This document shows, in pieces, positions 1-64,000 of a DNA stretch of 64,000 nucleotides (position 1 is its first letter; each line of letters starts with the position of its first letter). The notes under the pieces were generated by a model that was not told where the DNA came from, ran no database searches, and saw only the letters and a list, made by a program, of their open reading frames with translations. The stretch is from Isoetes taiwanensis. Its lineage: Eukaryota; Streptophyta; Lycopodiopsida; Isoetales; Isoetaceae. The translations under genes were made by a program, and so were the position numbers. The stretch spans positions 5,176,488 to 5,240,487 of the forward strand of contig JAJEKV010000053.1 of the NCBI GenBank assembly GCA_021234155.1, written 5' to 3'.

Positions 1-167
1 ACATTAATTTACAATCACATATACTTAGAGCATGTTACAATGCACATGCCAACATTACTTTAAGTTGAATTTGCAATTTAGAGGGGAATAAATTATATTG
101 GTCATTTAGCAAACAACAGTTGCACACACACTTTAATTTACTATAGTGGTAAATTAATTTGCATCTG

Positions 168-300
168 GGTGTTTGTGCTAGTGGTAACACACTAGTTACA
201 GCAACTATAGGTCTCGAGTTCAAGATCGCCCAAAATCGCACTCTGAATTGTTGGGCGTCAAATCCCAGATGCAATGTAAAGTGGTTGGGGGCATGGCCCA
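168..300 (+). repeat. Possible tRNA-derived SINE
   Basis: An A-box-like sequence at 172-187 (TTTGTGCTAGTGGTAAC) and a B-box-like sequence at 216-228 (GAGTTCAAGATCG) lie about 40 bases apart. This is the internal RNA polymerase III promoter arrangement of tRNA-derived SINEs. No cloverleaf can be folded with confidence and the 3' end is not defined, so this is a SINE-like relic and not a tRNA gene. Confidence 0.4.
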
Positions 301-382
301 AACGAGCAATGTAGTGTGGTGTGTGGTCACATGTCTAATTGGATGCTGCCTAGTGGCATGACATTAAAACAACAATCTATCT

Positions 383-640
383 ATATGGTGCATTATACTC
401 TTATTATAATCCCTTCATGTCGTACATGTATTGGGTGCATCATCAATTCCTTCAATAAATTACAATGGCCTAATGGAGTGTATAGTTTCATCTTTCTTTA
501 TGAAGAGCTCTACCTATTTATACGGTGCATTATACTCTTATTATAATTCCATATATCGGGTGCATCGTCAATTCCGTCAATAAATTACAATGGCCTAATG
601 GAGTGTATAGTTTGGTCTTTCTTTATGAAGAGAATAAGCT
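383..640 (+). repeat. Tandem duplication of about 135 bp
   Basis: The block beginning GGTGCATTATACTCTTATTA near 388 is repeated near 524. Both copies end in a shared stretch containing AATAAATTACAATGGCC and TTTCTTTATGAAGAG. The two units are collinear with small indels. The small ORFs in this stretch are products of the duplication and show no protein similarity I recognise. From 640 to about 900 I see nothing identifiable. Confidence 0.75.
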
Positions 641-899
641 CCATGTGTATTTCTTTCCGCGAGTTGTAAATTTGGTGAATTCGTGTTTTTTTCCAGAATA
701 TTCCAAGTATTTTCTATTAGTATTTTGCTCTGTAGGACTATGTATACAGATTCAGTGTGATAGATTATGTGCTAGTGACAGAGCAAGACCTACATCTTGT
801 CACGCATGTGCATATGGGAATAGATATTGAAATAGAATGGCAACCTATATAGATCCATTGTCAAACTATTCCCAGATGCCTTAGTTTTGTCTAGATTAT

Positions 900-2314
900 G
901 ATCCGGCATATGCTTATGCTCAGCTGCTAACGGAAAATCTACTGGAAATTCTGTGCATCTTTCCATATTGGAACAAAAGCTTAACAAGCTGGTAATAGTG
1001 TTTCTGAGGGAATAGAGCGATGTTTTGGGAGAAGATGTGCAAGAGGACCTTGACATCCACAAGTGGTTTGATGCTTAGTAGAAAGAGCTTAAACTCCAAC
1101 TTAGGCTGGTAATTGGTCCATGCCGGCAGTCAAACAATATAAAGCTTTTGTCAAGGGCAAGAAGGCACCATACGTTGCAGAGCATCACAAAAAATGTTTC
1201 ACCTCCTTGATAGTCGATCGAGAACATTCAAACGAGAGTAATGTAGAAACCTATGCAACCTATTAGTAACATATCTTCAGAACAATGGATACAGTACTTG
1301 ATGCAGCTTTATGATCTTAATAGGGTTGGCAATAATATGCCAATGTAGATAGGCATAACATCGGCTATAATTGAAGTAGACGCCGCCAAAGGCTTACAAC
1401 TTTTCACTAATGGCAAGGTTGCAAATTTGGATGGCATGTAAGCTGAACTGTTAAAGTGGGTTGGACCTTCGATTGTCCTTGCTTGGCTAGTTTGTTCAAT
1501 ATGACCCTCTAGAAAGGTTTCCCCTCATAATGAACTGTCAGTATAGTGGTCCCAATCTATAAGGCAGAATGTCCTCATAATCTTGCTAACCATCGCACAA
1601 AAGTTCATCCTATTGTTGGCAAAACTGTTGGCCAGAGTTCTTGAGCAGCAATTAACAACATGGGTAGAGGAAATGGGATTAAGTGCACTTGCATAAACAT
1701 AGTTTAGGTCTAAACACTCTACTATAGACCATATTTTCCCTTGTATGCCTTTTTAGAGCAAAATAACGGTAGGATACTTAAGAGTTGAAAAGTGTAGTAT
1801 ACAAACTATATGAAACACGCTCCGCTCAAGTGCCACCCTTAGGCCACCTTATCAAAACTAGTGTCAAAGTCCGGTAAGAGTGTCCACTCTCTACCACACT
1901 GCTTGGACTATACATTGATCAGGTTGAGAACTAGCTTGCTCAGGAAGGGTCCCAGCTTGCTGAGCATATCATATGGCATCTGATATATACAAATGATGTG
2001 GATCTCTTAGCACACACCCAGGCACGTATGCAGCAACATTTGAATGCATTAAATGTCATCTGCAAGCACCCTGGAATGCGCATGAATTTGGCCAAGATTA
2101 AGCTACTCCTAATATTATCTTCAAGGTAATATAGACAACTTTACTTCACTTACTATAGACAACTTTACTTCACTTACTAAGATACTTGTATTTAAAAACG
2201 GGCAATGGTAAGTGGAAAGGCTTTCTATGCAATGCAAAATAATTACCACAAATAATTGTCCATATCAATCACACTTGTTTTGGATTTTGGTAGAGTCGGT
2301 CCTTCTATATGGAA
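900..2314 (+). mobile_element. Degenerate LINE ORF2 relic, upstream part
   Basis: Conceptual translation in shifting frames gives fragments collinear with the three long LINEs at the right end of the window. In order they are the linker motif WFDA (about 1063), a segment resembling NGKxAxLDGMxAELLKW (about 1410-1460), a FRSKHSTIDH-like segment (about 1705-1735) and a final LVESVLLYG (about 2288-2312). Many stops and frameshifts show an old inactive copy. A small tandem duplication of about 22 bp sits at 2125-2180. The relic stops abruptly at 2314, inside a conserved segment, where a Helitron-like end begins. Its continuation appears at about 9350. Only LINE reverse transcriptase has this motif order, so the family call is firm although the element is dead. 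Confidence 0.75.
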
Positions 2315-2499
2315 CTAGTAAATTGCCCACCTTCGATGGGCAGTCTATGTGCCTTATGTAAAGAGGAATGCAACAACACGTTGTTTCAAAGGATGTATAA
2401 GAGCTTGCATACAGTTTGCCTTTGAAAGCCATCCATAAAAAGAAATTGGTAATCCAAAGCCACAATGATCGTTTTGAGCCATAACTGATTATATGGCAC

Positions 2500-3060
2500 T
2501 ATATCCACTTCTATTGGAAGCTTAAGAAGGCTTCTCATTCTTGATCTGTGTGGAAAGATGTTTGCCGGATCTATTCCGGCGATTTTATACGGGCTTCCAA
2601 AGCTCCAAAAATTGGATTTGAGCTTCAATGTCTTACAAGCAGCATTTCTGATGAATTGGGCGGATTGAAAACTTTTAAATTTATGAATATGAGCCATAAT
2701 AATCTCACAGGGCAGATTCCGCAAGGATTAGGCAGTTTAACAGAGATGCAGAGCTTGATTTTAGGAAATAATTGGGCGGCCAGCTTCCTGATATTTTTGG
2801 TGGATTAAAGAGCTTGATGATTGTGGGTTTATCGCAATCCTTCTACAGAGGAAACATTCCGGATTCGTTAGGAAGCTTAAATATTACGGCCAATCCGGGC
2901 AATATGGCAACATTTATCATATGAATCTGAGCTCTAATTCTCTGTCCGGCTTTAATCGTGAAAAATAACGCAGGGTTGTGCCATGAAAAAGGGCTTCAAA
3001 ATACAGGCACTGGATCCCTGGGCATATCCACTTGTCCGCCACTGTTGCATCTTCGCCTTT
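2500..3060 (+). pseudogene. LRR protein fragment (RLP51/PII-2-like)
   Basis: Three or four plant extracellular leucine-rich repeats are readable across frames. They include LxxLxLSxNxL-type units with the plant GxIP signature (FAGSIP about 2560, LTGQIPQGLGSL about 2703-2740, GNIPDSLGSL about 2850-2880) and a C-terminal segment resembling NNAGLCHEKG near 2965-2995. In the family this C-terminal Cys segment follows the last repeat. The unit wording resembles the small LRR proteins related to PIRIFORMOSPORA INDICA-INSENSITIVE 2, an assignment made from recall and not from a search. Frameshifts near 2640, 2780 and 2900 and the missing N-terminal repeats show a broken fragment. It shares orientation with the neighbouring fasciclin relic, as if both were captured together or were old neighbours. 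Confidence 0.6.
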
Positions 3061-3320
3061 TGTTTCAAATTTAAGCTTCCAAATCTCCCTAGCCAGGTCT
3101 TAAATCGCCGATGAATTTCTACTCTTCAACAATCTTTAATCCATAGTTTCCCTTATTTGATCTTATTTATGGCTTCGTGCATAATAATCTTCATAATCCT
3201 GGCTATGGCGGCAGCATCTGGTGCAGAGCAGCAGAGTTCGTCGTTGATTTTATCTGGTTGGCCAAATTAATCTACATTTGCATCTCTACAGAAGTGGCGA
3301 AAGAAATCGACGGAAGATCA

Positions 3321-3606
3321 TGTTGGAATATATGACGTGGAGGAGAGCCGTTACATCGTTACTCATTGTTCCTATATTTGGCCAGATCTCCACCGACTTC
3401 GACTTCATGCACTATATAAAGGCCTTCTTGGATCAGTAGTAGACACCTTCTTCCGCTGTTTTCCTGCGCCTATCATGATGTGAGCTCTTGTTCTCCAGTC
3501 TGGGCGTGGTCCCGAGCCCTATTCGGGACATGACTTCTGAGATGCTTGACTCCTTCTCTCTCTGATGCATCTGCATGATTCTCCTATATTTGCTATATTT
3601 GCAACA
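3321..3606 (+). repeat. 5' LTR, 286 bp
   Basis: It starts TGTTGGAATATATGACG and ends TTGCAACA, with perfect TGTTG/CAACA ends. It is shorter than the right LTR because it has a single copy of the block that starts GATCAGTAGTAGACACC (3433 onward). Before it lies the target copy GATCA. Confidence 0.85.
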
Positions 3607-4099
3607 GGTTATGGGCCCACGCTCGCCTGAAATCGCCTAAGTCGCATGCACATTGATTCACTCAAACTCCAAGAGCTAGGATTGTCCGCTTGATTCCATT
3701 TCACTCTCAGCCTGATCTGTTAGCTTCTCTAATCGTGATGTGATGTGCTATTCTTGCTGGATCTTTCTTCTCGCTATCATTATTTTGCTATCCATGTTAA
3801 TGTGCCAATCCAAGCAAAGAACTCCTGACCAAACTTGCCAGATTTACAAGAGCTATCGTCACCATTAATTGTTCCAAATCTCCTCCAAGAGGAAAGAGAT
3901 GGGTCGATTTTCTATGGTTACATTTGTTTGCAAACTGATTCTTCACCAAGATTTTAAGGATGCTAAAGGTTTCGGCAGATTGGTGGAACAACAGGCTTTT
4001 GATGGCCAAAGAATCAGGATTTCTCGGTAGCCTATGGATGTTATCTAACATTCGATACTATGGTTACGTTTGTTAAGATGTGACAAGATCAAGATCTTG

Positions 4100-5628
4100 C
4101 AAGGCGCTATGAAGCTTGAATGCGCCCACTTTATTGGCTCCCGAAATTGGGTCAAACCGCCAAGCGAGGTTAAGCCAAGCGACCCCTGGATTCGCCTTCA
4201 GGCGAACCCATTATGTTGACGTATACCGAGGTGGGTAACGCTACCCACCGGGGAACGCTTAAGAACCGGTTAAGTCGAGTGAGGCGAACACCGGGCGAGT
4301 CGGATCGCGAGGCGGGGTGATCAGTAAGGCTCACGTTCGCAAAAGCCAACAAAAGCTTAACCCTCAAAGCTAACTAGGTTCTTATGTCTCGTGACCTATC
4401 ATCACAGGCTGACCTATCCGCGGGCATACGCCATAAATTGTTGATGTCCTTTTGCGGTACATCACCTTAATCGCCATCGTAGATCCATCATCGCTGCCAA
4501 TGTTCCTTTATAAACAAAGTTTAATGCACCCTTTCCTGCATTTCCCTTCTCGCTAAACCGCCTTTGTGGTTGCACTTAGATCGAGAATAGCGGAATTGGG
4601 AGAACCCGATTGAACCGGTTGAGATTCCCGGTTGTTCACGGATCGTGTATTCTTCAAGGGATTTCTTGAGGCAAAATGGCCAAGCAAACGATGGCGCCTA
4701 TGATGGTTATGAACATGAAGCTTATTACCACAATTACGATTATCAAAATAGTGCTTACTGGGCTTCGATCCGGAAGGTGGAGCAGGGATGTGGGTAATGC
4801 TAAAATTCCGGGAGTAAATTTGGTAGAGGTCACCTCAGAGTCCCATGTTGCGTGAGAGAATCCGGACATACAAGGAGTCCTTGTTTGGGAAAAGGTGCTT
4901 AGTTTAACCCAAAGCGGCCCATTTATCCCTCCGAATTTGTACAACGGCCGCTAATCGAAGTAGATTGGATAAATTTTGCGTCAAACAATTCTTCCGGATC
5001 GATTGATAAGTTTTTTTAAACCAATCGCCCAACCGATCTTTGGAGTAGATTGGAAAAGGTAGTTCAAACTGGAGCTATGGCTAAAATGCGTAATTGAGAT
5101 CTAAAAAGGGTTTTAAGATTGAAAAGCCCTGTTTGCGGTCGAAGTCGTTTGATGAATAACGAGCCTTGAGCTTTTTGATGATGCTTAAAAATGCTCGCAA
5201 ACACAAATTTTCTCTCAATCGAAGGATTGTAAACAAAATCCATGTCGGGGAAAAATTTACCGCGAGCATTTGGCCCTTTCCTTCGAAAAAATGCTTCAAT
5301 TTGCTCGAAAATCTGTTTCAACCCCATCCGTTTTAAGAATTTTGATCGCCTTCCGCGCCTTGCCGTCAGGCATGCCACCCACTTTTGGGTTCGGCAGCCC
5401 GAACCGCCCCGCCTCGCTGATCCACCCGCGCCAGCCGCTGCGGTGCTTAACCCTGGTTCGGGTTCAATGGCGAACCGATGGTAGCGCCACCTCGGTCACC
5501 GTCAACATAGCGGGTCGGGCCTAGGGAGAATCCGTAATTTTCTGGGTTCGCTTGGGCGAACCCGGCTGGCTCCCGAACTCAATTTCGGGAGCCGATCGAA
5601 GCACCGCGAATGTGGCTAGAGCGCCTTG
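4100..5628. mobile_element. TIR-bounded segment nested in the LTR element
   Basis: The left edge (CAAGGCGCT, 4100-4108) matches the reverse complement of the right edge (AGCGCCTTG, 5620-5628). A second inner pair, GGCTCCCGAAATTG at 4136-4149 and its complement ending at 5593, follows. Beyond that, imperfect inverted similarity continues for about 200 bp, for instance the CACCTCGGT...GTCAACATA block near 5490-5510 against its complement near 4215-4235. Long terminal inverted repeats suggest a foldback, Mutator-like or hAT-like non-autonomous element. CAAGG fits the hAT YARNG start, but no convincing target-site duplication was found. The interior has no recognisable transposase. The outer limits are approximate. 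Confidence 0.5.
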
Positions 5629-7420
5629 ATGTGAACTTGGGAGATTCTTCGCTAGTTTCACAAATTCTAACAGTTACCCTTTCTGCAGCTTGCATGCCCG
5701 TACATACACTCCACCCATGTCTGATTCTCATGCTTCCATATTTGCCTAATGTTTCTTTCTTTCCCATTCTTCTTGCTCTAGCCATTCTAAATCTACACTG
5801 TATTTGTCCTTGTTCTGAGTTCCCAATTTGCAGTTTGCTTATTCCTTTCATGGAAGCTAATTTATCCAGCTGGATGCTAGTTATCATTTCGGTTCATATC
5901 TTCTTGCACCATATTTATTTTTTAGTCCACCTTGGCAGCCAATTACATGTCTGTTGCCTCGCATTGCCTGTTATTATCGAGCTATCTTCTGTTCTTTCAT
6001 TTTTTCTTTTGTTTCTGGTCAGAAACCTTCTTTTGTAGTGTGGAGGAAGGAAAATGTTGCAGATCATTTGTTATGCAGCTCTGTATTTGCTGATTGTAGC
6101 ATTCTCAAACGCTGCCATAAGATGAAGATAGCTTCACGTTTGTGTGAAGCATTGGAGTACTCCTTGCAATCTCACTACCAGTACAAGTCAGACTTGGAAT
6201 GACACCTTGTGTGTTTGTTTTCTTGAGCATTCTTGCCAGAAAAAGCTTCGAAGACCTCTCTGATTTGTGTTGTAGTAAGCAACCCCAGCATGTGGCACTC
6301 TCTTGCTAATCTGGAGAACACTGCCTGTGCCATAGATTTATTAGCAGAGGCAATGGCCTTGCCTTATGTTTGTGAATTTTGGCATCCTTCCAACAGGGAA
6401 AGGGGTGTCGTTTACTCTAAAAAGGGTCCTGGTGATAAAGCCTTCATGGTGATATAAACCTCATCAAGGGTCAGGGCTTGCATGACATCCTGTGATTATG
6501 ATGGCAGTGCTAGTGCTACTGAGGGCATGATGATGGTTTTTTCATTTATGCTAAGACTGGAATCCATTACGTTGAATGTTCCTGCCAGTATGTGACTGTA
6601 CTAGAGGATGTCGTTCTGATGCATTTGTGCCAGGAAGGAGAACCACCTGTGCAGTAGTCTTGGGGATGCATTCTTGCTATTATGGAGTAGGGTCCCATGC
6701 AAGAAAGCAAGATGGGGTCAGGCCCATTTGCTGAAATTGGAGACACCCAATCTCTTGAGTATGATGATTGTGTTCATTCTATGTGCCGAGACTTGATCTC
6801 TCTCTTAGCCATCTGGTCAATTGAGATGTTGCAATTACGAGAAGATTCCATCCAACGTTCAAAGGGAATCTCCATTTCATTACAGCATCCCTTTGAGTGG
6901 GGGTGTTGAAATATTCTGTCAGCTGAAATTCTTGGAATTCCATATGAGAGCAAGTGGTAAAGATGATCGAGATCATCTGGTTGAAGATATCCAGACTGTG
7001 TAGATTGTCAACGCCAGTATAAGACTGGGTGACATCTTTTGATGGTGGTGCCAGGAACGGCCGAGGGCCAAGCCTGGACTTTAGTGCGTTGGGTGTTCTT
7101 CCTAGCATGTATCATTCTATTGTATCTGGATCGTGGTGATAGTGCCAAGAACGCAGTGGGGAACAAGGAAAGAAGTTTCTCATTTGTGCCAAGCTTGGAC
7201 TTCTCTTGTTGGGTGGATGTCTCTGCCCGTATGAAGATTGGAATGCAGATTGGAAATCATTTCTACATAAGGCCTGCAGTTGGACAGATGGTGAGATGGT
7301 GGAGCAAAGCTAATCAGCTTGATGCTTTTGGCATACTATCGAGTGGGGGCTTGTTGCAGTTGAAGGACTCTTGATTCAAAGGGAGCCTTCATTGCATTTC
7401 GGCATCCCTTTGAGTGGGGG
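5629..7420 (+). other. Interior of the LTR element, no coding identified
   Basis: Several ORFs of 60-140 codons occur but none resembles a retrotransposon or host protein I recognise, and their frames alternate. One structural feature stands out: the polypurine-tract region with its preceding block (AAGGGA...GCATCCCTTTGAGTGGGGGTGTTG) occurs at about 6860-6908 and again at about 7376-7425. This indicates a partial tandem duplication of the 3' end before the true LTR start. Confidence 0.5.
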
Positions 7421-7872
7421 TGTTGGAATATATGACGTGGAGGAGAGAGCCGTTACATCATTACTCATTGTTCCTATATTTGGCCAGATCTCAACTGACT
7501 TCATGGCTCATGCACTATATGAAGGCCTTCTTGGATCAGTAGTAGACACCTTCTTCCCCTGTTTTCCTGCGCCTATCATGATGTGAGCTCTTGTTCTCAG
7601 TGGGCGTGGTCAGGGCCCTATTCGGGACATGACTTCCGAGATGCTTGACTCCTTCTCTCTGATGCATCTGCATGATTCTCCTATTATATTTGCAAATGGA
7701 TCAGTAGTAGACACCTTCTTCCGCTGTTTTCCTGCGCCTATCATGATGTGAGCTCTTGTTCTCCAGTCTGGGCGTGGTCCCGAGCCCTATTCGGGACATG
7801 ACTTCTGAGATGCTTGACTCCTTCTCTCTGATGCATCTGCATGATTCTCCTATATTTGCTATATTTGCAACA
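7421..7872 (+). repeat. 3' LTR with internal duplication, 452 bp
   Basis: It has the same termini as the left LTR, but the downstream half is present twice (about 7534-7690 and 7697-7872). The second copy matches the left LTR more closely, for example in the shared string TCTCCAGTCTGGGCGTGGTC, than the first copy does. Unequal exchange, slippage or conversion could explain this. It is preceded by a polypurine tract and followed by the target copy GATCA. Confidence 0.8.
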
Positions 7873-8789
7873 GATCATCACTCACAATTCTTGTGCCGGA
7901 AAATGCTGTTCTTGGTCCCATTTTACAGAGCTTTGGCGGGAATCCTCCTCTGCTTCTTTTTGCCGATATTTTGCGCTTCAATGCCTAGATATCCAAGATA
8001 TGAGGGCTATAACGGATGCTACTCGAATGCTTGTCACTACTCTGTATCAGACCACCGGAAGAGCTTCCTATATGTTAGGGTTTGTAAATGTGAGTGTAGA
8101 AACAGATGGATCTATCCATTTAGGCTTGCCAGTACCTGGATCGCCTTTTAATGCATCGGTCGTGAAAAATATTACTGAGTTTCCATATAATATCAGTTTC
8201 TTGCAGATTGATCATGTTCTTATGCCTCTTGATCTTGAAACTCCGGCGGAGACCATCCTTGCCGTGGATAATATGTTCATCTTTTTTGAAAAGGAGGGAA
8301 ATTTCAAGAATTTGATTGAATTGTTGCACGGTACCGGAGTTATCGCATTCTTTAAATCAATGCATCACTTAACCCTTTTTGCTCCAATGCATGAAGCATT
8401 TGCGGCTGTATCTGTTGATAGATTATTCCAATATTAGAAAACAGAGTTGTTGCAATATCATGCAGTTGGAGGTTATAACTCCTTGGCAGGTCTTTATTCC
8501 GGTGGATTATTTCCAACGCTAAGCACTCAGGACGAAGCGATTATTAATGTTTCTAGCGAAGGGTCTAAAATTAATGTTTTGGTTAGAAATTACCCACGCC
8601 GCTTCCAAACTTAGAGGCGCCTTTTCGTGAAGTGCCTATAGCAACTTTTGGCATTAAAAAAATACGCTTGGTATGCCACGTGGCACAATCTGAGCCCTCT
8701 ATGTTTGATGCATGACATACATACTTATGCTATAATTTTATAATATTAAGAAGATAGAAGTATGGGGATCAGTGATATCACTTGCCACT

Positions 8790-9060
8790 TGGGAGGGTCC
8801 TTGGGGTTTCACCTACTATAAGGGGGATACGCCACGTGCGTTAATGGGGTCAACAAAAAACCCTTCGTATATGCCTTGTCCAACCTTCTAAACACCCCTT
8901 CCCGTATACATATTACACTGGATTCCCCCCCCAAAAAACCCCTTAGCCAAGCCCCTATCCGTATGTATACATACGGTTTAGGGTAAAAAAACAACCCACC
9001 CCATTCACTCACATGTTATATACGCCTTAAACTATATGACATCACCGGGGGAGGGTCTAA
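8790..9060. repeat. Short relative of the 21.9-23.5 kb DNA transposon
   Basis: GGGGTTTCACC near 8805-8815, followed by CACGTGCGTTA, GGGGTCA and AAAACCC-like blocks in the same order, matches the reverse complement of the right end of the element at 21876-23457. It looks like a truncated or miniature copy. Its other terminus is not evident. Confidence 0.4.
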
Positions 9061-9081
9061 AATGGGTCTAGAAAGCCTTTT

Positions 9082-9292
9082 TTACTCGAGCACTTGGAGT
9101 TTACTCGAGCACTTGGAGTCAAGTCCATGGTCCCATATCAAATTCTTCTACATTTCTTAACGCTTCCATGTGCCACTCCATAACGTGTATAATATTTTAT
9201 TAGAAGGGTAAACATGGGAGACACTCACCTTTCAAACCTCACCTATTAGCCGGGTAAACCTGGGAGACACTCACCTTTCAAACCTCACCTAC
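9082..9292 (+). repeat. Two small tandem duplications
   Basis: TTACTCGAGCACTTGGAG occurs twice in a row near 9082-9118. A 43-46 bp unit beginning GGGTAAAC(A/C)TGGGAGACAC occurs twice at about 9207-9292. No coding is seen in 8640-9340. Confidence 0.7.
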
Positions 9293-9349
9293 ACAATAGA
9301 CATGGGTCCACAATGCTTTAAAAAATACCAGAAGAGGAAGCGAGCCACT

Positions 9350-9760
9350 TCGTTCTCAAGATGGACTATGAAGGAACATGAGTACATACAGGTGCAGAAC
9401 AATGAGGATCACAATTACATAACGCAGTATCTAGACACATGGTTTCTTACTAAGCTAAATGATGCCAATGCTTAGACTTGATAAAGACATCACATTACAA
9501 AGATTAATCCCACATTTGCTAAGGTTCCACGACGGTATCTGTTAACACAGTCGGCCATGAATAAGCGTAGAACAATTGCATCCATTCAAACTAGGCATAC
9601 CACCTCATAATTGAGATGGACATGAAGAGCGAGAAAACATGATTTTCTATTGCTGCCAAATGGGCCTAGCTTTAACTTGCAGTATTTTCTGTAGCTTCTT
9701 GTTTGATCATATCATTAAGAAGAGCATGTCCTTAACGACTGATCAGTTTGGGAGCTTGAC
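9350..9760 (+). mobile_element. LINE relic, downstream part (continuation of the 900-2314 copy)
   Basis: Translation near 9390-9640 gives a string collinear with the LINE C-terminal region. It includes a YxxKINPTFAKVPRRYLL-like segment and RRTIASIQTRHTTS, the counterpart of the LRHTISRMRLSSH segment in the long LINEs, before their zinc-binding motif. It fits the missing 3' part of the LINE cut at 2314. Stops and frameshifts are frequent. I infer continuity from order and orientation; it could also be a second fragment. Confidence 0.6.
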
Positions 9761-9869
9761 TGGCTGGCAACTTTTACAATTGATCCAGTTGGGTGGCAAA
9801 TCGAGGATCCTGTGATGTTTCACTTTCTATAAACTTGATGTTTTGCAGGTTAAGATCCTTATTGTTATC

Positions 9870-10420
9870 AACTTGAAGCAAGAGAATCTAGCAGATGAGA
9901 TCAAAAAATTGCATGCAGAGAATGGGTTGCTCGGGAAAAATATCATCGTTATGAGGACAAAAGTTGATGTTCTAAAAAAGAAATGAATGATATGAAGTAG
10001 AAATTGGGTACTCTGCAACATACAATAGTATCAATTGGGCCCTTTAACGAAATGGATGCACTGAAATCCCAATTCCAACAATATGTTGAAGAGCAAGATA
10101 AAAAGAAACAATTTTTAAATCTCAGAATTGTTGGTTTAACTGAGAATTTCAATGAGAATACAAAGGCCTCACTACAGAAATTCTTCGCAAGATAAATTGC
10201 AGTTAACTTCCAACAAAAGAGAGATGCCCGATCTGTTGTTCTGAAAAATAGATATAAATTGGAAGGAAAGCTCATTTAGATAAACAATGACTTAACCAAA
10301 GAGCGGTCAATTGAAAAAAAAAAACAATAGCTTCAGAAAGTGAAAGAGGCTAAAGCAAATAATCAAAATGTACGATGGAAGGGAGAGATATAATTGAAGC
10401 ATAGGAAGAATACTTAAAAT
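9870..10420 (+). mobile_element. Degenerate LINE ORF1 relic
   Basis: The open stretch 10004-10195 reads QFQQYVEEQDKKKQFLNLRIVG, the coiled-coil to RRM-like transition found in ORF1 of the three long LINEs. It is followed in shifted frames by an INNDLTKE segment and a basic end near 10380-10400. The ORF ends at TAG 10402-10404, followed by GAA, the same junction that separates ORF1 from ORF2 in the intact copies. ORF2 is not recognisable after it. It lies head to tail behind another LINE relic, repeating the arrangement seen at 51-64 kb. Confidence 0.65.
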
Positions 10421-11529
10421 GAAGAAGGTCTAGCATATACTGAGAGTATAGGGTAGAGGGGTAGGAAGTGAATAAAGTAAGATTGAATAGATGTTTTAAC
10501 ATCCAAAAAGACCAACAGGCCATGTGACCCATACAATGGGCTAGCATAACCATTACTACTAGGATGAAAAAAACCCTGCGTTGAAAGTTTGTCCTAGTAG
10601 GCATCTTGGCTTACATATGTTGCTTGTCCATTTATGGAATGCCTGCACAGATAATTTCAAATTTAAAGTTGTATGTTTGCCAAAATACAAGCTAAGAATG
10701 CAATACATGAGTCTGTTGCAATACCCATCTTATCAAACAGGAAATAAGCTTGCCAAAAACATGCTGTAAACAGTCGTAATGAGAGACAGGAGGATATTTC
10801 ACCCAATTTTACATCTAGATTAAATGCTCTAACGACCTCCCCCTTTTGTCCTAAGATTAGGAAATTGGCACATGGCCTCATCACGGTTACTCAAATTTAA
10901 CAAATATTCTCACCTTCCCTCTATTGCAAAGGGTGAATGTACCCTTGCAGGATATTTCTTAGGATGCGGGATCGTCTCGCCCAAATATGCTCACCAAGCC
11001 CTTATCCCAAGAAATGTCTTGCAGGGAACAATACCAATATTGAAACTGCCATCAACATCTATTCTTTTAACTTTGCAAATGAAGACCTCATATTTTGGTC
11101 ATTAAAGGGGCATCTAATAATTTTATGCCTACTTAAGGGTATTTTTGAACTTTAGAAAACTCGTCAAAGCATTTAAAATGCTGACCAATGGTACCTCGTT
11201 AAAATGAATAAACATATAGACAGGTCGTAAAATAACGCAAAATGTAAAAGGTGCTTTTTAGTTTTTATTTGAATTGAATTGTATGGTTTTTATCGTCCAT
11301 GGAGACTAATAAGCCTACGGGACCCAATAGAGGAGCACAATAGACGTATTACTGCTCGTAGTCTGAATGGTTTCCAAGGGAAAAACTGTGGCAGTAATAA
11401 AAATACTGACAAACTATACAAATATACATCATCAAATATATACATCCTAGCAATTGCAATAAAGCCATGCTCAATATCACATGTAGCAGCTGATCGTACC
11501 TGACCAACTCAGCATAGCATTTTTTGATT
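10421..11529. other. No gene recognised
   Basis: The region is AT-rich with short ORFs in several frames. None shows a family motif I can name and no terminal repeats were found. Part of it may be decayed LINE sequence following the ORF1 relic. Confidence 0.4.
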
Positions 11530-13600
11530 TGATCATCAGCTCAGCTGGACAGCTCTAAAGAGTGTGACATTCATCTTCAACGGCTCCCACTTGGCAGCAC
11601 TGACAAATCCTGTCTGGCGTGGCTCCCCAATCCATCTGCCTATCTCAATTCGAAGGCAGTGTGCACCTGTGTGAATCGAGAGTCGATGCCTTCTCATGAA
11701 CAAATGGGTATGCAAGTAGCATTGCAAGCCTTGTGCCGGTGTGAGATTTATCTACTGCTGGTAATGTGTTGTCTTAACTTGTTCAAGGGCATTATCTAAA
11801 GTTTGCTGAGGAAGCAAGCGTCAAAGTACTGTTTCAAGCTATGGCAATTTGCTTCAATTTGCACCTGTGCTCTTGGGGCTAGCCACTGAGCTCGTTTTTC
11901 CTTCAAGCAAGCCTTGAGTCACTACAACCCTGTTGCGACGGGCAGTCTGGGAGGACACGCATTGTCCATATTCTGAAAGTAGGCGATGTGGCAATCAAGG
12001 GCAGTCATCTGAAGAGGCAAGAAACTGATTTGAGCAGGATTTCATGTGGGACAGTGGATTTCACTTCCGATGCCCATGCTGAGAAGGCTTTCTGCACCTG
12101 CTTCAAGTCATTCCAGGTAGCAGAGGACATTTTGGGCCCCAGACTTCAATTCTGTATAGAAGAACGAATTCCATTAAGACCCTAAACAGGTGCGACTAAT
12201 CACACAACTCCGATCTATGACTCTTGTTTTGCATTGCGTACAATTCTTTCTGGTCTGCTTCCACACGTAACTAGATAAAAATGTCCTATTACATTGTAAA
12301 AGGAAACTCCACTCTTAAATACTTGTAGATGAGTGTCGCCTCCACGTTTTGCCCTCGATAAGTAATGAGGGGGGTCTTGATTGACATGAAGATGAGATGT
12401 GGACCACCTTAGTCTTGGCTACAATGACGCGCATTTCAGTGGCCTAGCAGAATGCGTTCAAGCCATTCAAATGGCACAGCATGTCCTCCACACTGTAAGC
12501 TAGGAGGTCTACATCATCAATGTATATGAGCTCCTGGGTGATCTGATGCAGAAATTGAGCTCTGTCGCCCCCATTATCAATAAACCAGCTCTCCAACTGA
12601 TCAATGTAAAGCTCAAATGGTGTTGGGAACCTGGCAGACCAAGATGATGTTGTTGAATGGTTGACATCCCGGCTACAACCATTCTGAGCATGTCTCATAT
12701 AGCTTGTGCACTGCATTATGCAGATCCACAGGGACCCCCATCTATCAATCTTGCACACAGTTTTTCCTAAGGCACAGTGTCAAAAGCCATGACGAAGTCA
12801 ACGAAGCAACAATAAAGTTCTTGCCGTTGGTTTTTACTTGTCTTCAATCAAAGTCCGCAATGCGAAGATAGGATCAATGGTTGAGTGTCGGGACCTGAAT
12901 CCTGCTTACGTGAGGACTCGTACCTCTGCCCCTTTATCCATCCTGTCAATTGCTGCTCCAGAATGCTAGTTAGCAGTTTTCAAATACCGAACTGACTATG
13001 ATTGTTTGATGATTGGCTTGGCAGTGCGGGTCACCTGCCTCGTAGATGGAAACAACCCTGCTAGTGGTCCACTGCGGGGGAAAGCCTTCCTGTAACGCCT
13101 TGTTGAACAAGGCAGTTAGGACTGGTACTGTAGAAGACTATGCCCACTTGAGCAACTCTGCCTGCATACCATCTAAGTCTCCTGCTTTTCCATTGGCAAG
13201 GAGTTGTAAGCCTTGGATGACATCCGCCTCTGTGATTTCTAGCGCTGAGCCTTCTTGCATGGTACTGATGCTCGTGCACCCTAAGGATTGTAGAGCTGCT
13301 ACAAGTATTGATCCCATTGCTCAGAAGTGATGTTCCTTGCAAGCTGTACTAGCTTTTTGAGCATCCTTTACCAGGAGGTTCTGGGATGACGGTCCAAGAG
13401 GTAAAACATCTCTCTTTGACGCCTCGCAATGTACCTGGATTTCTTAGCCTTGCAAAGAGTGCAATACTGTCTGGTCGTGTGTGGGCATGGGGGGAATCTA
13501 TTACCTGGTGGAGCCAGCATTTGAGTTCCTTACACTCAGCATCAAACCACTGGTTACGTGGGAAGGTTGTGGCATGTTTTCCACAGCTCTAAAAATTTGC
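11530..13600 (-). mobile_element. Degenerate LINE ORF2 relic
   Basis: On the minus strand, from 13600 downward, the expected LINE order is visible. It runs WFDAECKELK (about 13540-13570), EITEADVIQGLQLLANGKAG and WA-containing RT start (about 13190-13250), a fragment with AGDPHCQANHQTIIVSS (about 12980-13040), an FELYIDQLESW segment with YIDDVDLLAYS in place of YADDxxLLSRS (about 12500-12610), and near 11640-11660 RIEIGRWIGE, the counterpart of GVEIGRW. Numerous stops make it dead. It belongs to the same broad clade as the plus-strand LINEs but is far more diverged. Confidence 0.8.
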
Positions 13601-14868
13601 ACAATTCGTTTCTAAGCCTTTTAAGCAAACAACAAATCTATACCTTAAAAGGTATATTTCCTACATAATTTAAAATTAGCAAAAAAAATCATACAAAAAC
13701 CTAGTTTTCAGCTTGTGAATGCCATGGTTTTTTACCAGGACACTTTCCAAGAAATTCTTTCTATATCAAAAATTATTGACCTCAATAGATAAGCTGCAAG
13801 GGTTTCGAGAATTTGTCGCACACTAGGAAAGGTCATGAAACCTTACAACACTGATGCTGGCATTCTTGTTTCAGAAGTTGTTGACATGTTAGGGTTAGGT
13901 CACATGTAGCTGGTAACAGGGATTCTTTGCCGTTGACAGGAACCCAATTTTTTTGCTCGGGTCACATGATCCTGTCGAAGCAAGGATTCCACGTTGCAAA
14001 GAAAGATCGGAAGCAAGAAAATTTGGCGCGCCTGCCTGTGAATCGGCAGAAGGATTGCTGCCAAGTGTTAGAAAATCTTCCAGTTGTCCTCATCTCTGAA
14101 ATCCCTGTTGACGGCAATGCTTCCACCGATGCAAAAGCCCGTTGAACAGATTGCTATCAACATGGCTTCTTCCCTGTCAAAATTAGGCATGTGACTCCTT
14201 CAATTTCTATAATTGACGGCTTGGGAATCCTATTGACATCATCATGTGACCAGACCCTTAAAATGCTTTTGTCCTTGTTTTTATCCGTCAGATATTGTCA
14301 AAATCTGCTATTTTTTAGGGCGTGGATAAGAATGAATGCTGCTTTCTTTTCTTGGTGGCTGAGACTTAGGGTTGTGGTTTGGACCGTGGCTTGATTCCAT
14401 AGAAAACCAGATTTGTGAGAGCAGATTTGCTTGATATGGCAGCTATTTCGACCTAGTGCTTGGACAAAAACAGGTCACCTTTTAAAGTTGGGCGGAAATG
14501 TAGCATTGGCAGCACATGCTCAAAACCTTCTATTGGGGATAGAGCTTCGAAGATGTGATCTAGAGACAACTGTAATGTTCAAGAAATTACACAAATTTGT
14601 AGGTCCAAATCTGAAGCATCTGGTGGAGCAGTCGGCATTGGAAGGACCATTCACAACCTGGGCGATATTGTTTTGGGTTGCACAAGCAACGTGTGTATTA
14701 TGTAAGCAAATCCCTTTTAAAAAGGGCCACCAATATAATATTTCTCATGAGAAGCTTGTCGGACTCGGGCTCTTGAATTGAAATCCGGTCAGTTCTACTC
14801 CGGTAAGTTCCATCGATGCTTTTTGGCCATCTAAACTTTTTGAGAAAATATTTTTCTTAATAAAGCTA
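13601..14868. other. No gene recognised
   Basis: A 72-codon ORF at 13927-14145 (+) and a 116-codon ORF at 14431-14781 (+) are the only open stretches. Neither has a motif I recognise. The rest is AT-rich and without repeats I can define. Confidence 0.35.
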
Positions 14869-14872
14869 TTAA

Positions 14873-17533
14873 CACTAGAGTGGTCAGGTGATGGACCAGA
14901 AATGGTCCATTTGCAATGTTCACTTTAAAATTCATATAAAATCAATGGTACAAAATCTATTCGAACCCTTCCTAGGAGTTCATATATGGCAGTCATGGTC
15001 CACGAGAAAAATACCTAAAAATATATACACCTCCATTCGTGTAAGTTGTACTCTAGCAAACTCAGGGGGGTCAAGTACAAAAACCTTCATGTTTACATAA
15101 AGTAAAACTGTCTCGACAAAACGATTTTTTCAAATTTTTTGACTACCACGATATTTTTCTACACAAGATAAGGAAAATGATACAAAAAACCACATGTCAA
15201 TCCGAAGTCTGTGAAGAAAGATAGGGCCATTCAAACATGACAGGGTCAAAACTGCTTTCTGCCTCCCCAGAACCAATTATGGTTCCCAGAAGGCAGTTGT
15301 AGTTTAAATACAACAACTTTTACAAGAAAATGCATTTTGAGCTAATATTTGACATATAAGCAATTGACAAGTTTCTTCATCCCATAAAAATGTTGGCTGG
15401 CCTTGAATTTGACGTTTGGACTTTCACTTTTGATCTCAATTTTAGGTAACTTGTAACAATGACTAATATTTCCCCATATAGAGCAAAACTTACTCTATGA
15501 TGTCCTCCAAAAAATCATAGTATAAAAGTTCAAAATGATACAAAACCAATACAAAAACAAGCTCATTAAAAAAGCAAGGGACATGGTCACAAGAAATCAA
15601 GAAAGGTTTCTGTACCTGAGCCCATTATTGGTCCATAGGTCCATCTAAAATCAATAACTTCCTTATATTAATTAATCTGAAGTTGAATTTTGGGATATGA
15701 ATAGCTTCTGATTTACTTTGGTAATGAAAATATTTGTTGATCATAACCTTGAGATTTGGACTAAATTTTATAGCATCAAATTCAAATATATCTTCTATGT
15801 TTATTCTAGATTTATGCCTCGAGATGTGACTTTGAAAAAACACATTCTCAAAATGTCCCATGTCATGAAAACAATGCAAAAAAATTCAAAGAAAAATATG
15901 GAAGTTTATGACTATAAAAGTCAAGTTAGGCTGCTATATGTGCGGCTCCACTTGCGAGACCATTATTGGTCCACAGGACTGCAAGTTTAAAAATTAATAG
16001 AGGCAACATCTTGATCAGTTTTGATCTCAACTTTAGAATCTAGTTTATGTGTACAGTTGTCTATGGGGTAAAATTAATTGGTTAGACGAGCTTGCATAAT
16101 TTGAGGGCAATGTTTAAGCACAAACAATTGTGAATTTATGGGGTATTTATTCGCCAATTGAATCTACATGCACTTCCACTTACACCTTTCAAAAATTATA
16201 TTATTAAAGGTAAGAAACCATGGTATCATTATGGGGACAAAATGGATCGGGCTAGTGAGAGATATATGCTCTATACAATTGGTCTAGTTATGGACCATAA
16301 ATGGTTCATGCTTAATTATATTCGTATCTTTCAAATGGTATGTTATTTCAATATGAAAATAGAGAGTTATATTGCAAAGGAAGGCCCGCATTCATGAAAA
16401 ATATAATGTACATAAAAGATGACCTACTTGTAACATTATCCTACTAAAACTCTAATGCTTTGTAGCAGCAATGGATATACCAGTTTTATACTAGTAAAAA
16501 ATAACCATGCTTCTCCGTATTTTTTTGCAAGAAAGCCACACAACCTACATAGGGGACCTATATGTCATATTTTGAACTATTTGAAAGGCTTATTTGGAGA
16601 AATATAGTGTGTTCTCTACAAAGCTGAGAAAGACGCATCAAAGGTCATATGGTTTAATTTTTTATTCTTATACTTAAACTTCACGATCTTCAATTTCATT
16701 CATCAATAAACATCATTAGCTAGTAAATGATGAGTTTTCAGCCTATAATTTTGGAATTAACTCAAATTTTTAACCTCTAATGTGTTAATCTTATGGTTCT
16801 ATATCATCTTTAAATCTAGTTAATTGCATGGTTAAACCCTAATTACACTATATGCAAGTTGATAGAGTAATTTTCTATGTAGATATAAGAAGAATGCATC
16901 ATTCATTACCCTCATGATACTTATAGGTGGTAATTTTGGAGCATTTTAACATATAATTTTGTCCTAAATTCTGTATAGGAAATTCTCTATTAGATTTTGA
17001 AGTTGATATAACTTATGAACACTCCAAAAAAACACAAGCTTGTACTTCATATAGTTAAGAATCCATGGCCACAAGAATTAACCCAAAACTTGTAATAATA
17101 AGAGAGAAATAATTCCTAAACCGCACGCAGCATTTTTGAACAAAATAGGGTTTGCCGGCTTCCACGGACGTTAGATGATAGCAACCAAAGCTAAAAACAT
17201 ACAAATCAATGTGTTCTATCATAAATAGACAAATACTTCCAATTTTAGCAAGGTTTAGGCCTGTTTATGATAGGAAAACCCAAGAATGCAGTTCTGGACT
17301 GTTGCAGAAACTATCAAATTCTCTAATATTTGAACAATCACTACATCATATAGGTGAGTTCATTGGCCTTGGAATTCTCGAAGATCATTAAGAATCAAGT
17401 AAAGATTTATATGGTGGTGCTATATCGCGAAATTGAAACTTCTATTCTCAGATATATTGGTTTAAGTGGCAGTGGGTCAACTGGACCAATTCTGGTCCAT
17501 GGACCAGGAATGGTCCCCGGGACCACTCTAGTG
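14873..17533. mobile_element. CACTA-like non-autonomous DNA transposon, 2.66 kb
   Basis: The left end CACTAGAGTGGTC at 14873-14885 is the exact complement of the right end GACCACTCTAGTG at 17521-17533. Both ends are flanked by TTAA (14869-14872 and 17534-17537). Subterminal copies of the motif GGACCA/TGGTCC in both orientations occur near both ends (14893-14915, 14995, 17480-17518) and in the interior at 15628 and 15966. Such subterminal arrays are typical of CACTA (En/Spm) elements, where the transposase binds. CACTA elements normally make 3-bp duplications. Here TAA and TTA flank the ends, so TTAA flanking, which is typical of piggyBac, is an ambiguity. The interior is AT-rich with no transposase, so the copy is non-autonomous. 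Confidence 0.7.
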
Positions 17534-17537
17534 TTAA

Positions 17538-18458
17538 GGAGGTATTTTTCTTATTTTGCTGTGCTCTTGAGGCCTCCATGTTTTTTACCTTTTGTTGAGA
17601 AGCTTTGGATGGAGGCCACTTGGCACGAGGGGTTCAATTCCTCTCAAATTGTTCTCTCTTTTTCGTGGTAAATTTTAATAACGATGATTGTAATGGATTG
17701 TACAAGGGAGTTTCTTACAGGTCGGCCAAGCAGGCTGCACCTACATTCATTCAGTGCAGTCAATGGTTTGTGTGCACCGTGCACCATGATTTGGGCAGGC
17801 ATTTTCAAAAAACACAAAAAGCACCTTATTAGATGTGGAGGATTCCAAAGATTGGCAAGCTCGAGTCATCAAATGATATGGTCGTAGAGACATCCACCTA
17901 TTAACATGCACAACGGATAAACCTTTTTATGTCCAACTCACTGAACCAGAAGTCTTTGCTGGTACTTCTTTGAGATGTGAAATTGTTACAAATACAATGC
18001 TGTAGTTTAAACAGCTTTCGACTTGTCTTTTTGCATCTTGAGACATAACTTTTTTGGCCATGGAAGCTCATTAGCATAAATGCATCTCACTGTTGGTCTA
18101 AAATTTGAAAAGTGAAAAGTCAATTTACATAAACACGTGAAAATATAACAATGACTAGAAACGGCACCACATGCTTCAAATTTCTGTAGATCTTCATAAG
18201 CTCTGTTAGTGAATCTCCACCTGCAAGCTTTCAATTGTACCATTACCCAGAATGGAAACTATGCCATTACACCCTTGTAATTTTTCAGCCCATCATAGCA
18301 GACACAAATGCCTTTCTTTGATGTACTAAAGAAGCAACACAAATGCTCTGCAAACATTTCACTGCAAGACCTTTGTAGTAACAACAATCTGTGCCCACAG
18401 AGTCTTATTACCTCCATATAACCATTTTGCTCATCTCAAAGGCCACATACAGTGTGAC
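17538..18458. other. No gene recognised; 3' flank of the HPPD-like gene
   Basis: The stretch holds short ORFs only. It lies downstream of the minus-strand HPPD-like gene and would include its 3' UTR. No AATAAA signal stands out clearly. Confidence 0.35.
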
Positions 18459-20265
18459 TTAGATGCCAAACGACTTGCATAACATCAAGAGATTGTTCTT
18501 ACCAAACAAAGTAAGAGGATTTGTACTATCCTTTGTAGAGGGGCAGATAACTTGATTGATTTCAAGAAATAATGTCGGCCTGCAGAAAGAACATCATATA
18601 AAGTACTTTTCAGTCTTTAACATCAAAGCATGTTTATTAGTCCACATTGACACTCCATATTTTTTTTGCAGTTCATATCCTGCAAGACTCATCTTTTAAC
18701 CTTTTTTCAAAAGCTATAGCTCTAAGACAACCCTAACTGCAAAGAAGATGAAAAAGAAAAGACAGACGATATCATCAATTGAGTGTCAGCTCCAATTAAG
18801 TTCATTGACAAACTGGAATCTTTGGGAGAAAGAACACTCGCAGAGGCAGAAGAGTGCTAAAGAAGAAAAGGCCATAAGAAAAACTAAATGAGCGACCAAG
18901 AGACAACTGTAAGGCTACTTCAACCTAGCCATTGTACATTAATAACATTGCAAATGTCCATCATAGAACAAGATATGCATACCTATCACCTACGGGCCTG
19001 GTGAAAAGCTGCAACAAGACACCATGATCAGTTTTCTCCACCCAAATTCCAAGTTCCTCGCAAGCTTGTAGTTGCTTCTCAGTCAAAACAGATCGAACTT
19101 CACTTGGTAAGTTACTATAGTAGCTTGGCCCTGGCTTCGGTAACAAGTCAAATCCCCCAGACTCAAATCTCGTTCTCATGTCATTTCCAGTCCAGAATAT
19201 GTCAATGCTTGTAAAAGCTAGGCATTGAATCCCTGGGCCTTCATTGTGCTGAAGGAATTTCAATCTGTGTTTTAAAGAACCAACTGCCTGGTTTAAGCAA
19301 AAGAGAACTGATTCACTATTATTTGCAAAAACTGCCATGTTTAATCCATTTCCCTCTGTTCCAAATTCTCCATCTGTGAACTCTGCAACCTCATGAAAAC
19401 CTGTAAACTTGGCAATATAAGATGCAGAATCCAAAAGATTTTCTACATTTGCAGTAACATGGCTTAACGTTTGCAGCCCTGAAGTAAGTGGTAAAGAATT
19501 GACATGCTGATAGTTAGGAAGAAAAGGTCCCTGAAAACCATCTGAGCTCATATATCTAAGCACAACGTCTCCATAAAGTTTGACCTCCGCCAGAACCATC
19601 TTTTCTCCTGTAACGTCATCTGTGAGAACTCTTGGTTCCAGTACCACAGAGGCTCCTCTCTGTACACTCTTTTTAAATGCCTCGCCAGCATCATCAACAA
19701 GCAACCCAATAGCTCGTACCGCTAAACCATGTAAATTGAAGAACCGTCTTGCATCAGCAGCAACAAACCCAGGATGCGGGACTCGTGTATTATTTTGATC
19801 TGTTCTGGATGAATACGGAGCTGTAAATGCTAAAGCAATGTCATTGGATTTGATAACATAGCTGCAATAGGTCTGATTTCCTGTACTTTGATCAGATTTT
19901 GCAATCAAGTGCATTCCCAATCCCCAAGAAAAGCGGCGCCAAGTATTAGACGCATCACCACACCAGATTTCTACATGATGAAATTTCTTCACACAAAATC
20001 GATCTGAGAAAGGGTTATGTTTTAACAACTTGTTGTATCCAACCAAACCTGTTTTATCAACATCAACATAATCATGTTGAGAATCTTTTCCTCCTGTAGA
20101 AGATGTCTTCTTCCAGTCCTCCAATGCATATTCTTCTTCATCATCTGTATCTGTAGTGGAGAGAGTAACACATGACGTACGTTCTAAGGATGCAAAAAAT
20201 GCGGAGGCTAGGCTGCCCCCAACCCAACCTGCAACCCTATCCAGCTTGATAGTTGATGGATCAAA
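18459..20265 (-). CDS. 4-hydroxyphenylpyruvate dioxygenase-like gene, two visible exons, altered active site
   Basis: HPPD converts 4-hydroxyphenylpyruvate to homogentisate, the precursor of plastoquinone and tocopherols. The open frame 20265-18983 holds nearly the full two-domain vicinal-oxygen-chelate protein. Landmarks include FHHVEIWCGDASN, RRFSWGLGM, LTSGLQTLSHV, TGFHEVAEFT, HNEGPGIQ and ELGI. A GT-AG intron (18982-18580, phase 2) separates it from a final exon (18579-18459) encoding RPTLFLEI and a short tail. This matches the intron position I recall for Arabidopsis HPPD. Of three iron ligands, the His in LSHV and the Glu in FLEI are present. The second His (normally QHLA) is Cys, codon TGC at 19222-19224. 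The C-terminal helix lacks GGCGGFGKGNF and stops early. No in-frame ATG exists back to the TAA at 20266-20268, so an upstream exon is missing or the gene is dead. Family assignment is certain; catalytic function is doubtful. Confidence 0.85.
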
Positions 20266-20530
20266 TTAGAAAACATACACAGCCAACGGACTTCCAACCA
20301 GAAAAGCGCCCACAGAAATTTTAAAGTAGAGGTCACAAGCGCCAACCCAAATGGATAGCAAAGTAAGGTAAAAATAAGCCTAGAACCAGTGTGATCTATA
20401 CTTATTTGTGGTTTAAAGACGTTTCTCAATTCTTGACCAAGATAGTGCTCAAGAAAGATCGCAAACGGCAGATTTACACAATAAGTACAAAATACAGGCT
20501 ATGGCAAATCCTGGCTAGAGCAGCAAACTT

Positions 20531-20640
20531 ACCGGCAGATCTTCAAGATTCGAAAGGGTTTGTGGAGTGGACGAAGAGACGGCTATGGCAGTCCGATCGC
20601 AAGGGCATTGTATTACGACTAGATTATGCCGTTATTTATA
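20531..20640 (-). promoter_or_regulatory. Candidate core promoter and first-exon donor for the HPPD-like gene
   Basis: On the minus strand a TATAAATA box lies at 20640-20633, and about 100 bp further on a strong splice donor, CCG|GTAAGT, has its GT at 20532-20531. An ATG at 20608-20606 opens a 22-codon frame that ends in TGA before the donor, so it does not supply the HPPD start. The arrangement suggests a 5' exon, but the acceptor and start codon remain unresolved. Confidence 0.35.
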
Positions 20641-20870
20641 CGTCGTATATCATACGCCGTATTTTAATAATGCATACAATTTTGTGTACGCTGTGTTTAT
20701 GATGAGTTTCCACGTTCAAAACACGTTCCCTATATTTTTCTCACTTGTAGATGCCATAACATTCATCATCTGAGATTACCTAAGATTTCAACCATTTTGT
20801 ATTTCAAGTAGCGTTTGGGTGTAGTTTGTTAATCTGTTACAAAAAAGTTTCTTGCCCTGTTTTTTGTATA

Positions 20871-20976
20871 CAGGAATGCTCTTCTTGTGTTGATTCTGGG
20901 GAGGAAACAGGGGACGACGCCGTTAGGCAGAGGCCCCTGTTGACTCCCCAGAATCAACACAAGAAGAGCATTCTTG
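20871..20976. repeat. 106-nt foldback with perfect 29-bp arms
   Basis: The left arm 20874-20902 (GAATGCTCTTCTTGTGTTG... to GGGGA) is perfectly complementary to the right arm 20945-20973. Pairing continues inward with an interrupted ACAGGGG/CCCCTGT stem, leaving a terminal loop of roughly 15-20 nt. The size and near-perfect pairing suit a miRNA or siRNA hairpin or a MITE remnant. It lies about 240 bp upstream of the candidate HPPD promoter. Confidence 0.8.
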
Positions 20977-20979
20977 CAA

Positions 20980-21867
20980 CGTGGATGGAGGTTAGGATCA
21001 ATTCTGGCAGTAAAAAAATCAAGAATGTGGAGTGAAATCGCCGGAATCGCAGGTAAAACCCAAGAATGTTGCGTAGAATGAAGGAATGTTGAGTAAAAAC
21101 AGGGGACAACGACGACATAACAATCTCTTAGCATTCCTTAAAAGAAATGATGCCACGTGGCATGGCGTGATTGGCTGACGCGCCTGAATTGATCCTAACC
21201 TACATTTACGTTTGCCTATCAGTGCTGCTCTGTTTGCAAATCTGTTTTGTTTGCAGAGCTGAAAGAGAAAGTTATGGCCCATTAGCGTGGATCAAGGCAA
21301 AATTTTGCCATCACTTTGGCATGGGTTGTATTGTGGCGCCAAATTCAACGGCCAGTGTCCTCGAGCTCTGCAAAATGCCATACCCTGCCAATAAGCAAAT
21401 CCTGAAAATCGAGCACAAAGCTTCCTTGTTCATCCAAAACCTGTATGACCATGTTTAGCCACTTTTGGGCGAGTGCAATTTTTACATCCTCGTATGTTCT
21501 TGGACCTTTGAACTAGTGTTCTTTTAATAAACATTAGGCTTCACAAACATGTACATATTACAATTTAAGCAACATGACACTAGAGTTAACAAAAAAGAAA
21601 AGAAAAAAAGACTTAACTTGTTACCTTGATGTTAGTAGCGTAGTTATTTTCCATCAAAACAAGGTGCCCAGGCATTATGGATTGCCCCAATACCATGTGT
21701 TAGTTGGACAAGGCATTCTTGGGTTTGGTCAAGCTTGGTGCCACTCTAGCCCCTGGAGTGCCCTACCTCAGCCATCATTGTGATTAGTGTTGTGCCTACT
21801 TTCTTTCAAGCCTTAGAATATGTAATACGTCCATGCAATCTTAGCCCTTGTCTATTGGTAGCTCATT
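20980..21867. other. No gene recognised
   Basis: A 95-codon ORF at 21171-21458 (+) begins with a hydrophobic stretch, but I do not recognise it. A second short copy of the string ACAGGGGAC from the foldback occurs near 21096. Nothing else is defined. Confidence 0.35.
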
Positions 21868-21875
21868 GTCTATTG

Positions 21876-23457
21876 CCCGGGGGTTTCACCCTTAAAATTC
21901 CGTATCAAACATGTGCGTGACTGGGTAGGGGTTTTTTTTCTCCTTACCCGTCTGCATACGGTCCAATTCGGTTTGTATAATTCAAGAAGGGTTATGTTAA
22001 AAAAAAGGAAGGGTTATGTTATGTACAAATTATGAGCCTGGATTTTAAGTCGTCTGGAACACCTTTATTGCTGGATTCTATATGCTCTACATAGCAAAGG
22101 CTTATGGCCTCTATTTATAGATTAAGCCTGTTAAATGCATAATGATTTATGGTGCTGAAGAAAGCTTTTGCAAACTATCTTTTGAGCACGCTGAACTTAA
22201 AAGCAAGGTGGGTATGGTGCAGAATGCTCACACATGGCAAACAGAAAAAGGAGAGTCTCTTGCTCTATTTTATCTACTGATTTACCATTATGCAAGTTTT
22301 TACTTGATGAATTTATTGTTTAAGGTTGAAGGGCGATAAGCCACGAAATTCTTTTGCTTACTTGTTGGTAGCTTAGCATTTTACCCTTCAAAGGCTAACT
22401 TGCTCTGGTTCTATTGCAGGTAACCGGAGTCTCCTCTGCCTCCTTTTAAGGTTTAAATGCATGGAGCGGTCTAAGTGATACGCAAAAAACTACAGTTCAG
22501 AATTGTTATAGCAGATCAAATTTCATGAACAAAAAATAGTTGTTAAGCTATTCAGGTGCTTTCTATTCCCAAGTTTTGTGTGCTACAAATATAGTATCGG
22601 ATATCATACTGAACCAACTAAGGGGAAGTTTAAATATGAGCCGAATGAACATGCTGATAAGACTTCATTGTCTTTTCATTTCAAAGGGTTTGTCTAAATT
22701 TTAAAGGTAACCTTGGTCTATTATATCTCTTTTTAATGGAAAACTATTTTGGAAATGGTGTATGGATCTGATATGATGTCAAGGTACAATTATAACATGT
22801 TGCTACTGTAATTGTTGCATCACTATGAATGGTGATGTGCTAAATAAGGGCATACAGGTTTGGACATCTGTTATTAATGTATACGTTTAAGTTGCATTTG
22901 GAACACCATGTTGTATTTTTTAGTTACAATTATGGGAAGTTAAAACAAGGATTCATTTTCTTGATTACATCTCTAATAATATGTTCTTGAAACAGTACTT
23001 GGTGGATAAAGTATCTAAATTGGACTACATGGAATCCCTATAAGATTATCCTTAATATAAAACATGGAAGATTATCCTTAATATAAAACATGGAACAATC
23101 CCTATAAGATTATCCTTAATATAAAACATGGAACTGATAAGTCTGGCCAGGCTAAGATATCTTGGTCTGTGCTGGATGTCTGGCACTGGTCTTTGGATCA
23201 GGCCCAGGCTTTTTAGAGTCTCCACAAACCATTTTTTCTCTGAATAAGGCGATGCCACAAACTCAAGTACAAGATCGGGGGGTATGTAAAACGTAACATA
23301 GTCCGGGAGTATATCTACGGTAGGGGGCAGGGAAAATGGGTTTTCCTATTTACGTATGTAGGGGTTTTCGACCTCCAAAAGTCATATACAAGGGGTTTTC
23401 TGGTGACCCCTTGCACGCACATGAGGTATCCCCATGTGCCTAGGTGAAACCCCCGGG
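21876..23457. mobile_element. DNA transposon, 15-bp TIR and 8-bp target duplication
   Basis: The terminal inverted repeats are CCCGGGGGTTTCACC (21876-21890) and its exact complement (23443-23457). The element is flanked by identical 8-bp sequences GTCTATTG at 21868-21875 and 23458-23465. Further inward both ends share CATGTGCGTG. Eight-base duplications are typical of hAT elements, but the terminus does not follow the hAT YARNG pattern, so the superfamily is open. Inside are short ORFs (22142-22339 +, 23052-23258 -) without recognised domains, so it is probably non-autonomous at 1582 bp. A truncated relative lies at 8790-9060. The boundaries are well supported. Confidence 0.85.
23030..23135 (+). 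repeat. Three-copy tandem repeat inside the DNA transposon
   Basis: The unit AGATTATCCTTAATATAAAA plus CATGGAA is present three times between about 23042 and 23132. Two copies carry an additional CCCTAT lead. It is probably slippage-generated. Confidence 0.8.
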
Positions 23458-23634
23458 GTCTATTGATGGCTCATGGAGCTAAAAGTATTATTGGCTCAAG
23501 GAGCTAAAAGGGTCTCAAGGAGCTAAAGTGGTCTTTTTACCTTTTAATCCCTCATTGTATATAAGAGCATGCTCTCTTCATAAATATTACATTCATTTTG
23601 GGATTATCTCATATCTCTTGATCTTCTTCTAAAA

Positions 23635-23700
23635 CTAGGAAATTTCCCACCTTCGGTGGGCATTCTATGTGGTTGTACAACAAGAATACAATATCAATAA
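23635..23700 (-). mobile_element. Helitron-like 3' terminus
   Basis: Read on the minus strand, a perfect 6-bp hairpin (23646-23660, CCCACC/GGTGGG) is followed by AAATTTC and CTAG at 23638-23635, with T as the next base. About 40 bases match the terminus at 2315-2350. The element would extend to higher coordinates, but no convincing TC start was found, so only the terminus is annotated. Confidence 0.5.
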
Positions 23701-24295
23701 AATATAATTATGAAACATAATCCTTAAATTATCATATTACAAGTTTGTAGGTAGAGACAATTGACCAAAAAAGAAGGGTGTAAAAAATAGGTATTTTCAA
23801 AACGTCAACGCCACCGCCAGTAACGTTAACCTACGCTATCAACTACCATAAATTTTGCTAGAAAAAATAAGACATGGAAAAGCCCATCATCTTTTCTGAT
23901 TAACTTATATATTTCTTACTGGCGTATGAAGGGATTGCAAATTATAATTCTATCTTGGCATGTGAAGAGATAGCAAATTATAATTCCATCTATCCATTTT
24001 CATTTCTAGAATGATTTTTTTTCTTCCATTCCCTTCTTATCTTCTCTATTGTTGTATCAAGACATGCAGTGCATAGTGCGCAAAGACGGGTTAATGGCGT
24101 TTAATTCTTGCACCATTGTTGAGTAGAGTTCTATACACATAGCATATTTCTATTCTTGTTTATTAGCATCTCCACGAGCCTACCTAATCGTCACATTTTC
24201 CTGATGGGAAAGATCGCTAGCTCTTTTGAAATATATCAGTAAAGTTAGTCTAAAGAACAAATCATAAATGTCTATGGCAGATGGTATTTATGCAT

Positions 24296-26500
<2,205 letters not shown>

Positions 26501-26514
26501 TCGCAAAAAACAAC

Positions 26515-26549
26515 GGGGGGGGGGAGGGGGTCCCGAAGAAGGGGGGGGT
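26515..26549 (+). repeat. G-run cluster
   Basis: Runs of 10, 5 and 8 guanines separated by one to about eleven bases occur within 35 bp. This could form G-quadruplex structures on the plus strand. Confidence 0.8.
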
Positions 26550-26630
26550 AAATTTAATGGTTCAATTTCTTAATATGTTTGATGCCCCTTTCAATGCTTC
26601 GATGTGCTATCTGTTATATACATACAATTA

Positions 26631-28260
26631 CTTAAGCACCTCAAGCTGCCCCCCTGCTGTATAAGAGATTCATCCCGTCCGTCGAAAGTGCGAGATGGAC
26701 GGCCCTGGTGGTGCCACACTGTGATGCCTTGGGTTGGCCCCTTATCTGGGGCTTTTGATCCTGGCCCTCCAAATTCTGAGGTGGCACAATTATGGCCATC
26801 AGATTTGATGGGGCATGCATGGGGGCATGCACCACATTCCCAGACCGTTAGATCGAAAGGGGAGGATAAATCCTGGCCCTTGATTTTTGTGAGGAAGGTG
26901 CAAGGAAGGTGTCAAAAAGTGGATTTGGTGTAGCAGATCTTAACCGTTAGATCAAAAGGTGAGCATAAATCCTAGCCATTAACCTTTTAATATTAAATTG
27001 ATTTTTTTTTTAAAGGGGGTGAGGTGGCATCCTCATTAATAAAAAAAGGTAATGAGGTGGCAAAACATTTTGAATGAACTTTCTAGGAAGCTTCCTTTGG
27101 TTTAATCGCCTTGAAAGGCACGTAGCTTGTATTAGAGGGGTCGGATGAAGGTGGGACCCACGCCATTAGATTCCTCTCATCGAGAGCTTTCCAATGAGTG
27201 TGTTTTGACACTATTTTGTCGCAGCTACAGCCAACGTGATCGAACACTAAGAATCTTTTTGGAATCTTCAAGTTTCAAGGAATCTATGGTAAGTTGAAGG
27301 AATCTAGAAGAATCTTTATAGAATCTTGGGGAATCTAGAGGAGTATCAAGAGAATCTTAGAGAATCTATGGGAATCCCAAGAGAGCATCTTTGAGAATGT
27401 AAGGGAATCTAAGGGAATCTTAATAAAATCTTTAAGAATCTAGAGGAATCTTGGGGAGTTTATAGGAATCTTCATAGAATCTATGGGAACTACAGGAATC
27501 TCAAGCAAATCTATAGGCATCTCAAGCGTTTCTTTGGGACTCTAGGGGAATCTTGATAAAATCTTTAAGATACTTAAGCACCTCAAGCTGCCCCCCTGCT
27601 GTATAAGAGATTCATCTCGTCCGTCGAAAGTGCGAGATGGACGGCCCTGGTGGTGCCACACTGTGATGCCTTGGGTTGGCCCCTTATTTGGTGCTTTTGA
27701 TCCTGGCCCTCCAAATTCTGAGGTGGCACAATTATGGCCATCAGATTTGATGGGGGCATACATGGGGGCATGCACCACATTCCCAGACCGTTAGATCGAA
27801 AGGAGAGGATAAATCCTGGCCCTTGATTTTTGTGAGGAAGGTGCAAGGAAGGTGTCAAAAAGTGAATTTGGTGTAGCAGATCTTAACCGTTACATCAAAA
27901 GGTGAGCATAAATCCTAGCCATTAACCTTTTAATATTAAATTGATTTTTTTTTAAAGGGGGTGAGGTGGCACCCCCATTAATGAGGTGGCAAAACATTTA
28001 TGAATGGACTTTCTAGGAAGCTTCCTTTGGTTTAATCGGTTTGGAAGGCACGTAGCTTGCATTAGAATGGTCGGATGAAGGTGGGACCCACGCCATTAGA
28101 TTCCTCTCATCGAGAGCTTTCCAATGAGTGGTGCTTTGACACTATTTTGTCGCAGCTACAGCCAACGTGATCGAACACTAAGAATCTTTTTGGAATCTTC
28201 AAGTTTCAAGGAATCTATGGTAAGTTGAAGGAATCTAGGAGAATCTTTATACCCTTAGAG
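26631..28260 (+). repeat. Direct duplication of a ~700-bp repeat unit
   Basis: The block starting CTTAAGCACCTCAAGCTGCC at about 26631 recurs at about 27569 with very high similarity, including the GTCCGTCGAAAGTGCGAGAT, GATGGGG-CATACATGGGGGCATG and GATCTTAACCGTTA segments. Both copies run into a GAATCT array. The offset is about 938 bp. A diverged inverted relative occurs at 44220-44760. Matching ORFs in both copies reflect the duplication and are not supported as genes. Confidence 0.85.
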
Positions 28261-29460
28261 AATCTATGGGAATCCCAAGAGAGCATCTTTGAGAATGTAA
28301 GGGAATCTAAGGGAATCTTAATAAAATCTTTAAGAATCTAGGGGAATCTTGATAAAATCTTGGGGAGTCTAGGGGAATCTTCATAGAATCTATGGGAACT
28401 AGAGGAATCTCAAGCATAGAGCATCTTAGGGAGTCTCAAATGGATCTTTGGGAATCTGGGAGAATCTAAAGGAATCTTCATAAAATCTTTAAGAATCTAT
28501 AGGAATCTAGATGGAATTTTGAAGAATCTTGGGGAATCTTAATAAAATCTAGGGGAATCTCTGTAAAATCTTAAGAATCTAAGGGAGTCTTTGTAGAACA
28601 TTAAGAATCTAAGAGAATCTAGGAGAATTTAAGAAAATCTCAGGAGAATCTTTGGAAATCTAGGGGAATCTTCCTAAAATTTGTGAGAATCTAAGGGAAT
28701 CTTGATGGAATATTAGAGAATCTAAGAGAATCTTCATAGAATCTTGAAGAATCTACGAGAATCTTCATAGAATCTTCGGGAACCTGGAGGAATCATGGGA
28801 TAATCTTTGAGAATCTAGGTGAATATTAGGGAATCTTAAGAGAATTCTATGGAAATCTAAGGGAATCTAAGGAAATTGTCATAAAATTTTTAAGAATATA
28901 TTGGAATGTAGATAGAATCTTGGAGAACCTATGGAAATCTTAATAAAATTTAGGGGAATCTCCGTAAAATCTTAAGAATCTAGGGGAATCTTTATAGAAT
29001 CTTAAAGAATCTAAGAGGAAATCTAAGGGTATCTACGAGAATCTTAGTGCAATGGAAAATCTAGGGGAATCTTCATAGGATCTTAGAGAATCTAGAGGAA
29101 TCTCAAGAGAATCTTAGGTATTCTAGGGGAATCTTTATAGAATCTTGGGAAATCTAAGAGAATCTACATGGTTCAAGAGAGAAGCTTTGAGAATGTAAGG
29201 GAATCTTGATAAAATCTTTAAGAACCTAGAGGAATCTAGGGGAATCTTCCTAGGATCTTAGAGAATCTAGAGGAATCTCAAGAGAATCTTAGGGATTCTA
29301 GGAGAATTTTTATAGAATCTTGGGAAATCTAAGAGAATCTGAATGGATTCTTGGAAAATCTAAAGGAATCTTGGGATAATCTTTGAAAACCTAGGGGAAT
29401 CTCAAGAGAATCTAAATCTAGGCTAATCTTCAGAAATCTAGGGGAATCTTTCACGCTGGA
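27240..29460 (+). repeat. Degenerate GAATCT tandem array
   Basis: Hundreds of copies of GAATCT, each followed by 4-6 variable bases (commonly AGGG, TTCATA or TTGGG), run for over 2 kb with an average spacing of about 10-12 bp. The second copy of the 700-bp unit interrupts the array at 27569-28150. Longer sub-repeats are visible, for example blocks near 29060 and 29250. The array ends near 29460 and 29460-29640 is AT-rich with nothing recognised. There are no long ORFs. Confidence 0.85.
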
Positions 29461-29644
29461 TCTGTTTTGAAAGGTCGGCTTCATGCAGTCCCTCATATTA
29501 CAAACACTTGTATGAATATATTATTATTAATAAGCTACATAGTCTGTATGGAATAAATTTATATGTTGTATGAAATATGTGTGAATGTTGTACGAAATGT
29601 GTACAAAAATTTAAAAAAACAAAGATGGGCTAGGGGCCTTCTGC

Positions 29645-29832
29645 ATGTCGAGCAATCAGACAATTGCAGTCTCACAGTGGGCATCAGGTATTAATTTCAA
29701 CAACAGAGTCTTTTATTCTATATATGAGCTGGAACGTGAGTGTAGACTTGACCTGCCAAAGGCGCCAAGTTTTGCCAACATATTTTTGGTTTTGGTTTCA
29801 CGATCCAACTGCAGACTTGGACAAGTGGTGGT
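29645..29832 (+). other. Unrecognised ORF cut by the Ty3/gypsy element
   Basis: Two overlapping plus-strand frames (from 29645 and 29664) are open up to the retrotransposon insertion at 29833. After removal of the element and one target copy, one frame continues a short way past 40910. I do not recognise the product. Confidence 0.25.
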
Positions 29833-30420
29833 TGTTTGGGGTCTGGGTTCGGGAACTCCTGGAAGACAGCCCTCTGTGAGGACCCGTGGATCTAACAGGA
29901 GAGTCCGGGGGACTATGTCACGCGGGATTTGCAAGAAGAGAAGAAAAAGAAGGAAACAGGACAAATAAGAGAAATATGATAAGCTTCCTTGATATCAATG
30001 ATGAAAATACATGAGCTCTCGCAATAGAGAGAAAACTGAAAGGAGACAAGACTCAAAACTCATCTAAAAACTTATGTGCTAACTCTACTCATATATATAG
30101 TACAATGGCCTTGGGCCCAATATAGACACTGGACCGATCTCGGTCTGGAGCTCTCGGAAGGGAGGCCCGACGGTGAGGAATGTTGGCGGTGCCTCTTGAA
30201 GTGCCTAGAATCCCGGGACGCCGACGAGGCGGTGACGTGCCTTCACTTGTCCGAAGGGCGCCTCTTGTTGGATACCACGTGCTTTGATCGCGTGGTCCGG
30301 CCGCTTGGTCTTCTCAAGGAGTTTTGGATGTCCACCCGACCCGACCGGGAGGATCCTTGAGCTTGACCCGGTCTGTCAGATGCATGAATAGTCCTGCACT
30401 GTGAGGCACAGGGACTAACA
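29833..30420 (-). repeat. 3' LTR (588 bp)
   Basis: On the plus strand it begins TGTTTGGGG and ends GGACTAACA. It carries a TATATATA box seen on the minus strand (near 30098), as expected for an LTR promoter. The central part is patchily diverged from the other LTR while its ends are almost identical. Confidence 0.93.
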
Positions 30421-30430
30421 CTCCCCCACC
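30421..30430 (-). promoter_or_regulatory. Polypurine tract
   Basis: The minus-strand sequence GGTGGGGGAG immediately precedes the TGTTAGTCC start of the 3' LTR. This is the position where plus-strand DNA synthesis is primed in LTR retrotransposons, and it confirms the orientation. Confidence 0.8.
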
Positions 30431-30539
30431 AAACGACACTCCCGAGTGAAGAAAAAGGAGGAAGCGTTTGGAGGGGAAGCCATCTGTGCGAAAGTGATCC
30501 TCACGGGAGTGAGGACGGGCACCATTATGGTAACCGGGC

Positions 30540-33500
30540 TTATGAGATCTGGCGTGATTGAAGAGCTTGAGGAGTGTTTTGGCCAAGGGCGGGGATCGGC
30601 ATCAATAAGAAAGCCAGAGCGGACCATGTCTTCAAAGGGCAGCGTGGGGCCTCAAGAAATGTACCGACATTCCATGAGGAGACAGTCCGAATTAAAGGCA
30701 CCGACTGACCGGCATTTGGATTGCGTACGAAAAAAATGGGACGCCGCCGCCGATTTAAGGAGCTTAGCAAAATGCATTTGAGAGCAGCGCAAAATCCCGC
30801 TTTGAGGATGGACAAGGATCGTGTGAGGTGGAGGCATTCGCAAGAAGGTGTCGAGACCATGAAAGCGATCCGCTGGCCGTTGCCAACCACGCCATTAGCA
30901 ATGTAGATCCAATTGGTGGTGTTGTCCGTGAGTGGCACCTTCTTCCCAATGTGAGCGGCGAACAAAACGTGGATCCCACCGAGATCCGGCCGAGATCCGA
31001 GGTGGTGTCCGACCGCATGACCATCCATGACTTTGGTCCAAAAAGGAAGGCGCCAATCGAAGTCAGAACCCGGGCGTGGAGGTGCGCCTGAGGGAAGCAT
31101 AGGGAGAAGGAACCATGCCCGGGTGGGTTGCCGAAGCGGTCTCCCCGACCCGCCCGACAAGATCCGGATCAAGAGCCCGACACCAACGATCCCAAAAGAA
31201 GCAGAGAGCCGAGAGTTGACAGAGGGCTATCCCATCCCGCGGGGACCGTCTTGCTATCCAACGTGAGCTTGTGGCGGTGATTGTAACCCGGTGAGGCTGC
31301 ATATAAATTTGTGCATAGGGAAGATCCCCGGGATGTCCTAGATACTTCGATTTGTTGCAGCTTCGGGCTTGAAGAGAGATAAATGGTTGGCAAGCTCGGG
31401 CATGTACTCCCTCGATGAAGAGTTTGGGTCCGGAAAGCAGGATCCGCAAGATATGGATTGTTATCCTGAAGCACCCATTGCACAGTGGGGTCACCCTGGA
31501 AAAGCTGGCGTGGCCCATTTCCAAAGTGTTCCTGTGTATCACCCAGATAGAAATCATGAAAGATGTAAGCCATGGGCTGAACCACTCTGAAGGTGATAAA
31601 GTCTGGATCGGCACAGTGTATGAGATCAAAGACGACAAGGGCACAACACAACCCTTTGTCTTCAATGGAGAGTTCGCCAACCAGAAGAAAATCCGACCGC
31701 CGGGGAATATCCCCGGGGCCATCGGCCGCATGCCACTTCAAAGGAAGAGGTGGCGCCGAGCAACCACATAATCGTGATAAGCGTGAGGGAACTGAAGTCA
31801 ACGGGCATTCTCAGGAAGAATGGCAAGTATGGGCGCCAAGTTTTGCTTGAGCCTCATCGCCAGATCAATAGCTTCTTTGCGAATTTGTTGTTCGAGATCG
31901 CGGATGGACCGGGTTGTCCCTTTCGAAAGCGGCCGGCGGATCGGGTCACGGACCCGTTTCTGAGAAGTGTTGACCTGGGAGGAAGATTTCCCCGGTGTAT
32001 TGAGACGAAGCACGGCAATCTCCGCGTCATCCAGTATCTTCTGTTTCTGCACCTCTGTAAGCTGATCTTGAAGAGAGGTGAGCTGAGAGGTGCGGTAGAA
32101 AGCCGAGCCGTCAAGGAGGCGAATTTGAGCCGCCCGGGCTGAAAGATTTTGAACTTGAGTGCTGAAATTTTCACACAGTTCGGAGTACAAGGCATTGAGT
32201 TTAGCAATATCTGCGTCCTTGGTACTCAGGAGAGCGGCTTTGGACTTGTTGTGCTCCAATAAAGTCTGAATTTCTGACTGGAGCTGAGCCTGTTGATCTG
32301 CGAGTTGGCTGACTTGAGCTTGTGTACTTTTGAGATCTGCATGAGCCTGTAAGAGAGCTTCATGCTTGACTTGAAGTTTGGCCTCCAAAGTTGCAACTTG
32401 GGCAGTTGCAGCTTGAAGGTCCTGGTGTACCGCATCAGAGGCCTCTAGTGCCCGTTGAACCCCGCTCATAAGAGCGTCTTGGGATTCTTGTAACTTGAGA
32501 GCAGCAGCTTGAGCATCCTGCTGATACTGATACAACAACTGACGAGGGTGTTGTGGTGGTGGAGCTTGCTGTTGCCTGGTTTGGGATGTTTGGGAAAAAT
32601 GGTGTGAAGTGGATGGTGTAGCGGAGGAGGAGACAGTGACATGGGTGTGACTGTGGACATGACCAGTGGAAGACGGGCGTGAAGTGCCAACTTGGTGAGT
32701 GATTGGAAGGGAGCGCTGAGTGGAATTATGAGAATTTGGTGGTGTGGGAGGGAAGTAATGACGGATGAGGGCTTGAAAGTGGCCTCCCACAGAAACTTCA
32801 GAAATGGAAGTGGTACCCCGAAGGCGGTCCATTTCTTGGAGAAGACGATAGAACATCATTTGGGGCCAATCTATGTGGTGTTTGGAGTGTGTAGCAGTGA
32901 GGACCAGGTTATAGAAAGGCTTATTGATATGGGTGTTCTTGATAGAATACCCAAGGAATTTTCGCCACAGAAATTTAACAAAGGTTTCGCGGAGGCTTTG
33001 TCGATATTGGTCCGGCGATGGACATTGGCATGATAAGCAAAGTGCACCAAACTCGCGGACATCGAGATCCCAGATAGCGCACCATGATACACAGGGGGTG
33101 CAAGGGAATATGAAATACCTCAGAAATCAAATGTTGAGTCAACGAAATAGTGGTGCCATCGACTACGTTGGTGTAACCTTGCGGCTATTAACGATATTGG
33201 CGATGAACCGCCTAACTGGGTCGATTTGGAGCCGAAGTTCCATTTGAGAGAATTCGTAAAGCCGGTGTCGCTCAGCCGACTTCTTTATTTGGGCCAACAA
33301 GGGCTTCCGCGGAAAAGTGGGCGCCAAGAAGGATACGATGCAAAAGGGCCGGATCCTTGGGAGCAAAAGTAGCTTGAAGTGTAGAAAATCTTGGGGCAGC
33401 CATGGAAATGATGTGCGTAAACGAAGAGGGATGCCAAAGGCGGAAGACGAAAAAGTCGAGAACCGGAGGATAAAGGCGCAGAGGAACGAAAAATGTTTGT

Positions 33501-33740
33501 TTTAGGGCGCACAACCGGAGGCTTAAGAGGTATGAAGAGTGCGAAACCGGAACCGTTGATGGTGCGGGTGTCAAAAGATGTCAAGAAGGGTATTGAGAGG
33601 CAAAATTTGGCTAAGTCCCAAAACGTAAGGGAGAAGCAATGAACGGTGAGGATGAGACGGGAAAGAAAGATCGGATGTGACAGATGGCAAAGGACACCCA
33701 TTAATGTTCGACGGGCGTGAAAAGAAGGAATGGCATTCAA
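30540..33740 (-). pseudogene. Additional retrotransposon ORF with long coiled coil
   Basis: Between integrase and the 3' LTR lie 3.2 kb of sense-strand open stretches. The clearest is 32859-31798 (353 codons). It has a Ser/Thr/Pro/His-rich N-terminal part followed by a Gln/Ala/Leu-rich coiled coil (roughly residues 110-270) and a basic C-terminus. Upstream frames (33740-33100) contain VDGTTISLTQHLISEVFHIP, which resembles the N-terminal domain of putative plant transposon proteins found in some plant gypsy elements (recalled, not searched). Frameshifts join the parts. Downstream frames (31801-30540) are open but unrecognised. No transmembrane segments typical of an envelope protein stand out. 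A structural or chromatin-targeting role is possible; the function is unknown. Confidence 0.6.
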
Positions 33741-34430
33741 TGTGGCAACTCAAGTGGGATATCATTAAAAGGAATGTGTCGAAGGTACCATGGCTAGATA
33801 TGCGGGGGGAGAAAAGATTCTCATTTTAGAAACAAAATTTTGCATTGCAAAAACACGTTGGCGATTTAGGTGATTGGTCCACGCCGACAAGGAGTGCCTC
33901 AGTGGGCTATATAAGACTAACCGAGAGGAACGAAGGCATCCGATGGCGCCGCGATGGCCGCGGCCGGCTTGAACGAAGACCGCACAATGCCCACTAACCG
34001 CCGAGTGGATCACTTGCAAGATGAATTGTTGCGGATCTTCGGCGCTGCCACAACCGTGGCATTCGAATGAGCCGTGGTGTGCCGGGATGGCTGAACATCC
34101 GACCAAGACCAACGGGATGGAGGTGGTTCTCGCACCTTATTTGGGATCGGGGAAAGTAACCTTTACCATCTCCCCGCGCAAGATTACCTCGCCCAACCCG
34201 GAGTAGGGGTTTGGCCTCTTAGGACTTAGTAGATAGGGCTCGAGCCCGTTTTTTTGTATATAGGGCAAAGGCTATATGAAAATAGCTGAATGCGCCCACA
34301 TTTTGTAAAAATCTCCACTATAATATAATATACCGCCTTTCTAGTCACTTTACGTGGTGTTTGCTTCTTGAACTGTCTCATTGTGTTGATGTGCACTTTC
34401 GTGTGATGAAATGCTTTGAGGCGAAAACCA

Positions 34431-35530
34431 TTAACCAATGTAGGTAATGGAGTGCCATCTAACTTCGGCTAGTTGGAAAACGCTTTGGTCTAACCACTTG
34501 AACAATTTGATAAGGGCCAAGCCAACAAAACTTGAGTTTACCCGAAAATTTTTGTACACGGAATCATAAAGAAGAACCAAATCTCCTTCTTTGAATGTTT
34601 TTGTCTTCAAACGTTTGTCATGTAAAGATTTTTGCAACTGTTGTCCATGAAGAACACGAATATAAGCATCCCTTGAAGTTCATCCAACCGTTTCTAATTG
34701 ATAGACCCGTTCTTTGAGTGCGGCGGTGGATTATGAGATTAGCCGGTTGAAAAGCGGAGTGTTGGAAGGATGTATTCAAACGGCATGAGAGCTTCCCGAC
34801 CATAAACCAATTTAAAAGGGCGTGACCAGTAGCAATCTTGAAACAAATATTGTAGGCCCAAAGAACGGTGGGAAGTTTTTGTCCGCCAATCGTGCGGGAA
34901 GCGTCACAAATTTTCTTGAGAATGGTGACCGAGTTTTGTTGGTGCTTTACGCCAACCCATTGCCTTGAGGATAGTAAGGTGTGCTCTTGTGATGATGTAT
35001 CGAGATAATCCGCCGCCTCCTTGATAGTATGATTGATGAAATGAACACCACGGGCCAATCGACCAGCTCAGGTGGGGCACCGAATCGCGTGATAATTTGT
35101 TGATAGAGGACTCTAGCCGTGCTTTTGCTGCGGTGTTATGCGGAAGTGCACAAACTTCCGCCCATTTGGTGGCGTGAAGTCGGTGAGAACGGGAGAATGT
35201 ATCGGCACGAAAGTGTGCCGCGCAGAGATCTATAGGTCCCACAAAGTCCATTCCCCATTTGGTCAAGGGAAGTGGCGCGGTGACCGGCCAAGGGAAGAGC
35301 GCCACGCGTCGGGGCGCCCCACCACCGGGCAAGCGTCACACGTCTTGGCGTGGGCGTGAGCATCTTTGAAGAGCGTGGGCCAATAATACCCTGGGCTAGA
35401 AGGATTTTTCGATGCCGTGGTGTCACCATGAAAATGACCACCACCGAGCCCTTGATGAGCTTCTCGAACAATGTCCGGAACTTCATGAGGTAGAACATGC
35501 GTCGAAGGATGGTGTCCTTACCCTTTTGTA
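34431..35530 (-). pseudogene. Ty3/gypsy integrase, frameshifted
   Basis: A zinc-binding HHCC region with a CDAC segment is readable near 35300-35490. The catalytic core start WGMDFVGP follows at about 35240-35265, then a stretch with GVHFINHTI (about 35025-35050) and WAYN (about 34850). The C-terminal domain reads LKTKTFKEGDLVLLYD at 34550-34610. The integrase would insert the cDNA copy. At least three frameshifts break it. Confidence 0.85.
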
Positions 35531-35685
35531 GAGATGTCCCGCAACCATGGTGTAGTCCACGGACCTCTGAGAAATTGATGGCGACGGGATTGTCGCTTGG
35601 CGGAGAGAGCCGCCTCGCCTTCGGTGGAAGAGCACCGTGAGGAGGTACCGCTGAAAATCATGGAACCAATGTGGTGTTGCAGTGA

Positions 35686-36430
35686 CTAAAAAAGAGCTTG
35701 AGCATCGGGAAAGGCGTCTCGAGACCCCGGGCCATGGATCATCCTGCGGTGGATGCGTGAAAGATAATCGGAACAACATGAGATTTGCCCGCCTTTATGA
35801 ACGATTTCAAAAGGAGCAAATTCTTGGAGAAGAAGGACCCAACGAAAGCAATGCGGCGGTGGCGTGGACTTGTTGATCAAATAGAGGGAGTGCTTGGTGG
35901 TCCACAAAGAACTTGATTTGACTGCCCAAAAGGTAATGACCGGAAGCGTTGGACCACGTAAAATGAGACCCAAAGCTTCACGCTCCGTGGCGAGAATAGT
36001 TATTTCGCCAGAAGTGAGTTTTCTACCGGGTAGCGATTTGGTTTGTCGGTGGCATCATATTCTTGAGAAAGAACAGCTCCAATAGCAAACCGGAGACATC
36101 GACATGAACGCGGAAAGGGCTTGTCCCATTGAGGAGGAACGAGAACCGGTGCACGAGTAAGCAAAAGCTTCAAACCGTTGGAAGCGGCTTCACTGGGAAT
36201 TCCAAGCCCGTGTGGATTAAGATCACCGTGAGTTTATGAATGGGATCCGCAATGGTCGCCCGATCCGTATGAAGGTGGAGTAATAATTGACCTTTCCCAG
36301 GAAAGAGCGTGTCTCCTTGATATTGGCCGGTGCTTGAGCCTTGAGCACCTGGCCCGATTTTGGCGGGATCGGTGGTGATTCCCGCTGGCGACAACATGGC
36401 CTAACAGAACACACGGGTGACCTTAAAAGG
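35686..36430 (-). pseudogene. Ty3/gypsy RNase H region
   Basis: The minus-strand frame at 35973-35686 contains an LYLINKS segment and RWVLLLQEFAPFEIVHKGG followed by DYLSRI. This is the classical end of the gypsy RNase H domain, just before the integrase. The part toward 36430, which links it to reverse transcriptase, is readable only across frameshifts. Confidence 0.8.
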
Positions 36431-36466
36431 TGCATTTCTCGGGATTGAGACTAATCTTGGGACTCA

Positions 36467-37060
36467 TCACATTTCGGAAGACGAGTTCCAATTTATCCAA
36501 ATGGTCAGCCATGGAATCAGAGGCGAGAAGTCATCTTGAAAAATTTGCAAGAAGGGATTCTCCTTCATGAAATCATGAAAAACCGAGAGCATGATGCGTT
36601 GAAACGTTGAAGGAGAGTTGGATAATCCAAAAAGGAACCACCTTTGTAGGCAAAAGTGCCCACGGGGTGGTGAAAGTGGTTTTGAGTTGATCGAGAGTCC
36701 TTGATGGAGATCCGATTGTAGCGGAAAAACCATCCATAAAGGAGTACATCTCATGTCCAGCCACTTCTTCCGAACTTGGTGCGTGAAGGAAGTGGAAAAT
36801 GATCACGCTCCGTGGCTCCGATTGAGTTCCGATAGTCCACACGGACGCGGATCTTACCATTGTGCTTAAGGGCAATGACGATGGGGCTCACCCATTCGTA
36901 ATGTTTGACCTCATAGATCAAAACCCGCGGCAAGGAGTTTGTCAATTTCGCCTTGACGCGATCACGGTAATTAGGGTTGAGCACAGATCGCTGTCGTTGC
37001 TAATCGGGTCGTGCATCAGATTTGGTAGGAATGGTGAGTTCCCCAAGCTTTTGTTGATTC
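36467..37060 (-). pseudogene. Ty3/gypsy reverse transcriptase, frameshifted
   Basis: Segments in order are VSPIVIALKHNGKIRVRVDYR followed by ATERDHFPLP (36860-36920), VAGHEMYSFMDGFS (36730-36770), KTTFTTPWA, FGLSNSPSTFQR (about 36620) and a degenerate catalytic segment with FQDDF near 36520. These are the fingers, palm and catalytic blocks of gypsy reverse transcriptase. Several frameshifts and the altered catalytic box mean the copy cannot function. Confidence 0.9.
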
Positions 37061-37766
37061 CCAGAAGATCTTTGTAACTCCAGCGAAGATGTGTTTGAAT
37101 TTTTGAGCGGCTTGGCGGCCCCATTACGATAAGGAGCCGGAAGATTTTGCGGCAATGCGACAGGTTGATTGTTGCCAACGTCCACAATCGACTTCGAGTC
37201 CGAAATATGGGGTATTATTACCCGGTATCCCTGGACAATGTGCGGGAGGTTGGAGCATAACGGATGCGTGGCACTTGCGTGGTGAAAAGAGAGGTTTTCG
37301 GTTTCATCGAGCGCAGGTTGCTTCATGACAGCGTGGACATCAACAGGAGTTGCAGGAGGTTCAAGCATCCGAAAAGTGATCAACGTTGGATCACGATTGC
37401 AAGGAGCCGGTAGGGTCTAGCAAGGCAGCCACACCGGTCCCGATCAAAGAGTCATTTCGCCCAAGGATCACGATATTAGTGGGTGGGATGACGAGGCATA
37501 CTCGTAGGGAGGAGCCCGAACTTGATAAATATTCGAGCTTCTTGAGAATCGGTTCCAGAGAGAGGGTTCGCATTGTCAACGAAATGATCTCGCCTGTTTG
37601 CAAGTCCATGGTGGCATTGAGATGACCATCATTGATGACTAAGCGGTCCGCGGCCCAAGAATGGATACTCTTTGCCCTGGCGGAGAAAAGGTCCGCCTAC
37701 GGCATTTCATAGTCACACGGATCTTCGCCCGACTTTCCAAACTCAAATTCCATGGGAAAGCGGAGA

Positions 37767-38300
37767 TCACCAATGTTGATGTGAAGAATAGGTGTGGCGC
37801 CTTGAGGTCTCGCGTGATATGGCCATTAGCCAATTTGATGTCATATGGGGCACGAAAAGAGTTGTGTGATGCCCATTTGTTTTGCGGAGTTTATCCGTGA
37901 TGAGATTGACCGCGCTACCTCCATCGATTTGAACATGGTTGACTTGTCTGATTTCCCACCGTGGCATGGACCGTGGGTGTAGAGGTACAGCCCCAACTAA
38001 AACAGTTGGGAGTGGTAACCGGTCCTTGAGAGCGGGACAGAGTTTTAAAATGGTGGCCAAGCTTAAAGGAATTTTGATCTTGGCGAGCTCCTCTTGGAGT
38101 TCAAGAGGTACATGAGAAAAGGATCTGCTTGGTTCCACCGGGTGCGGAGGCGCGGTGTGGAAGAAAGAACTTCTTTTTGAGTAAGTCAACCTCGCTGCAA
38201 TATTGGGATATGTCCGAGAGCGTGGAGGTTGAGATGTTGAAGGGGTATCTTGTCTTTGTTGAGCTCTAGTGGTGGCATGAACATTTGCCAATGTGCGCCT
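37767..38300 (-). pseudogene. Ty3/gypsy aspartic protease region
   Basis: The frame 38291-37767 contains VQIDGGSAVNLIT at about 37905-37943. The usual D(T/S)G(A/S) catalytic triplet is DGGS here, a variant found in some plant gypsy families. The segment lies between the zinc-knuckle gag and reverse transcriptase, as expected for the protease that processes the polyprotein. Confidence 0.7.
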
Positions 38301-38639
38301 TCAGCGGCTTTGCATGAGGTTCAAAATGCTTTGGCTTAACTTTGGGCATGACATGTGGCATGAGCTTTTCCAAAGGTGCAAAGTGAACCTTTTTTCGCCC
38401 TCGTGAGGAATGGTGTCAACCGCAAAGCAAAGGTTGCGTGCCTTCTGAATAATAGTCAAGGGACGTGATGCCTTGGTTCTGGCGTGAAACTAAACCAACC
38501 CAATTTGACTACCGGACTGGAGGATTAAGTGCCCGAAAAAATTTCCTCTTGGGCTTGTTGATCCAGCCGAGGTTGATTTCTGGAGCTGGTTGATAGCGTG
38601 GAGTGCCGAGGGCTCTTGGTGGCTTTTAAGAACTGGTCA

Positions 38640-40300
38640 CGCCTTGTTTGCCATTAGCGCAGCCGAGTTGGTAAGCCGTGAAATGGACCCGTGGTCCGAT
38701 TTGTGCCGTGAACTGAACTTGTGGAAGTTGAGGACACTTGGGTGGTATGACCCCATTCTTGCAAAGTGATAACACCGAGCTTTAGAAGGATCAAAAGGAG
38801 GACGTTGGTTGGATCCCCGTGGTTGGTCCCATGCGGCGATAGAGTTGGCGGGTAATGCACCAAGAGGTGGTCAGCGATAGTGCGATTGTTCTTTGAGGTG
38901 TGGTTTGCACTTGATAAACCATTTTGTTGCGAGCAGTTATTGGGATGATCGCGAGTGCACTCTCTTCCCGCGGCATGATTGCACATGTTGCATCGCTTGC
39001 AATGGCGGGCCATTGGTGGAGTTGCACTCATTGGCCAAATGGCCTTGGTATTTGCAAATATGGCACCGCATTTGGACCGCTACCGTGGATTAGCGTGTTG
39101 AGGTTGAAGTACCGTTTGTGGAACCATGACAGGTGGAATGAGCGGGAGCTCTTGAAGAGCCCGCCTCGGAGGAAACATTGACTGAGTGATTGACAACAGT
39201 CGATAGCTTTTGCTCCAAAGTTTTTGGGCCATGTGTATCGATCATGAGTCGAATAGCGGGAGGAAGTCCTTGGAGAAACCAGACCAAAAATGCCTGCATG
39301 TAGGGTACTCCTTGAGCTTACTTAGCAGAATGTGAAGTCGATCCATAAAATCCGGGCAGACTCGTGGGCTCTTGTTGAAGTTCATTGAGTTGTTTGAGAT
39401 GAAGTTGATCATCATCCGTGGTCCCGTAATGAGACGTAAAAGCAGTCGCATTTCGGACCGATCTTTGTTTCCAATGGCTTTTGTTGGACATGAGCCATTG
39501 ATGAGGAGAGCCAACCAGTGGTGGTGGAAAAGATGTGGAATTTCAGTTGAGGTTGCAGCGTGACCATTTAGGATTTAGAGCCTCAAATTCTTCCATATGG
39601 GCCTGAAAGCACTTTGGTCTAACGGTTTGCCTTTCGTGTTGCCAAAGGTGGGATAAGTCGGTTCAGTCCGAAAGGTAGATGTGAAAGTCTTTGGGCTGGG
39701 CGAGAAACGATAGTGAGGATATTGAGGTTGAGGTGGATGTGGCATTGTGCCTGGACCGACCCGATGAAGGGGTGACCAAGGGTTGAGAAACCGGGCGTAG
39801 GCTGGAGCATTGGTTTTGAGATCTCGTGAAGGTTGTAAACGGGAAGAGCAAAGTTGGGAAACGTGGGAAAGGATATTCTGGGTAGGCAAAAAGGAGACAT
39901 GTGGATAGCCGTGCCCACGGGGAGATGATGGTTCCGAAAGGAAGAGGCGATTATGGGGCAAGAATGATGGATGTAGGCATGGTGAGGGTGTGAAAATACG
40001 GGTTGAGAAGGTTGATTCCGATAAGGCCCCGATAGTGATGAGGAGACCGAGGTTGTGAGCAATGTTTGAACGCGGGGCGGGGAACCGGGACGAGATCGAC
40101 ACGAGGGTGGGTGGCGCGGACTGAGCCCTAGACCGAAGATGGCCTCCCTCTATGTCATAAGCAGATCCATACATGTCACCTAACAGTTTCCCGGACGCCG
40201 ATGGCTTCCCGCGAGGTCGCGTTCGAGAAAGGAGTTCTTCCGGGCGTGGAAATTGAGGAATACGTATTACGGCGATGTAAGAAAGTAGGATAAAATCGTA
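38640..40300 (-). pseudogene. Ty3/gypsy gag with CCHC zinc knuckle
   Basis: A CX2CX4HX4C knuckle (CHICKYQGHLANEC) is encoded at 39065-39024. It is preceded by a gag-type segment with AFLVWFLQGLPPAIR (about 39250-39300) and a leucine-rich stretch near 39400. The upstream frames to 40300 are proline- and serine-rich. Gag packages the element RNA. Frame breaks near 39240 and 39000 make it a relic. Confidence 0.8.
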
Positions 40301-40318
40301 GACCGTGATCGGGGCGGT

Positions 40319-40904
40319 GTTTGGGGGTCCGGGTTCGAACTCCCCGAAGACAGCTTCTCCGGGTGGAGGACCCGTGGATCGGTCAGAGAGTCCGGGGACT
40401 ATGTCACGGATTTGCAAGAAGAGAAGAAAAAGAAGGAAATGTGGACAAATAAGAGAAATATGATAAGCTTCCTTGATATCAATGATGAAAATACATGAGC
40501 TCGCAATAGAGAGAAAACCGAAAGGAGACAAGACTCAAAACTCATCTAAAAACTTATGTGCTAACTCTACTCATATATATAGTACAATGGCCTTGGGCCC
40601 CAATATAGACACTCGATCGATCTCTGTGCCTCACTCGGAAGGGAGGCCCCGATTCTGAGGAATGTTGGCGGTGCCTCTTGAAGTGCCTAGAATCACTTAT
40701 TGACGCCCGCCTTGGCGGTGGATTCGCCTTCACTTGTCCGGCAGCGGCCTCTTGTTGATGACCCACCGAGGCTTTGATTGCGTGGTCCGCCGCTTGGTCT
40801 TCTGCGGAGCCTTGGATGTCGATTCGGTCGACCGAGGATCCTTGAGCTTGACCTGGTGCGTGGTATGCATGAATAGTCCTGTACCAGGAGGCACAGGACT
40901 AACA
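40319..40904 (-). repeat. 5' LTR (586 bp)
   Basis: This is the partner of the LTR at 29833-30420, with the same ends and the same minus-strand TATATATA promoter motif near 40575. For a minus-strand element this is the promoter-bearing upstream LTR. Confidence 0.93.
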
Positions 40905-40909
40905 GTGGT

Positions 40910-41475
40910 CAAGCGAGCATCACTATGTGGATAAGTTCATGGTCTCTCAGGAAAATATAGAATCCTAGAAAGGCGGTAGGTTTATGGAGGATGTGCCTTC
41001 ATTTGATGAAATCAGCACTGATGGTGCTATAGGCTAATACACAAGATTCCTATACGGTCGAGCGTTACCAAATACTTCATTACAAGCTTGGTCGAGGGAG
41101 ATCAGATTGTGTGCGAGTGGCACATGAACGACCTGTTCTCCCAAGAGGCTATGTTATATGGAATGAAGCCAATATTTATGGTTGGGAACAAGGATCTGGT
41201 TGAGACCATTACATCGTACCTAGATTTGCTTCATTACCATTTTCAAAATAGAAAGATGGATGGAAACAGTAAGGACGAAGATGATGGAGATAGAGAAGAG
41301 AAAGACAGCTAAGGTAGACCCTCATATGTCAAAGGCTTGGACGAACTGATAGCGGAACAAATAATGGAGAATTTTCGGGTAGCTCGAATGTCTCAAGTTT
41401 CCGTTGTTTTTTGCTTCGGGGGGGCTTTCAATTGAGAAATCCCCCCAAATCTGAAAGCTTTTCGCTTTCTAACAT
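40910..41475 (+). other. Unrecognised ORF region
   Basis: A 74-codon ORF at 41088-41312 ends in an acidic Asp/Glu-rich tail. Upstream frames may continue the ORF cut by the gypsy element. No family is recognised. A C/G-rich stretch (41405-41450) precedes the first palindrome. Confidence 0.3.
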
Positions 41476-41478
41476 GGG

Positions 41479-41508
41479 GCCTTTCTTGACTCGCGAGTCG
41501 AGAAAGCC
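41479..41508. repeat. Near-perfect palindrome
   Basis: CTTTCTTGACTCGCGAGTC followed by GAGAAAG forms an inverted repeat with one or two mismatches. A close copy lies at 42504-42534, and the two bracket the phosphatase-like fragment. Confidence 0.8.
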
Positions 41509-41669
41509 CTCCCTCCCCCATCCCTTCTCAACATTAGTAACTGATGGCCTTTATGATTTCTCGGACATCTAATGAAATCAATCAGCATCAGTAATCATAG
41601 TCACAGGGATCTGAGCGCGATTATGTTGCATAAGACAACATTGCTTTCAAAAAAGATAGTCCACAAGCA

Positions 41670-42400
41670 GTGACTGCTACAAAAACAACTACAAGCCAGG
41701 ACAAAGGACCTGAAAGAATCAAGATCCCAGCTCTGGCTCCTGATCAAGCAATCTCGAACTGGGATCCAGAGCTAAACTCGAACTGGGATCTAGAGGGGCC
41801 CACAAAACTTGTAATTTTTTATGTCAATAGAGTCCTGGCTGTAGTGTACCAAGATGGTCATGTCCCTGAGTTCAAAACCTCATAGAAGCTGTCAAAGACA
41901 CAGAATAAGATCGTCTATCCTCAGCCCCAAGCAAAAGAAATTATTGATTGATGACTGGACTAGGGATTCGAAGGGGTCATATGATCTTGTATGGCGAAGA
42001 GAAATGTTGTCAATGTCCTTGGTGTTCGGCCTACCCCTTTTGAAGTTCAAGTTTGTTTGGGGGAATGATAAGGTCGAGCACGTGAATGACCTCGATCCGG
42101 CCATCACGAAAGGGAAGCCTCTTATGGTGAAAAGGCTGGAAAGAGTTTATGAAGCCTATCAAGATTTCAACAAATACAACACTATTATCATAGACGACGA
42201 CGCCCACAAGCGTTATCATAACTCGGGTAATGCCATTATTGCAAAAAGTTATCAACAAGAAGAGTATGAAACAGATAAGTGATTGTCTTACAATCTCGTT
42301 CTAGTATTGGCTGAGTCCCTATTTTCCATTCTGGTGGAACTATTTGAAGTATAAGGAGGTTGATGCGGAGAGCAGCGTGATCATGAGGGCTATAGACATG
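41670..42400 (+). pseudogene. FCP1/NIF-like HAD phosphatase fragment
   Basis: The family removes phosphate from proteins such as the RNA polymerase II C-terminal domain, using a DxDx(T/V) motif near its start. Here 41670-41885 contains KLVIFYVNRVLAVVYQDG, which aligns with the KLLVLDLNG start. Both catalytic positions are altered, with Tyr in place of the nucleophile Asp. The frame then shifts, and 41940-42282 reads DWTRDSKGSYDLVWRR, LLKFKFVWG, KPLMVKRLERV and YNTIIIDDDAHKRYHNSGNAI. This corresponds to the FVW box and the NTIIIDDSPxK...NPxNAI box of the FCP1-like domain. The frameshift near 41880 and the mutated active site indicate a pseudogene. It lies between two matching palindromes, so it may be a captured fragment in a mobile element. 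The family call is from motif order. Confidence 0.55.
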
Positions 42401-42503
42401 AATATTATGGTATCAAGATCAGTGATTTTTTAATTGCTCCAAGAAAATTGTGAAAAATTGTATTATATTCTGTAATGAAAATACTTGTATATTGTCTTTT
42501 AAG

Positions 42504-42534
42504 GGCCTTTCTCGACTCGTGAGTCAAGAAAGGC
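42504..42534. repeat. Near-perfect palindrome, second copy
   Basis: GCCTTTCTCGACTCGTGAG continues into TCAAGAAAGGC, an almost perfect inverted repeat related to the one at 41479-41508. About 45 bp downstream lies a separate perfect hairpin with a TTCG loop (GGCCCCTTCGGGGCC, 42577-42591). Confidence 0.8.
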
Positions 42535-42599
42535 ACTACTTGTCCAAATGATGAAGCCAGAGTCCAAATTTTTTTTTGGCCCCTTCGGGGCCTAAGGGT

Positions 42600-43010
42600 G
42601 GTTCTATATAACACGAGCTCCATACTTAGTGTTGCAATGGAACTACATGGAAAATGGATAATGGGGTATGAAATAATATTAATACAGTAAAGAACATGGC
42701 ATACCGTATGTTATAGAATACAATGAAGTGTAAATATCCCTAGTCGAGCACACCTTCTTCTTTGATAGGTTGCCTTGCAACCTCAAATACCTTAGAAATA
42801 TACCATGGCCTCCCAGACCATTGAAATATGTTTAGAGTCGAAGGCAACCTTGTAGCAAGTAATAAAACAAACAAACAAAGAAAAACAATAACAATCATGA
42901 ATCTTACGCTTACATTACAAATTGACAAATAAATATGTAAATAATAATAAAATGTAGGCCAATATGTATAATAATATTATTATACAAGTGATTGTACTAT
43001 AAGAGAGTAC
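42600..43010. other. No gene recognised
   Basis: AT-rich sequence with one 62-codon minus-strand ORF (42740-42928) that has a hydrophobic stretch. No similarity is recognised. Confidence 0.35.
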
Positions 43011-44220
43011 ACAAATTCTGAGCTATCCAATGAAGATTCTATAAAGCTTCTCTTAGATTCTCCAAGATTTAGGAAAACGCCCACTAGATTCTCAAAGATT
43101 TAATGAAGATTGCCTTAAATTCTCGTAGTCCCATAGATTACTTAAGATTCCTTTAGATTCTCAAAGATTATCCCAAATTTTCTCTAGATTCTCCAAGATT
43201 CTATATAGATTCTCTTACATTCCCTTTGTTTCTATCAAGATTCTCCTACAAAACACATTTAATATGAAAGATTCTCTTAAATTCTTAAGAATCTACAAAG
43301 ATTCCTCTAGATTTCAAACGTTATCACAAGAATCCTCTAGATTCTCCAAAATTCTATGTATATTCTCCTAGATTTCGTTAGATTTTATGTATATTCCCTT
43401 AGATTCTATGTAGATTCCCTTAGATTCTATAGAGATTCCTCTAGATTCTTAAAGATTCCATCAAGGTTCCCCTAGATTCTGAAAGATTCTATGTAGATGT
43501 ACTCAAATTCTGCTAGATTTTGAGCCATCCAATGAAGATTCTATAAACAATGAAGATTCTATGAAGATTTTCTTATTCAGGAAAAAGTATCCTAGATTCT
43601 CAAAGACCTATTGAAGATTCCCTTAGATTCTCTTAATCCCATAGATTATTTAAGATTCTCTTAAGATTTCCCTAGATTCTCAAAGATCATCCTAATTTTT
43701 CTCTAGATTCTCCAAGATTATATATAGATTCCCTTAGATTCTATCAAGATTCCCCTACTAAACACACTTAGTGTGAAAGATTCTCTAAGATTCCCATAGA
43801 TTTTTAAGAATCTACAAAGATTCCTCTAGATTTCAAACGTTATCACAAGAATCCTCTAGATTCTCCAAAATTCTATGTAGATTCTCCTAGATTTTGTTAG
43901 ATTCTATGTAGATTCCCTAGGATTCTATAGAGATTCCCCTAGATTCTTCAAGATACCATCAAGATTGTCTCAAGATTTCTCTAGATTCTCCATGTTTCTA
44001 TGTAGATTCTCCTAGATCCCCTTAGATTCTATGAAGATTCCTCTACATTCTCAAAGGTTTTATAAAGATTCCCATAGATTCTCAAAGATTTCCTTGAGAT
44101 TCTCATAGATTCCCAAAGATTCTTTTGAGTCTCCTCTACACTCTAAGATTCTATGGAGATTCTCCTAGATTCTCTTAAATTCCTTAAATTCTGTAAAATT
44201 CTAAGTTTCTAAAAAGATTC
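43010..44220 (-). repeat. Degenerate GAATCT array, inverted
   Basis: The plus strand shows AGATTC repeated every 10-12 bp, the reverse complement of the array at 27240-29460. A higher-order duplication of about 505 bp is visible. The strings AGC(T/C)ATCCAATGAAGATTCT (43022 and 43522) and the AACACA(C/T)TTA(G/A)T(G/A)TGAAAGATTC block (43251 and 43754) mark it. Confidence 0.85.
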
Positions 44221-44760
44221 TTAGTATTCGATCGCATTAGATCTAACTGCGAGGGAACGATGCCAAAGCACTACCCATTGGAAAGCTCTCGACGAAAGCA
44301 ATCCAAGGACGTGGGCCCCACCTTCATCCGACCCCACCGGCCTTTGAAGCCCATTATAGAAAAGAAGCTTCATAGAAAGTGCATCCATTAATGTTGGTGC
44401 CACCTCATTACTTTTTTTATTAAATAAGGGTGCCACCTCACCTCTTTTAATAAAAGAAATTGCAATATAATAAAAAATTTAATGGCCAAGATTTCTCCTC
44501 CCCCTTTTGATCCAACGGTTAAGATTGACTGCACCAAAAATCACCTTTTTAGGGACCTTTCTTGCATCTTCTTTTAAAAAAATCAAGGGCCAAGATTTCT
44601 CACGTGCCCAATCAACGGTCTAGGGATGGGTGCATGCCCTATGCATGTCCCATACATGCCCCCCACTAAATCCAAGGGCCATTGTGGCGCCACCTCACAA
44701 AATGGACAGATGGGATCAATCTCTACATAACTTTCACCCCCCCATAGGCACATCAAATAA
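44220..44760 (-). repeat. Inverted diverged copy of the 26.6/27.6 kb repeat unit
   Basis: The reverse complement contains, in the same order, a GAGGTGGC...CCACAATGGCC segment, a GGGGCATGTATGGGACATGC segment, AATCTTAACCGTT, GGATGAAGGTGGG and CGAGAGCTTTCCAATGGGT. It then enters the GAATCT array, exactly as in the plus-strand copies. This shows unit plus array form one repeat family. Confidence 0.8.
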
Positions 44761-45180
44761 CAGATATATATATAACAGATAATAAGTAAGTTTGTCCATT
44801 GGCAACAAATTAGCTTATTAGAACTTGCAACTTTGATCTCCTATTGAATAACCCATGCCCAACACGCAAATCACAACTATACAATCATACAACTTGGCAA
44901 AACTTACTTCAAAGCTTTCTTCAGGTGGATGCACATGACGAAGAGGCTTGCAAATTATGCTTTGAGAGGTATATCCTTCTGTTCTTCTTTGAAGACTAAA
45001 ATACAAGCAAAAGCAACGAGATTCTCAAGACATAGTACTGGACCTTGCTGCTTGCATGAACACAGTATCACAACTTCCTACTTGATCATTATAACCTATA
45101 TATATATGAATAGAGGATTTGTGAATTCTAGCTCTCATACAAACAAAGCTAATCTGCAAATGTCTCTTATATGAAATTAC
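44761..45180. other. No gene recognised
   Basis: AT-rich sequence with ATATATAT stretches (44762-44775 and 45097-45107) and ORFs under 90 codons without recognisable domains. Confidence 0.35.
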
Positions 45181-45182
45181 CT

Positions 45183-45298
45183 TGCATGCACTATATGCAT
45201 GCATTTGCAAAGTGCATGCATTGCATGCACGCATGGTATGCATGCAATGTGTGCATGCATTGGGTGCATGCATACAATGCATGCACGCGTGCATGCCA
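45183..45298. repeat. TGCATGC-rich alternating purine-pyrimidine tract
   Basis: More than ten GCATGC/TGCATG motifs occur in about 115 bp. GCATGC is self-complementary and TGCATGCA is the RY element bound by plant B3 transcription factors. The alternating purine-pyrimidine sequence is also prone to Z-DNA. No gene next to it explains a regulatory role. Confidence 0.75.
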
Positions 45299-45504
45299 AA
45301 ACCATAGGTTGGGAGCGCAAACTAACAAGAAACACGCACTCTATAAATATTGTTGGCATACTCTCACACAAATACATCAACAAAATCATATGCAAACCAT
45401 AGCAAAATGACCGTATAATTTTTGCGCGAACCATTTTTTGTGATATTCAAGTCAAAAACCTTCGAAACCATACTCCAAAACCATCATGGTGGACCACATC
45501 TTTA

Positions 45505-45935
45505 AACAAAGACACAAGGGTCTTCCAACACTGGCACAAGGGCCTTCCAACACGAGGATCTTATCACAACAATGTAGCACAAGGCACAAGGATCTTCCAA
45601 CACTGGCATGAGGGTATCACAAGAGAACATGAGGATCTTATCACAACAATGTAGCATAACACACAAGACAGAAGGGTCTTCCAATACTGGCACGAGGGCT
45701 TCCAACACTGGCACGAGGGCCAAGAATCCACAATCTCATAACACAATTGGCACGAGGGCCACATGTCACAACCAGAATACACTAGAGACCTTCCAGCATA
45801 TCCAAGAGCAACTGAGTAAAAGATAGCCAAAAGTTAGGAGCAAACTGAGTAAAGAATAGCCAAAGCTAGGGTGGACAAGACCAAATACACTGGCATGACG
45901 GCCCTTCCAACACACTTAGTAAGACGAGTAAAGGA
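45505..45935 (+). repeat. Degenerate minisatellite
   Basis: The unit CTTCCAACACTGGCACGAGGG (about 21 bp, with CAAGGG and CATGAGGG variants) recurs about eight times. It is interspersed with two copies of the longer block GAGGATCTTATCACAACAAT plus GTAGCA. ORFs crossing it are repetitive artefacts. Confidence 0.75.
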
Positions 45936-46294
45936 TAGCAAAATCGTTAGGGTGGGGTGGATGAATGAATAGATCAATATTTGAGCAACATGGCGCAAGA
46001 AACCTAATTAGATTAGGAGCTAGTAGCCGACAAAGTAGAGGGGTAGGTATGGAGAAAGAAGAGATCAGAGAGGTCTACTATACCAGTCGTCACAAATCAA
46101 AAAACCACAAGGACCTTTACAAACATATAAACCATTGCCATAATCTTCCACTTCACAGACTGGTTTTTTCTTTTCTAGATCATTACATTCAATCCAGCCC
46201 CTTTTTGGCATAAACTTTATATTGACCCAGTCTAGTATGCCACAGTTCCATGTCATGTAACAGAATTCTTGTTTGGACAGTTTCTGCCTTTTAT

Positions 46295-47641
46295 TTAAAA
46301 CAAATTTCCACATCTATATGCCAAGAACTTCAATTCATTTCCATGAAAGATCTTACATGCTTTTGAGTCAAATATGACTTTGTACCCTAAATCTACTAAT
46401 TGACTAACAAAAATCAGATTCTTTATGATGCTTGGTACACATAAGACGTTCTCAATATCAATGATGTTCCCTTGCAAGTCTGTAAGCTGTAGCAAACCAC
46501 TCCCTTCTATTGACTGCAATTGACCATTTCCTATTTGGACATCCTTTGAGTTGGTTGCCTTGACGTTTCTGAGCAGATCAGTAGATTGTACTACTGATCT
46601 CTCAGCTCCATTATCAACTACAAATGTTTCACAATTTGTGTTATCTCCATCATTTTTGTCAATAACAGCAAATACGCAACTTACCTCGTCTTCATTCTCA
46701 GCTTCTTTACCTTCTTGATCATTTTCTTGAGTAAGGTTGATCCCAACTGACCTTCTTCCTCCTCGGCCTCTGCTTGCAGAATTTCTTCCTCCTTGAGTTT
46801 CTCTTTCTTTTCCTCTTCCCCTGCCATAAGCCTTCGGGGAAGAGCATTTGACTGCTATATGCCCTTTGCCCCCACAGTTAAAGCAATTTATGTTATTGTC
46901 CTTAAGCTTTGGGAATTCATTCTTAACATGCCCTTGTTCATGACAGTAATAGAAAGATCCTTTTCCTTTCTTTCCTGCATACAATATTTCTGTGGCTTCA
47001 TCCTCACCGTTAATCTTTTTCTGTTCATATTCAGTCCTTAAAACATTTTCTGCATCTTCTCGTGTTTTGCTCATGTTCGTAATGAACAAGGATAATTGAT
47101 CATTATCTATTATAGCCCTAGAAATTTGAACCATTTGGCTCCTTTCAGAGACAATTACCCCAGCTCCAGACAGATCAGCTATGATATTATCAAAATTGAT
47201 AAAGAATTCGGATACATCACCTTCCTCCTGTAGTTTAAGACCTTTAAGTTCTTTTTCCAGAAGATCAACTTGGAAGGATGTTTTTTCTTCATAGTGCTTA
47301 AGCAAGAAATACCACATCTGTCTTGGTGTTTCGTTTCTAAGCTTAAGCCTGATTGTTGGACTCACCTTGCATGAGATATATCCTTGAGCTTCTTTGACTC
47401 TTGCATATTCAGTTCTCCCTGCACCAATGCGTAGAACTGTTCTTGTTGCATTTGCTTCACCTGTGGCATCATTTTCATTAGTAGCAATATTAACTGAACT
47501 TTCAGACCTGTGCATTGCATTCAAGTCTGCATGACTGACTTCAACACCCTCTGGATCAACGAGATCCCAGAGTTCCTCAACCTCCAGTATATGTTTGATG
47601 GAGTCTTTCCATACTTGAAAGCCTCTTGAAGACTTCAACAC
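46295..47641 (-). CDS. Ty1/copia gag-protease polyprotein, truncated
   Basis: The 448-codon ORF includes a gag domain of the UBN2 type (FLLKHYEEKTSFQVDLLEKEL, residues about 130-155), a degenerate first zinc knuckle (YCHEQGHVKNEFP, final Cys missing) and a good second one (CFNCGGKGHIAVKC). A charged linker and a protease segment follow. The protease catalytic triplet reads VDNGAERS, where D(S/T)G is expected, so the residue after the catalytic Asp is Asn. The segment NVLCVPSIIKNLIFVSQLVDLGYKV is typical of copia protease ends. The polyprotein is cut off by a stop and frameshift just before the integrase. The start is the first ATG after the primer-binding site. No other pol domains remain. 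Confidence 0.88.
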   Translation of the reverse strand: MLKSSRGFQVWKDSIKHILEVEELWDLVDPEGVEVSHADLNAMHRSESSVNIATNENDATGEANATRTVLRIGAGRTEYARVKEAQGYISCKVSPTIRLKLRNETPRQMWYFLLKHYEEKTSFQVDLLEKELKGLKLQEEGDVSEFFINFDNIIADLSGAGVIVSERSQMVQISRAIIDNDQLSLFITNMSKTREDAENVLRTEYEQKKINGEDEATEILYAGKKGKGSFYYCHEQGHVKNEFPKLKDNNINCFNCGGKGHIAVKCSSPKAYGRGRGKERETQGGRNSASRGRGGRRSVGINLTQENDQEGKEAENEDEVSCVFAVIDKNDGDNTNCETFVVDNGAERSVVQSTDLLRNVKATNSKDVQIGNGQLQSIEGSGLLQLTDLQGNIIDIENVLCVPSIIKNLIFVSQLVDLGYKVIFDSKACKIFHGNELKFLAYRCGNLF

Positions 47642-47696
47642 TGCTTAACGGACTAGCACCAAATCAACTAGACATATTAAATGATAAATGTGTCCT

Positions 47697-47709
47697 GCTC
47701 TGATACCAA
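47697..47709 (-). promoter_or_regulatory. Primer-binding site for initiator-Met tRNA
   Basis: The minus-strand sequence TTGGTATCAGAGC directly follows the LTR end ATTATCA. TGGTATCAGAGC is the standard plant Ty1/copia primer site, complementary to the 3' end of tRNA-iMet. Confidence 0.92.
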
Positions 47710-48001
47710 TGATAATACGGTTCAAACTTTTGATTTCAAGAAGCTACTGACGTTATTGTACTACTAGGCAATAGGAAGATAAGACCTCCTTAACTATTCA
47801 AAACCATTGATATAATAATGAAAATACCACTGTAGCAGAACTATTGAAATTTATTCAATAGACATCAGTCGTGCAACAAATTCCGAAAACCCAAGCATTT
47901 GCATATGAAAGGTTACCACCAAAACTTGATACGATCACCTTTTCTCTGTGTCCGACCTTTGTGCATGCTTCTTGATTTATTTACAGGCAATCCGACCAAC
48001 A
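47710..48001 (-). repeat. Copia 5' LTR (292 bp)
   Basis: On the minus strand it starts TGTTGGTCGG and ends TATTATCA directly before the primer-binding site. The 5' boundary is inferred from the canonical TGTTGG start because no second LTR is present to compare. Confidence 0.7.
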
Positions 48002-50748
48002 TGGAATCGGTGTTCGACGCCCATAGACCTGTCACGTTTAAACTGGTTTTGGCTCCCATTTTAAAGCCTTAACCTCCTCATAATATTATATCTATACAAG
48101 AATTTAGCGCTGGCGGAGCCAACGCCATATGCACTGCTAGTAGTTGAACCCAATTGTGATCTTCAGTTTGGATCTATGATGTATGCCCCCATGGCAGTCG
48201 GACCCAAATGCGATCTCCAATTTGGATCTAGAACTTTTATTCTAATAGTGGCACGATGCCTCCTACCGGAAAACAAAATCAGGTTCCAAATATAAACATT
48301 TTCATTTTGGAATTTATTTGTTTAATTTTGGAAGCTGGAGCGATAATGATATATGTAAGAAGACAAAAATTTGGCACCCGTGGGGGTCGAACCCAAGTGA
48401 TGAACCCAATTGCTGTTTCTGCAAAAAAATCAAGCTCTGATCTGAATTGGGTTATGGCAGGGGAAAAAAAAAAGGGAAAAACGAAAACAGTATTTGGGTC
48501 ACAAATGGCGGTGATGGGTTCCAGCAAGGAGAGATTTTTACGCTCTGCGATCGCCATAGCAATACCTTTAAGAGAAAGGAAAACTCTATGCTTTTTGCTT
48601 TGGTCGTAGCCATGGCTTCTGTTTTCTGATAACCGGCTTCTTATGCCATTGGGTTATAGATAACCATATTTGGCAATGGGATTTTAGTTTGCTTTCAGCA
48701 TTTTCTTTAGATTAACCTGGCCCATCGACTCAGAAACACATGCACTTTGTTTTAGTTTTTGAATCCTGCATCAGATTTGATGGCTTGAATTAAAGCTGGG
48801 TCATCTGAGCAAGCTAAAGATGAGTTTTCCTGAAGAAGCTATCCCATCAATGTCCATGGTTCAGGTCTGCCCTTTGTAACCCCGGTGGAAGAATAATAAG
48901 CAGCATATAGAAGAGATTATTAAAACCTGTGTTACTTTTAATCTAGGCCCGCAGAATATTAGAGTTTGAGATCAAAACGTTTGCCTTATTCAATCTTTTG
49001 CTCGAAACAACCAATTGAATACTCAAAAGAAGACGGCTGTTTGCTTCTCTCGGGCCAGAAGACTGAGCTTAAAAGAGGCTTTGATTCTAAACAATTTAAA
49101 TTTCCTCTTAGACAAAGCCTCCACACAAAGATTCAAATACACCCTTTCTTTGTTTTGCTTTCTCTGACGTTTTTATGTTTTTAGAGAACCGGGCATCTTG
49201 GATTAGAGAACCCCGGGTTAAGCTTTCTTAGAGTAGAAGCTTGGCAAGGGTAGCGAATTTCTTGATGCTGGCTTGGCAACGCCCGTGAATTGACCTCCCC
49301 ACAGCTAGGTTCTTTTGCCTTCATGTTCAGAACAAAAAAGACCCCAGCAATCCAAAATCTAGCTCGTGCGAGTGAGCTTCCAGTAGCAGAGTTCGAGCTC
49401 GGATTTAAGAACCCAGCCTGATAATTCAAGAATTCAGAGTCTAAATTTCAGACCCAAATCTGGGTCTATAACCCACAAAAATTGTAGAGTTCAACTTCGG
49501 CTCTAGAAATCCAACACGAGGCGGCGGGCTTGGGAGGGAGGAGTATGCCGGAAATATTTTCTGATTCCAAATGTAATTTATTGGCCTGAAAACTTTTTTT
49601 TTTGGAATTTTTTTGGCCTGAACAGTCCTTTTTATTTTGCTAATAATCATATATATAGGAAGATAAAGACCATTACCTTATAAATATCTCATATAAATAT
49701 CCTTATGCAATGGTCTCTACTAATTTTGTCTCCCATGATCAATACTTCCGACTTCATCCCTTTTTTTTTCTTTCATAAAGAACTCTCTAGCTGGATTCAT
49801 TTATAGTTGTATAATCTTAATAGAGCAGATAGATATGATCATTTTGTCTAGTTACTAACTGAATATGTGATGATCTACCCATTATTTCAACACCATATTT
49901 GGTAGCGGGTTTCTATGCCCCATCCCTCCCCCAAAGTTTTTTCGTTTCTCGAGTATTTTCTATCTAGTGTTGGCTAGTCTTCACTTAGTTTGGGGTTGTT
50001 CATCTAGTTGCTCCGTTGTATCTATGGTCCCTTAATGTCATTTTCTGACTACGCCAGATACTTCCATTCATTTCCTGGTATTCGTTATTCTAGTCTCCAT
50101 ATACTGGTCAGTCCTCTGTATTACTTCATTAGCCTCAAGGTTCCCGATGTGAGTTGTCTTGTATGTTGTTACTATTCTTGAAAGTGGTCCATTATGCGTG
50201 GATAGTATATGTTGGAATTTAGTCTTTCATTTTTACAGTATTTGTCATATGGTTTTTTCCGCTGTCGTTGTTGATGCATTGATTCTCCAATTTGTTTTCA
50301 TGTGCTCGTTGTTGTGGTCGTAGGTCGTAGTTTGTAGTTTGTATTCGGTTTTTTGTGCCTTATTTATTTAATGCATTCCATTTGCCCCATAGTTTTGGCT
50401 TTCTTATTTGTTAATCGAGGTTGGCTCGCATTGAGTCTTCTATGGCGCAGGCTTTCTTTGGCTCTGTCTACTATATATCCATGTTGCTTGCTACCATACC
50501 TCATCAGCGTTTCCTCTGAGCTGAGTTTTATTTGTTCTAAAGTTTCCCTCCCTCCCTCCCTCCTCTCAGTCTAGTCACCTGATATCGGCTCGCCTTAACA
50601 TCTGTTGGTTTTTTCTCATTCCACCTAGCGAGGGCTGGATCGACTCTTCTCTTCTATATCTTTGTAGCTGGTGGCCTCTGCAATTTTCTAGTGTAGCACT
50701 TGTCGCTTCTGGGGGGCACCTAGGGGCAGACCCCCGCGGTCGGGCCTA

Positions 50749-50750
<2 letters not shown>
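48002..50750. other. No gene recognised
   Basis: Short ORFs (at most 117 codons, 48256-48609) on both strands show no family motif. The sequence GGCACCCGTGGGGGTCGAACCC near 48376 resembles a B box on the minus strand, but no A box or fold accompanies it. The stretch 49640-50700 is T-rich with no repeats I could define. Confidence 0.35.
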
Positions 50751-50789
<39 letters not shown>

Positions 50790-50839
50790 CCCTAGAATCA
50801 AAGAGAATTTCTTTCCTCCTCCTCCTCCTCCTCCTCCTC

Positions 50840-50916
<77 letters not shown>
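50751..50916 (+). repeat. (CT)n / (CTC)n / (CT)n compound microsatellite
   Basis: A (CT)n tract at 50751-50787, a (TCC)n tract at about 50813-50843 and a (CT)n tract at 50844-50916 border LINE A on its 5' side. Antisense Arg-Glu repeat ORFs are artefacts. Confidence 0.95.
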
Positions 50917-50920
<4 letters not shown>

Positions 50921-50964
50921 TGAAGGCGCGCGTGAAGGCGGGCGTTTGTGGCGGTCGTGTGCTC

Positions 50965-52246
50965 ATGGCAAAAACAAGGAAAGATACAGAGAAGAAAGAA
51001 GGGTCTTCGAAGGGATCTGATGGTAAGAGTTATCTTCTTTGCGGTTAGTCCCAATAATAAAGAAAGCAAAATCATGCGCAAGAGATGGCGATGGGAATCG
51101 AGGAAGGCCTGAAGGCGAAACCGATGAGACAAGAAAGAATAAAAAAGGGTATAAGGGGCGATTTCGGCGGTGATTCTTCTCGATTCGAATGGGTCTTCCG
51201 CCCGGTGTGCGGATCTAGCAATGATTCGTCACAAACCAGGAGGCTCGGTTCCGGGCCTCTCAAAAAGCAGGGGAAACCTGGCGAGATACGAAAATAGGGG
51301 GTTCGATTCTCGGCAGGTCATTTGCCGTGCTTCTCGAAAAAAGCGAGGTGATAGAGTCTTTGAAAGCAGGAGGGGCTAGAAGGAGCGGAATTTGGGCTGG
51401 GAGTGCAAATGGGTTCTAGTTTTTCCGGAACAGGACTAGGACTGGAAGTTTTGCAGCAAATGGGTTCGGGTTTCTCTGAGAAACCCTCTCTTTTTGCTTC
51501 CGGAACAGAACTAGGAACTTTTCCACATCCTGGGATGCTACAGTAGCAAATGGGTTCTGATTTCACAGCCATGATAAGAACTATCATCAAAGAGTCTGTT
51601 CGTGAAGCAGTACAATCTGCAATCTCTGAAATACATGGTCTTGTGGCAATAGAGGTGAAGAAGAGTCGGGCAACTATAACTCTTGCCCCTTAGAGCAGAG
51701 TACGAACTTTTCAAATCAGAAATGATGGTCACTCTGGAACACAAAGAAGAAGAGACATGTAACAAAGGGAAGGAGGCAGACTGTGACAAAACCGCAAATC
51801 TGAATGAAGAATCAATCTCAGAAATTAAACAACAGCTTGCAAGTTTCATGGAAATGCAAGAACAGAGAAATAGGGCATTAAACCTCAGAATTGTTGGGCT
51901 ACCAGAAGAAGAAGAAAAAGAGAACACTAAACAGAAAGTAGTACAATTTTTCAATGAGCATATGGAGACCGAAGACCATGGCATCACTGATGCTTTTCGA
52001 GTAGGCAGAAAAGGGGACTGGATTCGTCATGTGGTTGTAAAATTTCAAAACAGGGAGTATCGTTCACATATCCTGAGGAAAAGAACAGCATTAAAGGGAC
52101 ATAGTATATGGATAAACGAAGATCTCACTAAGGAACAACTGCAGGAACACAAAGTACAGATGCAAATAATGAGAGAAGCAAGGCAAGCGGGCAAGAAAGC
52201 TTTTTGGAAGAATAGGGAAGTCGTGATCCAGGCAGATGCAGAATAG
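50965..52246 (+). pseudogene. LINE A ORF1, broken upstream half
   Basis: The ATG at 50965-50967 opens a basic start (MAKTRKDTEKKEGSS) like that of LINE B. The frame then hits a stop and continues in pieces (51085, 51405-51690). From 51683 it is open to 52246. This last part contains a coiled coil (about 51700-51860), the core string NRALNLRIVGLPEEEE (51866 onward) and an RRM-like segment ending in SIWINEDLTKEQL and a basic QIMREARQAGKKAFWKNRE tail. The layout of coiled coil, RRM and basic C-terminal domain resembles the L1 ORF1p RNA-binding chaperone. Angiosperm LINEs usually carry DUF4283 or zinc-knuckle ORF1 proteins. Confidence 0.8.
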
Positions 52247-55200
52247 GGACTTGAGACCATCAGGGTGGGAGCTTGGAACGTTAATACTCTAAAACTCTCT
52301 GATGTAGACACAATGGGCAATGTTTTAGCGGTACTTGATCTGGTATTTTTCTTGGAAACAGGAGAACATGAAGGACGGGGATTGCCATTGATTGCTGGGT
52401 TTACTCTCGTTACCTCAATATGGAATCATAAAGGCTGGAGGCTTAAGGGCTACGGAGGCATCGGGTGCTATATTCGTACAGAATATGTTCATCTGGTTAA
52501 ACATGTAAGTAAGAAAATTTCAAAAAACTATATTTGGATTGAGCTTCCTGGTAGAAGTAAAAGGCTTTTTGTTGCGGGATGTTATTTCCCACCAAGATAT
52601 TCACCAACCTATAATTACGGAGATGTTGACCGCGATGACCCGTTTCATTATTTAGAACAAGATGTGGTGGAATTATCGCAACTGGGTGATACTGTGCTCA
52701 TAGGAGACTTTAATGGACGCATTGCTAATAGACAAGCAGCCATTAGTAGTGATCAAGGGGAAGCATTATGGCTAGAAATGCTAGATGAAGAGGAAGTGAT
52801 GAAATCCGGCTGGGCTAGAGTATCACATGATACGGCTAGATGGGCTAATCCCCAAGGGCTTCATTTGCTAAATATGTGCAGCGGACTAGATCTCTTGATC
52901 TATAATGGCACTAACAGATTTCCCAACACGGGGATTAGCATTACATGTCGAGACGCGGCGTGGTGGATTACGAATTACAAGCGGATTTTGCAAAAGAGGT
53001 TAAGAGCTTCTATGTAGGAGAGGTACGTACCGAATCAGATCATGTCCCTTTGATTATGGAAATTTATGTTAATGGAATGCCACAGCACACTAGCCTTATA
53101 CCTAACCATCGCATTTACATGCGCCAAGATAGAATGGAAAAATTTCAAAAGATGTGTGAAGAAATTGTCAGTAAAACCCATTGGCCATCTGGGGCAAAAG
53201 ACATAAGTGACTTGCTTTCGTCAGTATTGCTAAGTAGTGCTGCACAATCTTTTCAGTCTAAAAGAAGGCAATTGGGGCTCCCTTGCAATTCCTGGTTTGA
53301 TGCAGAGTGTAAAGAGAAGAGACAACGCTATAAGCAAGCCGCAGGTAGCTGTAAGCAAGACCTTAAGAAAGAATACATGAAATTGATTAAACGTAAGAAA
53401 AGGGAACACTTGCTCAAGAAACGTGCAGATATGGTCAAAGAGTTGATTGTTGAACCAAAGAGATTTTGGAATAGACTGAGATTTAAAGGAAGGCATGAGA
53501 TGAAGCTGGACTTAAATGCGCTAATGCAACAAATACGTAAACTTTACTATGTCCCAGGGATAGAGGAGGTACATCTTGTGGAAAAAGATGATGAGATTTT
53601 ACAGTTTTCAGTGGATGATATTTTGGGTGGGCTACAAAAACTCTCTAATGGGAAAGCAGCAGATATTCAGGGGCTAGTTTCAGAAATGGTTAAATGGGCT
53701 GGAATGCCTACAGCGGAGATCCTCACTATAATGTATAATGCAGCTCTACGTGAAGGTTTCCCAACATCTTGGCAGGTGAACAGGGTCATCCCACTACATA
53801 AGACAGGAGATGAGATGGATCCAAACAATTATCGTATGATAATGGTCAGCAGTCTTTTCTCCAAGCTATATGCTACCATTCTTGAGGGTAAAATAAATAA
53901 CTGGGCAGAAGAACATGAGGTCAGAGCACATGGGCAGGCTGGCTTCAGGAAAAAAAGGTCCACGATTGATCACCTGTTGACATTCAGAGGCTTGATAGAT
54001 TGGTAAAGGCACCAAAAACCTATGTTCGCCACTTTTGTGGACTTCACAAAAGCGTTTGACATGAATACAGTGAACTTTTGTGGCATAGATTGGAGGCACT
54101 TGGGGTACCCTCTATCCTGCGCAGGGCCGTGAAGACTCTCTATGAAAAGGTAATGGTTCAACTTTCATTTCCATTATCTCAGCAATGCCCAGATCTAGTG
54201 ACGAGTAACATTGGGGTTAAACAAGGCTGCCCTCTTTCTCCCACATTATTCGGTTTGTTTATAGATGAGTTGGAGGATTGGATGGCCCAATTTGGTGGAG
54301 ACGGTGTTGCATTAGAAGGGTATGTCATTTTGCTGCTATTATATGCTGATGATATTGTATTGTTGTCACGAAGTGTGCAAGGGATGCAGCAACACTTAGA
54401 TGCTTTGGCTTCCTTTTGCGATACCAAATGCATGAAAGTGAATATGACTAAGACGAAAGTGATAGTGTTTGGTGCTAACAAGGTGGATAAATTTGCCTTC
54501 TTCTATAAAGGAGATGACATTGTGGACAGCTATAAATATCTAGGTCTGATAGTGGACAAAAGTCCCAGCTGGAACCAAGCAGTAGAGCAAAAGGTTAATG
54601 GAGGCTTGAAAGCTTTATATGCCATGCAGCGTAAGTGTCATCAAGCAGAAATATGGGATTTCAGCCTGAGGAAGATGCTTTTTATTTCCTTGGTACAAAC
54701 AGTAGTACTATATGGCTGTGAAGTTTGGGGTCCAGGATTATCTGCAGAAAGTTGGAAAAAGATTGAGAAGGTACAAAAGAAATTTTTTCATGCAGAATTG
54801 GGCACTAAAATGCAAACACCTTATGATATGATGCTAGTGGAATGTGGGATGCTACCCCTGGAACTTGAAGCCCTAATCAGACTCTTGGTATATTTGCAAA
54901 AAATACAGACACACGCAGAACACGCTTGTTTGCCTCATTTGGCTCTTGAGAGCAGTGAAGGGAAAGGGTGGTATGCTGACATTGTGCTTTGGCTCAGAAA
55001 ATGGGGGATGAATATTGCGGACTTAGAGTCCAACAAGGATAATATCAAAGGTTGGGTTAGATGGCATGCTATCCACAAAATGTGGAGTGTACCTGAAGTA
55101 AAAAAAGAGCATTACAGATCTATCATGAACCCTGGGTTACGAGAAGCTGAGTATTTAAAAGCTGGATTATCGGTAAAGCTTAGACATACGATAAGCAGGA

Positions 55201-55577
55201 TGAGGCTCAGCTCACATCACTTGGGGGTAGAGATTGGACGCTGGGCAAGAATACCACATACATTGAGATACTGTAAAGTATGTGGATCATCTGAAGTGGA
55301 GGATGAGGTACATGTAATTTTGAGATGTCCGGCTTATCAGTACATACGCACGAAGTTTGGTATACATGTAACAGATTTAGTGGGCTTCTTTGATTTATCT
55401 CCAGCTACAATTGGACGGTTTCTAGTAGAAGTTATGCAAACTAGGGACACCAATATTCAAAACATAAAATCATTGGTAGGAGCTAGCGAGTTTGAGTATG
55501 AGGAGGAGAGCACTAATATGTTCTTACCCGAAGACATATTAGATGATATTATATATGATGTTGAATATGTAAAATGA
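52247..55577 (+). pseudogene. LINE A ORF2 (APE endonuclease and reverse transcriptase), two frame breaks
   Basis: The endonuclease begins directly after the ORF1 stop with WNVNTLKL. It includes FFLETGEHE, GGIGCYIR, RDDPFHYLEQD, GDFNGRIANRQ and, after a frameshift near 52950, SDHVPL. Reverse transcriptase follows with NSWFDAECKEKRQ, NGKAADIQGLVSEMVKWAG, NYRMIMVSSLFSKLY, GQAGFRKKRSTIDHLL and, after a second break at about 54005-54078, GVKQGCPLSPTLFGLFIDELEDW and LLYADDIVLLSRS (about 54336-54375). A C-terminal CX2CX9HX4C finger (CKVC...HVILRC) lies at 55270-55330. No RNase H domain is present. This is the target-primed reverse transcription machinery. No ATG precedes the endonuclease motif. Confidence 0.92.
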
Positions 55578-55578
55578 A

Positions 55579-55608
55579 CGTCTTCTAGGCCTGATGGTCT
55601 CACAGACG
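55579..55608 (+). other. LINE A 3' UTR stem-loop
   Basis: CGTC and GACG pair around an inner AGGCC/GGTCT stem. The same structure occurs in LINE B at 60122-60152. Its position just before the ATTTC tail suits a reverse-transcriptase recognition element. Confidence 0.6.
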
Positions 55609-55629
55609 TAAAAATAAAGATTTCATTTC

Positions 55630-55632
<3 letters not shown>

Positions 55633-55669
<37 letters not shown>
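55633..55669 (+). repeat. (TC)n junction between LINE A and LINE B
   Basis: A 37-bp TC tract directly joins the ATTTC tail of LINE A to the first base of LINE B. Confidence 0.97.
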
Positions 55670-55671
<2 letters not shown>

Positions 55672-55753
55672 GAGATCGATTTGCTACAGTGCTTGGGGGT
55701 TTGTTACAGACTGCTACAGTGTTTTGGGAACAGTGCTTTGGGTATCGGGCAGC

Positions 55754-56785
55754 ATGGCACGAAAGAAGAGGACTGCCTCAACAAGTGTTGGAAACAAGAA
55801 AAAAGAAAACCCAGTAACAGAGGAGGATTCGTTGGACTCTGATAGTGTCGGAAATGGTGCCGGAAACTCTGATAGCGCTGGAACAGGGGCCGGAACAGGG
55901 GGAGCAGGGACCAGAACAGGTGGAACTGGCAGTGTTATAGTCGGTAGAGAAACAGGGAGCCCGAGTTCAATCACAAAATTAGAAGCAATTGGTGGTGCAG
56001 ATCTAAGTTTTTCTGAGAAAACAGAGGTTTCGGGCTTTCCTGTTGCAACACCAGATACACTGACCAAGCAAGACCTGCTGCAAGCCATCGGCCAAATGCG
56101 ACAGGCAATGGATCACTCCTTAGTATCCATGAAAATATCCATGGAGATCTCAGTGCAAGGTATGGTTAACGAGCTCAAATCTTTTCTGTTATCCCATGTA
56201 CAGAATGAAATAGATAGATGCAAAGAAGCCATGAAAGTAGAACTGGAAAGCTTCCAGGAACGCATGAAAACTGAAATGGAAACATTCAAGCAGTCAGTTT
56301 TAAGACAGAATAATGATCCCAGTGGATCCACAGGCATGATGGAAACTAATGAAGATATCCTGGAAGTAAGAACTCAGCTTTCTACATATATCGAAGAGCA
56401 AGAAAAGAAAGAAAAGGCATTGAATGTGAGAATTGTGGGCATGCCCGAAGAAACTGGAGAACAGACCAAAGAGCTAGTGGTGGCTTTATGTGAACAGGAC
56501 CTTCAGATTATGGATGCAGGAGTGACTGAAGCATTCCGCATAGGCAAGCCGAACAGTGGCAACCGGCACATTATAGTCCGTTTCAGGTCCAGGGAGGATA
56601 AGATCAATGTTTTGAAAAAGAAAATGCTGCTGAAAGGGAAAAGAAACATATGGATAAATGACGATCTCACCAAAAGCCAGCTGCTAGAGTACAAAGCACA
56701 ACTTCAGATCTTCAAGGAGGCAAGACAGAGTGGCAAAAAAGCATACTGGCGCAGAGGAAAAGTCATAATAGAAGAAGATGCATAG
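55754..56785 (+). CDS. LINE B ORF1 protein, intact
   Basis: Translation starts at ATG 55754 with a basic tail (MARKKRTAS), followed by a Ser/Gly/Thr-rich low-complexity region to about residue 80. A long coiled coil follows (about residues 110-220, rich in Met, Glu and Lys). The RRM-like core reads KALNVRIVGMPEE and RHIIVRFRSRE, and the C-terminal part reads NIWINDDLTKSQ with a basic end (ARQSGKKAYWRRG). The layout and core motif resemble L1-type ORF1p (Transposase_22-like), an RNA-binding chaperone that coats the element RNA. The ORF ends at TAG 56783-56785, followed in frame by GAATTAGGGACCATCAGG and then ORF2. The 23 codons before ORF2 motifs are open, so readthrough would fuse the two proteins. 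Confidence 0.88.
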   Translation: MARKKRTASTSVGNKKKENPVTEEDSLDSDSVGNGAGNSDSAGTGAGTGGAGTRTGGTGSVIVGRETGSPSSITKLEAIGGADLSFSEKTEVSGFPVATPDTLTKQDLLQAIGQMRQAMDHSLVSMKISMEISVQGMVNELKSFLLSHVQNEIDRCKEAMKVELESFQERMKTEMETFKQSVLRQNNDPSGSTGMMETNEDILEVRTQLSTYIEEQEKKEKALNVRIVGMPEETGEQTKELVVALCEQDLQIMDAGVTEAFRIGKPNSGNRHIIVRFRSREDKINVLKKKMLLKGKRNIWINDDLTKSQLLEYKAQLQIFKEARQSGKKAYWRRGKVIIEEDA

Positions 56786-59700
56786 GAATTAGGGACCATC
56801 AGGATTATGTGTTGGAACATAAACAGCCTGAATTCAACTAAAGTAGCAACTATGAGTGATATTGTTGAACAAGTAGATGTTTTCTTTCTGTTAGAAACTT
56901 GTGAAAATGAGGAAAGAGGGATATTAGACATTCCAGGTTTTATATGTCTTCACTCGGTATGGCATCATAAGCACTGGCGGCTTAAAGGATTCGGTGGGAT
57001 TGCTTGTTACATAAAACAAGAGCTGCGAGGGATGATACAGTTAGTACATGGCATAAAATCTTTGCAATATATATGGATTGAGATATTGGGACCTTTGAAT
57101 AAAATATATATAGCAGGGTGCTACTACCCGCCACGTGAATCACCAGTGTATAACTGGGGGCAAATAGATAGGGATGATCCCTTTTTTGACCTGGAACAAG
57201 ATGTCCTAAAGTTAATGCAACAGGGAGAAGTGATCCTAATGGGTGACTTCAATGGCAGGATAGCACAGAAGCAAGCAGCAATGACTAGTATCGAAGGAGA
57301 TCCTTTGTGGATGGAAATGAATGACGGAAATGAGATGAAGGAACTAGGGTGGCATAGAGAGTCAGCAGATAGAATTAGGTGGCCCACACCACAAGGAAAT
57401 CATGTGCTAAATATGTGTACAGGGCTCGATATGGTCATCTATAATGGTCTCCAAAAATACAGGAATCTGGTAAGCCCACCTGTAGAGGTGCTAGTGTGGT
57501 GGATTTAGTGATAGCTAGCCCAAGATTAATGAGAACCATTTCAGATGTAGATGTTGGTGAAGAAAGGACAGAATCAGATCATGTGCCTATCTTTGTTACC
57601 ATGCATATTAAACCCCAAGAGATTGCAAGAAAAGTAGTAGACAGCTCTAGCAAAAAGATATACATGCGGTATAACAAAGCGGAGGAGTACAACTCCTTAT
57701 GTGAATCCTGTGCCATGTGCAAGGATTGGCCTGAAAAGGTGGAAGAGCTTACTGTGAGCCTTAGTGAATTGGTAATAGAGGCAGCAAAGAAATGTTTTGT
57801 CTCCCAACGCAGGTTAAAAGGGCTCCCGTGCAATAGCTGGTTTGATGAGGAATGCAAAACAAAACGACAAAAATTTAAACATGCAAGAGGGGAGGAGAAA
57901 ATCATGGCTAAAAGGGAATATATGCTACTAGTGAAAGCGAAAAAAGAAAAAGTTCCTATACCAAAAACACATGCGAATGATTGGAGATTTGCTGGTAGAG
58001 CCTAAGAAATTTTGGGCAAGGCTTAAGCCAAGAATGGAACAGGGTGAGTTGCTTGAGGTAGAACCATTACTCAGCCAAGTTAAAAAAATATACAATGTAC
58101 CTGGCATAAAAGACACTGCTCTAGCAGATTTCAATGTAGAATGGGATTTCACAATGGAAGATATACAGGGGGGGTTAAAAACACTGGCAAATGGGAAAGC
58201 TGCAGATAACTTGGGGCTGGTTGCAGAGATGTTTAAGTGGGCAGGAGATGAGATACACAAAACATTGCTGAAATTAATGAATATGGTATTGAGAGAAGGC
58301 TTCCCACGGGAATGGCAAATAAACAGGGTTGTTCCCTTGCATAAAGCGGGTGATAAGTCAGATCCCAGCAACTATAGGATGATTATGATCAGTAGCCTAT
58401 ATGCTAAGCTTTTTGCCACTATGGTTAATAGCAAACTAAGCGGATGGGCAGAAGAAATGGGTGTACAGGATATAGGACAAGCGGGTTTTAGACCCAAACG
58501 GTCCACTACAGATCACTTGGTTACTTTGAGAGCGATGATGGATACAGTTACAGGAACAAGGAAACCACTTTATATGTTATTTGTAGATTTTACAAAAGCT
58601 TTCGACATGGTGGACAGAGACAATTTATGGGAACGTATGGAAAAACTGGGGGTGCCAAACGAATTAAAGCAAGCAGTCAAAATACTATATGAGAAGGTAC
58701 TTGTGCAGCTATCTTTTCCTTATTTTAGAGAAGGTCAGGAACCAGTAGTAAGCAACATAGGGGTAAAGCAAGGATGTCCCATGTCTCCCACTCTTTTTGG
58801 GTTGTTCATAGACCAACTAGAAGATTGGATGATGCAGAACGGAGGGGATGGTATGGCTCTAGAGAGGTTTGTGGTGTTCTTACTCTTATATGCGGATGAT
58901 GTAGTGCTTTTGTCAAGGTCAATTGCTGGAATACAGAAACATTTAGATGGATTGGCTGAATTTTGTGACCACAAGAGTATGAAAGTGAACATGGGAAAGA
59001 CTAAAATAATTGTGTTTGGGGCAAACAAAGTGGATCACATACACCTTGTTTACAAAGGGGAACCGGTAGAACTGGTGGATTCATATAAATACCTAGGGAT
59101 ACAGGTTGATAAAAGTCCGAGTTGGAACTATGCTGTAGAGCAGAGGATAAATGGTGGGCTAAAAGCATTGTATAGTATGCAGCGCAGCAGTAGAAAAAAT
59201 GAGATTTGGAACTTCCAATTGAAAAAGCAGTTATATGGGGTTCTAGTGCAAACAGTATTGTTATATGGCTGTGAGGTATGGGCTCCAGGTTTGGCTGAGG
59301 AGACTTGGAGGAAAATAGAAAAGGTACAGAAGAAGTTTCTCAGAACAGAGCTCGGTGTTAAATCACAGACACCATATGACATGCTATTGGCCGAGTGTGG
59401 GATGACATCATTGCAATCAGAAGCCCTGTGCCGAACGCTTAAGTATGTATGCAAGGTACAGGAAATGCCTGTATCAAGTTTACCACGATTGGCCTTAGAG
59501 GCAACGAAATACAAAGGGTGGTATGCCGATATACAAAATTGGATGAGAAAATGGGATTTAGATGTATCTGGATTGGCCGAACATCATGCGGATATTAGGG
59601 AGTGGGTATTGGAACATGTTATGGAGAAATCATGGAGAGTGCCAAAAGTCAAGAAGGAATATTACAGGCGGAATATCAGCCCACAGCTTCAGGTTCCAAG

Positions 59701-60109
59701 ATATTTGAGAGAAGGTGTGTCATTAAAGTTAAGACATACAATTGGCAGAATGAGACTTAGCTCACATCATCTTGGCGTTGAAGTTGGGCGTTGGAGCAAT
59801 ATTCCCCACGAGCTGAGACTCTGCAAGCTATGCAAGATGGGAGTGGTTGAGGATGAAATGCATGTGCTTCTACAGTGCCCGCAATACAAAAGCATCAGAG
59901 ATACATACGATATTGTTTGTGGTAACTTGATAGCTTTCTTTGATATGCCAGGTAGCACAATCGGTAACTATATTGTTAAAATTTTGGATCATAGGGATAT
60001 AATGTTGAGGAAACTTAACATCCAAGAGATACAAGAGGATGAGTTAGAGGGGTCTAGTAGTGCATTTCTTTCAGAGGATGCACTAGAGGATATATTTTAC
60101 AATCTGTAA
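56786..60109 (+). pseudogene. LINE B ORF2 (APE endonuclease and reverse transcriptase), two frameshifts
   Basis: The ORF lies in the ORF1 frame. An ATG at 56807 is available (MCWNINSLN). The endonuclease has FFLLETCENE, GFGGIACYIK, RDDPFFDLEQD, GDFNGRIAQKQ and, after a break near 57500, ESDHVPIF. A second break near 57970 precedes the long 57971-60109 frame. That frame carries NGKAADNLGLVAEMFKWAG, NYRMIMISSLYAKLF, GQAGFRPKRSTTDHLVTLR, FVDFTKAFDMVDR, GVKQGCPMSPTLFGLFIDQL and LLLYADDVVLLSRS (about 58876-58920). A CX2CX9HX4C finger (CKLC...HVLLQC) follows at 59822-59880. Compared with LINE A, the catalytic FVDFTKAFD block is intact. The two frameshifts prevent a full product, although each lies in a spacer. 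Confidence 0.93.
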
Positions 60110-60121
60110 GTGTATAGTTGA

Positions 60122-60152
60122 GCGTCACATAGACCTGGTGGTCTGCAGACGC
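60122..60152 (+). other. LINE B 3' UTR stem-loop
   Basis: GCGTC/GACGC forms the outer stem, and AGACC/GGTCT forms the inner stem around TGGT. The element in LINE A differs at several loop and one stem position but keeps the fold. Confidence 0.65.
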
Positions 60153-60172
60153 ATATCTATAAACATTTCATT

Positions 60173-60175
<3 letters not shown>

Positions 60176-60261
<86 letters not shown>
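60176..60261 (+). repeat. (TC)43 junction between LINE B and LINE C
   Basis: This is an uninterrupted 86-bp TC tract. It is preceded by the ATTTCATTTCA tail of LINE B and followed two bases later by the ATG of LINE C ORF1. Confidence 0.98.
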
Positions 60262-60263
<2 letters not shown>

Positions 60264-60265
<2 letters not shown>

Positions 60266-61296
60266 GGCTTGATCCACGATTAAGCTCAAAACTAGGGCAC
60301 AAAAAAACAAGGAAAAAATCTCCCAATCAGACCCTGCTGTTCACGAAAAAGGACCCGGTGCTAAATCGGGATCCCAGTCCCATGGTAGCGTGCAGAAGGG
60401 GGCTCCTAAACCAGGAGCCCCAAGAAACAAACAAAAAGCAGCAGCATCCGATGCAGAAGGAGATGAATCAGAGGCAGAATCCGGGAGCATGCATAAGGTT
60501 TCGGCTGATGGAAATCCAGGTACGTGTCCTCCTTTGTGTGGATTTAATATCTGGCTAGGGATGGGCATAGCAGGGATGCAAGGGATGCATGGGATACAGA
60601 ATAGCATAGCAGGGATGCAATCTATAACAGGGCAACAGGTCCCCAACGATTTGATGCCAATGTTAAGCCAGGTTATCAGTGAACTCTCTGCAACAAGAAT
60701 AATGATGATGAAAATGATGGAGCTGATGGAAACATCTCTGAAATCCCTGTCTCTTAACCTGGCAGAGCTCAAAGCAGAAAACCATCCATGAAAAGAGAGT
60801 TAGAAAGTCTGAAAACACAAAGACAAGAAGACTGCTATGAATTTGACAGAAATGATGAAAATGACTCGTTGAAGGAAGTGGTTCAGAAATTGAATCAAAG
60901 ATTTGATGATCTCAAAGAGCAGCAAGACAGGCAAAGCAGGGCCCTTAATCTGCGAGTAGCTGGCTTGCCTGAAAAAGAAGACGAAAATGTTAAGAATGAG
61001 GTTGCTGAATTTCTAGCACAACAGATCAATGGGATAGTAGAGGCTTTCAGAATTGGAAAGCCAAATGGAAAGGACAGGAATATAGTGGTGAAGTTCTCTC
61101 ATAGAGATCATAAAAATGCAGTACTGTCAAAGAGGAAAACTTTGAGTGGAAAGAAGATATGGATCAACGAAGATCTCACACAAAATCAATATATGCAGCA
61201 CAAACTAGAAATACAAAAATGAAAGAGGCCAAGCAAGCAGGAAAACAAGCAAAATGGAGAAAAGGCAAAGTAGTGATAGAAGATGTAGGGGAATAG
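60264..61296 (+). pseudogene. LINE C ORF1, broken
   Basis: The ATG is followed by GCT and then TGA where LINE B has CGA, so the third codon is a probable C-to-T nonsense change. The frame then stays open to 60791 with a low-complexity region and a Met/Gly/Gln-rich stretch (about 60540-60640), unique to this copy. A frame shift near 60790 leads to the coiled coil and the RRM-like core (SRALNLRVAGLPEKE, RNIVVKFSHRD, KIWINEDLTQNQ) and, after another shift near 61215, a basic end with TAG 61294-61296. Confidence 0.85.
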
Positions 61297-63990
61297 GAAT
61301 TGCAGGCCATCAGGATTTGTACGTGGAATATCAACGGATTAGATAGCAACAAAGTAGCTTCTGCCGGAGATGTTCTCAATCAATGGGATGTAATCTTCTT
61401 GACCGAAACACATGAACATGAGGAGGCGGGTTTGCCAATCATAACGGGATACCAAGTTCTACATTCAGAGTGCTATGGAGACATAGAGGTTTTGGAGGGG
61501 TAGCGTGCTACGTGAAAGAAGGGCTGGAAATTGTGAAATTGAAGAAAAAACACTGTACAAAACAATTCATTGTGATCGAGATACCAGGGAGGCATAAGGC
61601 AACATATGTAATAGGCTGCTATTTTCCTCCAAGGGAGTCCCCTACGTATGACCGCGCGAACATGGACAGGGATGACCCTTTTCACCACTTGGAACAGGTA
61701 GCTTTGGAATTGATGGAATTGGGGGATATAGTCATAATGGGAGATTTTAATGGAAGAATTGCAGACAAACAAGCATACATAAGCAGTCAATCAGGGGAAC
61801 CCGTCTGGATGGAAAGAATGGATGACGAAGAAATGCGGATAGCAGGTTGGGCCAGGCAAACATCAGATTCATATGAATACATTATGCCACAAGGGAATCA
61901 TCTGCTTAATATGTGTGGCGGCCTAGGAATGCTTATTCTTAATGGGATTCCACGTTTTGCAGACACTCATAAATGCACTTCGAATGGGACAGGGGGAAGA
62001 GGATCTAGTGTAGTGGATGTGGTGATTGCACAGGCTCAGTTCATAGACAAAATATTGGCTTTCACAGTTGGGGAAATAAGACCAGAGTCCGACCATGTGC
62101 CTATTGTAATTAAGCTTGAAACCTGGAAAGGAAATCCTGTACAAAAGAAGGGCCACAAGTATGGAGGAGTGAAAATGAGCTACAAGAAGGCAGACACATA
62201 TATGAAAATGTGCGAAGAAAGGTCGCAAGCTCTAATATGGCCAGATACTGCTGCAGAAATCAGCACAATGCTCACAAACATGCTTCTGGAAACAGTGGAG
62301 AAATGCTTTACTTCTCATAGAAAAATGAAGGGGCTCCTTTTTAACATCTGGTTCGATGCAGAATGCAGGGCAGAAAGAGAGCGATATAAGAAGGCAAGTC
62401 AGCAAGAGAAACCAGCCATAAGGAAAACATATTTCAAGCTGTTGAGGTATAAGAAAAGGGGATTTCTGAGAAAAAAACAGGAAGAGCTAGTTCTAGAACT
62501 CATCGCCAAATCAAAAAGGTTTTGGAATAGACTAAAAGGGACAACAAAGGGACTCACTACCAAGCTAGAGGAGAGAACTTACTTGGACATTTGAATAAGT
62601 TATACCATATTGCAAATGTGGATGATAGCGACATGCGGCAATGACATTATGGAAATACTTGAGAGGAGGATGTAATTCATGGGCTCTGCGAAACTTGCCA
62701 ATGGCAAACCAAAGGGATGCAAGGGGCTGATCAGCGGAAATGCTTAAATGGGCAGGCCCAAACACTACACAAGTCATAGTCAAGATGCTAAATGCAGCAG
62801 CAAGAGAAGGTTTCCCATCCACATGGCAAATAAGCGAGAAGTCTTGGATTCATAAAGCAGGAAGTGAGACCGATCCAGGAAACTATCGAATGATAATGGT
62901 AAGCAATATTTTTTCTAAACTTTTTGCATCCATTGTTGAACAGAAACTAAGTTTATGGGCAGAGATACATGGAGTTAGAGCAAAGGGCCAAGCAGGTTTC
63001 AGATCTAAAAAGTCTACCATAGACCATCTTGTTACTCTCAGAGCAGCCATGGACTCTATAAAAAAATGAAGAAACCTCTGTTTTGCATTATTTGTAGACC
63101 TAACCAAGGCTTTTGACATGGTTAGGAGAAGCAACTTTGTGGGGAAAGAATGGAGCACATAGGGATCCTGTGACCATGAGAAATCAACGGTTGCTTGTTT
63201 GTATGAGAAGGTTCTTATTCAGCTGTCCTCTCCTCTAGTGGAGGAATGCAAAGAGTTTGTACATAGTAATGTTGGGGTTAAACAGGGGTGTCCGCTGTCC
63301 CCAACTCTATTCGGCATTTTCATTGATGAACTGGAATCCTGGATCACACAAAAAGGCGGCGAAGGAACAATAGTAGGTGGCTATGCTCTGTTATTGCTCC
63401 TGTATGCAGATGATATAGTGTTATTATCAAGAAGTAAAAAGGAGACTCTGAGAAACATTTAGATGTGTTAGAGGCATTTTGTGACAGGATGCAAATGAGT
63501 GTAAACTTAAAGAAAACCAAGATCATAGTATTTGATACAAAGACGGATGACTTCACCTTCACATTCAAGGGAGAAAAAGTAGATTTGACAACACAATACA
63601 AATATCTTGGGCTCTTTGGTAGACGAGAATTACAAGTGGAACAAGGCAAGTAGAACAAAAAAGCGGATCTTTGGTTTGAAAGCCTTGTTTTCCATGCAAA
63701 GAAGATGCAAGAAAGCGGAGATTGTAGATTTTGGACTTAAAAAAATGCTATACAAGGCGGCTTGTTCAAGCGGTTGTATTATATGGATCGAAGTGTGGGG
63801 ACTGGTCTATCTCGGGATATGTGGAAAAGGATTGAGAAAATCCAAAAGAAATTCTTGATGTGAGCTAGGAGTTAAACTCCAAGCGCCTTATGAGATGCTC
63901 TTAAGTGAAAGCAGGGGCTGATCCCATTGGAAGGGAGGCAATATGCCATTTCTTGCATTATTACAAATTAAAGTCCGGGAACATGGATGA
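61297..63990 (+). pseudogene. LINE C ORF2, multiply frameshifted, incomplete
   Basis: The endonuclease starts in the ORF1 frame with AIRICTWNINGLDS and no ATG. After a break near 61475 it continues with GGVACYVKEG, DRDDPFHHLEQ, GDFNGRIADKQ and SDHVPIVI. Further breaks lie near 62580 (a deletion or rearrangement up to about 62700), 63065, 63190 and 63460. Reverse transcriptase blocks seen are GQAGFRSKKSTIDHLVTLR, GVKQGCPLSPTLFGIFIDELESW and LLLYADDIVLLSRS (about 63390-63435). The zinc finger lies beyond the window. Confidence 0.9.
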
Positions 63991-64000
63991 AAGGCGCGCA

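Follow-up and report, generated by a model that had tools for sequence, protein, structure and literature searches.

A clade of APE-type LINEs in Isoetes taiwanensis with a probable preference for (TC)n microsatellites

A clade of APE-type LINEs in the genome of Isoetes taiwanensis very probably prefers pre-existing pyrimidine-rich microsatellites, chiefly (TC)n in the orientation that places TC on the sense strand, the mechanism proposed below being included in this assessment. The part of the explanation that has been observed comprises the flanks of the copies, their fixed orientation, paralogous empty sites, TC retained at truncated ends and recurrent head-to-tail arrays. The window, which is the whole stretch of 64,000 nucleotides analysed, contains three plus-strand LINEs (A, B, and C) following one another head to tail with (TC)n at each edge, an arrangement set out in the original prediction and borne out here (Table 1). 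Six of six edges (three 5' and three 3' ends) adjoin (TC)n, including the 3' end of C, which lies beyond the window and runs into approximately 154-158 bp of (CT)n in a genome stretch fetched separately (L035, from 3184). The A/B and B/C gaps consist of the TC tract alone, in agreement with the claim that nothing else lies between the elements. The predicted tract lengths of 37 and 86 bp were right, while the third, given as 73 bp, measures 75 bp. The outer left tract is compound, with a TCC repeat between its two perfect tracts, and the sequence to its left is a host repeat, R1, as seen from its paralogues. Across the window's first 50.7 kb there is one other TC/GA tract of at least 10 bp (24298-24437), which has no adjoining LINE.

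Table 1. Elements, target remnants and in-frame stop codons in the window
Feature	Position	Strand	Description
Relic D	11270..13560 (limits approximate)	-	Outgroup/control; tail built of AATTC units and not followed by TC
Left target remnant	50751..50917	.	(CT)18.5 (perfect TC/CT tract, 50751-50787, 37 bp), short unique stretch, TCC repeat (50814-50845), (CT)37.5 (perfect TC/CT tract, 50843-50917, 75 bp)
LINE A	50918..55632	+	ORF1, in-frame UAG, endonuclease, RT; frames broken
UAG of A	52244..52246	+	In-frame, ORF1/endonuclease boundary
3' UTR of A	55575..55632	+	Stem-loop and short ATTTC-repeat tail
A/B tract	55633..55669	.	(TC)18.5, perfect TC/CT tract, 37 bp; 3' target remnant of A and 5' target remnant of B
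LINE B	55670..60175	+	ORF1 from 55754, UAG at 56783, endonuclease, RT 57935-60109; frames broken in endonuclease/linker region
UAG of B	56783..56785	+	In-frame, ORF1/endonuclease boundary
3' UTR of B	60107..60175	+	Stem-loop and short ATTTC-repeat tail
B/C tract	60176..60261	.	(TC)43, perfect TC/CT tract, 86 bp; 3' target remnant of B and 5' target remnant of C
LINE C, 5' part	60262..64000	+	Remainder in L035: 3' stem-loop, (CT)n, then R1 right flank
UAG of C	61294..61296	+	In-frame, ORF1/endonuclease boundary

The domain order of Exo_endo_phos followed by RVT_1 identifies the clade as APE-type non-LTR retrotransposons. Both Pfam domains are found in A and B (E-values of 2e-7 and 4.7e-10 for Exo_endo_phos, and of 8.8e-18 and 1.7e-30 for RVT_1); Exo_endo_phos_2 scores below the Pfam cut-off in C, which aligns with A and B across the endonuclease (EN) and RT. 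The predicted endonuclease structure matches LINE-1 EN, APE1 and, lower, TRAS1 EN (1wdu, rank 46 among the matches), with modest TM-scores of about 0.4-0.56. Since the RTs of A and B are only 58.6% identical, with C lower, tandem duplication has been ruled out as the origin of the three elements, which are diverged lineages of one clade rather than copies of one element. Among the genome matches listed, stop-free open frames of at least 1100 aa occur in 17/63, and the 120 homologous RT proteins listed, from a total of 664, reach no more than 43% identity and come without flanking sequence. A protein search with ORF1 gave no match at E <= 0.001, and searches of viral contigs by 3' pattern, protein and alignment found no relatives. 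At the 3' end there is a conserved stem-loop (fold z of -3.1 in A and -3.4 in B; both sides changed in 3 of 10 pairs across 27 sequences), of the kind found in stringent-type LINEs. The poly(A) tail of the L1 clade is replaced by ATTTC repeats, with 2-7 units per copy and an ATTTC or ATTTCA unit abutting TCTC at the typical junction; in C, AAAATAAAA stands in place of (ATTTC)n.

Tabulating the flanks of other copies had been proposed as a test, and has been carried out on 64 copies, a non-random set of the best-scored only, chosen by RT similarity to B, with flank classes assigned partly by eye. On the 3' side, sense-strand TC of at least 10 bp adjoins 45 of 62 resolved ends (L010 and L078 left out as unreadable), 39 of them scored by script and six by eye (L006, L007, L013, L016, L031, and L065), where the tract was overlooked by the regular expression or is set off from the tail by one to nine other bases; in L007 a few bases separate the element from TC. 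The remaining 3' ends have another polypyrimidine (4), short TC of 5-9 bp (7) or none (6). With the density of one window as background, the probability of 45/62 edges meeting a TC/GA tract of at least 10 bp is about 2e-98. On the 5' side, the sense-strand count is 49 of 61 resolved ends (L010, L022, and L069 unreadable), the others having polypyrimidine (1), short TC (2) or none (9). Where both sides are resolved, 40 of 60 copies have TC of at least 10 bp at both ends and five have TC at neither (L005, L027, L029, L067, and L071); some insertion targets are (CCCT)n-like, and the specificity for (TC)n is not absolute. In L073 the element is separated from TC by an (AC)n stretch. Most copies are found in one kind of target and in a fixed orientation, as is characteristic of a target-specific LINE. 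TC of at least 10 bp is kept at the truncation point in 16 of 24 5'-truncated copies (counting L070, where the ORF1 start cannot be judged), which indicates that the tract is target and not 5' UTR. The 3' end of another LINE lies directly upstream in 22/61 cases. Target site duplications are unreadable inside the microsatellite.

An RT tree that includes A, B, C and 16 genome copies supports the TC clade at 100/99 and places the off-target L005, L027, and L029 inside it. None of five recognisable sister-type 3' ends runs into (TC)n, three members of this control set having been assigned by 3'-end motif and not by RT; for the sister family at least 81 matches were listed, and three stretches were fetched, two with a readable end. 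Because two control members end in (CTTC)n, a preference of those families for other pyrimidine repeats is conceivable. Tandem-repeat scans of the distant loci L001-L003 (genome contigs, 26-32% identical) found no (TC)n, and these loci were left uncounted because they are too distant.

Empty sites were sought in host repeat R1, of which 20 paralogues, rather than orthologues, were fetched from at least 46 matches listed. In 12 of the 20 no LINE is present and a TC-rich stretch connects left and right flank, so that the target is present at empty, paralogous sites; six carry a LINE 3' end that connects via TC to that right flank, and two (L143 and L156) have other sequence on the left. The longest TC run has a median of 84 bp at filled sites (n=8) and of 13 bp at empty sites (n=12; one-sided p = 0.011; lengths of 6-7 bp at L140 and L155 are by-eye readings). 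The longer tracts at filled sites make it probable that insertion lengthens the target. Further copies are flanked by another host repeat (arm CATGTGGCC..-(TC)n). Taken with the copy flanks and the truncated ends, the empty sites support the original reading of a LINE lineage that inserts in (CT)n and keeps TC on both sides.

In the proposed mechanism, the endonuclease would nick the (GA)n strand, and the resulting (GA)n 3'-OH would prime reverse transcription of an RNA ending in the conserved stem-loop and (AUUUC)n, the last UUUC of which could pair with GA repeats. The second strand would presumably be joined again at TC. Tract growth at filled sites might occur by slippage or by RNA reading into the downstream TC. 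With TC left on either side of every inserted copy as a new place to land, arrays would grow in one orientation.

That the TC tracts are instead borne by the elements, as a promoter or 5' UTR and a 3' tail, both of (TC)n, deposited at random sites, has been largely refuted and is now very improbable. Most copies do have TC at both ends, filled sites do carry the longer tracts, and the promoter could lie in flanking TC, since B has a 5' UTR of just 84 nt. Nevertheless, TC is found at the start of 16 of the 24 5'-truncated copies, whose breakpoints fall within ORF1, within EN or close to the RT, the 12 empty R1 copies have a TC-rich stretch at the same point, and the conserved 3' end is (ATTTC)n, where six copies stop without TC. 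The suggestion that the elements carry or extend the tract is supported for extension, by the tract lengths, and contradicted for carriage, by the truncated copies and empty sites. Greater weight, although still that of an unlikely alternative, falls to targeting by the RNA 3' tail, in which (AUUUC)n or read-through (UC)n would pair with (GA)n at any nick in place of endonuclease specificity. The abutment of ATTTC or ATTTCA on TCTC at most junctions, the varying unit number and the longer filled-site tracts are consistent with it; C, however, lies equally within TC despite ending in AAAATAAAA, and sister-type (CTTC)n, (ATTCT)n and AATTC tails are found outside (TC)n. Beside the endonuclease, pairing between RNA tail and target could contribute to targeting.

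TC tracts are recombinogenic in principle, and the other sequence to the left of two R1 copies would fit recombination or unequal exchange between tracts as the source of arrays and TC flanks. Single arrays may have arisen in this way; as a general account it is improbable, given that copies differ in their truncation points and flanks and that A, B, and C belong to separate families. An assembly artefact, with contigs misjoined where low-complexity TC misled the assembler, is scarcely credible: the pattern recurs at dozens of loci, always in the same orientation and at some of them with tracts measuring 8-40 bp, it is absent from the five sister-type ends, and the I. taiwanensis assembly was built with Nanopore reads and Bionano maps (PMC8566536).

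Preferred insertion into pre-existing TC may be one part of a wider, more tentative picture, somewhat less probable than its opposite, in which a plant APE-type LINE clade evolved (TC)n homing, lengthens its own landing pads, stacks diverse lineages head to tail in 'TC hotels' and relies on programmed readthrough of the UAG between ORF1 and EN-RT to make its polymerase. Of 29 places inspected at the ORF1/endonuclease junction, four have no in-frame stop in the range inspected and one has UGA; the sequences that follow the UAG have no predicted fold common to A, B, and C. The conserved UAG raises a second testable question, namely the route of LINE ORF2 translation.

No plant LINE specific for (TC)n was found in a search of open-access papers, and within that literature the clade seems undescribed. 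Its value lies in its large size, its vascular-plant host, the paralogous sites that are empty, the copies that miss the usual target and a sister lineage so far without the preference: landing-site choice becomes directly testable in a plant, and the parts of endonuclease and RNA tail in the evolution of target choice can be tested within a single genome. The findings also suggest that some long TC tracts grow by retrotransposon insertion, and they provide a plant LINE with which site-directed insertion can be studied.

LINEs targeted to microsatellites have been described before, in animals. Fish Kibi reportedly targets TC repeats and Koshi TTC repeats, as Kojima and Fujiwara are said to have described in 2004. 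Tx1-group animal LINEs such as Kibi share an APE endonuclease and RT with the A-C clade, and Kibi, by description, also inserts within a simple pyrimidine repeat; the A-C clade differs in its plant host, (ATTTC)n 3' tail and in-frame UAG. TRAS and SART, insect telomeric-repeat LINEs of the R1 clade, likewise combine a short tandem repeat target with an APE endonuclease, to which the match of our model to TRAS1 EN corresponds, but their target is telomeric TTAGG, whereas that of the A-C clade is dispersed (TC)n. Some families of HERO, an RLE-encoding LINE, also target microsatellites (PMC4640811); the APE-type endonuclease sets the A-C clade apart from the RLE group (R2, NeSL, and HERO). Plant L1-clade LINEs, of which one monocot lineage has a stringent-type 3' stem-loop (PMC3747384), resemble the A-C clade in APE endonuclease and RT, while the A-C clade is distinguished from them by its (ATTTC)n end without poly(A) and by its strong target preference.

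The succession of LINEs A, B and C on the plus strand, with TC at their edges, has been borne out, and a perfect TC/CT tract is indeed the only spacer at either junction, with 37 bp separating A from B and 86 bp separating B from C. Upstream of A, perfect TC/CT tracts of 37 and 75 bp are separated by a TCC repeat. The 3' end of C, fetched from the genome, comprises a conserved hairpin region and GGAAAATAAAA, followed by approximately 154-158 bp of (CT)n and a host repeat, so that TC adjoins all six ends of the three elements, always with TC on the sense strand. APE-type endonuclease and reverse transcriptase (RT) domains have been detected in A and B (Pfam), and in C the endonuclease family match falls under the Pfam cut-off, both domains being alignable to those of A and B. 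Reading frames are broken in each element.

The three LINEs group together in one RT tree (SH-aLRT 99) and, in another, form a clade of 19 rows with 16 other genome copies (support 100/99). Relic D, an outgroup LINE remnant, lies outside this clade and pairs with the RT sequence P0010 (98/91), C and D being long branches whose exact placement is unsure. With an A-B RT identity of 58.6%, and a lower one for C, the elements are ruled out as copies of one another. When compared with proteins of solved structure, the RT reaches similar scores for R2 (78.6 bits) and LINE-1 (69.6 bits). LINE-bearing contigs also occur within a Trichormus (cyanobacterial) MAG (L001, L002); these are probably plant contamination, with Azolla as a possible source.

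The original prediction called for inspecting the flanks of other copies with LINE B as query. The B RT gave 63 matches, representing 62 copies including B (best-scored candidates only; 58-100% RT identity to B), and the addition of A and C resulted in a census of 64, with flanks classified by a combination of script and visual reading. TC of at least 10 bp was found at 45 of 62 resolved 3' sides (leaving out L010 and L078) and 49 of 61 resolved 5' sides (leaving out L010, L022 and L069). Both sides are resolved in 60 copies, of which 40 carry such tracts at both ends and five have TC at neither (L005, L027, L029, L067, L071). Since L005, L027 and L029 are placed among on-target sisters in the RT tree, they look like single off-target events. 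Some 5' tracts contain interruptions or an admixture of CCCT, and element and TC are separated by a few other bases in L007 and by an (AC)n stretch in L073. Tracts passing into (CA)n or (AC)n have been observed in L024 and L077 (3' side) and L073 (5' side, L131). As background, one TC tract of at least 10 bp occurs in the window's first 50.7 kb; this (TC)70 has no adjoining LINE and is a possible unused target.

Another LINE's 3' end lies within about 350 bp upstream, with TC between, at 22 of 61 resolved 5' sides, which indicates that the A-B-C array is typical of the clade. The spacer TC is short in L023 and L064 and CCCT-type in L057.

Features of the window and classes of LINE copies
Feature	Position or loci	Strand	Context
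LINE A	50918-55632	+	head to tail with B
LINE B	55670-60175	+	head to tail with A and C
LINE C	60262 to past window end	+	head to tail with B
In-frame UAG	52244, 56783, 61294 and related loci	+	ORF1/endonuclease junctions
Relic D	approximately 13.56-11.27 kb	-	RT tree
(TC)70	24298-24437		
HPPD-like frame	18961-20265	-	
AGAATCT-/AGATTCT-like arrays	27299-29440, 43329-44202		opposite orientation
449-aa frame	46295-47644	-	
Array members (22)	B, C, L007, L013, L014, L023, L057-L062, L064, L068, L072, L074, L076, L078, L080, L081, L084, L087		
Truncated, starting at TC (16)	L006, L008, L009, L013, L017, L025, L031, L032, L063, L066, L068, L070, L074, L080, L081, L083		
Truncated, at polypyrimidine (1)	L057		
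Truncated, at short TC (1)	L023		
Truncated, at neither (6)	L020, L027, L033, L034, L071, L085		
3' CCCT- or CTCTCC-type polypyrimidine (4)	L034, L057, L064, L085		
3' short TC, 5-9 bp (7)	L009, L032, L058, L073, L074, L086, L087		
3' without TC (6)	L005, L027, L029, L060, L067, L071		
5' polypyrimidine (1)	L057		
5' short TC (2)	L023, L064		
5' without TC (9)	L005, L020, L027, L029, L033, L034, L067, L071, L085		
CATGTGGCC arm	L009, L050 (L017), L055 (L012), L025, L031, L106 (L070), others		abuts (TC)n left of the copy

The TC is target rather than part of the element. Had it belonged to the element's own UTR, as the original prediction allowed, it would be internal sequence; this is contradicted by 16 of 24 5'-truncated copies, which start directly at TC with differing cut points. 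At its 3' end the element itself has a stem-loop and then a tail of ATTTC units, of which there are usually 2 to 7, and copies without TC end at that very tail. As a control, (TC)n follows none of five readable sister-type 3' ends (relic D, assigned by motif and RT; L025 and L033, by 3'-end motif; L158 and L160, as matches to P0010), whose tails are AATTC, ATTCT or CTTC repeats; no recognisable 3' end was found in L159. The CTTC-type repeats of L158 and L160 could be either tail or another pyrimidine target. L006 and L032 are truncated at an identical point and have unrelated left flanks; a copy already truncated may have moved again, perhaps after transcription from its TC tract.

Whether the element carries or extends the tract, a further suggestion of the original prediction, can be weighed at R1, the host repeat holding the sequence right of C, for which 451 bp across the site were fetched for 20 of 46 listed genome matches. 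Twelve are empty, with TC-rich sequence and no LINE connecting the window's left and right flanks (longest TC run 98 bp at one of them and 6-21 bp at the other 11); in six a LINE 3' end is linked through TC to the same right flank, and the remaining two differ in sequence to the left. That right flank also adjoins the window array and L014. The longest TC run has a median of 84 bp in filled sites (n=8) vs 13 bp in empty ones (n=12; one-sided Mann-Whitney p = 0.011, lengths typed from printouts). The longer filled tracts are consistent with extension, and TC is already present at the 12 empty sites: insertion enters mostly short tracts, which tend to be longer once filled. Further copies are bordered by a second host repeat with an arm that starts CATGTGGCC and directly adjoins TC. 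The inverse arm lies on the right of other copies, and both arms were seen together at none; the repeat is perhaps palindromic with a TC centre, supplying targets.

Target-primed reverse transcription is established for R2. If these LINEs insert likewise, the fixed TC orientation would make (GA)n the strand that is nicked first. The UUUC of the tail can pair with GA repeats. C, with a different 3' end, is still located in TC, which favours the endonuclease over the tail as the candidate source of specificity. The predicted A endonuclease (mean pLDDT 77.7) matches LINE-1 EN first, as well as APE1, with TRAS1 EN at rank 46, TM-scores being modest.

Each of the three window elements has a UAG at the end of ORF1, beyond which the endonuclease continues in frame. 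Across all fetched loci, 25 of 29 distinct junctions have an in-frame stop, 24 of these being UAG, and 14 of the 25 lack an in-frame AUG ahead of the first endonuclease strand. This suggests that EN-RT is produced by UAG readthrough, likely of a programmed kind, or by non-AUG reinitiation. No RNA structure common to the regions 3' of UAG in A, B and C was found.

Additional features have been observed in the window. An HPPD-like frame without visible intron groups with Selaginella on a long branch (support 98) and could represent either a retrocopy or a paralogue that has diverged. Two arrays of AGAATCT- and AGATTCT-like units are degenerate, and a 449-aa frame with a zinc-knuckle-like motif looks similar to a Copia-type gag.

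Microsatellite targets are already known for LINEs (PMC4640811), and were reportedly the subject of Kojima and Fujiwara in 2004. No plant (TC)n-specific LINE was found in the open-access literature searched, in which the present lineage appears to be a new form of a known kind of element.
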